From Gemmata sp. (GTDB lineage Bacteria; Planctomycetota; Planctomycetia; Gemmatales; Gemmataceae), in contig JANWYJ010000001.1 in NCBI GenBank assembly GCA_025055115.1, positions 1 through 50,001 of the forward strand: DNA of 50,001 nt, in the 5' to 3' direction. Below, one piece after another: positions 1 through 50,001 of the stretch; position 1 is the stretch's first letter; every line of letters starts with the position of its first letter. Under the pieces are notes generated by a model that was not told the DNA's origin, did not search any database, and saw nothing but the letters and a program-made list of their open reading frames with translations. The position numbers and the translations under genes were made by a program.

Positions 1-238
1 GGATCGGAAGCTGATTCTCCCCCCAGCAATTTTCCCCCCCGCAAGCAGACTGCGCAGCGACCACAGGGCCGATCGCGGCTTCTGAGACAAGTTGACGGAT
101 TGTTCGGAAAAGGGTGATTATGGCAATCCGACGAGCACAAACTCCCCGGCGGGTGCCCAACGCCAACATTTCTGGCACGCAGCAACCGCGGAAAGCAGGC
201 AAATTCTCAATATCCCCCTCTCGAATGGAGGCACCCTG

Positions 239-595
239 ATGCGCATCGTGTTCGCTTGCTTCGCCGTCGCCGCGGTGGTTTCATCGGCACTGGCTCAGCC
301 CACGCCCAACTACCCGGTGCCCCACCCCAACCCGGTTCCGCCTCCCCCCACCTACAACGGCCCCCCCGGGCCTGCCATTCCGATCTACAAAAGTGGTGGC
401 GTCGTCACTGGGAGGAATGGCTACTACACCTACGACACCGGCGATTGGCTCTTGGGCGGCGGCGCTGTTACGCGGCAGAATGGCTTTTTCACGATGGCTT
501 ATCCCGTTCCCCAGGCCATCATTGTCGGCGAAGTCTACCCGCTTGTACCTTCGGGCAGCCATCGTTTCCGCAAGCATGGAATCTTCCACCGCTAA
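239..595 (+). CDS. Small secreted proline-rich protein, unknown function
   Basis: The 118-residue product has a clear Sec signal peptide (hydrophobic residues 4-18, likely cleavage after SALA at residue 19). A proline-rich linker (about 20-48) follows, then a Gly/Tyr-rich region holding two similar short motifs (GRNGYYTYDTG near 58 and RQNGFFTMAYP near 79). The ATG at 239 is preferred over an upstream in-frame start because GGAG lies 9 bases before it and because the signal peptide begins there. I do not recognise a family. An exported, possibly surface-exposed small protein is inferred. It stands alone, with 214 bp before the next gene. Confidence 0.6.
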   Translation: MRIVFACFAVAAVVSSALAQPTPNYPVPHPNPVPPPPTYNGPPGPAIPIYKSGGVVTGRNGYYTYDTGDWLLGGGAVTRQNGFFTMAYPVPQAIIVGEVYPLVPSGSHRFRKHGIFHR

Positions 596-809
596 CCCTT
601 CCACCCCCGGGCCGCCCAGCAGCGGACGCGACGCCCCTTCCACCCAAGTGCTGGGCGTCGCAGGTCGAACTATCGAGCCGACCGTGGACAGGACGCGGCA
701 ATCCCCTCTTCCGCGGAAGGCCAGGTGTAACCGCGGATCGAGTCACCCTGACCGCCGAGAGTCCCAGAGTACCGCAGACCGATGAGCGGATGGTTCCTAT
801 CATGCCTTT

Positions 810-2102
810 ATGGTACCACGCCGCGATGACTCCCTACCGACGATCCGCTGCGGGATGGTGGGTTTCGGTATGATTTTCGACGAAACCTACCGCCCGGTCT
901 TTGAAACCCGGGCGGACCATCCGCTCTACACGCCGGCCACCGGTCCAGTCGCGATCCAATTGGCCGCGGTCGCTTCGCGCACAGGTGTGCGTGCTGCCCG
1001 CTACCTGGAGTCGGCCGCTGGGCAACGGCACCCCTTTGCCAACTTCGCCGGCCCCGACGCAGTCCAGCGCCTGTTAGAAAGTGGTGTGGATGTGGTCTGC
1101 GTGGCCACCCCGGACGACCGGCACTTCGCCCCCGCCCGCGCGGCCCTGGAGGCCGGCAAGCACGTTCTGATCGAAAAGCCCTCAGTGCTGTCGTTGGCCG
1201 AACTCGACGAACTGACCCAACTGGCGAACCAGCGCGGGGTTTTGGCGAAGGTGGTTTACCACAAACTCGCCGATCCCGACCACAAAAAACTCCGCACCCT
1301 CTACCACGACGGCATTCTGCAGCACGTGAATAATGGTTATTGCTCGCTGCTGGAGCCGAAGTCGATCAGCGGCAGCCAATTCGCGGAGTGGATCCGTGGC
1401 CGGAACCCAGCCACCTATGTGGCGGTGCATTACCTGAAGCTCATCGACTTCAGCTTCGGCCCCACCTGGTCGCTCCATCGCATCACCGCGACCGGTCAGA
1501 GGGGCTTGGTCGGTCCGGCCGATGGCCCCACCTGGGATTCCGTGCAATTGCAAGTGGTCTACCAATATCCGGATGGGCGTGAAGCCGCCTTCGACATTCA
1601 TACTAGTTGGGTGACCCCCGAGAACTTCCCGGGCTATGTGGAGCAGGAAGTGCAATTTCGCTTCGATAACGCCGTCTGGAACGCCCACCAACGCAAGCGG
1701 GGGGTGGAAGTGACCGTGGAGAACCGCACTCCCGGCGAACTCAAGTACACCCCCAACTATCATTACAACGGAACGTTCCTCGAGCCGTGGGGCGAGCGCA
1801 CACAACGCGGTTATGGGATCGAGGTGATCGAGCGGTTCTTTCAGGAAGTGGCCTTTGTCGAATACGGCGGCCCTGCTCCGGAGCGATCCCAACGACTGCA
1901 CCAGATGCGGGCGTTAACGTATAACGATCTGAGCGCTGATCGCCGGTGTGTGGCCATCGTTCAAGCCCTGGAGGCGATTCTCGCCAAGGCCGCATCCGGT
2001 GTTCCCGGCTGTGTCGTGAAAGTGAACACCCCTGCGGGCGGTTTGGTCCTGTATGAACCGGGGAACGTGACGCCGCTTGTACTCTACGCCCCGCGTGTGT
2101 AA
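810..2102 (+). CDS. Gfo/Idh/MocA-family NAD(P)-dependent oxidoreductase
   Basis: The 430-residue protein begins with a Rossmann fold: the dinucleotide-binding glycines are in GMVGFGMIF at about 15-23, and the family's EKP motif is at 122-124 (in HVLIEKPSVLS). The remainder is the mixed alpha/beta substrate domain, with a candidate catalytic His in the VHYLKLIDF stretch. Members oxidise or reduce sugars, inositols or related polyols in the cytoplasm. The substrate cannot be read from sequence. The stop is followed within 2 bases by the next ATG, and the aminotransferase and a metal permease follow with short gaps, so a three-gene operon is likely. No strong Shine-Dalgarno precedes the ATG. Confidence 0.85.
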   Translation: MVPRRDDSLPTIRCGMVGFGMIFDETYRPVFETRADHPLYTPATGPVAIQLAAVASRTGVRAARYLESAAGQRHPFANFAGPDAVQRLLESGVDVVCVATPDDRHFAPARAALEAGKHVLIEKPSVLSLAELDELTQLANQRGVLAKVVYHKLADPDHKKLRTLYHDGILQHVNNGYCSLLEPKSISGSQFAEWIRGRNPATYVAVHYLKLIDFSFGPTWSLHRITATGQRGLVGPADGPTWDSVQLQVVYQYPDGREAAFDIHTSWVTPENFPGYVEQEVQFRFDNAVWNAHQRKRGVEVTVENRTPGELKYTPNYHYNGTFLEPWGERTQRGYGIEVIERFFQEVAFVEYGGPAPERSQRLHQMRALTYNDLSADRRCVAIVQALEAILAKAASGVPGCVVKVNTPAGGLVLYEPGNVTPLVLYAPRV

Positions 2103-2149
2103 GCATGAAGAACGACCCGCCGCATCCATCCCGATGGGAGAGCCTCGGC

Positions 2150-3541
2150 ATGATCCCGCCGCCCATTCAGCACCTCCACGAGAGTACGTCGAACGAACTG
2201 CGCCGCATCAACACGCGCACCGAACCCCACGCCTTGCGCACCTTCACGCCCACGCAAGCGGTCCTCGCCGCCAGTGCCGGCATCTATCACTGGACGCCCG
2301 AAGGCCGGCGCTTGTACGACTTCACGTCGGGCGTGTTGGTCGCCAATCTGGGGCACAACCCCGCCGCGTGGATGGAGCGATTTCAGCAGTACATGGGTTG
2401 GGAAAGCCCGCCGGCCCGTCCGGGAGTGCCCCGTGGCTTTCGCCCCGCCCTGCCCATGACCGCCTACAACGCCATCACCCCCATCGAAGTGCAAGCCAAT
2501 ACCCGGCTGCTTGACGTGTTGCAGCAATCCCCGGGGGGCAAGCGGATGGAGCAAGTGCTGTGGGCGGCTTCGGGTTCGGAAGCCATCCAGAAGGCACTCT
2601 GGGCGGCGATGGCCCGCGATCGTTCCCGGCCGATGATTCTTGCGACCCGCTATGGCTTTCATGGCAAAAAGGGGCTGGCTAATGCCGTCACCGGCAGCGA
2701 GACCGACGCCGAACGCGATCCGCGCGTCCGCTTCATCAGCTTCCCGATGCACGAATGCCGCGATCTGAGCCGGCGGGATGAACCGTTCGATCCCACACCC
2801 TATCAGAGGGAACTCGAAGCTCTTGTCCACCAATTTGGCCGTAAGCTCGGCACACTCATCACCGAGCCGTACCTGGGCGGCGGCGGTTCGTATCATCCCC
2901 CCCCCGCCTATCTGCAACTACTCGAACGCTTCTGCCGCGAACACGATCTGGTGTTCATCCTCGATGAAGTGCAATCGAACTTCGGCCGTACCGGAGCGCT
3001 GTTTGCCTTCTCCACCTACGGCATTGAACCGGACATCGTCGTCTTGGGCAAAGGGCTGGGGAACGGTGTGCCGGTGGCTGCCGCCGTGGGCCGATCCGAC
3101 ATCCTCAGCGCCCTCGACTACGGCGAAGGCTCCGATACCTGGAGCGCCAACCCGTTGTGTTGTGCGTCCGTCTTGGCGACGCTCGACGAGTTCGCAGCCC
3201 ACGACATTCTGGGCGCCATGCAGGAAAGTTCTGCCATCCTCGAACGGGGGCTGGTCGAGCTGAAAGAATGCCCCTGTGTCGCCTATGTCCGCGGCGAACG
3301 GGGCGGAATGGTCTGGGGCATCGAATTCCAGGACTATGCCGGTCAGACCGCCACGCACTGGGCCAATGCCTTCGTCCTGGCGTGCTATCAAGGCGATGGC
3401 CCTGAACACGACGGTATCCATCTGCTCGGGCCTTTGGCTAAGAAGGTAGTACGGGTGGCTCCGCCCCTGGTGATCTCCCCCCAAGAAGCGCGAGAGTCGA
3501 TGGCACTGATGCACCGCGCCGCCCGACGGATGCTGAGCTGA
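2150..3541 (+). CDS. Class III (acetylornithine/GABA-type) PLP aminotransferase
   Basis: This PLP-dependent fold-type I enzyme transfers an amino group between an omega- or alpha-amino donor and a keto acid or aldehyde. The class III hallmarks are present: FILDEVQSNFGRTG, with the PLP-contacting Asp near residue 272, and the Schiff-base lysine in VVLGKGLGNGVP near residue 301. I chose ATG 2150 because GGGAG lies about 10 bases upstream. An in-frame ATG at 2105, 2 bases after the preceding stop, would add 15 residues but lacks a ribosome-binding site. The tight linkage to a Gfo/Idh dehydrogenase suggests successive oxidation and transamination of one substrate (inference). Exact substrate unknown. 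Confidence 0.85.
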   Translation: MIPPPIQHLHESTSNELRRINTRTEPHALRTFTPTQAVLAASAGIYHWTPEGRRLYDFTSGVLVANLGHNPAAWMERFQQYMGWESPPARPGVPRGFRPALPMTAYNAITPIEVQANTRLLDVLQQSPGGKRMEQVLWAASGSEAIQKALWAAMARDRSRPMILATRYGFHGKKGLANAVTGSETDAERDPRVRFISFPMHECRDLSRRDEPFDPTPYQRELEALVHQFGRKLGTLITEPYLGGGGSYHPPPAYLQLLERFCREHDLVFILDEVQSNFGRTGALFAFSTYGIEPDIVVLGKGLGNGVPVAAAVGRSDILSALDYGEGSDTWSANPLCCASVLATLDEFAAHDILGAMQESSAILERGLVELKECPCVAYVRGERGGMVWGIEFQDYAGQTATHWANAFVLACYQGDGPEHDGIHLLGPLAKKVVRVAPPLVISPQEARESMALMHRAARRMLS

Positions 3542-3555
3542 ATTGAGGCCCTGCA

Positions 3556-4560
3556 ATGCCCGACGTTTATCTGGGTGAGCTAATCCGCTGGTTGGCTTTG
3601 ACCTTGGGGACGGAATTGTTCGTCGTCAAGTGTCTCATCACGCTGGTGGTGATGTGCTTGCTCTGCGGCATGGTGGGGGCCATGGTGGTCGGGAATCGGA
3701 TGGCGTTTTTTAGCGACGCGATGGCCCACTGTGCTTTTGCCGGCATCGCGTTGGGCTACTTAAGTGTCGTTTTCAGCCACAGCAGCCGGGCCACGGCCAG
3801 TTGGTTAGTCCCCCTGGTGATGGTGCTCTTCGGAATCGCCATCGGCGCGGCGATGGTCTATGTGCGCGACCGCACCGGACTAGCCCACGATACCGTGATT
3901 GGCGTCTTTTTCGCTCTGGCCTTGGGCTTTGGGGCGATGCTCGTGCGGCTCGTTCGTGAGGTGAGCAATGTGGACCTTGAAACCTTCCTCTTTGGCAATC
4001 TGTTTTTGATCCCCGAGAGTGATTTGTTGTTGCTGCTGCTAGCCCTGGTGTTGGTGGCCGTGGTGTTTTTAGGGCGGTACAACCAATTGATGTTCGCCAG
4101 TTTCAATCCGAGTTTGGCGCGAACACGGCGGATGAATGTAACGATGAACAATTACCTGTTCATCATTGTACTGGCCTTGGTGGTGAATCTGTCGATCAAA
4201 GCGGTGGGAGCACTTCTGATCAACGCTCTGCTGGTCGTGCCAGCAGCGGCCGCCGCAAATGTGTCGCGGAATTTGCGGCAAATGTTCTGGTTGACGGTGG
4301 CCTTCAGTCTGACCGCGGGGTTGGTGGGTTATTGGGTCAGTTCGCGCTTCACCCTTTCGATCGGCAGTGTGCGTAACGTCAGTTTCGGCCCCAGTGGGGT
4401 GATTGTGGTCGCCACGGTGGGGTTGTTTTTTGCCTCAATGGCCGTCGCCGCGGTGTGGAACCGCTTTGCCCCGATTTTCGGGGCCCCGCAATTTCGTCGC
4501 CCGATGCACAATCCCCACGACCCCTGTGGTGTGGATCACCCCTTCGGCCCTTGCCCATAA
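3556..4560 (+). CDS. Zn/Mn/Fe-type ABC transporter permease (ABC-3 family)
   Basis: This 334-residue, very hydrophobic protein has about nine predicted membrane helices, with the ABC-3 pattern near the start (MVVGNRMAFFSDAMAHCAFAG, then AHDTVIGVFFALALGFG) and the conserved KAVGALLINALLVVPAAAA stretch in the second half. The family is the membrane subunit of ZnuABC/MntABC-type importers of divalent metal. GAGG lies 8 bases before the ATG, and the gene starts 14 bp after the aminotransferase. No ATPase or substrate-binding protein gene is adjacent, so the partners must be elsewhere if the importer works. The C-terminus is His/Asp/Cys-bearing (HNPHDPCGVDHPF), a possible metal ligand tail. Confidence 0.85.
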   Translation: MPDVYLGELIRWLALTLGTELFVVKCLITLVVMCLLCGMVGAMVVGNRMAFFSDAMAHCAFAGIALGYLSVVFSHSSRATASWLVPLVMVLFGIAIGAAMVYVRDRTGLAHDTVIGVFFALALGFGAMLVRLVREVSNVDLETFLFGNLFLIPESDLLLLLLALVLVAVVFLGRYNQLMFASFNPSLARTRRMNVTMNNYLFIIVLALVVNLSIKAVGALLINALLVVPAAAAANVSRNLRQMFWLTVAFSLTAGLVGYWVSSRFTLSIGSVRNVSFGPSGVIVVATVGLFFASMAVAAVWNRFAPIFGAPQFRRPMHNPHDPCGVDHPFGPCP

Positions 4561-4779
4561 AAGCCCCACCAGCCATCGCAGGTGCCCGGAGGATGAAACC
4601 GAAGCAGCGAAGCGGCTAAAGAAAAATCGCCTCGCGCGTCTGCCAACCGCAAGCCGATCGGTGACGCGCAGCTGGGATGGCCCAGGGAGGCTTTGAGAGA
4701 ATAGCCTGCCAGCGCGAACTGCGCGCGGCGGTATGTGCGTAGTTAAGTGCGTAGTAATGTTGTCCGAACGTCCCGGTTC
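4561..4779. other. Intergenic region with a short head duplication
   Basis: No gene is visible between the ABC permease and the YcgR-like permease. A 12-bp unit (GTGCGTAGTTAA, 4735-4746) is followed directly by a near copy with one base deleted (4747-4757), about 20 bases before the likely ATG of the next gene. A GC-rich inverted element (AGCGCGAACTGCGCGC) lies at about 4711-4726. I see no recognisable riboswitch. Confidence 0.4.
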
Positions 4780-5769
4780 ATGGGTGTTCCGGTGGAGCCA
4801 ATACTCGACTTTCTGAAAATTTTTAGCTCCATTCTGTGGGAAGCGCTGCCATTCATTATCCTCGGGGCGATTGTCGCGGGGATTTTGGAGGAATTCCTCC
4901 CGCAGGAATTCATCACTCGCTTTTTGCCATCGTCGGTGGTGCCGGCGGTGATGATTGGAGCGGCGCTGGGTTTACTGTTTCCCATGTGCGAATGCGGCAT
5001 TGTCGTGGTCATGCGGCGGCTGCTCCGCAAAGGTTTGCCGCTGTCGTGCTGCATTGCGTATATGCTGGCCGGGCCGATCATCAATGGCGTGGTCATTTTT
5101 AGCACTTGGATCGCCTTCCGCGATCACGGGATTGGCCCGGAGATGGTCGGGCTGCGGGTTGGTATGGCGTTTGTCATCGCCACCATCACAGGATTGGTCG
5201 TGCACCTGCAATACCGTCAACATGGCTACGCCCTTCTGCACCCTCTGGCGATTCCCCCGGCGACTCCCGAGCCACACACGGGTTCCACGAACGGACCCAA
5301 CGGGCTGGCCGCGCCGCGGCCGTCGCTGTTCAGCCGTCTTGGCAACATCTCCGCCACGGCCTTACACGATTTCGTGGATATTACGATGTTCCTCATTCTC
5401 GGGGCGGTGCTGGCAGCGGTGGTCCGTTCCTACGTCACCGAGTCGCAGATCGAAAGCTTCTCCCGCGATCAGCCGTTTCTCTCCATCCCGGCCATGATGC
5501 TATTGGGCTTTTTGATGTGCCTGTGTAGCGAAGCCGATGCCTTTGTTGCCGCCAGCTTCACTAAGATGCACATTACCGCCAAACTGGCGTTTCTCGTGTT
5601 CGGGCCTATGCTCGACATCAAGTTGCTCTTGATGTACACCCGGGTTTTCCGCGTGCGGCTGATCGTCACTATTGTGCTGTGCGAAGTCCTGCTCACTTTG
5701 GCGTTGTGCATCCTGGTGCACCTGGTCTATCAGGCCAATGGCTGGACCGGTTTACCACCGGGAGTGTGA
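4780..5769 (+). CDS. UPF0718 (YcgR/YraQ-like) membrane permease
   Basis: The 329-residue integral membrane protein has about eight helices in two homologous halves. Each half carries a family Cys motif: FPMCECG in the first and LCSEADAF in the second, matching the CxCG and CS-DAF signatures of the UPF0718/DUF318 family, which includes ArsP and Bacillus YcgR. A role in export or import of a small compound or metal(loid) is inferred; the substrate is not readable. A GTG at 4747 is a possible earlier start, but it lies in a tandem repeat and adds non-conserved residues, so ATG 4780 is preferred. The partner protein typical of this family follows at 5957. Confidence 0.8.
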   Translation: MGVPVEPILDFLKIFSSILWEALPFIILGAIVAGILEEFLPQEFITRFLPSSVVPAVMIGAALGLLFPMCECGIVVVMRRLLRKGLPLSCCIAYMLAGPIINGVVIFSTWIAFRDHGIGPEMVGLRVGMAFVIATITGLVVHLQYRQHGYALLHPLAIPPATPEPHTGSTNGPNGLAAPRPSLFSRLGNISATALHDFVDITMFLILGAVLAAVVRSYVTESQIESFSRDQPFLSIPAMMLLGFLMCLCSEADAFVAASFTKMHITAKLAFLVFGPMLDIKLLLMYTRVFRVRLIVTIVLCEVLLTLALCILVHLVYQANGWTGLPPGV

Positions 5770-5912
5770 AAGCCGCGGCGTTGCACCCGACCAGAACCAT
5801 CCGATGCAGTGAGGCCCAAGAGATTTTGACCGTCGAGGTGATTTTCCAAACACCGCTCATGGTGTGAAGAGGCACTGATTTTCCTACCTTTTTCGAGTTT
5901 TGTAACAACCTT

Positions 5913-5931
5913 GAGAATGACATTCATGAAC
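5913..5931. promoter_or_regulatory. Candidate Fur/Zur-family operator
   Basis: A perfect inverted repeat GAATG-A-CATTC (5915-5925) sits inside a 19-bp stretch that matches the classic Fur box (GATAATGATAATCATTATC) at 14 of 19 positions. Its left half fits the 7-1-7 pattern TGANAAT exactly. It lies 26 bases before the ATG of the YcgQ-like gene, where a repressor would block transcription. One site of this quality is expected by chance somewhere in a window this size, so position is the main argument. Confidence 0.4.
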
Positions 5932-5956
5932 ACCCGCTGGCCGCGGAGGGAGAACG

Positions 5957-6964
5957 ATGGCACACAGTCATTTGGGTTGTCAGTCGCCGCGGGATTATTT
6001 CACCGAACAGTTGCTCACCATTCTCGTGTGCGGCGGCTTGGGTTTTGTCGGCGTCTCCATGTATCTCAACGGCATGCTGATACACATCCTGGCACCGCAA
6101 TTTCATACTGCAGTGCTGGTCGGCAGCACCGCGGTATTGGTGCTGGTGGTGATTCGGGCGCTAGTCGTGTGGCGGGAAGCGGGGGCCTTGCAAGCAGCCG
6201 AGGGGATGAATTGTCAAGAGAATCATGTGCACACCGCGGCCTGCAACCATCTGCCCGGCTTACCGGGCGGGGATGCAACCGCCGATGACCACGCGCACAG
6301 CCATGATCTGTCGTGGGTGTTCACGCGCATGCTCATTCTGGCCTTCCCGATCCTCTTGTATGCCTTCGGCATTCCCAATTCCGGCTTCAGCATGGAATGG
6401 CAACTGCGCAAAGCCGGCAACGATGTGGCCCTTGACCCCGAAACACTCAAGAAGCTCGCAGAAGAATCGGCCCGACCGTCCGACAAACTGACGATCGAAC
6501 CCGATGGCACGCGGATTCAAGTTCTCCTTCACCCCACCGGAATGGAGATCAAGGAAATCACAACCCCCAGTGGCGAAGTCAAGTACATTCCGCTGCCGGG
6601 AGCGGGTGAAGAAATGCGTTTCAACACCCTCAATGAAGCAGCCTATGACCCCGATAAACGCAAAGCCTACTCGGGGCAAACCGCGATCATGGAGGGACGC
6701 TTCAAACGGCTCGACGACAAAGAATTCACCCTCTTCCGCCTCAAGATGACCTGCTGCGGTGCCGATACCGTGCCCCTGAAAGTTCGCATCATTGCTCCCC
6801 TGGCAGTCAACGGCTTCAACGATTTCGATTGGGTCCGCGTCAAAGGCGTCATTCAGTTCATCAAAGCTCCGGGGCAAGACCGTTACACGCCCGTGTTGGT
6901 TCTAGGCGGTATCGGCGAAGATGATATCCGCCGCGTGGAAGTTCGCAACGAGTACGAATTCTGA
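5957..6964 (+). CDS. TIGR03943 / UPF0703 (YcgQ-like) permease partner
   Basis: The 335-residue protein has two N-terminal helices (about 18-35 and 47-68), a His-rich loop (residues about 83-120, with several His and Cys: ENHVHTAACNH, DDHAHSHD), a third helix (about 122-140), and a large soluble C-terminal domain containing the family's MTCCGADTVPLKVRI motif near 271. This is the domain order of TIGR03943 proteins, which are encoded beside UPF0718 permeases, as in the ycgR-ycgQ pair of Bacillus subtilis. The His-rich loop suggests metal binding (inference). A strong Shine-Dalgarno (GGAGGGAGA) precedes ATG 5957. A Fur-like palindrome lies just upstream. Confidence 0.8.
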   Translation: MAHSHLGCQSPRDYFTEQLLTILVCGGLGFVGVSMYLNGMLIHILAPQFHTAVLVGSTAVLVLVVIRALVVWREAGALQAAEGMNCQENHVHTAACNHLPGLPGGDATADDHAHSHDLSWVFTRMLILAFPILLYAFGIPNSGFSMEWQLRKAGNDVALDPETLKKLAEESARPSDKLTIEPDGTRIQVLLHPTGMEIKEITTPSGEVKYIPLPGAGEEMRFNTLNEAAYDPDKRKAYSGQTAIMEGRFKRLDDKEFTLFRLKMTCCGADTVPLKVRIIAPLAVNGFNDFDWVRVKGVIQFIKAPGQDRYTPVLVLGGIGEDDIRRVEVRNEYEF

Positions 6965-7163
6965 GATTGTCGCGCCAGTTTCTCCGCGCCGCGTGGTGTC
7001 TCCAGGCGGCGCAGTGGGAATATCTCACCGCGCTGCCACGGCGTACACATCGCAGGCTATTGGCACTTGCCAACATTTATGGCACTGGCCAGCATATCTC
7101 GAGGCTCGGCGCACGGACTATGCTCCGCTGGGAAAGGTTTGGAAGAAGAATCGCTCCTGCTCG
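6965..7163. other. Convergent intergenic region
   Basis: The region separates the 3' ends of the YcgQ-like gene and the minus-strand cytochrome module. It holds an imperfect direct repeat of about 16 bp (GGCACTTGCCAACAT near 7062 and GGCACTGGCCAGCAT at 7081). No gene and no convincing terminator with a T-tract is seen. Confidence 0.35.
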
Positions 7164-8108
7164 TCAACGGACGACACTTCGGAAATACGCGAACAAATCG
7201 GCGACATCCTGGTGGCTGAGTTCTTTCTCCAGACCCTCGGGCATCAGGGATCGGCCAGTTGAGCGGAGTGACGCCACGTTTGAGCGCAGAATGACCTCCT
7301 CTTTCCCATCAGCTAAGCGCAGTGTGAGGCTGGTGGGTGTTTCAGTAGCAATGACGCCTTGGAGCACGCGTTCATCGCTGGTCACAACGGTGTAAGCGAC
7401 ATAGCGGGGATCAACCTCGCGATTGGGGTCGAAGATGGCGACCAACAGATCGTCGCCGGATTTGTTGGGCAGAGTGGCGACGAGGTTGGCGCCCACATCG
7501 TTGCCGAAACCGTCGAGCCTGTGGCAGGCCGCACAGGTTTTGCGGAACACCGTCTGGCCTTTGGCCGGGTCGCCCTTGAGTTCCAAGGCGGGGAAGTAGG
7601 TTTTCACGACCTTGGCCCGATCGGTATCGGTGCGTTGGAACACAGCCACAGCTTTGGCGCGGATCGTCGCGTTGGGATGGTTTTGCAGCTGTTGAATCTG
7701 CGCCGAAGTGAACTCGTGGACACTCACTTTCTTCGCTTCCACCGCGGCCAAAAGCGTCCGCACCCGCTCGGGGCGACTGATTAGCGCGGCCAGAACTTCT
7801 GCGCGAATGGTGGGGCCGTAGCCGGACCAGTTTTTCAGCAGCCGCTCCCCCACGGAGGGATCGGTGTGAGTCGAAAGCATTTGGATGATGGCGATTTGCA
7901 CCTCCGGCGGGGTATGGGGGGTGAGCTGATCGGTGAGTGCCGCGGCGGTTTCAAAAGGACCGTAAGCCAACCAATTCGCAGCGCGAACCCGGGCGGCGGG
8001 GGTGGCGTTCGCATCGCGGACCACGGTGGCCGCTTGATCGAAGCGTGTCCGCAACTGAGCCATGACGGCGGCAGCCTCTGTAGGCGGTTGGCTCCACCAC
8101 CGCGGCAA
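7164..8108 (-). pseudogene. HEAT/cytochrome c module severed from the upstream fusion protein by an in-frame TAG
   Basis: This open stretch continues the 8139-11390 gene in the same frame. Exactly one stop codon (TAG, 8139-8141) and ten further sense codons separate them. It carries HEAT-like helical repeats (about 1-170), then a PVC-type cytochrome c domain with heme motif CAACH (codons at 7521-7535) and the distal methionine region ending in GRSLMPEGLEKELSHQDVADLFAYF, typical of the C-terminus of PVC dehydrogenases. The first possible initiator here is a TTG at 8108 with no ribosome-binding site, so independent translation is unlikely. Without this part the upstream protein lacks its heme domain. 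Either a recent nonsense mutation, readthrough, or a sequencing error. Confidence 0.75.
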
Positions 8109-8138
8109 TGGTAACGGGGACCCGCGCAGCCCCTGCCC

Positions 8139-11100
8139 CTAGCCATCGAGCAACAGTGGGTCGGCCCCGTTGGCCACGCGCTGCAATACTCGTGTGATTT
8201 GTTGAACGTCTCCTTGAGCACCAATCATAGTGGCCAGGCGGGATAGCACCGCGGCATTCGGCTTTTCCTTGGCCAAGAGCGTGTCGAGCAGTTCCCCAGC
8301 GCAGGCCCGTGCGGAACTGAGCGCGGCCGTGACGGTCCATGGGTCGCGGGCGTCCTTCTCGACAATAGCCGCAAGAACCGCGGCGGCTTCGGCGGGTGGC
8401 AACGCGCCGGCGGTCAAGGCCAGTTGAAACCGTACGCGTGCCGCGGGGTCATCGACCATCTTCGCCACGAGCTTGCGCAGTTCCGCTGACTCGGTGAAGT
8501 ACGCTTCGGCCAGCCGCAACGCTTGCTCGCGGTTGCCCACTTGGGGGTCGGCCAGTGCCGCGTGCAACCAGCGGGGAACCTCGGCCCGGTTGAGATGGTG
8601 CAGTGTCCAGAGCAGATGGCTGAGGCCGGGTGTACCCCGGGCTGCCTCGAAGCGCGCCGGAGTCACGAGCGACCGATCCGCTTCACCTCGTTCCAACAAC
8701 AACCGCTGCGCAGTGAGGCGGCGCCAGGAATTCGCACTGAGCAATTCCCCAGCGAGTTGGTCGGCGCTGAGGCGGTGGAAATCCGGCATTTTCCCCGGGC
8801 GGAAATCCTTGGGAGCAATCCGCCAAATCCGGCCACGACCACGGCTTTCTAGGTTCAATTGTTGCTTGATGTCGTCTGGCAGCGACAGCGGCGTTTCGAT
8901 GACTTCGCGGTAGAAGTCGAGAACGTACATCGCCCCATCCGGGCCTATACTCAAATGCACCGGGCGGAACCAATTGTCCGTCGAAGCGAGGAATTCGCGA
9001 TCGTCATAGGCCCGCACGGCTTTGAAGATCGAACCATTGTCGCGGAGAAGTTCCCGGTGAATGAGGTTGTTGGCCGGGCAGCAGACAAAATTGTTTCCAC
9101 GAAATTCCTCGCCGAACAGATCGGCGGTGTAAATGAGCGGACTGCAGGCGGAGGTGAAGTAGCCACCGGGAACCAGTTCGGTCGACGGGAAACGTTGGGC
9201 ATCGGCCGAACCGGCACGGCGGGTGGTCCGCTCGACGCGCCACGGCTCGAAATCGCTGATGCGGAAGACACGTGCCGCCGCCCCGTGTTCGGCAATATCC
9301 ACCGTGACGGCGGCAACCGCCAAGTAGGGATTGCGCTTCAAATAATGGTCGGGCAGCACAATCTGCCGGATGTGCTGGCTGTTGGTTGCCGTGAACCAAC
9401 GGCCGTAATCGTCGGCTGTCAGGCCGTACTGGCCGCCAGAGCTGGTCGGTTCGATGCTGCCGGGCACATCGGGTCGGAAGCGAAAACCGCGATTGCGGAG
9501 CACCAGGGGTGGCATCTCTTTCTTCTGAGGCGAGGTGATCGTACCACCGTCGTTGCCCGCAATCCCGTACAGCCAGCCATCCAACCCCCACTGGAGGCTG
9601 TTGACCATCTGTTGAATGTTTCTCAGTTCAAAGCCGGTGTAGAGAACAGTGGTTTTGTCGGCTTGGCCATCGCCAGTGGTATCTTCCAGAAAGAGGATAT
9701 CCGGGGCGACCGCGACGATGACACCGTTTTTGTAAGGGGCAATGCCCATGGGGAAGCGTAAGCCTTTGGCGAAGGTTGTTGCCGTTTCAAAGTAGCCGTC
9801 GCCGTCCCGGTCTTCGAGGCACTGGATGCGACCGCGTGTCTCCACACCTGTACCCACACCACCATTGGGGTACCCGCGCATCTCGCAGACAAACATTCGC
9901 CCGCGGGCATCGAAGCACATCGCCACCGGATCGACCACCGCCGGCTCACAGGCGACCAACTCGATGCGGAAACGTTCATCGAGGCGGAAGGTTTCTTTCT
10001 CCTCGTGGGGGGTTTTGGGTCCGGGGGCTTTCTTCAGCGGAGCCACCGCGTGGGCCAGTTGCTTCACTTTGGCGATGATGGCATCTTCAATCGTCGGGCT
10101 GTATTGGCCGGGCATCCCGTAGTAAATTTGCGACGAATCGGCCTCGTAACCGCCTTCTTTCAACACCCGGGCCGACGGAATGTACGACATGACATCATTC
10201 GCGTAAGCCATCACCCACAAGGTCCGGCTTGTCGGCAACTCCTTTTTGAGCCGGATGTGATAGTCGACGACGACTTCGCCCCCCAGGGCGATCAGCAGCA
10301 CCTGATCGCCGATCGCCCAGGCTTGGATGGGATAGTGGGGGTAATGGTCCGTGATTTGGCCGCGGGTTTCGAGTTCTTGGAGCAGCCGTTCGGCCCGTTT
10401 TTGCACCGCGCGGTTTTTGCTGAGCAGGTCGGCACGAAGTTGTTCTTTGGTGGGCAGTTGATCGAATTTCAAGGCGATGGTTTCGTAGCGGGCCGCGAAG
10501 CGCCCCTGAATGGGCTTGGCGTCTTTCATCGCTGCCAGAACAGCATTGGCGAGTTCCTGACCATACTGCTGAGCGTGTTCGACTTGGCCGCGTGGCAACG
10601 GGTTGGCATCGCCACCGCAGCCCGCCCAGAACATCGCCGTAGTACCTGGTCGGGCTTTCTCCAGGGCGATCTGCGCAAAGCCGGCGTAGTCGCCACACCA
10701 TTGGTAGAAGCTGAGCGTGGTATTATGACACGCATAGCCGAACACCAGCGCCAGCGGTTGGCCAGCCCGTGTTTCCACCACCAGCACCGGAACAGTGTGT
10801 TCGACTGGCCCCGCTGGATTGCGCCCGTTGATGATGCCCTTGGGCGTCGGTTCGCGACGGTTGACGGCGAAGGTCGCCTTCCCCGCACCGTGTTTGAGGG
10901 CCACGGGTTGCAGGTTCTTGAGGGCAGCCCCAATCAGCGCGATCAGGTCGCGTTCGAGTTTTCGGGTGTAAGCAATGACTTTCTCGGCCTCCTCTTTCGA
11001 CATGGGGTACATGTCGAAGAGATTTTCGCGTAATACAGGGCCGCAGTGCGTGTGCGAGGCACTGAGAATCAGCGCTTCGCGCGGAATGCCAAATTGTTTT

Positions 11101-11390
11101 TCCACGGCAGTGGCAACAGCTTCACCCAACGAACGCGGAATGCCAATGAGGTCGGTCGTGACCAACACGAGGCGCTTGCCGGTAGCATCTTCCAGGCACA
11201 GGGCTTTGGCGTACAGATCGTGGAGTTTGCCTTCGGCGGGTTTGGTGCGGGCGGCATAGCCGGCCATCCAGATGTTTTCGCTGGGGGTGATGACTTGCGT
11301 GGCCACAGCCGCTTTGAAGGTCGGTTCGTCCGCGGCGTTCACAGTGGTGACCGCCATGAGACCAACGATGCAGACGGAGAGTGGTTTCAC
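8139..11390 (-). CDS. Ceramidase-like / PVC-type membrane-bound dehydrogenase fusion, truncated by in-frame TAG
   Basis: Order of domains: signal peptide (residues 1-19), neutral/alkaline ceramidase-like N-terminal domain (about 25-430, with SASHTHCGP and YACHNTTLSF His motifs), PVC-type beta-propeller dehydrogenase (about 470-880, with FDARGRMFVCEMRGYP and DTTGDGQADKTT repeats), then HEAT repeats. The family normally ends in a cytochrome c domain, found here in frame beyond the TAG at 8139-8141. Residues on both sides of the stop read as one conserved stretch (LLLDG, stop, GQGLRG). Start is GTG 11390, overlapping the upstream gene's stop as GTGA, with AGGAGG upstream. An exported oxidative enzyme acting on amide- or sugar-bearing substrates is inferred. 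Confidence 0.8.
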   Translation of the reverse strand: MKPLSVCIVGLMAVTTVNAADEPTFKAAVATQVITPSENIWMAGYAARTKPAEGKLHDLYAKALCLEDATGKRLVLVTTDLIGIPRSLGEAVATAVEKQFGIPREALILSASHTHCGPVLRENLFDMYPMSKEEAEKVIAYTRKLERDLIALIGAALKNLQPVALKHGAGKATFAVNRREPTPKGIINGRNPAGPVEHTVPVLVVETRAGQPLALVFGYACHNTTLSFYQWCGDYAGFAQIALEKARPGTTAMFWAGCGGDANPLPRGQVEHAQQYGQELANAVLAAMKDAKPIQGRFAARYETIALKFDQLPTKEQLRADLLSKNRAVQKRAERLLQELETRGQITDHYPHYPIQAWAIGDQVLLIALGGEVVVDYHIRLKKELPTSRTLWVMAYANDVMSYIPSARVLKEGGYEADSSQIYYGMPGQYSPTIEDAIIAKVKQLAHAVAPLKKAPGPKTPHEEKETFRLDERFRIELVACEPAVVDPVAMCFDARGRMFVCEMRGYPNGGVGTGVETRGRIQCLEDRDGDGYFETATTFAKGLRFPMGIAPYKNGVIVAVAPDILFLEDTTGDGQADKTTVLYTGFELRNIQQMVNSLQWGLDGWLYGIAGNDGGTITSPQKKEMPPLVLRNRGFRFRPDVPGSIEPTSSGGQYGLTADDYGRWFTATNSQHIRQIVLPDHYLKRNPYLAVAAVTVDIAEHGAAARVFRISDFEPWRVERTTRRAGSADAQRFPSTELVPGGYFTSACSPLIYTADLFGEEFRGNNFVCCPANNLIHRELLRDNGSIFKAVRAYDDREFLASTDNWFRPVHLSIGPDGAMYVLDFYREVIETPLSLPDDIKQQLNLESRGRGRIWRIAPKDFRPGKMPDFHRLSADQLAGELLSANSWRRLTAQRLLLERGEADRSLVTPARFEAARGTPGLSHLLWTLHHLNRAEVPRWLHAALADPQVGNREQALRLAEAYFTESAELRKLVAKMVDDPAARVRFQLALTAGALPPAEAAAVLAAIVEKDARDPWTVTAALSSARACAGELLDTLLAKEKPNAAVLSRLATMIGAQGDVQQITRVLQRVANGADPLLLDG

Positions 11391-12694
11391 TTGGGGTCCT
11401 CCTGGGTATCCGCACGCACAAGTTGCCGCATAGCTCGGAGTAAAATGTCTTCGGATTCGGGGCCAACGAGGGCGACGGTGGGTTCATAGCCGCCTTCGAG
11501 ATAAGCTTTGGCGGTGGGAATGTAGCCGGGTCCATCGTCACCGTAGGCGGCGACCTGAACCACGGCATCCGGCCGCATCTTCTGCGCGGCCAGCTGGTAT
11601 TCGACGAACGCTTCTCCGGGCAGAAAAAGCGTCAGCACTTTATTGTGAAAGTCGAGACAGTTGACTTCAATCGGAATGTTGTGACGTTTTAACCAGGCGA
11701 GTTGGAAAGCCGCATTGTTGCGCTTGGCCGCCGAGGCTTTCGCATCGGCCAAGCTCTTGCGACTTTCCTCCTCCCCAAAGGAAGCCTCGTTGCGTGGCGG
11801 CAACTTCACCGGCTTGAAGCGCCAGGCAAAATCCCGGACCGCCTGGGTTTTCGTACTTTTCCATGCGGCCACCATGGCCGTATAGATGCGGTCGCGGAGG
11901 ATGGGTCGGTTTTCCTTGGCCCCATCGTTATACTTGCCCGCGGTGATATTGCCGCCACAACCGTTGAAGTAGACCTGGAAGATTTTCGTTTCGTCGTGAA
12001 ACTTTTGCCGGGCCAAGCCGCAGAAATCGGCGCTGACGCGGCCATCGCCATAATAGCTCATCGGGTGACAGGCGTAGAAGTGCAGAGCGGCCAGGGGTTT
12101 TTCGCCATCCCAGAAGCTGAGCGTGCGCAAGTAAGGGTCGATCAGCCCTTCAGGGGCTGCGCGGGCCTCGGGATTTTTCGTCGCGCTGGTGCGGACGAAT
12201 TTCACTTTGCCATCCTCGCCCAACACGCGACGGTTCGACGCCACTTGCTTCACCTCGGCCATCCCTGTGCCGATGTGCGTGAACTTCGCCGCGTGCATCA
12301 GCGACGCTTTAACAGCGGCGGCTGAGCGTTTGACACAATCCTGGTAAAACCGGATATCCAACGACGGCGGGGCCTTGGCCGCGTCAATCAGCTTCTGCGC
12401 TTCCAAATCCGCAAAGGGTGCATTATGAGGATGCACCGTATGCAACGAAACCCGCTCGGGTGTCGTGTGCGCCGCTTCCGCCAACGCTGCCCGCCACACG
12501 CGAAACGCCTCATTGCGAAGCCCCACCCAATCGACCGCGCAAAGAACCACCGGCTGGGCGGAGCCAAGTAACACCACGCCCAGTGCCTTCAGGGGGTCAT
12601 CGACTCCGCGAACCGGCATGATCCAGCCACCGCACAATGGGTGGTCTTCCGGCGGAGTCACATCACACTCGAAGGTAGCCAAATGAAGAGGCAT
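11387..12694 (-). CDS. Neutral/alkaline ceramidase-like secreted-type hydrolase domain protein
   Basis: This 435-residue protein is homologous to the N-terminal ceramidase-like module of the downstream fusion. It shows the same core motifs: ATFECDVTPP near the start, SLHTVHPHNAPF with the metal-site histidines near 105-113, and LHFYACHPMSYYGDG with a further His near 210. Such planctomycete proteins are annotated as neutral ceramidase homologues, but the true substrate is unknown. No signal peptide is obvious at the N-terminus (MPLHLATFECD), which differs from the downstream partner. The stop overlaps the next gene's start by 4 bp, indicating translational coupling and a shared function. Confidence 0.75.
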   Translation of the reverse strand: MPLHLATFECDVTPPEDHPLCGGWIMPVRGVDDPLKALGVVLLGSAQPVVLCAVDWVGLRNEAFRVWRAALAEAAHTTPERVSLHTVHPHNAPFADLEAQKLIDAAKAPPSLDIRFYQDCVKRSAAAVKASLMHAAKFTHIGTGMAEVKQVASNRRVLGEDGKVKFVRTSATKNPEARAAPEGLIDPYLRTLSFWDGEKPLAALHFYACHPMSYYGDGRVSADFCGLARQKFHDETKIFQVYFNGCGGNITAGKYNDGAKENRPILRDRIYTAMVAAWKSTKTQAVRDFAWRFKPVKLPPRNEASFGEEESRKSLADAKASAAKRNNAAFQLAWLKRHNIPIEVNCLDFHNKVLTLFLPGEAFVEYQLAAQKMRPDAVVQVAAYGDDGPGYIPTAKAYLEGGYEPTVALVGPESEDILLRAMRQLVRADTQEDPK

Positions 12695-12772
12695 TGTGGA
12701 ATGTCAGTTGTGGGTTTTGGGAGGATGTTGGGGGGAGTTTTTCCCTCTCTCAGGATACCGTGATGGATCTTC

Positions 12773-13747
12773 TCAGTCTGCCTTTTTCTCGGTCGTCGCA
12801 GGAGTGTCGCGCCTGCGTGAAGCGATCGCGGGCAGATAACGCCATACCAGGGCCAACAGGATCAGCCCGCCGCCGGCGAGCATCCAGCCGTTCGGAGTAT
12901 CTTTGGCGGGAGTGATGAGGAAGGCCCAAAGAGGATTGAGTAGCGGTTCAATGAGGGTGATGATGGCGGCTTCTTGCGGTGTTGCAGTCCGCAAGCCGCG
13001 CGTAAAAAGCCAATACGGAAGCGCCATCTGGAAGCCACCAAAAACGGCCAACACGGCCAATTGGGCACCACTGGGTGTGCTCACCCAACGAATAAAGGCT
13101 TCTGGACCCTCGCTGACTACGATAAATAGCCCCAACGTGACCGCGGTGCCCAACAGATTCAACGCTACCAGCCAAGCCGGAGCAAACTGCCGCAACGCGC
13201 GCAAAAACAAGACGACCAGGGCATATACAACCCCACTGCCCAAACCCATCAACAAAAGCAGAATTTGCATGCGTTGCTCGGCTGCGGGGAGATCACGGGG
13301 CCAATTCCCGACAACGATGACCACAGCCCCAGCGACCCCAATGAGCACAGTCTGCCATCCGCGACGATCGGCCCGTTCCCCAAGAAAGACCACCGCCAGC
13401 ACAAAAACCCACAACGGCGCAGTGTTCTGCAAAAAAATAGCATTGGCGGCCGGTCCTAATCCCAAAGCCGACAGATACAGCCCACTCATCAAGGTGAAAG
13501 CCACCACCATGCCGGCCATCGCCGGCCGAAAGCGAATATCGGCGCGGCGAACCATCGCCAGCATCACCAAACCACCGAAAATGCCGCGATAAAAGGCAAT
13601 CAATAAGGGGCTGAGAGGTGGATCATCCAAGCCCAAACCCAGTGGTTCGATCAGCAAGCGCATGAACACGCTGCCGAGGCTCCACAACACGGCAGCGCCA
13701 ATCAAGCACAACCGTGCGGCGGCCACCGAGGGACTAGCAGCAAGCAT
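12773..13747 (-). CDS. EamA/DMT-superfamily transporter
   Basis: The 324-residue integral membrane protein has ten predicted helices in two EamA repeats of about 140 residues (first from residue 11, second from about 165). The pattern NAIFLQNTAPLWVFVLAVVFLGERADRRGW in repeat one is the usual end of an EamA unit, repeated as AAIITLIEPLLNPLWAF in repeat two. Family members export or import metabolites such as amino acids or nucleotide precursors; the substrate cannot be predicted. The cytoplasmic tail is Arg/Lys-rich. It is separated by 78 bp from the ceramidase-like gene downstream. Confidence 0.85.
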   Translation of the reverse strand: MLAASPSVAAARLCLIGAAVLWSLGSVFMRLLIEPLGLGLDDPPLSPLLIAFYRGIFGGLVMLAMVRRADIRFRPAMAGMVVAFTLMSGLYLSALGLGPAANAIFLQNTAPLWVFVLAVVFLGERADRRGWQTVLIGVAGAVVIVVGNWPRDLPAAEQRMQILLLLMGLGSGVVYALVVLFLRALRQFAPAWLVALNLLGTAVTLGLFIVVSEGPEAFIRWVSTPSGAQLAVLAVFGGFQMALPYWLFTRGLRTATPQEAAIITLIEPLLNPLWAFLITPAKDTPNGWMLAGGGLILLALVWRYLPAIASRRRDTPATTEKKAD

Positions 13748-13996
13748 CCTTCACCATGGTTGGACAGTCGTTCCGGCGACCCGGGGGGCTATCCGAAACG
13801 GCGTCGGATAGATACGGTTTCGACGCAAGTCACAGTGATGATGGGATATTGGGGACGCGTAAGGCCTTCAAGAAGTATCCATCCCCAACGGCGACGGTCT
13901 TGGCCACTCGGGAGAGGTTCGGGATTGGTACGGGGCATTGGTACGGGGCATCAAGACAGAGGCGCGTGTCGCCGACCGCGACCGACGCGGTTGGTA
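13748..13996. other. Intergenic region with a 13-bp tandem duplication
   Basis: No gene is seen between the kinase and the EamA transporter, both on the minus strand. A perfect tandem pair (ATTGGTACGGGGC at 13924-13936 and 13937-13949) is present. Confidence 0.4.
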
Positions 13997-15139
13997 TCAT
14001 GTCCACACATTTCCCAAAGCGGCTGCCACCCATGGCACGACCCCCACGCCGACACCAACGACACCCGACCACGGGTAACGGCGAGCAGCATCGGGCGTTT
14101 GCGGAGTGGATGGCAACGGCATGAAGCCAGCGGTGGCCGAACCGTTACCGGGCGGGGCAGCGGGGGGCGCGTGGTCCACCCGCGTGGGAGATTCATCGTG
14201 ACCAGCCGCAGCCCCCGAGCTATTGTTCCACGAAGCGTGCCCCCACATTGGTAACGGCGTTGCCAAACCGGTGGCTACCAGCGCCGCCGCTAGGTCCTCG
14301 GCCCGTTGAATGCGTGCGCGCGGATCGCACGCCAAAGTGGCTTCGATCAGTTGGGCCACGGCCGGGGGAACCGACGGATTGAGTTCGCGCAACGGACGGA
14401 AGCTGCCCTGCCATTTCTCGCGAATCACTTCGTCGTGCGTGGCACCGGGAAAGGGAACATCGCCCGTCAGCAGGTGATAGAGACTGGCCCCCAGCGCAAA
14501 AATATCGCTGCGGCCATCGACGAGATTGGCATTGACCGCCTGTTCATAGGGCATGTAATAGGTCGTCCCGACGCCCTGATGGATCGACGTGAGCTGGGAA
14601 TCGTCGTTGAGCCGTTTGGCCAAGCCTAAATCGGCCAGTTTCGCATGCCCATCAGGATGAAGGAGAATATTGTCGGGTTTGACATCGCGGTGAACGTACT
14701 GCCGCTCATGGAGAAAGGCAAGGGCACGGGCCATGTCGATGCCAATTTGAACCACAACACCCACACTCAGCCGGCCAATGTGGGTCAGGGCTTCGTGGGC
14801 CGTGGGGCCATCGATGAATTCGAGAACCAGATAGTGTTTGCCCACCTCGGCATCGAAGCCCGCAGCGTAACCCTGGACAATACGCGGATGTTCCAGAACC
14901 CGGCTGAGGCGGGCTTCACGATAGAAGCGGCCGACGAATTCGGGCTGACCGGCGAGGTGATCGGCCAGAATTTTCACAGCCACCGGGCGCTGCGCAGCCA
15001 CATCATAACTTTGATAGACAGCGCTCATGCCACCTTGACCGATTTTCCGCAACAGGCGGTAGCCCGCGATACTCCGCAGGGTCGCGGTGGTCTCGGCAAG
15101 CAGTTGCGGTTCACTGGCCGGGCGGTCCGACTCCGTCAT
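13997..15139 (-). CDS. Hanks-type Ser/Thr protein kinase with C-terminal membrane anchor
   Basis: The 380-residue protein has a complete kinase domain: glycine loop GQGGMSAVY at 34-42, ATP-binding Lys 56 (VAVKIL), catalytic loop HRDVKPDN at 150-157 with Asp 152, and activation segment from DLG at 170-172 to PYEQ near 197. The usual DFG is DLG, a tolerated change in many bacterial kinases. A Pro/Ala-rich linker (about 300-350) leads to one hydrophobic segment (about 355-375), so the kinase faces the cytoplasm and almost nothing lies outside. No PASTA or other sensor domain. GGAGG precedes the ATG but can pair with the adjacent CTCC, a possible weak occlusion of the ribosome-binding site. Confidence 0.9.
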   Translation of the reverse strand: MTESDRPASEPQLLAETTATLRSIAGYRLLRKIGQGGMSAVYQSYDVAAQRPVAVKILADHLAGQPEFVGRFYREARLSRVLEHPRIVQGYAAGFDAEVGKHYLVLEFIDGPTAHEALTHIGRLSVGVVVQIGIDMARALAFLHERQYVHRDVKPDNILLHPDGHAKLADLGLAKRLNDDSQLTSIHQGVGTTYYMPYEQAVNANLVDGRSDIFALGASLYHLLTGDVPFPGATHDEVIREKWQGSFRPLRELNPSVPPAVAQLIEATLACDPRARIQRAEDLAAALVATGLATPLPMWGHASWNNSSGAAAGHDESPTRVDHAPPAAPPGNGSATAGFMPLPSTPQTPDAARRYPWSGVVGVGVGVVPWVAAALGNVWT

Positions 15140-15443
15140 GGAGGAGCCTCCGAGTGAAAATGCGCACCATGGGGGTTCATCATCTGCGCCATCGTGCAGT
15201 CATGGGAACGCGGCGTCACCCCGCGACGGAGGGGTGTGGGGAAGTCCCCCCGACGGCCGCAATGGAGTACAGGCACTGGATCGGGGGCAGTACCCCAGCA
15301 GCGGCGGTAGCGGTCGTACCGGTTTCTCAGGCGGTGACGAGTCCTCGGCGGTTCGATGGTCTGTCGCGCCGATGGCGGTGCGAATCCCTTCCGTCCTTCT
15401 AACGTATTATGACCGACCGATGACGCCAAGAAAACGGGGGTTT
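15140..15443. other. Intergenic region, no gene seen
   Basis: The 304 bp between the GH10-like gene and the kinase holds GC-rich sequence without a supported gene. At the end of the GH10-like gene the minus strand reads a short AAAAC-CCCC-GTTTT hairpin (about 15431-15444), too weak to call a terminator with confidence. Confidence 0.3.
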
Positions 15444-16922
15444 TTACAGGTTTTGGAGATGTTCCGCACGCAGGGTCGCAAAGTGCGTCAGCAGCGGTTT
15501 GGGCTGCCCGGCGGCGTCCAGTAGCCCGCTGTGGGGGGTGAGGTCGGCGTCGGCATCGCTCCAATGTTCCCAGGTCAGGCCCCGCACCCGCGGCCAAGCC
15601 AATGCCAAGGCCGCGACAGCCGCCCCCCAACGCGCTTGTTGGTCCGGGCTAGGTGGAAGGGGCCACGCTGCCGAAGATGTGGTGGCGGCTGCCGCCGACG
15701 GGATACTGAGGACCACTTCCAACGGCGGGCCGAGACGGCCAAACACATCCAGCAGCCGGGCGATGTCGAGCAAATCGCGCGGTAGACTGGCCCGTGTGGA
15801 CGCACCAAGGCGAATTTCCACTTCGACGGCGGCCAAGCGAACACCCGCACGGACCAGATCGTCGGGAAACGTGAGGGGAGTGATGGTCTGATCTTCGGAC
15901 CGCAGATAATCGCCCCAGGGTTGGGCGACGCTAAGAATCAAATCGAGGTGAGAATCAACTTGCGCGGCGGCTTCAAACAAGCGATAAGCCAGCCGTAAGC
16001 GATCGTCGTCGATCAAGCCCAAGGCATCGGCGTGGTTGAATCCAGCGCAGATGATCCAGCGCTGCACCTCATCCTTGTAGCGATGGATGGTTGTTTCCAA
16101 GTAATCGCACATGAAGGCGGCCAGGGTGGGCAGGTCGGCTTCCCAGCGGCGCGTCCACTCAGGCAGGGCGGTCGGGTCCAGATCGATGAGCGGTCCCAAG
16201 GTGATGGGCAGCCCGGCGGCCACCGCCGCAGCTACGGCGCTATCCGCGTGGGTCCAATCGTAGTGCGACTCATGGGGTTGGACATCGCGCCAACGAAAGC
16301 CGACATTGGCGGCGTTGAAGCATTCGGTGTAGCGCTCGAGTTTGGCATCAGCAATCGCGAAACGGTGCCGGGCGGCAAACCAGGTATCGAGAAGGCCTTC
16401 TTCCTCGTGCCGGCTGGCGAAGAGCTGCTCGATGTAGGTGTGGGCCAGTTGATCGGCCAGTTGAAATGCCTGCTGAAGGGCCGTGGCCGCCAGTTGGTCC
16501 GTTTCCGTCGGATTGGCCGAGTGAATGGCCCGGCCGAGAAGTCGTGTCGCTTCGGCTAAAGCTCGATCGTACTGAGTGGAAGTGACCAAACCCAGTTCCT
16601 GCCATTCGGCCGTTTGCAAACGCACCTGATTTAACTTGCCACGAGCCAGTTCGACCAGCAAACGATACGGTTCGTCGCGTTCGCGGAGCGTTGCACTGCT
16701 GACCGCCAGCATGCCGAAAGGTTCCACCGGCCAAGGAATGATTAAATACCCACTTTCATCGTGGGTCCGGCGCAGAGTCAGCGTGCTGTCCGTGATGTCC
16801 ACGGTGGTGGGGACGGGGCTGTAGTCGTCATAGCCACGGGATGCGGCCAATGTGGCCGCCGGAAGTGCCGATCGGGCTGCCGGGGGTAAGGGATTCGGTA
16901 GTAAGAAGGACATGCACCCCAT
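15444..16922 (-). CDS. Glycoside hydrolase family 10-like protein, probably non-catalytic
   Basis: The 492-residue protein has an N-terminal beta-rich region (about 40-110), a helical linker, and a TIM-barrel-like half (about 180-490) resembling GH10 xylanases: AKLERYTECFNAANVGFRWRDVQPHESHYDW corresponds to the GH10 region that positions the substrate cleft. The GH10 acid/base motif (usually NE) reads FNH at 295-297, so the catalytic Glu is replaced by His. A Glu is kept near the nucleophile strand (VEVE, 367-369). It may bind carbohydrate rather than cleave it (inference). No clear signal peptide, although the N-terminus is mildly hydrophobic. ATG 16913 is an alternative start three codons in. 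Confidence 0.6.
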   Translation of the reverse strand: MGCMSFLLPNPLPPAARSALPAATLAASRGYDDYSPVPTTVDITDSTLTLRRTHDESGYLIIPWPVEPFGMLAVSSATLRERDEPYRLLVELARGKLNQVRLQTAEWQELGLVTSTQYDRALAEATRLLGRAIHSANPTETDQLAATALQQAFQLADQLAHTYIEQLFASRHEEEGLLDTWFAARHRFAIADAKLERYTECFNAANVGFRWRDVQPHESHYDWTHADSAVAAAVAAGLPITLGPLIDLDPTALPEWTRRWEADLPTLAAFMCDYLETTIHRYKDEVQRWIICAGFNHADALGLIDDDRLRLAYRLFEAAAQVDSHLDLILSVAQPWGDYLRSEDQTITPLTFPDDLVRAGVRLAAVEVEIRLGASTRASLPRDLLDIARLLDVFGRLGPPLEVVLSIPSAAAATTSSAAWPLPPSPDQQARWGAAVAALALAWPRVRGLTWEHWSDADADLTPHSGLLDAAGQPKPLLTHFATLRAEHLQNL

Positions 16923-17172
16923 GAGTGGGCATACCGCAAATGGCGCTGCGAAGCTGTTGTCGCGATCCCCCGGTGGGTTGATCGGTCGCCGTGGCTCGTC
17001 TCAACCGTTGGACCTAACGACAGTTCTGTTTCTTTGTTATACCGGCTTCTTTGTTATACCGGCACCCGCGAAGGAAAGGGAACACCGTTCCGATTCTAAC
17101 CCACGAACGAGTGCCTGAGGATCGCCTGCGTGCTGCGGTCCGCAAGCCAAGCTAGTCTTCTCCGTTTCCATT
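16923..17172. repeat. Intergenic duplications including a copy of the lpxI 3' end
   Basis: Two duplications lie here. A perfect 17-bp tandem pair occupies 17030-17046 and 17047-17063. A 40-bp unit at 17085-17124 copies the last codons of lpxI (17162-17201) at 33 of 40 positions. Read on the minus strand, the extra copy still reads ILRHSFVG and then TAG, where the gene reads ILERSSVG and then TAG. Confidence 0.85.
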
Positions 17173-18084
17173 CTAGCCCACGGACGAGCGCTCGAGGATC
17201 GGGTCCACCAAGCTGGTGATGGCAATCCCATAACGATTCGCCAAGGCGATCGTCGCCGCTTCATCCAAGAGAATGGTCCGCCCGGCTTCAATGGCGAGGG
17301 CGGTAGCTCCGGCGGCGTGCATGGTCTCGATCGTTTGCGGACCAACCGTGGGCACATCGAAACGCTGATCCTGGTGCGGCTTTGCGATTTTGACGACCAC
17401 AAAACCACCTCGGCGGCACAATTCTCCCGCACGGCGAATGGCTTGATCAGTTCCTTCGATGGCTTCGACGGCCAGAACCGCTCGGTTGCGGACCATCACA
17501 CTTTGTCCTACATCCAAGCGGCCCATCTCCCGGGCCAAATGCCACCCAAAGGCGATGTCACGCTGTTCGCTGGGAGTGGGTCGGCGATGGGTCAAATGGC
17601 CTTCCTTCACGAGTAACTCCGGGCAAAGTGCCAAGGCAGAAACACACTCCAAGCCATAACGACGGAATTCCTCAATCAACCCTAAAAGCAGCGTATCGTC
17701 GTTGTTGGCGGGTCGCGGCCGGAATAACCACAGTCGGAGAAAGTGCCAATCGGGCCACAGCCGCCACCACCAGCCAGGGCGGAAGAGTAAGCGCTTCTCG
17801 AATTTTCCGGCCATGGTCCAACGCTTTACACCGGCCCGTCGGAAGGTGCGAATCACGCGGCCCAAGGCGAAACGATGCAGCTCCACGAAACGCCAGCACA
17901 CTTCCTTCAACTGCGGATCGGTCATGCCGACGAAACCCATCCCCAGCACCGGGATACCGCACGCGCGGGCCTTTTCCGCAAACACAACGGGAAAGCGGCC
18001 CGCGCAGGCCACCAGACCCACCGGTTCACGACTGGTGCCAACAAGCGGTGCCGTGGCCCCCAGCGGCATCAACCCAGGGGTCAT
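17173..18084 (-). CDS. lpxI: UDP-2,3-diacylglucosamine pyrophosphatase LpxI
   Basis: LpxI hydrolyses UDP-2,3-diacylglucosamine to 2,3-diacylglucosamine-1-phosphate (lipid X) in lipid A synthesis; it replaces LpxH in many bacteria. The 303-residue protein matches the two-domain LpxI family (formerly DUF1009): the N-terminal GLVACAGRFPVVFAEKARACG Rossmann-like motif, GKFEKRLLFRP in the middle, and the C-terminal catalytic region MVRNRAVLAVEAIEGTD followed by FDVPTVGPQTIETM, which holds the functional Asp. The start overlaps the lpxD stop by 4 bp (ATGA), so the two are translationally coupled. It supports a lipid A-type outer membrane. Its 3' end is duplicated just downstream. Confidence 0.9.
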   Translation of the reverse strand: MTPGLMPLGATAPLVGTSREPVGLVACAGRFPVVFAEKARACGIPVLGMGFVGMTDPQLKEVCWRFVELHRFALGRVIRTFRRAGVKRWTMAGKFEKRLLFRPGWWWRLWPDWHFLRLWLFRPRPANNDDTLLLGLIEEFRRYGLECVSALALCPELLVKEGHLTHRRPTPSEQRDIAFGWHLAREMGRLDVGQSVMVRNRAVLAVEAIEGTDQAIRRAGELCRRGGFVVVKIAKPHQDQRFDVPTVGPQTIETMHAAGATALAIEAGRTILLDEAATIALANRYGIAITSLVDPILERSSVG

Positions 18085-19106
18085 TCCCGATCCTCCAAGC
18101 CCAACAGTTTTTTGATGCGTTTGACATCATTGCGCAACTCCGGGAGCTTCTTCAACCCGATGAGCATGCGGCGTTCTTCGGATATCGGAATGGCCGGATA
18201 GCCCAAGACGTTACTGTGCGCGGGGATATCGTTCGGAACACCAGAACCGGCTCCAACCACCACTTGTTCGCCAATAGTCACATGATCGGCCACCCCCACC
18301 TGCCCCGCCATGACCACATAATCCCCGGTGGTACACGACCCCGCGATACCCACCTGACCGCACAGGATATTATGCTTCCCTATCCGGCAGTTGTGGCCAA
18401 TCATCACGAGGTTGTCGATTTTGGTCCCAGCGCCGATGCGCGTAGCACCGAAGGTGCCCCGGTCGATGGTGGAACAGGCCCCGATTTCCACATCGTCTTC
18501 GATTTCCACCCACCCCAATTGGGGAACTTTGATGTGCCGGCCATTTTGCACCCGGTAACCAAACCCGTCGGCCCCAATCACACTGCCCGCATGAATCGTG
18601 ACCCGCTGACCAATTCGGCAATCGTCATAAATCACCACACGCGGGTGAATGTGTGTCTGGCGACCGATCGTACAACGGCGGCCAATGATGGCTCCCGCGT
18701 GAATCACACTGTTTTCCCCAATAGATGTGCCTTCGCCAATAATCGCCAACGGCCCAACCGTAACACCTTGCCCTAATTGCACTTGCGGATGAATAATCGC
18801 ACTGGGGTGAATGCCTCCAGCCGGTTCAGAGACCGGCTGACGCAAGTGCTGCACAATCTGCACAAACGCCATCAGTGGATCATCGACGCGAATGACCGAA
18901 CGGCCATCGGTGGCCACCGACGGGGGCACGACCGCGGCTGAAGCCCGGCTGGAATGCCACGCCGCCAAGTTTTTCTCCGATTCCAGAAAGGTGATGTCGC
19001 CGGGTTCGGCTTCGTGAAGTGTCCGGGCATTGGAAATCACCAACGCCGGGTCGCCAATGACTTCCCCACCGACCCAATCGGCTAATTGTTGGAGTGTAAC
19101 CTTCAC
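18081..19106 (-). CDS. lpxD: UDP-3-O-(3-hydroxyacyl)glucosamine N-acyltransferase LpxD
   Basis: LpxD transfers a 3-hydroxyacyl chain from ACP to the 2-amino group of UDP-3-O-acylglucosamine, the third step of lipid A synthesis. The 341-residue length is typical. The N-terminal uridine-binding domain (about 1-100, with LHEAEPGDITFLE) precedes a left-handed beta-helix of hexapeptide repeats (about 105-310), including VMIGHNCRIGKHNILCGQVGIAGS, which carries the catalytic His, and a C-terminal helical tail. I chose GTG 19106 because AAGGGA lies just upstream and the homologous N-terminus (KVTLQQLADWVGG) begins there. Confidence 0.92.
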   Translation of the reverse strand: MKVTLQQLADWVGGEVIGDPALVISNARTLHEAEPGDITFLESEKNLAAWHSSRASAAVVPPSVATDGRSVIRVDDPLMAFVQIVQHLRQPVSEPAGGIHPSAIIHPQVQLGQGVTVGPLAIIGEGTSIGENSVIHAGAIIGRRCTIGRQTHIHPRVVIYDDCRIGQRVTIHAGSVIGADGFGYRVQNGRHIKVPQLGWVEIEDDVEIGACSTIDRGTFGATRIGAGTKIDNLVMIGHNCRIGKHNILCGQVGIAGSCTTGDYVVMAGQVGVADHVTIGEQVVVGAGSGVPNDIPAHSNVLGYPAIPISEERRMLIGLKKLPELRNDVKRIKKLLGLEDRE

Positions 19107-19655
19107 GGCGAATCCCTTCGTAGTGGCTCGGAAGTGGTAGGGAAAGTAGCGAAAGTGCGCCAATCGGACAAGCCCAATCGGCACAACCTCTGTTCAGGGC
19201 ATAGGTTACTCGATGGATTCGATCTTCTGTGCGGCCATTCACAACCAGTCGTAACGGCCGGAGAATGTCGTAACGGCCGGAGAATGGCTGCGAGGACTCG
19301 CTCCGCGCTCAACCGCCCAACGAACCCCCGCGCAAACATCGGCTGGAACCGATTCTCACACTGGCCTGGCCCCCAACGCGATGAACGCCGTCGAACTGTC
19401 GCCAGCAGTCGTGGGGATTGGTGGTGATGAACGGGTTGATGGCGAACTCCAGCGCCCTGAAGGCCTGGTAGTTACGGAAGTTGCGCGGATTGGTGGTGAG
19501 GAACGGATGGATGGCCCTCGTTGGGGTCTGGCGAGTGTCGTAAACTCAACTTCGCAACAGCTAGCCGGCGGTCGTCACGTTCGGGCGTGCGCGGTGCACG
19601 CAAAGCCCGGGGAACTAATCGCTCCGCCGGAGTTCGTGATCGAATCCCAGCGAAC
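19107..19655. repeat. Divergent intergenic region with direct repeats
   Basis: The 549 bp between lpxD (minus) and the HisA-like gene (plus) has no supported gene. It contains a perfect 19-bp tandem pair (19248-19266 and 19267-19285) and a 29-bp unit at 19415-19443 repeated with about three changes at 19487-19515. Promoters for both flanking genes are expected here but I cannot place them. Confidence 0.6.
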
Positions 19656-20390
19656 ATGTCACCGCAACGCTCCCAGCCGCGTATCATTCCCGTGGTCGAT
19701 GTTATGGGGGGCCATGTGGTTCGGGCTGTTGGCGGCCAACGCGACCTCTATCGCCCGATCGCGTGCCCAGTCAGCGGCAGCCCCCACCCCGTGGATGTTG
19801 CGACGACCCTTCTGCGTCGCGCGGCGGCCCATGAACTTTACATTGCCGACCTGGACGCGATTCGGGGGGGGCGTGGGGTTTCGCCAGCGACACGAGCGAT
19901 CCTGGAAGCCTGCGCCGTACCGACGTGGCTCGATGCCGGGGTGGGTCGCAACGATGCTCTTTACCTGCCGGCTCTACCGCATCTGCGCCTGGTCGTTGGT
20001 TTCGAAACCTGCCGTGTGCCAGAAATTGTTCGCGAAACTCAGCGCCAAGCGGCGGGCAGGCCGGTAGCGTTCTCCCTCGACCTTTACGATGGTCAGTTGT
20101 TCGGAAATTGGTCAACCTGGGGCCTCAGCCACGACCACGACGCCCTGACATTGGTCAGCCAAGTGGTGGCGATGGGGATTCAGACTCTGATCGTGTTGGA
20201 TTTGGCCCGCGTAGGTCTCAAAACCGGCATCGGAACCGCACCGTTATTGCAGGCGATTCGCCACCACTGGCCCCACTTGGACCTGCTCGCGGGCGGTGGC
20301 ATCCGTAACCGCAAGGATATTCAGCAGTTAGGTGAAATTGGAGTTGATGGCGTGTTAGTGGCCACTGCTTTATATGAGGGCGAGTTGTAA
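19656..20390 (+). CDS. HisA/HisF-related TIM-barrel protein
   Basis: The 244-residue product begins IIPVVDVMGGHVVRAVGGQRDLYRPI, the phosphate-binding first strand seen in HisA-like proteins. It ends with LDLLAGGGIRNRKDIQQLGEIGVDGVLVATALY, the HisA/HisF phosphate site. Unlike true HisA it has YRPI after the first loop, a pattern I associate with the HisA-like proteins encoded with tetrahydromethanopterin-linked C1 genes in methylotrophs and planctomycetes (from memory). No other his gene is present in the window, which favours that reading. ATG 19656 is chosen because similarity starts there, although no good ribosome-binding site is visible. Its 3' end is duplicated downstream. Confidence 0.7.
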   Translation: MSPQRSQPRIIPVVDVMGGHVVRAVGGQRDLYRPIACPVSGSPHPVDVATTLLRRAAAHELYIADLDAIRGGRGVSPATRAILEACAVPTWLDAGVGRNDALYLPALPHLRLVVGFETCRVPEIVRETQRQAAGRPVAFSLDLYDGQLFGNWSTWGLSHDHDALTLVSQVVAMGIQTLIVLDLARVGLKTGIGTAPLLQAIRHHWPHLDLLAGGGIRNRKDIQQLGEIGVDGVLVATALYEGEL

Positions 20391-20845
20391 TCTCTTGGGA
20401 AAAACGCGGACGAAACCCAGAAAGAATTCTGACTCAATCAGAATTCTGACTCAATCGTCAGGAACTCGTGGCGTTGTAATCTTTTGGGAAAAACGCGGAG
20501 GAAACGCTGGCAGCCCCAGCCATCATGGTGGAGGGAGGGAATCGTCACACTTTATCGGGAGAAAACTTTATCGGGAGAAAACCGCCCATCACGAGCCGAG
20601 GTTTCCTCGGCGGCCGTGTCAGGCAGTGTCAACGAGCGCCGCTGGCTTGAGATCATCGCAGATCAGCGCTTCGGACGTGATGAAGCTCAGACACAATAAT
20701 GAAGCTCAGACACAATAGACGTTGGCGCGAAGCTGGCTGGGGGTCAGCGCGATCAGCGCTGGACCGCTCACTTTCAGGAACGGGCGAGGCGGTCCAGGGC
20801 TGTATCATCGTGCCCAGAGATGCCAAGCCGCAAGCCACCATGTCT
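20391..20845. repeat. Cluster of tandem duplications, including gene-tail copies
   Basis: Five duplications are packed into 455 bp. The 33-bp HisA-like tail with its TAA (20384-20416) recurs at 20473-20505 (31/33). Perfect tandem pairs are 17 bp at 20423-20439/20440-20456, 16 bp at 20550-20565/20566-20581 and 19 bp at 20680-20698/20699-20717. The acetyltransferase tail (20844-20878) recurs at 20771-20806 with a one-base insertion. No gene is supported. Confidence 0.85.
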
Positions 20846-21316
20846 TTAGGAACGGGCGAGGCGGTCCAGGGCTGTATCGGTCAATCGGTAAACGGTCCAT
20901 TCGGTCAGGGGCTCGGCTCCCAGCGATTGGTAGAAGGCAATGGCGGGGGCATTCCAATTCAACACCGACCATTCCACGCGAGCACAACCACGTTCGACTG
21001 CCAATTGGGCGATGGCCCGCAAAAGGGCTTTCCCATATCCGCGGCCGCGCGCCGCCGGAATCACGAATAGGTCTTCGAGGTAGATACCGGGTTTTCCGCG
21101 GAACGTCGAGTAATTGTGGAAGAAGAGCGCAAAGCCGACAATAGCGCCAACTTCTTCCGCCACAAGAACTTCCGCATATGGACGCTCGCCGAACAGATGC
21201 TGGTGCAAGTCGGTTTCGGTGAAAACGACGGTGTGGGTCAATCGTTCGTACTCCGCCAGTTGGCGGATCAGCGCGGCAATGGCTGGTACGTCAGCGGGTG
21301 TCGCTGCGCGGATCAT
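20846..21316 (-). CDS. GNAT-family N-acetyltransferase
   Basis: The 156-residue protein has the GNAT order: N-terminal IRAATPADVPAIAALIRQLAEYE, then IVGFALFFHNYSTF and GIYLEDLFVIPAARGRGYGKALLRAI, where the RGRGYG loop binds the acetyl-CoA pyrophosphate, then VEWSVLNWNAPAIAFYQSLGAEP. It resembles the diamine (spermidine/spermine-type) acetyltransferase branch; the acceptor is a guess. I chose ATG 21316 because AAAGGGATAGG precedes it and the domain begins at once. The leader with that ribosome-binding site is tandemly duplicated (21315-21339 and 21340-21364), and the tail is duplicated downstream. It may be cotranscribed with the methyltransferase fusion. Confidence 0.85.
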   Translation of the reverse strand: MIRAATPADVPAIAALIRQLAEYERLTHTVVFTETDLHQHLFGERPYAEVLVAEEVGAIVGFALFFHNYSTFRGKPGIYLEDLFVIPAARGRGYGKALLRAIAQLAVERGCARVEWSVLNWNAPAIAFYQSLGAEPLTEWTVYRLTDTALDRLARS

Positions 21317-21364
21317 GAGCCTATCCCTTTGGCAGTAAGATGAGCCTATCCCTTTGGCAGTAAG
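21315..21364. repeat. Perfect 25-bp tandem duplication of an RBS leader
   Basis: Two identical 25-bp units (21315-21339 and 21340-21364) lie directly before the acetyltransferase start. On the minus strand each carries AAAGGGATAGGCTCAT, so the ribosome-binding region is present twice and only the proximal copy is followed by the real coding sequence. Confidence 0.9.
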
Positions 21365-21445
21365 TCTGAGCAACGATATCGACCATGCGACCAGCGGCCG
21401 CGGACAAATGCGGGATTGTTCGTGACAACGAAAAGGTAGTGGCTC

Positions 21446-21533
21446 GTGGGCCGGGATGTACGCGTAGCCGTCGGCTTGCGTGTTCATCAGTGGGCCGGGA
21501 TATACGCGTAGCCGTCGGCTTGCTTGTTCATCA
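21446..21533. repeat. 44-bp tandem duplication of the methyltransferase 3' end
   Basis: The unit at 21490-21533, encoding the terminal MNKQADGYAYIPAH, is repeated at 21446-21489 with two mismatches. In the extra copy the reading frame runs on without the stop (MNTQADGYAYIPAHEP), which creates a misleading upstream extension of the acetyltransferase frame. Confidence 0.9.
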
Positions 21534-22677
21534 CGGCGGTCAGGGCGGCGGCAACGATGCCCAATTCCGACGACACCGCGAGGGGATCGAAGCCGTTACG
21601 GGCCAGCGACTGCCCGCAAACGTAAATTTTGGCCCCGGCTTTCTTCAATTGGCGGATCAGATCGGCCTGGGGGTTGGCGCGGCCGAATTGTTTTTGGTAG
21701 GCCGCGTCGCTGAGGGCATATGGGGTCGTCGCGCCGTGCATAACAATGACGACGTCGATATCGGTCGGTTGGAGGCCGGCCTGACCGGCCAGATTGTAGA
21801 GCAGAGCGGCTCGCTCCAGGCCGGGAACGGGCTGGCCAGCCTCCTTGGCATCCGCCGTCACATCAAAAACCACCTTGCTGCCCTTGCGTGGCCCGTCGTC
21901 GCCGGGAACCGCAAACACCCCGCCGTAGCCGGCAATGACCGGAAAGCGTTTAGCTCCTGGGGATTTCTCCTTCTCTGCTGGCACTTTCTCAAAAACAACC
22001 ATGTAGTTTTCTTTCAACAAATCCTTGACCTCACGCACTAGTTTGAAACCCACTTCCTCAATTTCCTTGATGAAGACTTCTTGGCCAGCGCGAACATGGC
22101 CCAGGATGAAATCAGAACTTTTCCCCGGAATGCGGTGGAAGTCGATCAGCACCACCCGCCCGCCGGGTTTGAGGGCCTGGTGAATGCTCTGCATTGTCCG
22201 GTAGGGATATTCAAAGTGATGGTAGGTATCGCAGATGAACACCAGATCGACCGAGTGGGCGGGCAGTTCGGTTGAGGTCTCGGAACATTTCCAGGTTTTG
22301 ACATTGGTGATCTTCGCCTCCTGGCAGCTTTTCTGGATATGTTCGAGGAATTTTTCGGAAATGTCGACGGCGATCACCTGGCCTTGCGGCCCCACCGCCT
22401 TAGCGAACAACCGCGTGAACAGCCCGGTTCCGGCACCCACATCCGCCACCACCATGCCCGGCCGAACTTGGCACTCGGCGATGATCTTGTCGCGATTGGC
22501 ATACACTTCGCGGCTTTCGCCTTCAAAGGTTTTCACATACTTGGCAACATCCGGATTCTTAAAGGGATCGTTAATCCCCGGCTTGACGCTCTTCTCTTGA
22601 CCCCAAGAGCCAACGCTCAGCGTCAATGCAAAGAAACTGAACGCCAGGAAGTGGCGCGCCGCGGTACGAAGGGTCAT
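21487..22677 (-). CDS. Exported SAM-dependent methyltransferase fused to a DsrE-like domain
   Basis: The 396-residue protein starts with a hydrophobic signal or anchor (about 7-25, cleavage possible after SWG). A class I methyltransferase domain follows (about 40-235): motif I VADVGAGTGLF with GAGTG at 81-85, acidic loop VIAVDIS, and DTYHHFEYP. The C-terminal part (about 245-396: YGGVFAVPGDDGP, VVFDVTADAK, IDVVIVMHGATTPYAL, KIYVCGQSLARNGFD) looks like a DsrE/DsrF-like sulfur-relay fold, including a Cys in the usual active-site loop. Secreted methyltransferases are odd because SAM is cytoplasmic, so the segment may be a membrane anchor with inside orientation. It follows the three-heme dehydrogenase gene after an 80-bp gap. 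Confidence 0.7.
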   Translation of the reverse strand: MTLRTAARHFLAFSFFALTLSVGSWGQEKSVKPGINDPFKNPDVAKYVKTFEGESREVYANRDKIIAECQVRPGMVVADVGAGTGLFTRLFAKAVGPQGQVIAVDISEKFLEHIQKSCQEAKITNVKTWKCSETSTELPAHSVDLVFICDTYHHFEYPYRTMQSIHQALKPGGRVVLIDFHRIPGKSSDFILGHVRAGQEVFIKEIEEVGFKLVREVKDLLKENYMVVFEKVPAEKEKSPGAKRFPVIAGYGGVFAVPGDDGPRKGSKVVFDVTADAKEAGQPVPGLERAALLYNLAGQAGLQPTDIDVVIVMHGATTPYALSDAAYQKQFGRANPQADLIRQLKKAGAKIYVCGQSLARNGFDPLAVSSELGIVAAALTAVMNKQADGYAYIPAH

Positions 22678-22682
22678 GCCAG

Positions 22683-22784
22683 CTATCCTCTCTTTCCGGG
22701 AAGCCCAATAGTCGAGCCATCTTCTATTTCCGGGAAGCGCACTAGTCGAGCTATCTTCTATTTCCGGGAAGCCAAATAGTCGAG
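22683..22784. repeat. Three contiguous 34-bp copies of a gene's 3' end
   Basis: Units at 22683-22716, 22717-22750 and 22751-22784 are exactly contiguous and equal in length. The last unit is the true end of the three-heme protein gene (LDYLASRK and TAG at 22758-22760). The middle copy differs at a few positions and the outermost is the most diverged, reaching to within 6 bases of the next gene's start. Confidence 0.92.
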
Positions 22785-25700
22785 CAAGTCCGCCGCATGT
22801 TGCGGCGTCAGTCCACTCAACAGACCATCGGGCATCAGCGACAGCCGCGACGGCCGAACACTTTCTACAGCGTCAGCATCGAGGGTGATTTCGCGATTAT
22901 TGGCATCGCGCAAAACCAACTCGACATCATTCCGCCGCGTGATGATACCCGTGTAGGTCTGATCGTCTTTCGTGCGGATGTTGAAAGCGGCGTATTGCGG
23001 ATCGACGCGGGCGGAGGGGTTGAGCAGGCTATCGAGCAATTCGGTCCGCGACCGTTCCGCACCAATGCGCGACAGGTCCGGCCCCAACGACGTTCCGCGA
23101 TCACCGATTTTGTGGCAATTGACGCACTTCAATTCGGGATTGAAAAAGAGGGTTTCCCCCCGCGAAATGTTCCCGGTGAGGGCCAGGATGGTTGCGGGTC
23201 GGGGGTTGGAACCGAGTTTGCGGCCTTGGGGGTCGGCGGGCCAATAGCCGTCGAACAGTTCGTGGAGAGGGTTCGCGGGGGCTTGGGCGAAGGCCGCTGC
23301 CAGTTCCTGCAGCTGGCTCTTGTTGGCACGGCCTATGCCGAAGGCCCGGGCCAGTGGCCAAGCCGCCGAAAACGACACCAGAGCGTCGTTCACTTTCATC
23401 CCCGCGGCTGGGGGGGGCAGCCACTTTTGCGGCGGAGTGCCCAGACCGGCGATCCACTCCGCGACACAATCCAAGGCGGCAATGTCGGGAATCTCCGAGC
23501 CTAAATGGGGCATGCGACCGCGACCAAACTTGGCCATGCGGTAGAACAACACACTCCGGTACGGATCGCCAGGAGCAAGAATTCGCGCATTGGGTAAGCC
23601 GAAGTCGCCTTGCCGCGGTTTCACATCGAAAATGCCGGTGTCCTGGAGCGGCTTGGCGAAATCCAATTCCAACACCACTTGCCCGCCACCCCCACCAAAC
23701 CGGTGACAGTGGGCACAGTTGGTGTGCAAATAACTGCGAACGCGAACATCCAACGGCGCAGTGCTGGTCAGCGCCGCCAACGCCGGCTGTTTCTGGGCCA
23801 TCGTTTCATCAAACGGCGGCAGTTCGCGGTCATCGGCGGCGATGCGCTTGACATACCCTGTGGCGGCCAGTTGCACCAGTTGCTGAGGGGCGTTGGCGGC
23901 GGTGGTCAGCGGCCGGTTAAGCTGCGGCAGGTTGAACGCCAAGGCATATTCCGACCACGCATGATGACAGCTCATGCATTGGGCACGGCTGTGGAAAGTC
24001 CAAACGACCTCGCGGTGCACCAATTCTAAGGCCTTATCCGACAGGACGTTGTGATGAATCGCCACGCGGAAGGTCTTCTCGGCGCCATCGGCCGGCACCA
24101 AGTCAGCGTCGGCTTGATCGTCACGCCATGCGTAGCTGTAGCCACGCCAATCTTCGCCATCGTAATGGAGGATTTGGGTTTCGATACGCCGGCGGTGAGG
24201 CTGGCCCTGAGCATCAACAACGGGAAGGGTGAGCGTTTTCACCAACACTGCGCCCGCTGGGAACTGACTGCGGAAACTGTGCCAATAGACCTGCCCCGGC
24301 AATGGGCGTGGCGTGTCGAAAAATCGGACACTCGAATGCCCAGGCAAGGCCAGGTGATAGTCGGCTTCAGCCCCATCCTGCCACTGCCGCGAGTTGATGA
24401 CAAAGGGGATCACGCCCGCAGCCGGTTTCAGTTTGTGCACGTCGTCAAACAACCCGGTGGCACTCAGGGTGGTGGGGAAGCGCGTATTGGCCGTCCCACC
24501 TTCGTTTCGCCCGAGAGTATACAAAAATCCACTATCGTAATCCACATAGTAAAGTTCGCCCGCGTTATCTTCCCCAAACGCCGATACCCGGACGGTTGGT
24601 TTGACGATCTCAGGCATTTCCTGGAGCCGATGGTTCTCAAACCGCGCCGCCCAGATGCGCCGGGTTTCCCAATCGCCAAAGATGTACGCCCCAACCAGTT
24701 CGGGAAACTTCTGACCCCGATAGACATAGCCCCCTGTCACACTGGCTCCTAAGGTGTGCGGTATCTCGATCATCGGCGGGCGAATCGGGGTCGGCCCGAT
24801 CTTCTGATCGGGCTTGATGGGTTGCCGCCCTTCCACAATGCTCCAGCCGTAGTTGCCGCCCTTCTCGACCTTGTGCACCATCTCCCACAACTCCCAGCCC
24901 ACATCGCCTACCCACAAATCGCCGGTGTGGCGGTCGAAGCTCATCCGCCAGGGGTTGCGGAAGCCAAAGGCCCAAATCTCGGGGCGAACGTCCTTCCGAT
25001 CGCGGAAGGGATTGTCGCGGGGAATGGCGTAATTCTTACCATTCTCCTGACGATTCACATCAATCCGCAGAATCGAGGAGAGCAAGTCGGAGCAATCCTG
25101 CCCCGTGTTCAGCGGATCGGGCGGATTGGGTCCGCGGGCATCGCCGGTGGAGATGTACAGCATGCCGTCGGGGCCGAAATGCAGGTCGCCACCGTTGTGC
25201 CCGCCGCCGACAAAGGTGATGATAATCTGTTCGCTTTTGGGGTCGGCTCGCGGCGGGTTGGTGTCGGTCACGCGGAAACGGGAAACGCGCGTTCCATCGA
25301 CCAAATCGCCTTTCAACCCCGCTTTTTTCTCCAATGTGTAGCAGACAAAGCAAACGCGGTTCTTCGCAAAATCGGGGTGAAAGACCAATCCATAGAGTTC
25401 GCCCATCCCTTGGGCCTTGGGATTGGGCACGAGGGCAGCATAGTCTTTGCGTAGATCCAGAAAGAGATCGGGTTGGGCCTGGGGATTGGTCAGATCGAGC
25501 GAATAGATAGCTCCGGCTTGTTCCCCGATAAAGAGCCGATCCATGCCCGGGCAGCGGGCGATCAGGTCGGGGCGCTGGAACCGGGCTTTGGGAAAAACCC
25601 GAACCGATTTGTACTTCGGCGGCGGATCAGGAGAACCGACAATCTTGGACGTGGTCCACGGTGGACGTTGGGGCTGCCGCGGAGGGTTCTGTTGCCCCCC

Positions 25701-25790
25701 CTGCCCGCCGACCGGAACGACCAACACGGCCACCCCAACCAGTCCCAGACACCCGACGACCAGTGCCGATTGGCGAAACGAAAGCATCAT
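22758..25790 (-). CDS. PQQ/sugar-dehydrogenase-like propeller fused to three c-type heme domains
   Basis: The 1010-residue exported protein starts with a signal peptide (about 5-25) and a Pro/Gln-rich linker. A six-bladed glucose/sorbosone dehydrogenase-like propeller follows (about 55-420: [60 protein letters not shown]). A beta-rich region comes next, then cytochrome parts with heme motifs CMSCH (residue 605), CAHCH (692) and CVNCH (889), ending in the PVC-type domain ([12 protein letters not shown]). Oxidation of a sugar with electrons passed to the heme domains in the periplasm is inferred. Start is ATG 25790 (tandem ATG at 25787); an earlier in-frame start only adds non-signal residues. 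Divergent from the DUF1080 gene. Confidence 0.8.
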   Translation of the reverse strand: [1010 protein letters not shown]

Positions 25791-25870
25791 GATGAACCTA
25801 TTCGGAAACGGGCCAATGCCGTGAGTGTAACCGACAAGCCCGCCGCTCGCCAACTCTCGACGTCATTCCT

Positions 25871-25922
25871 TCCGCTACCCAAAAGCCGCAGCCGCATCCG
25901 CTACCAAAAAGCCGCAGCCGCA
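25871..25922. repeat. 26-bp tandem duplication in a divergent promoter region
   Basis: Units at 25871-25896 and 25897-25922 differ at one base. They sit midway between the divergent three-heme gene (start 25790, minus) and DUF1080 gene (start 25991, plus), where both promoters should lie, so they could alter or duplicate a control site. Confidence 0.85.
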
Positions 25923-25990
25923 GCTTGACGCCACCTCAGGACCGCAGACAATGGGCGCTGCTAACTAGCTTCTCCCCGAGGTGCTCAACG

Positions 25991-27058
25991 ATGTTATGCC
26001 GAAGTCTGCCACAATGGCTCGCTCTCAGTGGTTGTGTCACCGTGCTTATCGCGGCCGAGCCGGCCCAACCCGCCCAAACCCAACCCCCCAAGAAAGAACG
26101 TATCGCCCTTGCCGACCCCAAAGAAGCCGCCCAAGACCCCGACTTCGCCATTCAAGGTGAATATGAAGGTACGAACGCCAGTGGGAAAAAGTTCGGCGTG
26201 CAAGTCGTAGCGCGAGGGGGTGGCAAGTTCGTGGTCAAAGCGATCCGCGGTGGCCTACCCGGGGCCGGTGGCGACCTCAACGATACGCTCGCAGGTACAG
26301 GAGAAACCAAAAATGGCCAAGTTCTCATCACGATGAAACGCGATAACGAAACCTCCACCGCAACCATCGCCGATGGGAAATTCACCGTGACCTATGGCAA
26401 CCAAACCCTCACCCTCACCAAAATCGAGCGCAAGTCGAAAACTCTGGGCGAAAAGCCGCCCGCCGACGCGGTGGTTCTGTTCACAGCCCCTGGCGACGAG
26501 AAGCAGTGGTTCAACGGCCGTTTGTACGAACTGTCCGACGGCTCATTCCTGACCGTAGCCCGGCGATTGTCCAACGGCAAAGAACTCCGCGGCAACATTA
26601 CGACCAAAGAAAAGTTCGGAGCATTCAAAGCCCATATCGAATTCCGCCTGCCGTGGATGCCACACAGCACCGGGCAAGCCCGAGGCAATAGCGGCATCTA
26701 CCTCCAAGACCGCTACGAGTGTCAAATTCTCGACAGTTTCGGCCTCTCGGGTGAGAACAACGAATGCGGTGGCATCTATCAGCAACATCGACCCTTAGTC
26801 AACATGTGCTTACCACCGATGGTCTGGCAAACCTACGATATTGAGTTCACTCCCGCCCAGTTTGACGCCACCGGGCAGAAGACCAAGAACGCTCGTGTGA
26901 CGATTTATCACAACGGCGTGAAAATTCACGACAATGTTGAATTGGCCAAAGAAACTCCGGGTGGCAAGAAAGAAGAACCGACTCCCGGTCCGCTGCAATT
27001 CCAAGATCATGGCGACCCGGTTGTGTTTCGCAATGTGTGGGTCGTGCCGGTGAAATGA
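25991..27058 (+). CDS. Secreted DUF1080 (3-keto-disaccharide hydrolase-like) protein
   Basis: The 355-residue protein has a signal peptide (about 1-22, ending near IAA) and an N-terminal beta domain (about 45-155) rich in Thr/Lys strands. A C-terminal concanavalin-like DUF1080 domain follows (about 165-355: FGAFKAHIEFRLPWMP, GNSGIYLQDRYECQILDSFG, NECGGIYQQ, GPLQFQDHGDPVVFRNVWV). The family includes 3-keto-disaccharide hydrolases acting with sugar dehydrogenases, consistent with the divergent sugar-dehydrogenase gene. ATG 25991 is preferred: GAGGTG lies 10 bases upstream and the signal peptide starts there. The sulfatase follows after 122 bp in the same direction. Confidence 0.85.
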   Translation: MLCRSLPQWLALSGCVTVLIAAEPAQPAQTQPPKKERIALADPKEAAQDPDFAIQGEYEGTNASGKKFGVQVVARGGGKFVVKAIRGGLPGAGGDLNDTLAGTGETKNGQVLITMKRDNETSTATIADGKFTVTYGNQTLTLTKIERKSKTLGEKPPADAVVLFTAPGDEKQWFNGRLYELSDGSFLTVARRLSNGKELRGNITTKEKFGAFKAHIEFRLPWMPHSTGQARGNSGIYLQDRYECQILDSFGLSGENNECGGIYQQHRPLVNMCLPPMVWQTYDIEFTPAQFDATGQKTKNARVTIYHNGVKIHDNVELAKETPGGKKEEPTPGPLQFQDHGDPVVFRNVWVVPVK

Positions 27059-27180
27059 CCACGATTTCCCCACGGCAACCGCCGTCGCCGGCAAAGAGCG
27101 TTCCACCACGGCCGAGGCGGCCTTGGCCGTGACCCAGTGGATGTCCACTCTTGTCGCTCGTCCCTGCGAAGGAGTTTCCC

Positions 27181-28638
27181 ATGACTCGATGGCTGGCTTG
27201 CGCTGCGTGTATTATCGTCGGCGGGCCAACGTGGGCCGCGGAAAAGATGAATGTGTTGTTTATCGTTTCCGACGATCTGACGAACACCGCCCTGGGTTGT
27301 TATGGCAGTAAATTGTGCCGATCGCCGAATATCGACAAACTGGCAGGCCGAGGAGTGCGTTTCGATCGGGCCTACTGTCAGTTTCCCCTGTGCAATCCTT
27401 CCCGGGCCAGTTTCCTGACGGGCTTGCGGCCCGATACGCTGCGGGTTTATGAAAATGCCACGCCGTTCCGGAACAACGTGCCCGAGGCCCAAAGTCTGGG
27501 GCAAACGTTCCAAAAAGCGGGCTATACCGTAGTGCGGGTCGGCAAACTGTATCACTACGGCGTGCCCGCTCAGATTGGTACCGACGGTCTCGACGATAAA
27601 CCGTCGTGGATGAAGACCATCAATCCCCGCGGCCGCGATAAAGACGACGAAGAAAAAGACCTCATCTTCACTCTCAACCCGAATGCGAAAGGCTCCGCAC
27701 GCTACGGCGGTACCCTCAGTTGGCTGGCTGCCGACGGCACCGATGCCGAACAAACCGACGGCCTGAGCGCTGAGGCCACCATCAAGCTGTTGGAGGAAAA
27801 CAAAGATAAGCCGTTTTTCATCGCCTGCGGCTTCTTCCGCCCTCATACGCCCTACGTGGCCCCCAAAAAATACTTTGACATGTACCCCACCGACAAAATC
27901 GAACTGCCAAAGGTTCCTGAGGGCCACTGGAAACAACACCCAGCTCCGGCCTTTGCCAGCCACAAAAAAGAGCAGGAAAAGCTCACCGACGAACTGCGTC
28001 GCCAAGCCCTGCAGGCCTATTACGCTGCCACCACTTTCATGGATGCGCAAGTCGGTCGACTTCTCGACGCCTTAGAACGGCTGAAACTGGCGGATAAAAC
28101 AATAGTCGTTTTTCTCAGCGACCACGGCTACCACTTGGGCGAGCATGGTTTGTGGCAGAAGATGAGTCTTTTTGAGAATTCCGCTCGCGTACCGCTGATT
28201 ATCTATGACCCACGGGCCAAAGGGAACGGCCGCCCCTGTGGCCGGACGGTGGAATTGGTCGATCTGCACGCCACCTTGGCCGACCTGTGTGGTTTGCCGG
28301 TGCCCCAGGGCCAAGACCCGAAGGTTCCCCGGCTTGATGGTGTCAGTCTCAAACCGCTATTGGACAACCCCGCCGCCCCGTGGAATCGCCCCGCGTATAC
28401 TCAGGTCAGCCGTGGCACCCCCACCACAACGGGAGAACCCACCGGCAAAAACCCGTGGTACATGGGTTACAGCGTTCGCACCGAACGCTATCGCTACACC
28501 GAATGGGACGGCGGCCGCAAAGGCGTGCAACTGTACGACTACGACACCGACCCCCAGGAATGGACAAACCGCGCCGAGGACCCACAGTATGCTGAGGTCG
28601 TGAAGCAACTGAAAGCCCTGCTTCCCCCGACGAAGTGA
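27181..28638 (+). CDS. Secreted sulfatase, iduronate-2-sulfatase-like
   Basis: The 485-residue protein has a signal peptide (1-20, AA cleavage) and the arylsulfatase fold. The metal-binding DD lies in VLFIVSDDL. The maturation motif CNPSR (in FPLCNPSRASFLTG) supplies the cysteine converted to formylglycine. FLSDHGYHLGEHGLW carries the second metal Asp/His pair. These residues are all present, so activity is expected once a maturase acts. The closest well-known type is iduronate-2-sulfatase; the planctomycete substrate is likely a sulfated polysaccharide (inference). GAAGGAG precedes ATG 27181. Confidence 0.9.
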   Translation: MTRWLACAACIIVGGPTWAAEKMNVLFIVSDDLTNTALGCYGSKLCRSPNIDKLAGRGVRFDRAYCQFPLCNPSRASFLTGLRPDTLRVYENATPFRNNVPEAQSLGQTFQKAGYTVVRVGKLYHYGVPAQIGTDGLDDKPSWMKTINPRGRDKDDEEKDLIFTLNPNAKGSARYGGTLSWLAADGTDAEQTDGLSAEATIKLLEENKDKPFFIACGFFRPHTPYVAPKKYFDMYPTDKIELPKVPEGHWKQHPAPAFASHKKEQEKLTDELRRQALQAYYAATTFMDAQVGRLLDALERLKLADKTIVVFLSDHGYHLGEHGLWQKMSLFENSARVPLIIYDPRAKGNGRPCGRTVELVDLHATLADLCGLPVPQGQDPKVPRLDGVSLKPLLDNPAAPWNRPAYTQVSRGTPTTTGEPTGKNPWYMGYSVRTERYRYTEWDGGRKGVQLYDYDTDPQEWTNRAEDPQYAEVVKQLKALLPPTK

Positions 28639-29086
28639 CTGGGTTTCCACAGGGCACTAGCCAACCTGAAGCCCTCCGGCTGATCAAACCTCCAGGAACA
28701 CCCTCCTAGCTGTAGCCCCGCGAGGGATCAGCGGGGGGGCGATGGCTTGGGGACGGCACTGTCGCGGTGGCTGGCCACCGATCAGCCGCGAGCACAGCGG
28801 AACGGGGCTTGGCGTCGTTACTTAATCATCACCGGCACGAGGGCTGATCACCACCGGCACGAGGGCTGGGCCACTGGGCGCGGAGTAGCCGGTCGGAACG
28901 GGGCTTGGCGTCGTTGCTCGATCACCACAGGGGTTGCTCGATCACCACAAGGGGGTGGCTGGCCACCGATCAGCCGCGAGCACGGGGGAAAGTGCTTCAG
29001 CGCGGCATTTGTGGTGCAGCATTTGTGGTCGAATATTTACGGCAACGTGAGGAACGGATATTTACGGCAATGTGAGGAACAGATCG
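28639..29086. repeat. Intergenic region dense in direct duplications
   Basis: No gene is supported in 448 bp. A perfect 30-bp unit occurs at 28766-28795 and 28954-28983, 188 bp apart, and a 21-bp unit at 28799-28819 and 28896-28916. Tandem pairs lie at 28825-28846/28847-28868 (22 bp, one change), 28913-28932/28933-28953 and 29005-29015/29019-29029. A 25-bp pair at 29033-29057/29058-29082 carries the ribosome-binding site of the next gene (GTGAGGAAC) twice. Confidence 0.85.
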
Positions 29087-30385
29087 ATGGGGCGGATAAT
29101 CACAACGTTCATCAGCATTGCAACATTTGTACAGTTAGCGGCCGCGGCTCCGCCCAACGTGCTGCTGATTGTGGGTGATGATCAAGCCTGGACCGATTAC
29201 GGCTTCATGGGTCATCCGCACATCCAGACGCCGCATTTGGACCGTTTGGCGTCGGAGTCCCGGGTCTTTCCGCGTGGTTATGTTCCCAGCAGTTTGTGTC
29301 GGGCCAGCTTGGCCACGATGATGACCGGGCTTTATCCTCATCAGCACAAAATCACCTCCAACGATCCCCAGCTGCCCAAAGGTCTCAAGGCTGGTGCCGC
29401 CATGCAAGACCCCGGGTACCTCAAACTCCGCGAGGAAATGGTCAACCTCTTCCACAAATCACCGAATTTGGCCCAACTGTTGGAAAAAGAAGGTTTCATC
29501 AGCCTGCAAGTCGGCAAGTGGTGGGAGGGCAACGCTTGCCGTTGTGGTTTCACCGAAGGAATGACCCATGGCGACCCGACCCAAGGTGGTCGGCACGGCG
29601 ACGACGGCCTGAAGATCGGCCGCCAAGGGCTGCAACCCGTCTTCGACTTTCTCGACAAAGCTCACCGCGAACGAAAGCCGTTCTTCATCTGGTATGCGCC
29701 AATGATGCCCCATACGCCCCACAATCCTCCCGAACGGCTGTTCAAAAAATACACTGACAAAACCCATTCGCCATACGTTGCGAAGTATTGGGCGATGTGT
29801 GAATGGTTTGATGAAACTGTCGGTGAACTTCTTGCGCGGCTGAAGAAGAACGGCCAAGCCGAGAATACACTGGTGATTTACCTCCACGACAACGGCTGGA
29901 TTCAGAGTGAGAATTCCAGCGATTTCGCCCCCAAATCGAAGCGGTCGCCCTACGACGGGGGCATTCGCACCCCCATCCTCATCCGTTGGCCCGGGAAGGT
30001 GAAACCCGGCACCAGCGATCATCTGGCCCATTCGATTGATCTTGCCCCCACCATCTTGCACGCGGTCGGAGCCGAACCGACCCCCGCCATGCCCGGTTTG
30101 AACTTGCTCGATTCCGCGGCCGTGGCCGCCCGCGATACCCTCTATGGGGCCATTTTTGAACACAACGCCATCGACATTCACAACCCTGCAGCCAACGTGC
30201 AGTACCGCTGGATCATCGAGAAGAATTGGAAACTGATCGTACCCCAGCTGGCCCGCGTGCCCCACGGTATCCCCGAGCTTTACGACCTGACCAACGACCC
30301 CACCGAAACGCACAATCTGGCCGCAAAACAGCCAGCAAAGGTCGCAGCGCTCAGCCGCAAACTCGATGCGTGGTGGAAGCCGTAA
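29087..30385 (+). CDS. Secreted sulfatase-family protein with atypical maturation motif
   Basis: The 432-residue protein has a signal peptide (about 1-20) and the sulfatase fold: VLLIVGDDQAWTDYGFMG (metal Asp pair) at the start and VIYLHDNGWI in the middle (second metal Asp-Asn). The formylglycine motif reads CRASL in SSLCRASLATMMTGLYPHQH: the Cys is present and Ala takes the Pro position, but the final Arg of the C-x-P/A-x-R rule is Leu. It could be unmatured or use a different maturase. ATG 29087 follows GAGGAAC by 8 bases. The gene's last codons are duplicated downstream. Confidence 0.85.
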   Translation: MGRIITTFISIATFVQLAAAAPPNVLLIVGDDQAWTDYGFMGHPHIQTPHLDRLASESRVFPRGYVPSSLCRASLATMMTGLYPHQHKITSNDPQLPKGLKAGAAMQDPGYLKLREEMVNLFHKSPNLAQLLEKEGFISLQVGKWWEGNACRCGFTEGMTHGDPTQGGRHGDDGLKIGRQGLQPVFDFLDKAHRERKPFFIWYAPMMPHTPHNPPERLFKKYTDKTHSPYVAKYWAMCEWFDETVGELLARLKKNGQAENTLVIYLHDNGWIQSENSSDFAPKSKRSPYDGGIRTPILIRWPGKVKPGTSDHLAHSIDLAPTILHAVGAEPTPAMPGLNLLDSAAVAARDTLYGAIFEHNAIDIHNPAANVQYRWIIEKNWKLIVPQLARVPHGIPELYDLTNDPTETHNLAAKQPAKVAALSRKLDAWWKP

Positions 30386-30407
30386 GCCCGTGGTGGAGGC
30401 CGTAGGC
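30369..30407. repeat. 19-bp duplication of a gene tail with stop retained
   Basis: The gene end (30369-30387, stop TAA at 30383-30385) recurs at 30389-30407 with two changes. The extra copy keeps a stop in the equivalent frame (TAG at 30403-30405). Confidence 0.8.
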
Positions 30408-30804
30408 TCTCGATGCAGAAGAACGCCTGCAGGCGCGCATGGGCCTTTGGGGATGATTCAACCCGTGACGAGTTGATCCGTGGAAAGACCTGGGTGATCA
30501 GCGACCGGGAGTAGTCCGGGCCACAATGGGTGTCGAATGGCGCCGTTGGCCTCTGAGAATCAAGTGTTTTTACCTCTTAGAACCAAGTGTGTCGATGGTC
30601 CGTAGTTTGCAGAAGGTCGTGCGCGTGGTATCCTGCGAGGGAGGGAACCGACGCGCGGAAAAGTTCATCCGATCGTTCTTCCCGCGGATCGCCAGCGGCA
30701 TCCAACACGGCGGAGAGAGCTGAGGTTGGAAAAAGGCAACCGCCGAGAACTGAGATTGGAAAAAGGCAACCGCCGAGAACTGAGGTTGGAAAAAGGCCAT
30801 AGCC
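30408..30804. repeat. Intergenic region with 30-bp leader repeat before the TatD-like gene
   Basis: No gene is supported in the first 300 bp. At 30721-30750 and 30751-30780 two 30-bp units differ by one base, and a third partial unit (30781-30797) runs into the leader of the TatD-like gene. Each carries GGTTGGAAAAAGGC or the GATTGG variant, the likely ribosome-binding region (AAAAGG). Confidence 0.85.
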
Positions 30805-31665
30805 ATGAAGTACATCGATCCACACATTCACATGATCTCGCGGACCACCGACGATTACCAGCGGATGGCCTACGCCCAATGCGCGGCGATCAGTGAGCCG
30901 GCGTTCTGGGCCGGTTTCGATCGCGGGAGCGCGGCGGGGTTTCACGATTACTTCCGGCATCTGACCGAGTTTGAACCCAAACGGGCCGCCCAGTTCAACA
31001 TCCGCCATTACTCGTGGTTGTGTATCAATGCCAAGGAGGCCGAAAACGTCAGCTTGGCCCGGGAAGTGATCGCGATGATTCCCGAATTTCTCTCCCGGCC
31101 GACGGTCTTGGGTATTGGCGAAATCGGCCTGAACAAAAACACCCGCAACGAAGCGATCGTGTTTCAAGAGCATCTCGATTTGGCGGCCAAAACCAATGAG
31201 CTGATTCTCATTCACACACCCCATTTGGAAGACAAATACAAAGGCACGCGGATGATCATCGATATGCTCAAAAACGATCGCCGCATCCAGCCGCACCGCG
31301 TCTGCATCGACCATGTTGAAGAACACACCGTCAAGCTGGCGCTCGACAATGGCTTCTGGTGCGGTATGACTCTCTACCCCACCACCAAATGCACGCCGGC
31401 ACGGGCTTGCGACATCATCGAGATGGTCGGTACTGAACGGATTATGGCCAACTCCGCCGGAGACTGGGGCCGCTCCGACCCCCTGGCCATACCCGAACTG
31501 ATCCAGGAGATGAAACGGCGCGGCCACTCCGAACAGGACATCAAAAAAGTGGTCTACGACAATCCCCTCCACTTCTGGAAACAAGCCAACAACTGGCGGG
31601 ACTGGCCGCCGGAACCCAGCGTCAACGGCAGCGTGGAGGTCACGGCTGCCAAAGCCGGTTATTAA
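30805..31665 (+). CDS. TatD-family metal-dependent hydrolase, Ebo-cluster type
   Basis: The 286-residue TIM-barrel amidohydrolase shows IDPHIHM at the N-terminus (metal His 7 and 9), GIGEIGLNKN with a metal-ligand Glu, ILIHTPH and CIDHVEEHT with further histidines. The opening, DPHIHMISRTTDDYQRMA, and the EPAFWAGFDR region match the hydrolase of the conserved ebo gene cluster rather than DNA-exonuclease TatD (from memory of that family). The other ebo genes (UbiA-like prenyltransferase, dehydroquinate-synthase-like, TIM barrel) are not nearby, so it is an orphan here. The gene ends just before a strong hairpin. Confidence 0.8.
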   Translation: MKYIDPHIHMISRTTDDYQRMAYAQCAAISEPAFWAGFDRGSAAGFHDYFRHLTEFEPKRAAQFNIRHYSWLCINAKEAENVSLAREVIAMIPEFLSRPTVLGIGEIGLNKNTRNEAIVFQEHLDLAAKTNELILIHTPHLEDKYKGTRMIIDMLKNDRRIQPHRVCIDHVEEHTVKLALDNGFWCGMTLYPTTKCTPARACDIIEMVGTERIMANSAGDWGRSDPLAIPELIQEMKRRGHSEQDIKKVVYDNPLHFWKQANNWRDWPPEPSVNGSVEVTAAKAGY

Positions 31666-31688
31666 TCCCGCCTCCCAACGAGGCGGGA
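31666..31688. terminator. Perfect 9-bp hairpin after the TatD-like gene
   Basis: TCCCGCCTC pairs with GAGGCGGGA around a CCAAC loop, starting directly after the TAA stop. No T-tract follows on the plus strand, so it may act as an RNA 3'-end stabiliser or a Rho-assisted end rather than a classic intrinsic terminator. Confidence 0.6.
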
Positions 31689-31895
31689 GAGGAAGAACCA
31701 CTGGTTGATGCAGGTCACTGCAGCCAGCCGCTTATTCATCTCGCTTCTCCGGATCGGATCTGCAACCGGGTGGCGGCCCCGATTCACGGGCGCATCGGCT
31801 GGGTTGCTCGGCGTCCTCACCCTCTTTACAAAGGCCCTCAGGCTCACCCATAATGAGAAGCGAAAACGCCCCACCTCGAGCAAGGGCACTACGCG

Positions 31896-32426
31896 ATGGA
31901 TTGGAAACCGTTCTGGAAGATCATTGAAGACGCCTACCGGCCCGATCCCATCGAGCATTTTGAGGCCCTCAAAGACCGCCTCCGCGAACTGAAATGGCCG
32001 GAGTTGATCGAATTCCAAGCAAAATTCGACGAAGCGATCGCCTCGGCCAACCTCATCGACCTGTGGGGTGCGGCGTATCTGATCAACGGTGGCTGCTCCG
32101 ACGACGGCTTTCGGGATTTCCGCGTCTGGCTGGTTGGTCGCGGACGGCATGCCTATGAGCATGCGCTGAAAAACCCCGATTCACTCGCGGATATTCTCGA
32201 TGGTGAGCCGGTCGATGGTTTCGGACTCGATGCCGCAGCACTACGGGTGTACGAAGAAAAAACCGGTCTGAGCGATTTCTACGAACGGCTCGAACGAGCC
32301 GAACGCGACCTTCCCCCGCCGCCCCCCGAAGGTATCGACTGGGACTTTGAAGACGAAGCCGAAATGCGTAAACGCTTTCCGCGTCTCTGTCACCTGTACT
32401 TACCGCCACCCGAGGAAGAAAAGTAA
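31896..32426 (+). CDS. DUF4240 domain protein
   Basis: The 176-residue cytoplasmic protein begins MDWKPFWKIIEDA and contains ANLIDLWGAAYLINGGCSDDGFRDFRVWLVGRGRHAYEHAL (about 51-90), the core of the DUF4240 family, whose function is unknown. The C-terminus is acidic and Pro/Glu-rich. No strong ribosome-binding site precedes ATG 31896. It stands 230 bp after the TatD-like gene and its hairpin, so it is probably a separate unit. Confidence 0.8.
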   Translation: MDWKPFWKIIEDAYRPDPIEHFEALKDRLRELKWPELIEFQAKFDEAIASANLIDLWGAAYLINGGCSDDGFRDFRVWLVGRGRHAYEHALKNPDSLADILDGEPVDGFGLDAAALRVYEEKTGLSDFYERLERAERDLPPPPPEGIDWDFEDEAEMRKRFPRLCHLYLPPPEEEK

Positions 32427-32774
32427 CTCATCCAACCCAGTAATCCCACATGGTCCCTGCCGCTGTACACATTTCCGACATCTCGGCTACTCGCTCCCAC
32501 CATCATCGGCCAATACGGAACTTACCATAGCCCAGGTCATTCGCTGCTCCCGCCGATTCAGCAGGTCATTCGCTGCTCCCCCCGATTCAGTCAGACGACA
32601 GGCCAGGTCCGCATTTGTCCTTCGCACCAGGTCCGGACGGCTTATCCTTTTGGGGGATTTACTGGTGACAACAGCGTCATGTCCGCATTCGTCCTTCGCA
32701 CCAAATCACGACGGATCACATCAGGACTGGGTTAGTGCTAAGCTCCAATAACATTCCTCTGGTGGATTGTGCGT
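32427..32774. repeat. Intergenic region with 29-bp tandem duplication
   Basis: No gene is supported. Units at 32533-32561 and 32562-32590 differ at one base. A looser duplicate of about 17 bp (CGCATTTGTCCTTCGCACCA and CGCATTCGTCCTTCGCACCA) recurs at roughly 32611-32630 and 32683-32702. Confidence 0.75.
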
Positions 32775-34535
32775 ATGTCCGAAAATTCCGGTTTCACCAC
32801 AATTTCTCGCCCCCAGTCGGCTGAGCTGGCAGCCACGGTGGTTCGACCGGTCCCACCACGCCACGAAACTGCCCCTGGCCGTAACCCTCACACTGCGTCG
32901 AGTGTCTCGGCAGGTCCTTCGAGTGGTTCGCTCGCCTTTGCGGAGGAAACCCGCCGGCTGTTGCGTTCCCGGCTGATGGTGACACATGCGGCAATCGGGA
33001 TTGTGGCCGGGGGTGTGGCCTTGTTGAGCCTGATGGATGCCGCGCCGATTCCTGCCGAAGCGGGCATAGGCCCGTGGGTGGTCGGGTTGTCCTTAATCAT
33101 GTTCGGGCAGAGTCTGGCCGGTTGGCTGTTGCTTCTCCGGTATCCACAGGCATCGCTGGTGACGTTGCGGCGGGGCGAAATCATACAGTTCACCACGCTG
33201 GCCTTGGTCGGCGGTATGGCCCGCTTCATTGCCCTCACCACAGAACCCGCAGCGTCGTCGGACCCGCGTTTCCACGATGTGGTCTACCGCTTTGCCGCAG
33301 TCCTCACCAGTTATCCGCTGTTTTTTGCCATCATTCTTTATGGGGTTCTGATCCCCAACACACGCCGACGCAGCCTCACGGGGGTTGCGATTCTCTGTGC
33401 TGTACCGCTATTGGCCACGGGTTGGGCCGCCGTGGTCAATCCCCATGTCCGGGCAGAATTTGTGGAAATTCTGCCCACGACGGCATTTCCACTGTTTATG
33501 GCCAGTGTGATTGCCGTCTTCAGTGCTACACAGCAGGTTGCCTTGCAACGGGAAGCCTTCGAGGCGCACCGGGAAGCGCAACAACTCGGCTCGTATACAC
33601 TTCGCAAGCGGTTGGGTGAAGGGGGCATGGGGGAGGTTTGGCTTGCCGAACACCGGCTGTTGAAGCGGCCCTGTGCCATCAAGTTCATCCGGACCGACTT
33701 GGCGGCTCATGCCGCTACTGCCAGACGTTTCGAGCGCGAAGTCCGCGCAGTGACCGCCCTGACCCATTTCAACACCGTGCGCATCTTCGACTACGGCCAA
33801 AGCGACGACGGCAGTTTCTATTATGTGATGGAATATCTGGAAGGTCCGACACTCGACAAACTCGTCAAAGACTCTGGGCCGCTGGAGCCGGCCCGGGCCG
33901 TCTATCTGTTGCGGCAGTTGTGTGGCGCTTTGGCGGAAGCCCATGCCGCGGGGATGGTGCACCGCGACTTAAAACCCAGCAACGTTATCATTACCAGCCT
34001 CGGTGGCCAACGCGATGTGGTGAAGTTGCTCGATTTCGGTTTGGTGCAGGACCACAGCACCACCGCCAGTGACGATCGGCTCACCCAGGCTGGCACTGTT
34101 TTGGGAACCCCCAGTTACATGTGCCCCGAGCAAGCCGGGGGTGAACCAGTCGATGCCCGAGGCGACATTTACTGCTTGGGTTGTGTTGCGTTCTTCATGC
34201 TCTGCGGACGACCGCCATTCGAAGCGGCCTCCGCGGGGAAACTGATCAGCCAGCATTTGACGCAACCGGCCCCATCAGTGCACACTTTTCGCGCTGATGT
34301 GCCCACAGATTTAGCAGATGTTATCGCCAAGTGTCTCGCGAAGGAGCCGGAGGATCGCTATCAGACCGCTTCAGAACTTGAAGTGGCCCTCCTGGGCTGC
34401 ACATGCAGTGGGCAATGGAATGCCATGGTTGCCGCACAATGGTGGCAGAACCGAACCGCCCCGGTCGCTCCCCCTCGCTCTGGCTCAACGCTCATCCCCA
34501 GCGAAACCCTCGTTCGCCACGAATCCCTCCAGTGA
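32775..34535 (+). CDS. Ser/Thr protein kinase with N-terminal six-helix membrane domain
   Basis: The order is reversed relative to most bacterial Hanks kinases. A low-complexity N-terminus (1-50) is followed by six hydrophobic helices (about 72-92, 102-122, 138-157, 176-194, 203-220 and 234-252), a helical linker, then a cytoplasmic kinase domain (about 273-545). Kinase motifs are GEGGMGEVW near 281, Lys 303 (CAIKFI), HRDLKPSN with Asp 398, and DFG at 420-422, followed by GTPSYMCPEQ. It is likely active. The membrane domain may sense lipid or membrane state (inference); it resembles nothing I can name. ATG 32775 is preferred over GTG 32769. The tail LVRHESLQ is duplicated downstream two to three times. 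Confidence 0.88.
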   Translation: MSENSGFTTISRPQSAELAATVVRPVPPRHETAPGRNPHTASSVSAGPSSGSLAFAEETRRLLRSRLMVTHAAIGIVAGGVALLSLMDAAPIPAEAGIGPWVVGLSLIMFGQSLAGWLLLLRYPQASLVTLRRGEIIQFTTLALVGGMARFIALTTEPAASSDPRFHDVVYRFAAVLTSYPLFFAIILYGVLIPNTRRRSLTGVAILCAVPLLATGWAAVVNPHVRAEFVEILPTTAFPLFMASVIAVFSATQQVALQREAFEAHREAQQLGSYTLRKRLGEGGMGEVWLAEHRLLKRPCAIKFIRTDLAAHAATARRFEREVRAVTALTHFNTVRIFDYGQSDDGSFYYVMEYLEGPTLDKLVKDSGPLEPARAVYLLRQLCGALAEAHAAGMVHRDLKPSNVIITSLGGQRDVVKLLDFGLVQDHSTTASDDRLTQAGTVLGTPSYMCPEQAGGEPVDARGDIYCLGCVAFFMLCGRPPFEAASAGKLISQHLTQPAPSVHTFRADVPTDLADVIAKCLAKEPEDRYQTASELEVALLGCTCSGQWNAMVAAQWWQNRTAPVAPPRSGSTLIPSETLVRHESLQ

Positions 34536-34844
34536 CCGCCAGTCGCTAACGGCTTGATGGTTGGCCATAACGTGTATCAACTCGTTCGCCACGAATCCCT
34601 CCAGTGACCGCCAGTCGCCAACGGCTTGATGGTTGGCCATAACGTGTATCAACTCGTTCGCCACGAACCCCTCCAGTGACCGTCAGACGAGCTGCGTTGG
34701 TATACGACGATTAATCAACGAAACTCTCGTTCGCCACGAACCACGTCGCTGACCCACAAAGTGCGGTCTTCCACGGATCAAGACCTCGGCAGCTCTGCCC
34801 AAACGCCCCACGGATCAAGACCTCGGCAGGCCTGCCCAAACGCC
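34509..34844. repeat. 72-bp tail repeat array plus 37-bp tandem pair
   Basis: A 72-bp unit that begins with the kinase's last codons and stop (34509-34580) is followed directly by a copy with one mismatch (34581-34652), a partial third copy (34653-34686) and a short fourth (34725-34744). A separate 37-bp tandem pair lies at 34771-34807 and 34808-34844 with two mismatches. No gene is seen before tsaD at 34965. Confidence 0.92.
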
Positions 34845-34964
34845 GCCGGTTCTTCTCTAGTCAGTCAGCCATCAGCGATACGAAAACCATCTTCCGAAGA
34901 TGCCAAATCCACGCCGACAGGGGCCGCGGCCGTCGCTCCTTCACCCGGCTGCTACGATAAAAGC

Positions 34965-35978
34965 ATGACGTACTTTTTGGCGATCGAAACCTCCTGTGAC
35001 GAAACCGCAGCGGCCGTCTTTACCGACGAGTTGCAAGTGCTGGCCAATGTTGTCGCTTCCCAAAGCGATCTGCACGCCCGCTTTGGTGGAGTGGTGCCGG
35101 AAATCGCCAGCCGCGCGCATTTGCGGAACCTCTTGCCCGTCATCGACGAGGCCCTCCGGCGGGCCGGGATCGCTCTCAGCGACCTCGGTTGTGTCGCGGT
35201 TCACAATACGCCAGGATTGGTAGGGGCCTTGTTGGTGGGTGTGAGTGCCGCCAAAGCCTTGGCTTGGGGTTTGGGCGTTCCTCTCATTGCAGTCAACCAC
35301 ATCGCCAGTCATATTTTCGCCTGCCGATTGGCCGCCGGTCGGGACATCTTCCCCTGTGTCGGGTTGGTGGTCAGTGGCGGGCATACGGCATTGTTTCGTT
35401 GTGAAAGTGCCTTAGCGCTCGAATTGTTGGGCGGCACCCGCGACGATGCCGCTGGCGAAGCCTTCGACAAGGTCGCGGCGATCTTGGGGCTGGGCTTTCC
35501 GGGGGGACCGGCGGTCGAGCGCGAGGCGGCTCAGGGCGACGCCAAAGCCTACCACTTTCCGCGCACCTTCGCCGACGATGGCCGCTTGGAGTTCAGTTTC
35601 AGCGGACTGAAAACGGCCGTGATGTACGCCTGCTACGGGCAGGACGTGAAAAGAGCCGCCCCGCCTCCGCCCGGGCCGCAACGAGCCAATCTGGCCGCCA
35701 GTTTCCAAGCGGCCGTTGTCGATGTGTTGGTTCTCAAATGTAAGCAAGCTTTGCGAAAAACCGGGTTGAAACGCTTAGCCGTCGGCGGTGGGGTCAGCGC
35801 CAACCGCGCCCTGCGGGCCGCGCTGGACGCGATGTGCGCCAAAGAAGGCGCGGAGTTGTTCATTCCCCCTCTGGCGCTGTGCACCGACAACGCCGCGATG
35901 GCCGCCCTGGCCGTGGAGAAGTGGAAGCGCGGCCAGTTCGCCACCCTCGACCTCGACGCGGAGCCGAACTGGCTTTGA
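34965..35978 (+). CDS. tsaD: tRNA N6-threonylcarbamoyladenosine transferase TsaD
   Basis: TsaD transfers the threonylcarbamoyl group from TC-AMP to A37 of ANN-reading tRNAs, working with TsaB and TsaE. The 337-residue length is standard. Motifs: FLAIETSCDETAAAV at the start, the metal-binding HIASHIFAC (HxxxH near 107-111), VSGGHTALF, GGTRDDAAGEAFDKVAAILGLGFPGGP, FSFSGLKTAV, and the C-terminal LCTDNAAMAA carrying the metal Asp. ATG 34965 matches the usual N-terminus; longer in-frame extensions upstream run through repeat-containing intergenic DNA. No tsaB, tsaE or rimI gene is adjacent. Confidence 0.95.
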   Translation: MTYFLAIETSCDETAAAVFTDELQVLANVVASQSDLHARFGGVVPEIASRAHLRNLLPVIDEALRRAGIALSDLGCVAVHNTPGLVGALLVGVSAAKALAWGLGVPLIAVNHIASHIFACRLAAGRDIFPCVGLVVSGGHTALFRCESALALELLGGTRDDAAGEAFDKVAAILGLGFPGGPAVEREAAQGDAKAYHFPRTFADDGRLEFSFSGLKTAVMYACYGQDVKRAAPPPPGPQRANLAASFQAAVVDVLVLKCKQALRKTGLKRLAVGGGVSANRALRAALDAMCAKEGAELFIPPLALCTDNAAMAALAVEKWKRGQFATLDLDAEPNWL

Positions 35979-36266
35979 ACCTTCGCCCCAGCCGTGCCCC
36001 TGTGAAAGCATCATCCGTGTGAACACCCCACCGCACGCCCCCACAGATCGTAGCGACCCGCAATCCCCATCCCTCGCAGGGTTGGCGACCACGGCGAGCC
36101 GAGGCAGTGGCTCCGGGGCGAAGATGCCGCAAATGGCTCTTCTCTTCTTTTCACAACAAATGCACATTAACAACAAATGCACATCTGCGAGTTGAGGCAG
36201 TAGCCCCGGGGCGAAGATGCCAGGGCTGGTTCGCCGGGGGGTACCGGGGACTTCCGATCGGCACAG
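35979..36266. repeat. Intergenic region with dispersed and near-tandem repeats
   Basis: A 35-bp unit at 36094-36128 recurs at 36187-36221 with four changes, and between them a 15-bp unit (ACAACAAATGCACAT) occurs twice at 36153-36167 and 36170-36184. The nested arrangement suggests successive duplication events. No gene is supported. Confidence 0.75.
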
Positions 36267-36488
36267 CTACGCCTTCGCTTCCGCGGGGGCCGGCTGGGCC
36301 TTTGGGGCTGCTTGTTCTTTTTTGCGTTGTTCCGCTCGGGCTTTCCGCTCGGCTTCCATCTTCTGCACTTGCGCGTTCACAGCTTCGCGCTGCTCTTTGG
36401 GAAGATACGCTCCCGGCCCCAACCGAGCCTCGTACTTTTTCCGCCGTTTTTCACGTTTCTTGCGTTTTTCGCCTGCTGGATTTCCCAT
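36267..36488 (-). CDS. Small highly basic protein, unknown function
   Basis: The 73-residue product is extremely Lys/Arg-rich (GEKRKKREKRRKKYEARLGPG near the start). The middle is a long charged helix (KEQREAVNAQVQKMEAERKARAEQRKKEQ) and the end is Ala/Pro-rich. The composition suggests nucleic acid or ribosome association (inference). I do not recognise a named family. ATG 36488 is chosen because the start is followed at once by the basic helix; in-frame upstream sequence is Gly/Arg-rich noise in the 5' region. Confidence 0.55.
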   Translation of the reverse strand: MGNPAGEKRKKREKRRKKYEARLGPGAYLPKEQREAVNAQVQKMEAERKARAEQRKKEQAAPKAQPAPAEAKA

Positions 36489-36665
36489 AGTCGCTCCGTC
36501 ACTGTGTTGGAGTCGCAATTTCGTTAAATTAGTAGTTTCCTGGGGAACGTCGAGAGGATCGACCCAGCTGCCACCGCGCGTTGCGGACCCGCCCGTGCCG
36601 CCTTTGGGGCCAGCGATTCTCACTCCCGATGATTCCCCTCTTGGGCAGCAACAACCCCTCCCGCC

Positions 36666-37844
36666 ATGAACGGCGCGATCTTCCACCAACTGTTGACCGC
36701 CCACGGCCAAGCCGCCTTGGCCGCGGCCACGGCGCTGAATCCGTCGGAAGCGACGTTTCTGACGTGTTGGAAACAGCTGCGGAAACATTACCCCGACGAA
36801 CTCGCCAACGCCGCCGTGGAAACAGCAATACTACGAATTAAGGCCCGGACCAAATTTTCTTGTGCGGACCGAATGTATTTCACCCGCGAAGCTCTGGAAC
36901 AAGCCAGTAGTGAAGTGGTCGCCCAGCATCGGGCACGGCGATTGGCTCCGTACTGCCTGGTCGCGGACTTGTGCTGCGGCATCGGGAGTGACGCCTTGGC
37001 ATTCGCTGCGGCCGGAGCGATGGTGACCGCCATTGATTCTGACCCGTTGCGGGTCGCCATGACTGAAGCCAACGCCGCAGCCCTGGGTTATCACGAGCGC
37101 GTCCATGGGGTGGTTGGCGATGCCCGAACCGTTGCCTTGCCTGAAGTCCAGGCCGCCTTTGCAGACCCGGCCCGCCGAACGGATCGCCGCCGCTTTCTCG
37201 ACCCGGAGGATTACCTGCCGCCGCTCTCGGCGATTCGCGCGCGGTTTGCCCCGGACTTTCCGTTGGCGGTCAAAATCGCTCCGGGTGTGGATTGGTCGGA
37301 CCTGCCGCACCGGGATGCGGAAGTGGAATTTGTCTCGTGGGGGGGTGAATTGAAAGAGTGTGTGCTGTGGTTTGGTGCCGCGCGGCAGGTGGCCCGCCGT
37401 GCGACGTTACTTCCTTGTGGGGCACAACTTACGGCCAACGAACCCTGTCAACCGCGCCCGGTGGCCCCGATCGGGGCTGTGCTGTACGACCCCGACCCCG
37501 CCCTCACCCGAGCCGGGTTGGTCCACCAGCTGGCCGAACAATTGGAGGCGTTCCCCATCGATTCTTGCGGCCCATTGTTGTCGGCCCGGCAGCGGCAGCC
37601 AACACCGTGGGCGTCGGCCTATGGGGTCGAGCAGGTCATCCCCTTCCATCGACGGCACTTGGGCGAATACCTCCGTTCCCAGCAGGTGGGGCGAATCACA
37701 GTCATCAAACGCGGTTCCCTGGCGGACGCCGACGCGCTTGTTCGCTGCCTCCGCCTGCAAGGCTCGGAGCATCGGTGGGTGTTTCTGACCTATGCGAACC
37801 ACCAGCATGTGATGATCGTGTGTACGCACCTCAATTGCCATTGA
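36666..37844 (+). CDS. Class I SAM-dependent methyltransferase with THUMP-like C-terminal domain
   Basis: The 392-residue protein has an N-terminal helical region (1-90), then a Rossmann methyltransferase fold with motif I LVADLCCGIGSDALAFA near 97-113, acidic AIDSDPLRV, and motif IV ADPARRTDRRRF. The C-terminal half (about 240-392: GAVLYDPDPALTRAGLVHQLAEQL, YLRSQQVGRITVIKRG) fits the ferredoxin-like and THUMP-like domains found with this family. RNA is the probable substrate; no specific position can be assigned. No good ribosome-binding site precedes ATG 36666. Confidence 0.8.
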   Translation: MNGAIFHQLLTAHGQAALAAATALNPSEATFLTCWKQLRKHYPDELANAAVETAILRIKARTKFSCADRMYFTREALEQASSEVVAQHRARRLAPYCLVADLCCGIGSDALAFAAAGAMVTAIDSDPLRVAMTEANAAALGYHERVHGVVGDARTVALPEVQAAFADPARRTDRRRFLDPEDYLPPLSAIRARFAPDFPLAVKIAPGVDWSDLPHRDAEVEFVSWGGELKECVLWFGAARQVARRATLLPCGAQLTANEPCQPRPVAPIGAVLYDPDPALTRAGLVHQLAEQLEAFPIDSCGPLLSARQRQPTPWASAYGVEQVIPFHRRHLGEYLRSQQVGRITVIKRGSLADADALVRCLRLQGSEHRWVFLTYANHQHVMIVCTHLNCH

Positions 37845-37913
37845 CGCGCACCGGGCAGCGGGCCATATCGCCGTGGCTGAATTATCCTGGGACTTGGGGC
37901 TTGGAGGTCACTC

Positions 37914-38405
37914 ATGCAACGCGTCGCGATTCTCGCCGCCACACTGACGCTCACCGCGAGCGTCTCGGCAGATCCGCCCGCTGTTTCTGGAACTTCCGAT
38001 CTGAGCCAATTGCAAGGCTCCTGGAAGCCACTGCAATGCGAATATGAGGGACAACCGCAAATGCCCACGGAAGTGATGGACCAGATTCGTGCGGTCTTTG
38101 ATCGCAACGAGTATCATCTCTATTTCCGCGATTCCAAACAAAAAGACCGCGCCGGACAACCAGTGATCCTGCGCTTGGCGCACATGAACGTCACTTTGGA
38201 TGAAACGACTGTGCCGAAAACGATTGTTTTTGAGTTCCTCGATGGTCCGCTGAAAGGCACCAAGCGGCATGGCATCTACGAATTGGCGGGCAATCAATTG
38301 AAACTGTGCTATTGTGCCACCAACCGCCCCAAACCGGCGAAGTTTGAAGCCCCCGCGCAAAGCGGTTATTTTTTGGAGACGTGGGCGCGCCAGGAGAAAA
38401 AGTAG
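37914..38405 (+). CDS. Secreted TIGR03067-family protein
   Basis: The 163-residue protein has a signal peptide (1-19, ASVSA then DPP) and the TIGR03067 pattern: LSQLQGSWKPLQCEYEGQ at the start, a central strand-rich part, and GIYELAGNQLKLCYCATNRPKPAKFEA near the end. The family is expanded in planctomycetes, is lipocalin-like in appearance, and has no established function. GGAGG lies 7 bases before ATG 37914. The last three codons (AAAAAGTAG) are followed by a near copy ending in TAA. Confidence 0.85.
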   Translation: MQRVAILAATLTLTASVSADPPAVSGTSDLSQLQGSWKPLQCEYEGQPQMPTEVMDQIRAVFDRNEYHLYFRDSKQKDRAGQPVILRLAHMNVTLDETTVPKTIVFEFLDGPLKGTKRHGIYELAGNQLKLCYCATNRPKPAKFEAPAQSGYFLETWARQEKK

Positions 38406-38651
38406 AAAAAGTAAGGGTGGTGGTTGTGGTGGGTTCGGGCCGTGTCGGTACCGCACCGATGGGTTGTCCACCCACAGCACCAAAGAGAGCCGGCGGGGGT
38501 CGACCGCGGTCGTGGGCCGGGGTTTGTACAATTTCTTCACCGCGAACTCCCCGGCCAATCGGCCTGGTCAGGGAGACTCCGTCCGGGAGACCCGATACGG
38601 GAGACTTTGGCGGTCCGATAGCCCCCTAACGAACAGCGTACGCCGGCTGTC
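38406..38651. other. Intergenic region with a 9-bp tail duplication
   Basis: GAAAAAGTA at 38396-38404 is repeated at 38405-38413, giving a second stop (TAA) just after the gene's TAG. Otherwise I see no feature in the 246 bp before mutS2. Confidence 0.4.
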
Positions 38652-40589
38652 ATGGATTCCCACACCCTCGAATTGCTCGGTTTTGACAAACTCCGGGCGT
38701 TGCTTGCGACCTATACCGCGTCGTCGTTAGGTCGCGATCTTGCGTTGCAACTCGAACCATCGACTGATGTTACGACGATTCGTCGTGAGCTGGCGTTGGT
38801 CCGCGAGATGGTGGAGGCGCTGGGGCTTCAACAGGCCCCGCCGTTTGCTGGTCTGCACGATGTCCGCCTGCTGGTTCGCCGTGCCGCGATCGGCACGATG
38901 CTGTCGGCCGAACAACTGATGCAGGTGGCGGAAGCCCTCAACTGCACCGGGGCCATGTACCGGTATCGCATGCGCCTGGCCGAACACCTCAACGGCCTGA
39001 TCGAGCTGCTGTCGGGCATTGAAGACCTCGGCACCGTTGGGAAATCCATCAGCGGCTGCATCGACGCCCGCGGCCATGTGCTCGATATGGCCAGCCGCGA
39101 ACTCGCTGCCGTCCGGCAAAAGCTCTACGAGCTGGATGAAAAGATGAAAGCGGAAATCCGGCGTCTGCTGCGCGACCCGGAATTACGCAAAGCCCTCAGT
39201 TATCCCAATGCCACGATTCATGGCGACCATCACGTCCTGCCGGTGGCCGTCAACTACCGCCATAAGGTGCCCGGGGTCGTCCATCGCGTCAGCAATACGG
39301 GTGAGACGCTTTTCATCGAACCGGCCAGCATCGTGGGTTGGAGCGCCGAGCGGGTGCAGTTGAAAGCGGATGAAGACCGCGAGGTGAAGCGGGTGCTACG
39401 GCGGCTCAGTGGCGAAGTGGGGCGTGTGGCCAAGCCCCTCATCTACGCCTTGGAAGTGATGGCTCGGCTTGATCTGATCACCGCAAAGGCCCGCTACGCT
39501 CGCGACTACGATATGTACCCGCCCGATGTCAACACCGAGGGCCGTTTGTGGCTCCGCAACGCCCGCCATCCGCTTCTGGAAGCCCTCTTCCGCGCTCCCC
39601 CCACGACCCCCTCAGGCCCAACCAGCACGCCCGACGCGCAGCCCCCAAAAGTGGTGCCCATCGACGTCCGCTTGGGGATTGGCTTCAACCTGCTCGTTAT
39701 CACCGGTCCCAACACCGGCGGCAAAACTGTTTCCCTCAAAACCACCGGTTTACTGTGCCTGATGGCCCAATCGGGCATGCTGATTCCTGCTGGGGAAGGC
39801 AGCCTGGTACCTGTGTTTGAACATATCCTGGCCGATATTGGCGACGAACAGAGCCTCGAACAATCGCTCAGTACCTTCAGTTCTCATATTTCTCGTATCG
39901 CCACGATCTTACAAGTGGCCAATACGCAAAGTCTGGTACTGCTCGACGAACTTGGTGCCGGCACCGATCCCACGGAAGGAGCCGCGTTAGGGCGGGCGAT
40001 CCTCGATCAGTTGGATCACATTGGTTGTCGGGCGATGGTCACGACCCACCTGGGTGATCTGAAAACTTATGCGTTTCACAATCCGCGGGCCGAAAATGCC
40101 GCCGTGGAATTCGATGTGGAAACGATGCGGCCCACCTACCGGCTTCACATCGGCCAATTCGGCATGAGTAATGCCCTCAAAATCGCCCGGCGCTTGAATT
40201 TACCCAAAGAACTGCTCCAACGGGCGTACCGCTATTTGAAGCGACGCCAAGGCCCTAGCCGCGAGCTGGCCCGGCTGCAGAAACTCCGCAGCGAGGCCGA
40301 GCAGGCGAAAATCGCAGCCCTGGCAGCACAACGCGAAGCCGAACGACAACGGGAAGCCTTCGAGCAACAACGCACCGCCTTGGAACGCGAAGCTGCGGCC
40401 CAAGCAGCCCTCCAGGAACTGCGCGCCCATCTCAAACCCGGCAGCGTCGTTTATGTGCAACGGTTCGGCTCCACCGGCAAAGTCGTCCGGGTGGATGTGA
40501 AAAAGCAAACGGTCACGGTCAGCCTCGGCATTGGACAATGGGAGGTGCCTTTCGAAGAAATCTTTCCAGAACCACCCAGCAATCCGTGA
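38652..40589 (+). CDS. mutS2: MutS2-family ATPase lacking the Smr nuclease domain
   Basis: The 645-residue protein has MutS2 core and lever regions (about 1-290) and the ABC ATPase domain: Walker A GPNTGGKT at 352-359, signature around SLSTFSSHISRIA, Walker B SLVLLDELGAGTDPTEG and THLGDLKTYAF. A coiled coil follows (about 530-585) and a KOW-like strand region (VVYVQRFGSTGKVVRVD) near 600. Family members of about 780 residues end in a Smr endonuclease domain; here the chain stops at LFPEPPSNP-like residues and no Smr sequence continues in any frame after the stop. In Bacillus MutS2 acts on collided ribosomes and on recombination; without Smr a splitting-only role is possible (inference). Confidence 0.9.
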   Translation: MDSHTLELLGFDKLRALLATYTASSLGRDLALQLEPSTDVTTIRRELALVREMVEALGLQQAPPFAGLHDVRLLVRRAAIGTMLSAEQLMQVAEALNCTGAMYRYRMRLAEHLNGLIELLSGIEDLGTVGKSISGCIDARGHVLDMASRELAAVRQKLYELDEKMKAEIRRLLRDPELRKALSYPNATIHGDHHVLPVAVNYRHKVPGVVHRVSNTGETLFIEPASIVGWSAERVQLKADEDREVKRVLRRLSGEVGRVAKPLIYALEVMARLDLITAKARYARDYDMYPPDVNTEGRLWLRNARHPLLEALFRAPPTTPSGPTSTPDAQPPKVVPIDVRLGIGFNLLVITGPNTGGKTVSLKTTGLLCLMAQSGMLIPAGEGSLVPVFEHILADIGDEQSLEQSLSTFSSHISRIATILQVANTQSLVLLDELGAGTDPTEGAALGRAILDQLDHIGCRAMVTTHLGDLKTYAFHNPRAENAAVEFDVETMRPTYRLHIGQFGMSNALKIARRLNLPKELLQRAYRYLKRRQGPSRELARLQKLRSEAEQAKIAALAAQREAERQREAFEQQRTALEREAAAQAALQELRAHLKPGSVVYVQRFGSTGKVVRVDVKKQTVTVSLGIGQWEVPFEEIFPEPPSNP

Positions 40590-40664
40590 AAACACGCAAG
40601 CTCCTTCAGGACGGCCACAGCGACAGACCGAAACCGCCCTGCCGACTCAACAGCAGCTCCCCGT

Positions 40665-41366
40665 CTATCCCGCCGCAGAGGATGACGGGCCGGGCTGGAG
40701 GAACTCGGGCTTGACCCTCTCCAGGTAACGCACCAAGACACCCAGCATCAGACCTTCGATCACCACCACCGGGATATGAGCCAACAGAACCAATTTCGCC
40801 AGCATCTCCCAATCTTCTTTCCCACCCAACAACAAGACGAGAAAGTTCAGCAGCACACTGGCGCCAACCGCACCACCACCCAGTACCACCCCACGGGCGA
40901 ATGCCGGTACACCCAGGCGGCGTAATAGTGGATACGCCACCCCCGCGAGCAATGCCGGCACACCCACGATACACGCATTCACACCCAGTGTCGTCAGCCC
41001 ACCATGTTGCAACAACAAATACTGCAGCGTTAACCCGACCACAATCGCCAGCGGCGCTTGCCGCCCCAAAACGACGCCCACCAGGCCATTGAGGATCAGA
41101 TGCACACTCGTTGGCAGCGCCGCCAGGGGAATATGAATGCTCGAGCCCACAAAAAACGCCGCACTCAACACCCCGATCCGCGGAATGTCCTCTTCGCGGG
41201 TGTACCACATCGCCATAGCCACCAGTAGTATCGCGCCAATGAACCCGCCGGCAATCCAGCCATCGGCCAGAACCCCATCCGACAGATGAACGGCCCAGAG
41301 CGACCAACGCGATGTCACTGCGGCTGAACCTCCGACGGTCCCAAGCCCCAAGCTGAGGCCCGTCAT
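40665..41366 (-). CDS. CbiM/NikM-like ECF transporter substrate-binding membrane protein
   Basis: The 233-residue membrane protein (six to seven helices) matches CbiM: WAVHLSDGVLADGW at about 24-37, SSIHIPLAALPTSVHLILNGLVGVVLGRQAPLAI with the conserved HIP and HL, and LGVNACIVGVPALLAG. In classical CbiM/NikM the mature N-terminus is Met-His, and that His binds Co or Ni. Here the equivalent His follows a 25-residue extension and a GTT codon, so it cannot be residue 2. Metal specificity is open. The start overlaps the dehydrogenase stop by 4 bp (ATGA). No CbiN/Q/O genes are adjacent. Confidence 0.8.
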   Translation of the reverse strand: MTGLSLGLGTVGGSAAVTSRWSLWAVHLSDGVLADGWIAGGFIGAILLVAMAMWYTREEDIPRIGVLSAAFFVGSSIHIPLAALPTSVHLILNGLVGVVLGRQAPLAIVVGLTLQYLLLQHGGLTTLGVNACIVGVPALLAGVAYPLLRRLGVPAFARGVVLGGGAVGASVLLNFLVLLLGGKEDWEMLAKLVLLAHIPVVVIEGLMLGVLVRYLERVKPEFLQPGPSSSAAG

Positions 41367-44300
41367 TTGCCCCCCACGACACGGACACGCGCCGGCGAGC
41401 CGGCGACATCGGCCAGTTCAATACGCAGGTCTTCGGTGCGCTGCGCGCGGTCGATGAGAATCGTCACGGTTTGCAGCCCAGCTGGCACGTCGAGGACGGT
41501 TTCCGCCTGCACTTCCCGTGGGGTGCGACCGAGATAGACACTTAAACCCTTGGTAGAATTGAATTTCAGTTTGATCGTGCCGCCCGTGCTAACATCGAGT
41601 TGGAAGCGGACCACACTCTGCGCAGCGGTGTCTTTCCAGACGGTGAACGACGGCAACTCGGCCAAGGGCAAGACCCCCGCGACGGTCGAATACACGGGCG
41701 ACCAGCTGAAAGGGTTCTCAACTTCAGCTGCCGCCGCCACACGCGTTCGCCGGAAAAGATTCGTGTTCGCTGCGGTCGGTTCGATATATTGCCAGCGCCG
41801 CACCAACCGGGCGGTGCTGGGGGGATAGGGGCCATCCACCTTACCCAATTCGGCGAGGAATTTGACCAAATCGGCGAATTCTTGCTGTGTGAGCGACTCC
41901 GTCAGCCCCTCGGGCATCAGCGATTTCGTGGCCTGAGTACGTTCGACAATGTCGTTGACGGCGATGGCGACTTCCTGATCGTCCGCAGTACGAAGCACCA
42001 GAACACCATTGGTTTCGCGGACCTTGATACCCTGAATCACCTTCTCATCGGCGGTGACAATCCGCAGAGCATGATAACCTTCTTTGACCGCCTTACTGGG
42101 CAATAACAGCGCTTCCACGAGGTAATCCGCAGGGGCACTGGCGCCAATACTGCTGAGGTCCGGCCCAACGACACCACCCGCCCCCGCGATAGCATGGCAA
42201 GCCAGGCATTGCAACTCTTTGCGCCGGTAGACCGCCTCGCCGCGCACGGCATTGCCGGCACGCAGGGCCGTGGCCGCCAGCGCCTTCACTTCCACTTCCG
42301 TAGGCGGTTTTCGCGGCGCATCCAGCCCCCCGGCCTTGGTGAGCGCTGCCACGAGAGCCTCGGCCGGTTGCCCCGACGCCCGCACGGCTTTCAGACCAAT
42401 CTTGGCCACATCACTATGGTGGAAGCGACTGCCAGTGATGGCTTTGGCGAGCAAAGCGGGTCCACCTTTGCGGGAAATCAGGGCGGTGAAGACCTTCTCG
42501 AGGTCCGGGTGCGGCTGGGTGTAGCCGAAGAAGCGACCGGCGTGGTCGATGGCTGCGGCCAGGTCCAAACCGGCCAAGGCCATAATGGCCACTCGGCAGA
42601 TTTCGTCGGGTTGGTTGGCTTCACATAATCGGGAAATAGTGGCCTTAGCGGCGGCATCGCCGTAGAGAGCCAGGGCTTCGAGAGCAGCACTGCGTTCGGC
42701 AGCGGGCAGAGTGTCGCGCGTGGCAAGCGTTTCGACAATGTCGCGGTGTGCGGCACTCTTCCACAAACCGATGATGCGCAAGGCCGGGTGACGGATCGCC
42801 GGGACTTTGTCGGTGGCTAGCCATCCCAGACTATCAACCTGCTTTGGCGCAGGGATTTTGCGGTTGCGGATGGCATCTTCCACAGCTTGAACCAACTCCG
42901 CCCGTTGCGCGACGGGCCGATCGATTCGGTGAGCCACATCGTCCAGGACTTTGACCAACTCGGCAGTCCCGCCGATTTGTGTCAGAAGCCGCCACATGGC
43001 GTGGACGTTCTCGGGGGGCAACTGCCCGCTTTCGAGGAGGGTGAGAACCGGTCGAATCGTTCCTTTGTCGCCAATCGCCTGAAGGGCGAAGGCGATCTTT
43101 TTCACATTCCCGCCGAAGGTGAGTCGGCCGGCTTGGAATTCTGGCAGCCAGTACGGTTCGAGTTCGCGTACGGTCAGCCACAGAGCATAATCCAGGGTCC
43201 GATCCAGTGGCTTCTCCAGAGCTTGCAGGGCGATAGCCACGGCTTCTGGCGAGGTTTGAACGCTCAGCGCCCGAATCGCCTCCAAGCGAACCCGGGGGTG
43301 GTCGTCGACGACACGCGCAGCCAGTGTTTGCAGCGTCTCGGGCAGGTCCTTGGGGAAGTAGAACAGCAGTCGCACCGCGGCAGCCCGAATATTGGGATTG
43401 GTAGCCTTCAAGAGCGTGGGCAATTCGGCACCGCGGAGGGTGTCGCATCCGGCGACCACCCAGGCCGCTTCGAGGAGCCACTGGTGATAGGCTGGATCGT
43501 TTGGATCGAGACCCGCCACCCACCGGGCCACAGGCTCCAACACGGCCGGACCACCGCGTTCCTTCAACACGCGCTTGGCCTGTTGCCGGGTCCACTGCTC
43601 CGGAGCTTTGAGCTGCTCAAGCAACTCGGGGATCGTCGCATCGGCGAGCTTCGGTTTCTCAACCAAAGGGCGGTTCTTGGCGGTCACGCGCCAGATGCGG
43701 CCGTGGGTTTTATCCCGCCGCGGGTCGCGGAAATCGACTTCACCATGTTGAATGATCGGGTTGTACCAATCGGCAATGTACAGCGCCCCATCCGGCCCCA
43801 TTTTCACATCGACCGGGCGAAAAGCCGGGTGGTTGCTTTTGATGACTTCCGTCATCTCGCGACTGGCGAAGGTGCTGCCGTCGTCGGCGAGTTTGAACCG
43901 GCAGACGCGGTGGCCCCGGAAATCGCACGTGATGCAATCGCCCTGCCAATCCGCGGGGAAGTGGCGGCCGCTGATGATTTCCAGGCCGCAATACTTCGGG
44001 CTGCCTGGATTCATCCCATGCAAGACCCGCTGCTTGTGCGGCCCTTCACTGGTCAAATAGTAACCACCCGGGATGGCATGGTGGATGCCTTCGCCGCCGG
44101 CCCCGTCGGTGACAAACGACTGCCCGTATTGATCGAAAGCATGGCCCCAACTGTTGATCCAGCCACGGGCGAAGATATCGAGTTCCGTTCGCCCCGGGTT
44201 GAAACGCCAGATGCCCCCAGCGTTGAGCCGCTTGACGCCGTAAGGCGTTTCCACATGGCTATGAATGTAGATCGATTGGTTGAAGTAGAGGCGGCTATCC

Positions 44301-44809
44301 GGCCCCCAGCGGAAAGTGTGGATGATGTGGTGCGTATCTTCGGTACCAAAACCACTCAACAGCACCCGCGTGGTATCGGCGCGGCCGCCAGGCTGACGCG
44401 CAGAAAGGTGAATCAACTCGGTGCTGTTGGCGACGTAGGCTCCGCCATCTCCCGGCTCCACTCCGGTGGGAATCAACAAACCATCCGCAAAAACCGTGAC
44501 CTTATCGGCTTGCCCATCCCCCGTAGTATCTTCGAGAATGAGAATTTTGTCGTTGGCCTTCTGACCCGGTTGGATTTGCGGGTACACTTCGCTGCTGGCC
44601 ACCCACAGTCGCCCACGGGCATCCCAATTCATCTGAATCGGCTTGGCCAACATGGGATCGGCGGCATACAGATTCACCTCGAACCCTTCCGGAAGGATGA
44701 AGGTTTTGCGTTCCAGTTCCGGGTCGGGATCGGGCACTTTCGCATCCCGTTGGGCCAGGGCTGACGCAGGCGCGATGGCCACAAGGAGAACTGCAATCCA
44801 CCGATCCAT
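41363..44809 (-). CDS. PVC-type membrane-bound dehydrogenase / HEAT / cytochrome c protein
   Basis: The 1148-residue exported protein has a signal peptide (1-19) and a PVC-type propeller (about 35-385: FEVNLYAADPMLAKPIQMNWDARGRLWV, ILEDTTGDGQADKVTVF, FRPVDVKMGPDGALYIADWYNPII). HEAT repeats follow (about 400-830), then the cytochrome domain with heme motif CLACH at residue 868 and SLMPEGLTESLTQQEF, and a C-terminal beta-sandwich (about 1020-1148) not present in the other two cytochrome proteins here. The substrate is unknown; sugars or polyols are usual guesses. GAGGCG precedes the ATG. It lies between the SGNH hydrolase and CbiM-like gene, all minus strand. Confidence 0.85.
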   Translation of the reverse strand: MDRWIAVLLVAIAPASALAQRDAKVPDPDPELERKTFILPEGFEVNLYAADPMLAKPIQMNWDARGRLWVASSEVYPQIQPGQKANDKILILEDTTGDGQADKVTVFADGLLIPTGVEPGDGGAYVANSTELIHLSARQPGGRADTTRVLLSGFGTEDTHHIIHTFRWGPDSRLYFNQSIYIHSHVETPYGVKRLNAGGIWRFNPGRTELDIFARGWINSWGHAFDQYGQSFVTDGAGGEGIHHAIPGGYYLTSEGPHKQRVLHGMNPGSPKYCGLEIISGRHFPADWQGDCITCDFRGHRVCRFKLADDGSTFASREMTEVIKSNHPAFRPVDVKMGPDGALYIADWYNPIIQHGEVDFRDPRRDKTHGRIWRVTAKNRPLVEKPKLADATIPELLEQLKAPEQWTRQQAKRVLKERGGPAVLEPVARWVAGLDPNDPAYHQWLLEAAWVVAGCDTLRGAELPTLLKATNPNIRAAAVRLLFYFPKDLPETLQTLAARVVDDHPRVRLEAIRALSVQTSPEAVAIALQALEKPLDRTLDYALWLTVRELEPYWLPEFQAGRLTFGGNVKKIAFALQAIGDKGTIRPVLTLLESGQLPPENVHAMWRLLTQIGGTAELVKVLDDVAHRIDRPVAQRAELVQAVEDAIRNRKIPAPKQVDSLGWLATDKVPAIRHPALRIIGLWKSAAHRDIVETLATRDTLPAAERSAALEALALYGDAAAKATISRLCEANQPDEICRVAIMALAGLDLAAAIDHAGRFFGYTQPHPDLEKVFTALISRKGGPALLAKAITGSRFHHSDVAKIGLKAVRASGQPAEALVAALTKAGGLDAPRKPPTEVEVKALAATALRAGNAVRGEAVYRRKELQCLACHAIAGAGGVVGPDLSSIGASAPADYLVEALLLPSKAVKEGYHALRIVTADEKVIQGIKVRETNGVLVLRTADDQEVAIAVNDIVERTQATKSLMPEGLTESLTQQEFADLVKFLAELGKVDGPYPPSTARLVRRWQYIEPTAANTNLFRRTRVAAAAEVENPFSWSPVYSTVAGVLPLAELPSFTVWKDTAAQSVVRFQLDVSTGGTIKLKFNSTKGLSVYLGRTPREVQAETVLDVPAGLQTVTILIDRAQRTEDLRIELADVAGSPARVRVVGGK

Positions 44810-44840
44810 GACTGACGCCTCGCGGGGGCAGGAAGAACCA

Positions 44841-44934
44841 ACGGCTAGAAAACCGCAGCTGAATTATTCAGTCAGCTCTTTCATCACTACGGCTGGAAAA
44901 CCACGGCCGAATTATTTAGTCAGCTCTTTCATCA
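44841..44934. repeat. 46-bp duplication of the SGNH hydrolase 3' end
   Basis: The gene's last codons with TAA (44889-44934) recur at 44841-44886 with five changes, separated by two bases. The extra copy keeps the frame and the stop (MKELTE then TAA, versus MKELTK then TAA). Confidence 0.9.
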
Positions 44935-45841
44935 ATTTTGTGATCTTTTCTTCCGCAGCGGCGATCAGGGGGTCGAACGCGGCTACCTCCTTGGCGTTTT
45001 GGCCCTGCTCATGCTTGCGGAAACCGAAGAGATAGGTCTCGTTCTGCGGCCGCCAGCGATGGAAGAACAGTTCGTTTTTCGCCACAATGGCCGACCGTAG
45101 CTTCGCCGCGTTGGACGGATGGCGGGCCACCGGCAAGCCGAGGGATTTCAAGAAACACGAGCTGGTACGGGCATAACCACTGTCGCGGAGGTGCCAGCCG
45201 TTTTCGGTGTACCATGTATCCGGGCCGGGCTTCGCGGAATCGTACTGGGCCTGTTCACGGCTGTACAATGTGTGGACTTCTGTGAACAAATCCGCAAACA
45301 GCAGCCCCCGCTTCTGCGCGATACGGCCGATCGTGGCCGCATAGAGAGCCAGTTCTTGATTGCGCCGCTCGATATGGGGCAGCGGATAACCGATTTCATA
45401 GGGCAACGGCGACATCAGCACGGTCCGTCGGGCTTTGGCCGGTTCGAGGGCATCGAGTAACTTCTCCAGTCCCTTCTCGAATCGGGGCACACCGGCGCGG
45501 CCTTCAAAGGATTCATTGCTGCCGTAGCTGATGATGATGATCGTGGGCTGCAGTGCCAGTGTCTGATCGACGATCTGCCGGAAGCATTTCTCGGAGTTGT
45601 GAAAATCGAAGCGGCCGCGGGCTTCCCCAAACACCGTATCACCACTCCACCCCAAATTGCGGAAACGGAAAACAGCTTCCGGAAACGCCAAGTGCAACGC
45701 GGTTTCCCAGTGGCCGAAGCGTTGTTCGCGTTCGACGAAGGTACTGCCGAGCCACACGATCCGGTCGCCGGACTCGATGTTGAAGGCGAGTTGATCCGGT
45801 GGTGCCGTCAGCAGTGTACCAACCAGTGCCGCAATAAGCAT
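44912..45841 (-). CDS. SGNH/GDSL-family hydrolase
   Basis: The 309-residue protein has a short hydrophobic N-terminus (about 2-12, weak signal) and SGNH blocks: WLGSTF with Ser 33 as nucleophile (GST rather than GDS), NLGWSGDT with Gly 64, SYGSNES with Asn 109, and ENGWHL with His 217. The Asp of the usual DxxH pair is replaced by Asn 214, a change seen in some SGNH esterases. An ester of a carbohydrate is a plausible substrate (inference). GAGGCG precedes the ATG. Followed after 102 bp by the PVC dehydrogenase. Confidence 0.8.
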   Translation of the reverse strand: MLIAALVGTLLTAPPDQLAFNIESGDRIVWLGSTFVEREQRFGHWETALHLAFPEAVFRFRNLGWSGDTVFGEARGRFDFHNSEKCFRQIVDQTLALQPTIIIISYGSNESFEGRAGVPRFEKGLEKLLDALEPAKARRTVLMSPLPYEIGYPLPHIERRNQELALYAATIGRIAQKRGLLFADLFTEVHTLYSREQAQYDSAKPGPDTWYTENGWHLRDSGYARTSSCFLKSLGLPVARHPSNAAKLRSAIVAKNELFFHRWRPQNETYLFGFRKHEQGQNAKEVAAFDPLIAAAEEKITKLMKELTK

Positions 45842-46478
45842 AAGCGCCTCGCGGGTGAACGATGTTTCTCTTCAGGTTACACGAATGCGAAGACAGCGGC
45901 GAGTCGCTATCCCGAAGTCGCCGTTGCGGCCGCGTTGAACTTTCGGTTCGGCCCTGTCCCCGAAGGTCGTCAGTACAGATTTGCCCCTGACACAGATTCG
46001 CCCCTGATGTCGGCCGCCGGACCTACCGCGGCGTGGTTGTAGGGTCAGGTGGTCGTTGTGAGTAGCAGAATACGTGCTCTGAGGAGTTGCAAGAGAAATA
46101 CGCGCTCTGAGGAGTTGCAAAGGAACTGAAGAGTTGCCGATCAGGCGTCAGCAGGTCATCTGTCGCAGGAACAATAACCAGATCACTCGATGTTCTATGA
46201 CGATGGGTTGCTAGAGATAGCAGTATTACGGACGCTGCATCCGGATATTTCGCGGACAACAGGGGGGCGTGGTGACGCCGTCGGCGAGTGAGGTCTTGGG
46301 AAGCAATTCGTGAGAAAGCCCAACCTGTCGCTGCCGCCAGCCCCGCGGCGGGGGAGCTTTTGGTAGCCCGGCACGACCTTCGTCGCCCGGCACGACCTTC
46401 GTTGCCCAGCACGACCTTCGTCGCCCAGCACGATATCCTGGTGTGTTGTTCGCGTCGTCGTGGGGCGGCTGGGCTGGA
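45842..46478. repeat. Gene-free region with two repeat arrays
   Basis: The 637 bp between the SGNH and EVE genes hold no supported gene. A 28-bp tandem pair lies at 46069-46096 and 46097-46124 (three changes). A 19-bp unit (GCCCGGCACGACCTTCGTC and variants) is repeated at 46366-46384, 46385-46403 and 46404-46422 with a partial fourth copy. Confidence 0.8.
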
Positions 46479-46889
46479 TCACGAGCCGTTACTGAGCTTT
46501 TCGATGCGCTCCCACAGCTTTTCAGGCACCGGCATGACGGAAAGTCGCGGTTGTTTGACCAATTCCCACGAGGCGAAGGCCGGGTCGGCCTTGATCGCCG
46601 CTAAGGTGACTGGCGACTTCAAGGCATAAAGTGGCTGGACCGTGACAACGACCCGTTGGCCGCTGTCATCGTTGGGATCAGGCACCGGATCGGCCGCGGC
46701 AACCATCACGCCGACAATCGCCTTCTGTTGGCCTGTCTGGTAGAAGAAGATGCGATCGCCTTTCCTCACACTGCGCAAGTGCTTTTGTGCCAAGGCATTC
46801 GTAACACCGCTCCACAGGGTGGAACCGTCGCGTTGCAAATCGGCGAAACTGTAGGCACTCGGTTCTTCTTTGAACAGCCAGAGGGCCAT
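46479..46889 (-). CDS. EVE-domain protein
   Basis: The 136-residue protein is almost entirely an EVE domain: MALWLFKEEPSAYSFADLQRDGSTLWSGVTNALAQKHLRSVRKGDRIFFYQTGQQKAIVGVM has the family's EP-x-YSF, W-x-GV-N and GD-x-x-FYQT positions. EVE domains are PUA-like readers of modified bases and are common in proteins linked to modified DNA or RNA (family knowledge). ATG 46889 follows GAGAAAGG and begins the domain. Divergent from dcd, with 343 bp between. Confidence 0.88.
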   Translation of the reverse strand: MALWLFKEEPSAYSFADLQRDGSTLWSGVTNALAQKHLRSVRKGDRIFFYQTGQQKAIVGVMVAAADPVPDPNDDSGQRVVVTVQPLYALKSPVTLAAIKADPAFASWELVKQPRLSVMPVPEKLWERIEKLSNGS

Positions 46890-47232
46890 GAGCCTTTCTC
46901 CTGCGGTTCGAGGGAGGGGGAATTCCGTCGCGGTTGCCCAACCGAGCTTCCCCCTGCACATCGGACCTGTTACGATGAACAGTTGATATAGCCCAAGCCG
47001 CATGCGGGTCGACGCCTGACCGACGGTGGGGGGCCGAGACGCCCAGTCCGAGTCGCCCAGGGAAGCCAGCGTTGGAGCACATGGTACCGATCCTATCGGT
47101 TGTTCCGTGGACAAGGCTTACAGGGTTTTGCACGACCGTGAAGTGAACGCTGGCTGGCTGATGTCGTCGGGCATCGCCGACCGATGACAAGTGCCGACGC
47201 AAGGATCGCGGGCGCTGTGGAGGAGGCTGGCG
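46890..47232. other. Divergent intergenic region between EVE and dcd genes
   Basis: No gene is supported. Promoters for both flanking genes should lie here; no consensus -35/-10 pair stands out. A GGAGGAGGC ribosome-binding site for dcd ends the region. Confidence 0.35.
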
Positions 47233-47814
47233 ATGGGTATACTTCCCGATTGGATGATCGAGCGGGATATCAAAATTGTCCCCTTCGCCCCGCAGCAGTC
47301 GCGCCCGGGCGTAATTTCTTACGGTGTCACGAGTTACGGTTACGATGTCCGTGTCGATCGTCGCTTCAAAGTCTTCACCAACGTCTGGGGCAGTACCGTC
47401 GATCCCAAGCACTTCGATCCAAAGTCATTTGTGGACGTAGAGGGCGACTTTTGCCTGATTCCACCCAACAGCTTCGCTTTAGCGGAAACGGTGGAATATT
47501 TGGAAATCCCGCGTGACATTCTGTGCGTATGTGTGGGGAAAAGCACTTATGCCCGTTGTGGGATCATTGTGAACGTCACCCCTTTGGAACCAGAATGGCG
47601 GGGCCGCATCACCATCGAAATCAGCAATACCACCCCCTTACCGGCCAAAATTTACGCCCATGAAGGGATTGCGCAGATTTTGTTTTTGCGGGCCGAGGCA
47701 GTTTGTCGTGTCAGTTATGCCGATAAGAAGGGAAAGTACCAAGACCAACCCGGTTTGACCCTGCCATTTGTCCTGGGAAGCGACGCCGACAGCCGCGGGC
47801 GCGGCCATAGTTGA
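47233..47814 (+). CDS. dcd: dCTP deaminase
   Basis: The enzyme deaminates dCTP to dUTP, the route to dTMP. The 193-residue length and motifs are canonical: [33 protein letters not shown] (nucleotide-binding KS), [19 protein letters not shown] with the catalytic Glu, and [17 protein letters not shown] 47233 is chosen over an in-frame start 14 codons earlier because GGAGG lies 8 bases upstream. The ribonucleotide reductase gene follows after 156 bp, a sensible dNTP-supply pair. Confidence 0.93.
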
Positions 47815-47830
47815 TGTTACCCGATTCGGT

Positions 47831-47949
47831 CTCGCGAGCGGCATCACTCTCCTGTACACTGTACCATTTGTGTACACTCGTCCCTAACTCGCGAGCGAAC
47901 CACCCGATTGGTTCTGATGGAAAAACCAGAGCGAAGCGTAACGCTTCGT
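47831..47949 (+). promoter_or_regulatory. Structured leader upstream of the ribonucleotide reductase gene
   Basis: Two copies of the palindrome CTCGCGAG (47831-47838 and 47888-47895) lie nearly concentric around an inverted repeat TGTACAC (47853-47859) and GTGTACA (47870-47876). A second hairpin, GCGAAGCG-TAA-CGCTTCGT (47931-47949), ends 21 bases before ATG 47971. NrdR-type boxes are not a close match. It may be a dcd terminator plus an nrd operator or RNA switch (inference). Confidence 0.45.
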
Positions 47950-47970
47950 GCCCTGATCACGGACTCTAAC

Positions 47971-50001
47971 ATGCAAATTACGCGCCGTTTTACACAATTA
48001 GGCCAAGACCCCTTCGCGAATATCGAATTCATTCCGCGCAGTTCGACGATCCGTAACCCCAACGGTTCGATCGTCTTTGAAATGACGAACATCATGGTTC
48101 CGGCGAAGTGGAGCCAGGTCGCCGTCGATATTCTGGCGCAAAAATACTTCCGCCGCGCCGGTGTACCCCTGCGAACCAAACACATCCCGGAAGAGGGCGT
48201 ACCGGTCTGGCTACAGCGGAGCGTGCCCGAATCCCCGGATACGCCTTTGGGTGGCGAAACCGATTCGCGGCAAGTCTTCCATCGCCTCGCCGGATGTTGG
48301 ACGTATTGGGGCTGGAAAGGTGGCTATTTTTCGTCGGAAGCCGATGCCCGGGCTTTCTACGACGAAACCTGCTACATGCTGGCCATGCAGATGGCCGCCC
48401 CCAACTCGCCGCAGTGGTTCAACACCGGTCTGCATTGGGCCTACGGCATCGAAGGTCCACCGCAGGGGCATTACTTCGTCAACCCGCTGACACAACAACT
48501 CGAACGTTCCACCAGCGCCTACGAACGGCCAGCGCCGCATGCGTGTTTCATTCAGCATGTTGAGGATGACTTGGTCAACGAAGGCGGGATCATGGACTTG
48601 TGGGTCCGCGAAGCCCGGATTTTCAAATACGGCAGCGGCACCGGCAGCAATTTCTCGACTCTGCGTGCTGAAGGCGAACCCCTCTCCGGTGGTGGGAAGT
48701 CGTCTGGGTTGATGAGTTTCCTTAAAATCGGCGATCGTGCCGCGGGCGCCATCAAAAGCGGCGGTACCACCCGGCGTGCGGCCAAAATGGTCGTTCTCGA
48801 TCTCGACCACCCCGACATTGAAGAATTCATTAACTGGAAAGTGATCGAAGAACAAAAAGTGGCGGAACTGGTCGCCGGTTCCAAACTGATGAACAAGCAT
48901 CTCAACGCCATCATGCGGGCTATTCATGCCCACCCGGTCGCCGAAGAACGCTTCGACCCCACGAAAAATACCGCTCTCCGCCAAGCGGTTCTTGACGCCC
49001 GCGCGGCCCTGTTGCCGGAAAACTACATCGCCCGCGTCATTCAGTTGGCCAAACAAGGCTTCAAGAGCATTGAAGTGGAAGAATACGACACCGATTGGAA
49101 CTCCAAAGCCTATTACACGGTCAGCGGTCAGAACAGCAACAACTCTGTGCGGATTCCCAATGAATTTATGAAGGCGGTGGAGACCAATGGCCCCTGGCCG
49201 CTCTATTGGCGGACCGAATTGCTCAAAGCGAAGAAAGAAGGACGCCCGCCTCAGCCGAAAAAGACGCTCGCTGCACGCGATCTGTGGGAGCAAATCGCTT
49301 TTGCCGCCTGGAGTTGCGCCGACCCCGGTGTGCAGTTCGACACCACCATCAACGAATGGCATACCTGCCCCGTCGATGGCCGTATCAATGCCAGCAATCC
49401 GTGCGTCACCGGGGACACTCTTGTCGCCACCAGCGAAGGCCTGGTCCGCATCGCCGCCCTGCTCGACCGAGAGTTTACCGTCATCGGCTCGGACCTCCGG
49501 CCGCACCGGGTAGGCCCGGCGTTCGCCACAGGCATCAAGCCGGTGTACCGTCTGCGGACTCAATCCGGGTACGAATTGAAACTCACCGCGGACCATCGCG
49601 TCCTGACCGCGAACCGGGGCGACGTTCCGGCCCATGAACTGACGCGAGACGATCGGATCGTTCTCGGTCCGCCTTGCTTCGGCACGGTCCGTCTCGACGA
49701 GCGGATAGCTGAATTCCTCGGCCTCATGCTGGGCGATAGCTGTCTCATGGGCGAACAGGAATCAGCTATGCTGACGCTCTCCCCCCAGGAGTCAGCATTA
49801 GCCCGGCGCGTTCAGGAGACCCTTCAAGCCTTCAAGCAAGAGCACGCCCCAGCTGGACGTGGTTCCCGGCCGTGTTCTGTGAATCAGCCGCAGGAAACGC
49901 TGCGAATTGGCACCTCGTCCCGCTGTGTCGTGGATCTCCTGAAACGCTATGCGGTCCTGAACGAAGGCAGCGCGGGGAAACGCTTCACCGACGCCATCTT
50001 C
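47971..50001 (+). CDS. nrdJ: Class II (B12-dependent) ribonucleotide reductase, intein-interrupted, 3' end outside window
   Basis: Adenosylcobalamin-dependent reductases make dNTP precursors from ribonucleotides. The 677 codons present read without a stop. The N-terminal part has AVDILAQKYFRRAGVP, SPQWFNTGLH, PHACFIQHVEDDL (first redox Cys), GSGTGSNFSTLRAEGEPLSGGG and SGGTTRRAAKMVVLDLDHPDIEEFI. The extein reaches RINASNP at codon 477, where an intein begins in place of continuing CSEY. ATG 47971 lies just after a hairpin; an in-frame ATG at 47917 would add 18 residues and put the hairpin inside the gene, so 47971 is preferred. Confidence 0.93.
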   Translation, partial: MQITRRFTQLGQDPFANIEFIPRSSTIRNPNGSIVFEMTNIMVPAKWSQVAVDILAQKYFRRAGVPLRTKHIPEEGVPVWLQRSVPESPDTPLGGETDSRQVFHRLAGCWTYWGWKGGYFSSEADARAFYDETCYMLAMQMAAPNSPQWFNTGLHWAYGIEGPPQGHYFVNPLTQQLERSTSAYERPAPHACFIQHVEDDLVNEGGIMDLWVREARIFKYGSGTGSNFSTLRAEGEPLSGGGKSSGLMSFLKIGDRAAGAIKSGGTTRRAAKMVVLDLDHPDIEEFINWKVIEEQKVAELVAGSKLMNKHLNAIMRAIHAHPVAEERFDPTKNTALRQAVLDARAALLPENYIARVIQLAKQGFKSIEVEEYDTDWNSKAYYTVSGQNSNNSVRIPNEFMKAVETNGPWPLYWRTELLKAKKEGRPPQPKKTLAARDLWEQIAFAAWSCADPGVQFDTTINEWHTCPVDGRINASNPCVTGDTLVATSEGLVRIAALLDREFTVIGSDLRPHRVGPAFATGIKPVYRLRTQSGYELKLTADHRVLTANRGDVPAHELTRDDRIVLGPPCFGTVRLDERIAEFLGLMLGDSCLMGEQESAMLTLSPQESALARRVQETLQAFKQEHAPAGRGSRPCSVNQPQETLRIGTSSRCVVDLLKRYAVLNEGSAGKRFTDAIF
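49402..50001 (+). other. Intein (N-terminal part) inside nrdJ
   Basis: The intein begins at Cys (49402-49404) within the NPC motif of the reductase. Block A is CVTGDTLVATSEG and block B is LKLTADHRVLT (T-x-x-H). FLGLMLGDSCL near 49711-49743 looks like the first LAGLIDADG motif of a DOD homing endonuclease (the usual DG is DS). The C-terminal splice junction lies outside the window, so intactness cannot be judged. Confidence 0.88.

Follow-up and report, generated by a model that had tools for sequence, protein, structure and literature searches.

A lone in-frame TAG in a ceramidase-like, dehydrogenase and cytochrome c gene of a draft Gemmata genome: very probably a consensus error or a recent allele

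Does a single stop codon inside a long, conserved reading frame signal recoding, gene loss or an ordinary cause? The question is raised by a minus-strand frame (7164-11390) in the 50,001-nucleotide stretch of Gemmata sp. DNA analyzed here (the window). The source genome is a draft with a size of 4.93 Mb and a completeness of 98%; it is split into 100 contigs, of which the window is contig 60. The frame runs open from a ceramidase-like region through a PVC-type dehydrogenase to a CxxCH cytochrome c, except for one TAG. The earlier note, made from the sequence of the window, had described this lone TAG as splitting a ceramidase/dehydrogenase/cytochrome c protein of 1409 combined codons, with conserved sequence continuing across the stop. 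All of this was borne out. The frame has 1407 sense codons, the TAG and a terminal TGA (7164-7166), the peptide around the TAG reads LLLDG-stop-GQGLRG, and the closest orthologue, in the relative G017, is an intact protein of 1409 aa that aligns end to end in one frame with 85% identity over the full length. Beyond the TAG, the two genes differ by 44, 34 and 141 changes at codon positions 1, 2 and 3. This codon-position bias, together with the TIGR02603 match, shows that the frame beyond the TAG is not open merely by chance. The features of the locus are collected in Table 1.

Table 1 Features of the interrupted frame and its surroundings (positions in the window).
Feature	Position	Strand	Remarks
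Whole frame, interrupted once	7164..11390	-	GTG start, terminal TGA; G017 orthologue aligned end to end
In-frame TAG, codon 1084	8139..8141	-	Leu in same-genus relatives
Neutral/alkaline ceramidase-like N-terminal domain	10644..11285	-	PF04734, residues 36-249, 40.4 bits, cut-off 32.1
PVC-type dehydrogenase domain	8805..10010	-	PF23500 DUF7133, residues 461-862, 419.9 bits
TIGR02604, within dehydrogenase domain	8805..9971	-	303.5 bits, cut-off 122.2
C-terminal heme-binding domain TIGR02603	7176..7574	-	Beyond stop; 120.3 bits, cut-off 68.15, E 5.3e-35
CAACH heme-attachment motif	7521..7535	-	Residues 1286-1290, beyond TAG
Cluster of three G runs	8121..8139	-	Starts at last base of TAG; G-run count
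Upstream gene, divergent ceramidase-like protein	11387..12694	-	Overlaps start of frame 7164-11390

The three parts of the protein recognized in the earlier note were all matched by profiles. The N-terminal region passed the PF04734 cut-off, with only positions 13-232 of the 509 profile positions matched. Its match to the neutral ceramidase 4wgk was weak (E 0.0052), and the aligned stretch holds the HTH motif. The very N-terminus resembles a signal peptide, judged by eye. Beyond the TAG there was a HEAT_2 match just below the cut-off (26.4 vs 27.7 bits), followed by TIGR02603, which is thus not in the same open frame as TIGR02604; in intact relatives the two share one frame. The CxxCH domain sits beyond the TAG, so that truncation would remove the heme domain, as the earlier note had reasoned.

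The frame shares four bases with the end of the upstream gene. Searches of Pfam and NCBIfam with this gene at E 0.001 gave no match, and it was 24% identical to the downstream ceramidase-like domain over 419 columns (E 9e-15), which makes it a distant relative of its neighbor's ceramidase-like domain, the two standing in tandem. Between 6900 and 12900 we found no excess of promoter-like sites (one, vs 1.5 in shuffles) and no more terminator-like sites than in shuffles (eight vs 6.9). The first 30 kb of the window are largely collinear with the G017 stretch C11:60000-159999, and from 30400 to 50001 no gene was the best match of the frames chosen from that stretch.

The codon at the site was compared across relatives. 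All 41 genomes searched (the own genome and 40 relatives) gave matches to the protein, many of them to parts of it or to distant paralogues. We fetched 24 relative loci, 23 of which cover the site of the TAG. None of the 23 had a stop there; 20 carried Leu, two Met and one Val. All 16 same-genus loci over the site had Leu, encoded by TTG in ten, including G017, and by CTG in six. Outside these 16, from 18 same-genus relatives, are G013, without a close match and hence without a locus, and L016, which ends short of the site. A locus on CALDUT010000011.1 is a 100% match to the protein of G017. Leu in the relatives, and the TTG codon of G017, support the one-base change from an ancestral Leu codon to TAG that had been proposed, and a stop common to the orthologues, which the earlier note had named as evidence against its reading, was not found among the loci covering the site.

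A second set of 48 loci gave 13 matches over the site, none with a stop. Six of these were from genomes already in the 24-locus set. Three of the other seven (L083, L084 and L086) carry Leu, and the remaining four, distant at 30-35% identity and of little weight, align a gap (L089), Gly (L090) and Leu (L094 and L103). L022, from another genus, had four stops in its match, clustered between the ceramidase-like and dehydrogenase parts and therefore without bearing on the TAG site; the protein-search listing for L022 disagrees, giving a 1528-aa open frame and zero stops for both pieces. Thirteen of the 18 same-genus relatives have the ceramidase-like and PVC dehydrogenase/cytochrome parts matched in a single frame, and contig ends cut two more. 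In G005 and G009, the match at the best place began only at residue 449 or 450.

We conclude that this organism uses TAG as an ordinary stop. ARAGORN found no CUA anticodon in the loci covering the 53 Rfam tRNA matches of the genome. Release factor 1 is present (NF001859, 430.4 bits vs a cut-off of 400; TIGR00019 just below its cut-off, 418 vs 423). Comparison of 20 window genes with those of G017 showed two that end in TAG here; in the pairs 21487-22677 and 12773-13747, G017 ends in TAG and this genome in TGA. Across this genome, the stretches matched by TIGR02604 (23), PF07587 (31), PF00069 (62) and PF04734 (4), a total of 120 from four families, were free of internal stops; these stretches are domains rather than whole genes, some come from the same gene, and the interrupted gene itself accounts for at least two, before its TAG. 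The suppressor tRNA or recoding considered in the earlier note was thus not found, as far as the genome shows, nor were other in-frame TAGs in the 120 stretches. Beside the ordinary tRNA set, ARAGORN predicted two clusters, one of eight genes (L061, G000:C14:49336-50336) and one of four (L069, G000:C22:97011-97460). Several of these tRNAs score low in Rfam, and the only tRNA-Asn in the scanned loci sits in the L069 cluster. Both clusters may be part of a mobile element.

To date the stop, we calculated dN/dS against G017 by the Nei-Gojobori method (own script). The ratio was 0.088 before the TAG (1083 codons), 0.109 after it (324 codons) and 0.041 in the cytochrome part (residues 1261-1408), all three being rough because synonymous divergence from G017 is near 1. 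Changes were polarized with 11 more distant same-genus sequences. Before the TAG, 41 residues had changed on this lineage and 38 on that of G017 (75 unpolarized); after it, the numbers were 14 and 17 (26 unpolarized), with no excess on this lineage. There was one gap column before the TAG and none after. Constraint past the TAG similar to that before it, without excess changes on this lineage, means that the stop is either very recent or not real. We infer that selection has kept the heme part nearly all the time since the split from the G017 species.

Several explanations have to be weighed against these results. Read-through of the TAG, with the full protein made thanks to a suppressor tRNA, reassignment of TAG or leaky termination, appears very improbable. 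Purifying selection does persist beyond the stop, but a recent stop or an error explains this equally well, while the lack of a predicted CUA anticodon, the release factor, the TAG-terminated window genes and the stop-free family stretches all speak against it. A programmed readthrough would be expected to conserve the stop among orthologues, and it was found in none of the 23 loci; at the completeness of this genome, a tRNA could have been missed. A narrower form, in which a real TAG is passed often enough, with no dedicated suppressor tRNA involved, for the cytochrome domain to stay under selection, is rated as even less probable; it would yield a mixture of heme-free and heme-bearing forms. 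A stable split, with the part beyond the stop restarted and working as a separate cytochrome subunit, could draw on in-frame starts past the stop (TTG at 8108, giving 314 aa, and ATG at 8063). The restarted piece would begin inside repeats and, by eye, without a signal peptide, and c-type heme is attached outside the cytoplasm. With no stop at the site in the relatives covering it, the split is extremely improbable. We give an established, decaying pseudogene just as little credence: it has the in-frame stop in its favor, and against it dN/dS far below 1 on either side, no indel and no excess of lineage changes beyond the stop. The tRNA and release factor content, dN/dS and the codons of the relatives thus speak against all four of these: recoding, a suppressor tRNA, an old pseudogene and a split gene.

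The two remaining explanations, a consensus error and a real recent allele, together very probably cover the case. We put at about even the chance that one base is wrong, a Leu codon reading TAG through a consensus error in a fragmented draft assembly; in the living population, the protein would then most likely be made whole. The lack of decay beyond the stop, in dN/dS, in lineage changes and in indels, agrees with an error, as do Leu in every same-genus locus over the site and the draft state of the assembly. Cooley and Wright (PMC11017572) describe many internal-stop pseudogenes in bacterial assemblies as artefacts that depend on platform and coverage. A G-run cluster starts at the TAG; on the coding strand, 47 of 4184 40-base windows had three or more runs of at least three G. 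The contigs of two relatives end near the same codon, in G004 (L017 start, G004:C165) 14 bases past it and in G015 (L016 start, G015:C416) about nine codons before it. Cluster and contig ends hint at a stretch that assembles badly, although the coincidence of the contig ends was spotted only afterwards and amounts to no more than a hint. Against an error, the assembly is not littered with stops: the 120 family stretches had none, and in the 20 gene pairs with G017 the interrupted gene was the only one with a stop inside the window gene, two other pairs having stops only in stretches before the start of the window gene. A real recent mutation also predicts the same lack of decay.

Somewhat short of even is the chance that the TAG is a nonsense mutation that really exists in the sampled population, as a very recent allele either fixed or still segregating. 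Its product would end after residue 1083, keeping the ceramidase-like and dehydrogenase domains and losing the rest, including the heme domain. One base separates the TAG from the Leu codon that the nearest orthologue has, decay is not expected if it is recent, and the stop-free family stretches give no evidence of a high error rate. On the other side, the lost part is under strong purifying selection, as the dN/dS of the cytochrome part shows, and such an allele is therefore unlikely to persist. No special cause has to be invoked for a single stop, since 404 of the 12663 possible single-base changes in the frame (3.2%) make stops. DNA folding at the site was unremarkable (none of five windows departed from the gene mean by more than about one standard deviation), which gives no sign of a strong hairpin as the cause. 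The evidence separates the two explanations poorly, and we lean slightly toward a wrong base rather than a real, very recent mutation. The observation itself is real, the reading of the earlier codon is supported and the cause is ordinary.

The gene encodes a multidomain redox protein of an ordinary kind, probably an exported one. From family membership, the intact protein would probably be an exported enzyme with amidase-like and dehydrogenase-like parts, handing electrons on to the cytochrome c that it carries. Twelve TIGR02604 rows were individually above the cut-off in the genome, one of them the interrupted gene, and other copies of the dehydrogenase family could soften a loss. If real, the allele would be a naturally occurring form of a PVC-type dehydrogenase that has lost its heme; the function of this family is, to our knowledge, poorly known. 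However conspicuous, an in-frame stop in a draft genome does not have to imply recoding or loss of the gene, and the combination of ceramidase-like, PVC dehydrogenase and cytochrome c parts in one frame, recurrent in the genus, is a more interesting object than the stop. A literature search for neutral ceramidase together with Planctomycetes found nothing, and the phrase "PVC-type heme-binding" was not found among the matches listed.

Among known systems, the PVC-type heme-binding CxxCH proteins (TIGR02604 and TIGR02603) share with this protein a dehydrogenase-like domain and, C-terminal to it, a CxxCH domain. Here, by contrast, the frame also has a ceramidase-like domain at its N-terminus, which is true of many same-genus relatives as well, and this copy has one in-frame stop ahead of the heme domain. 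The likeness to neutral/alkaline ceramidase (PF04734) is one of sequence, consisting of the N-terminal score above the Pfam cut-off and of the HTH-motif stretch aligned with 4wgk; the difference is the limited part of the profile that is matched. With the internal-stop pseudogenes of draft assemblies (PMC11017572), the locus has in common that the gene is otherwise conserved, the genome a draft and the internal stop the only one.
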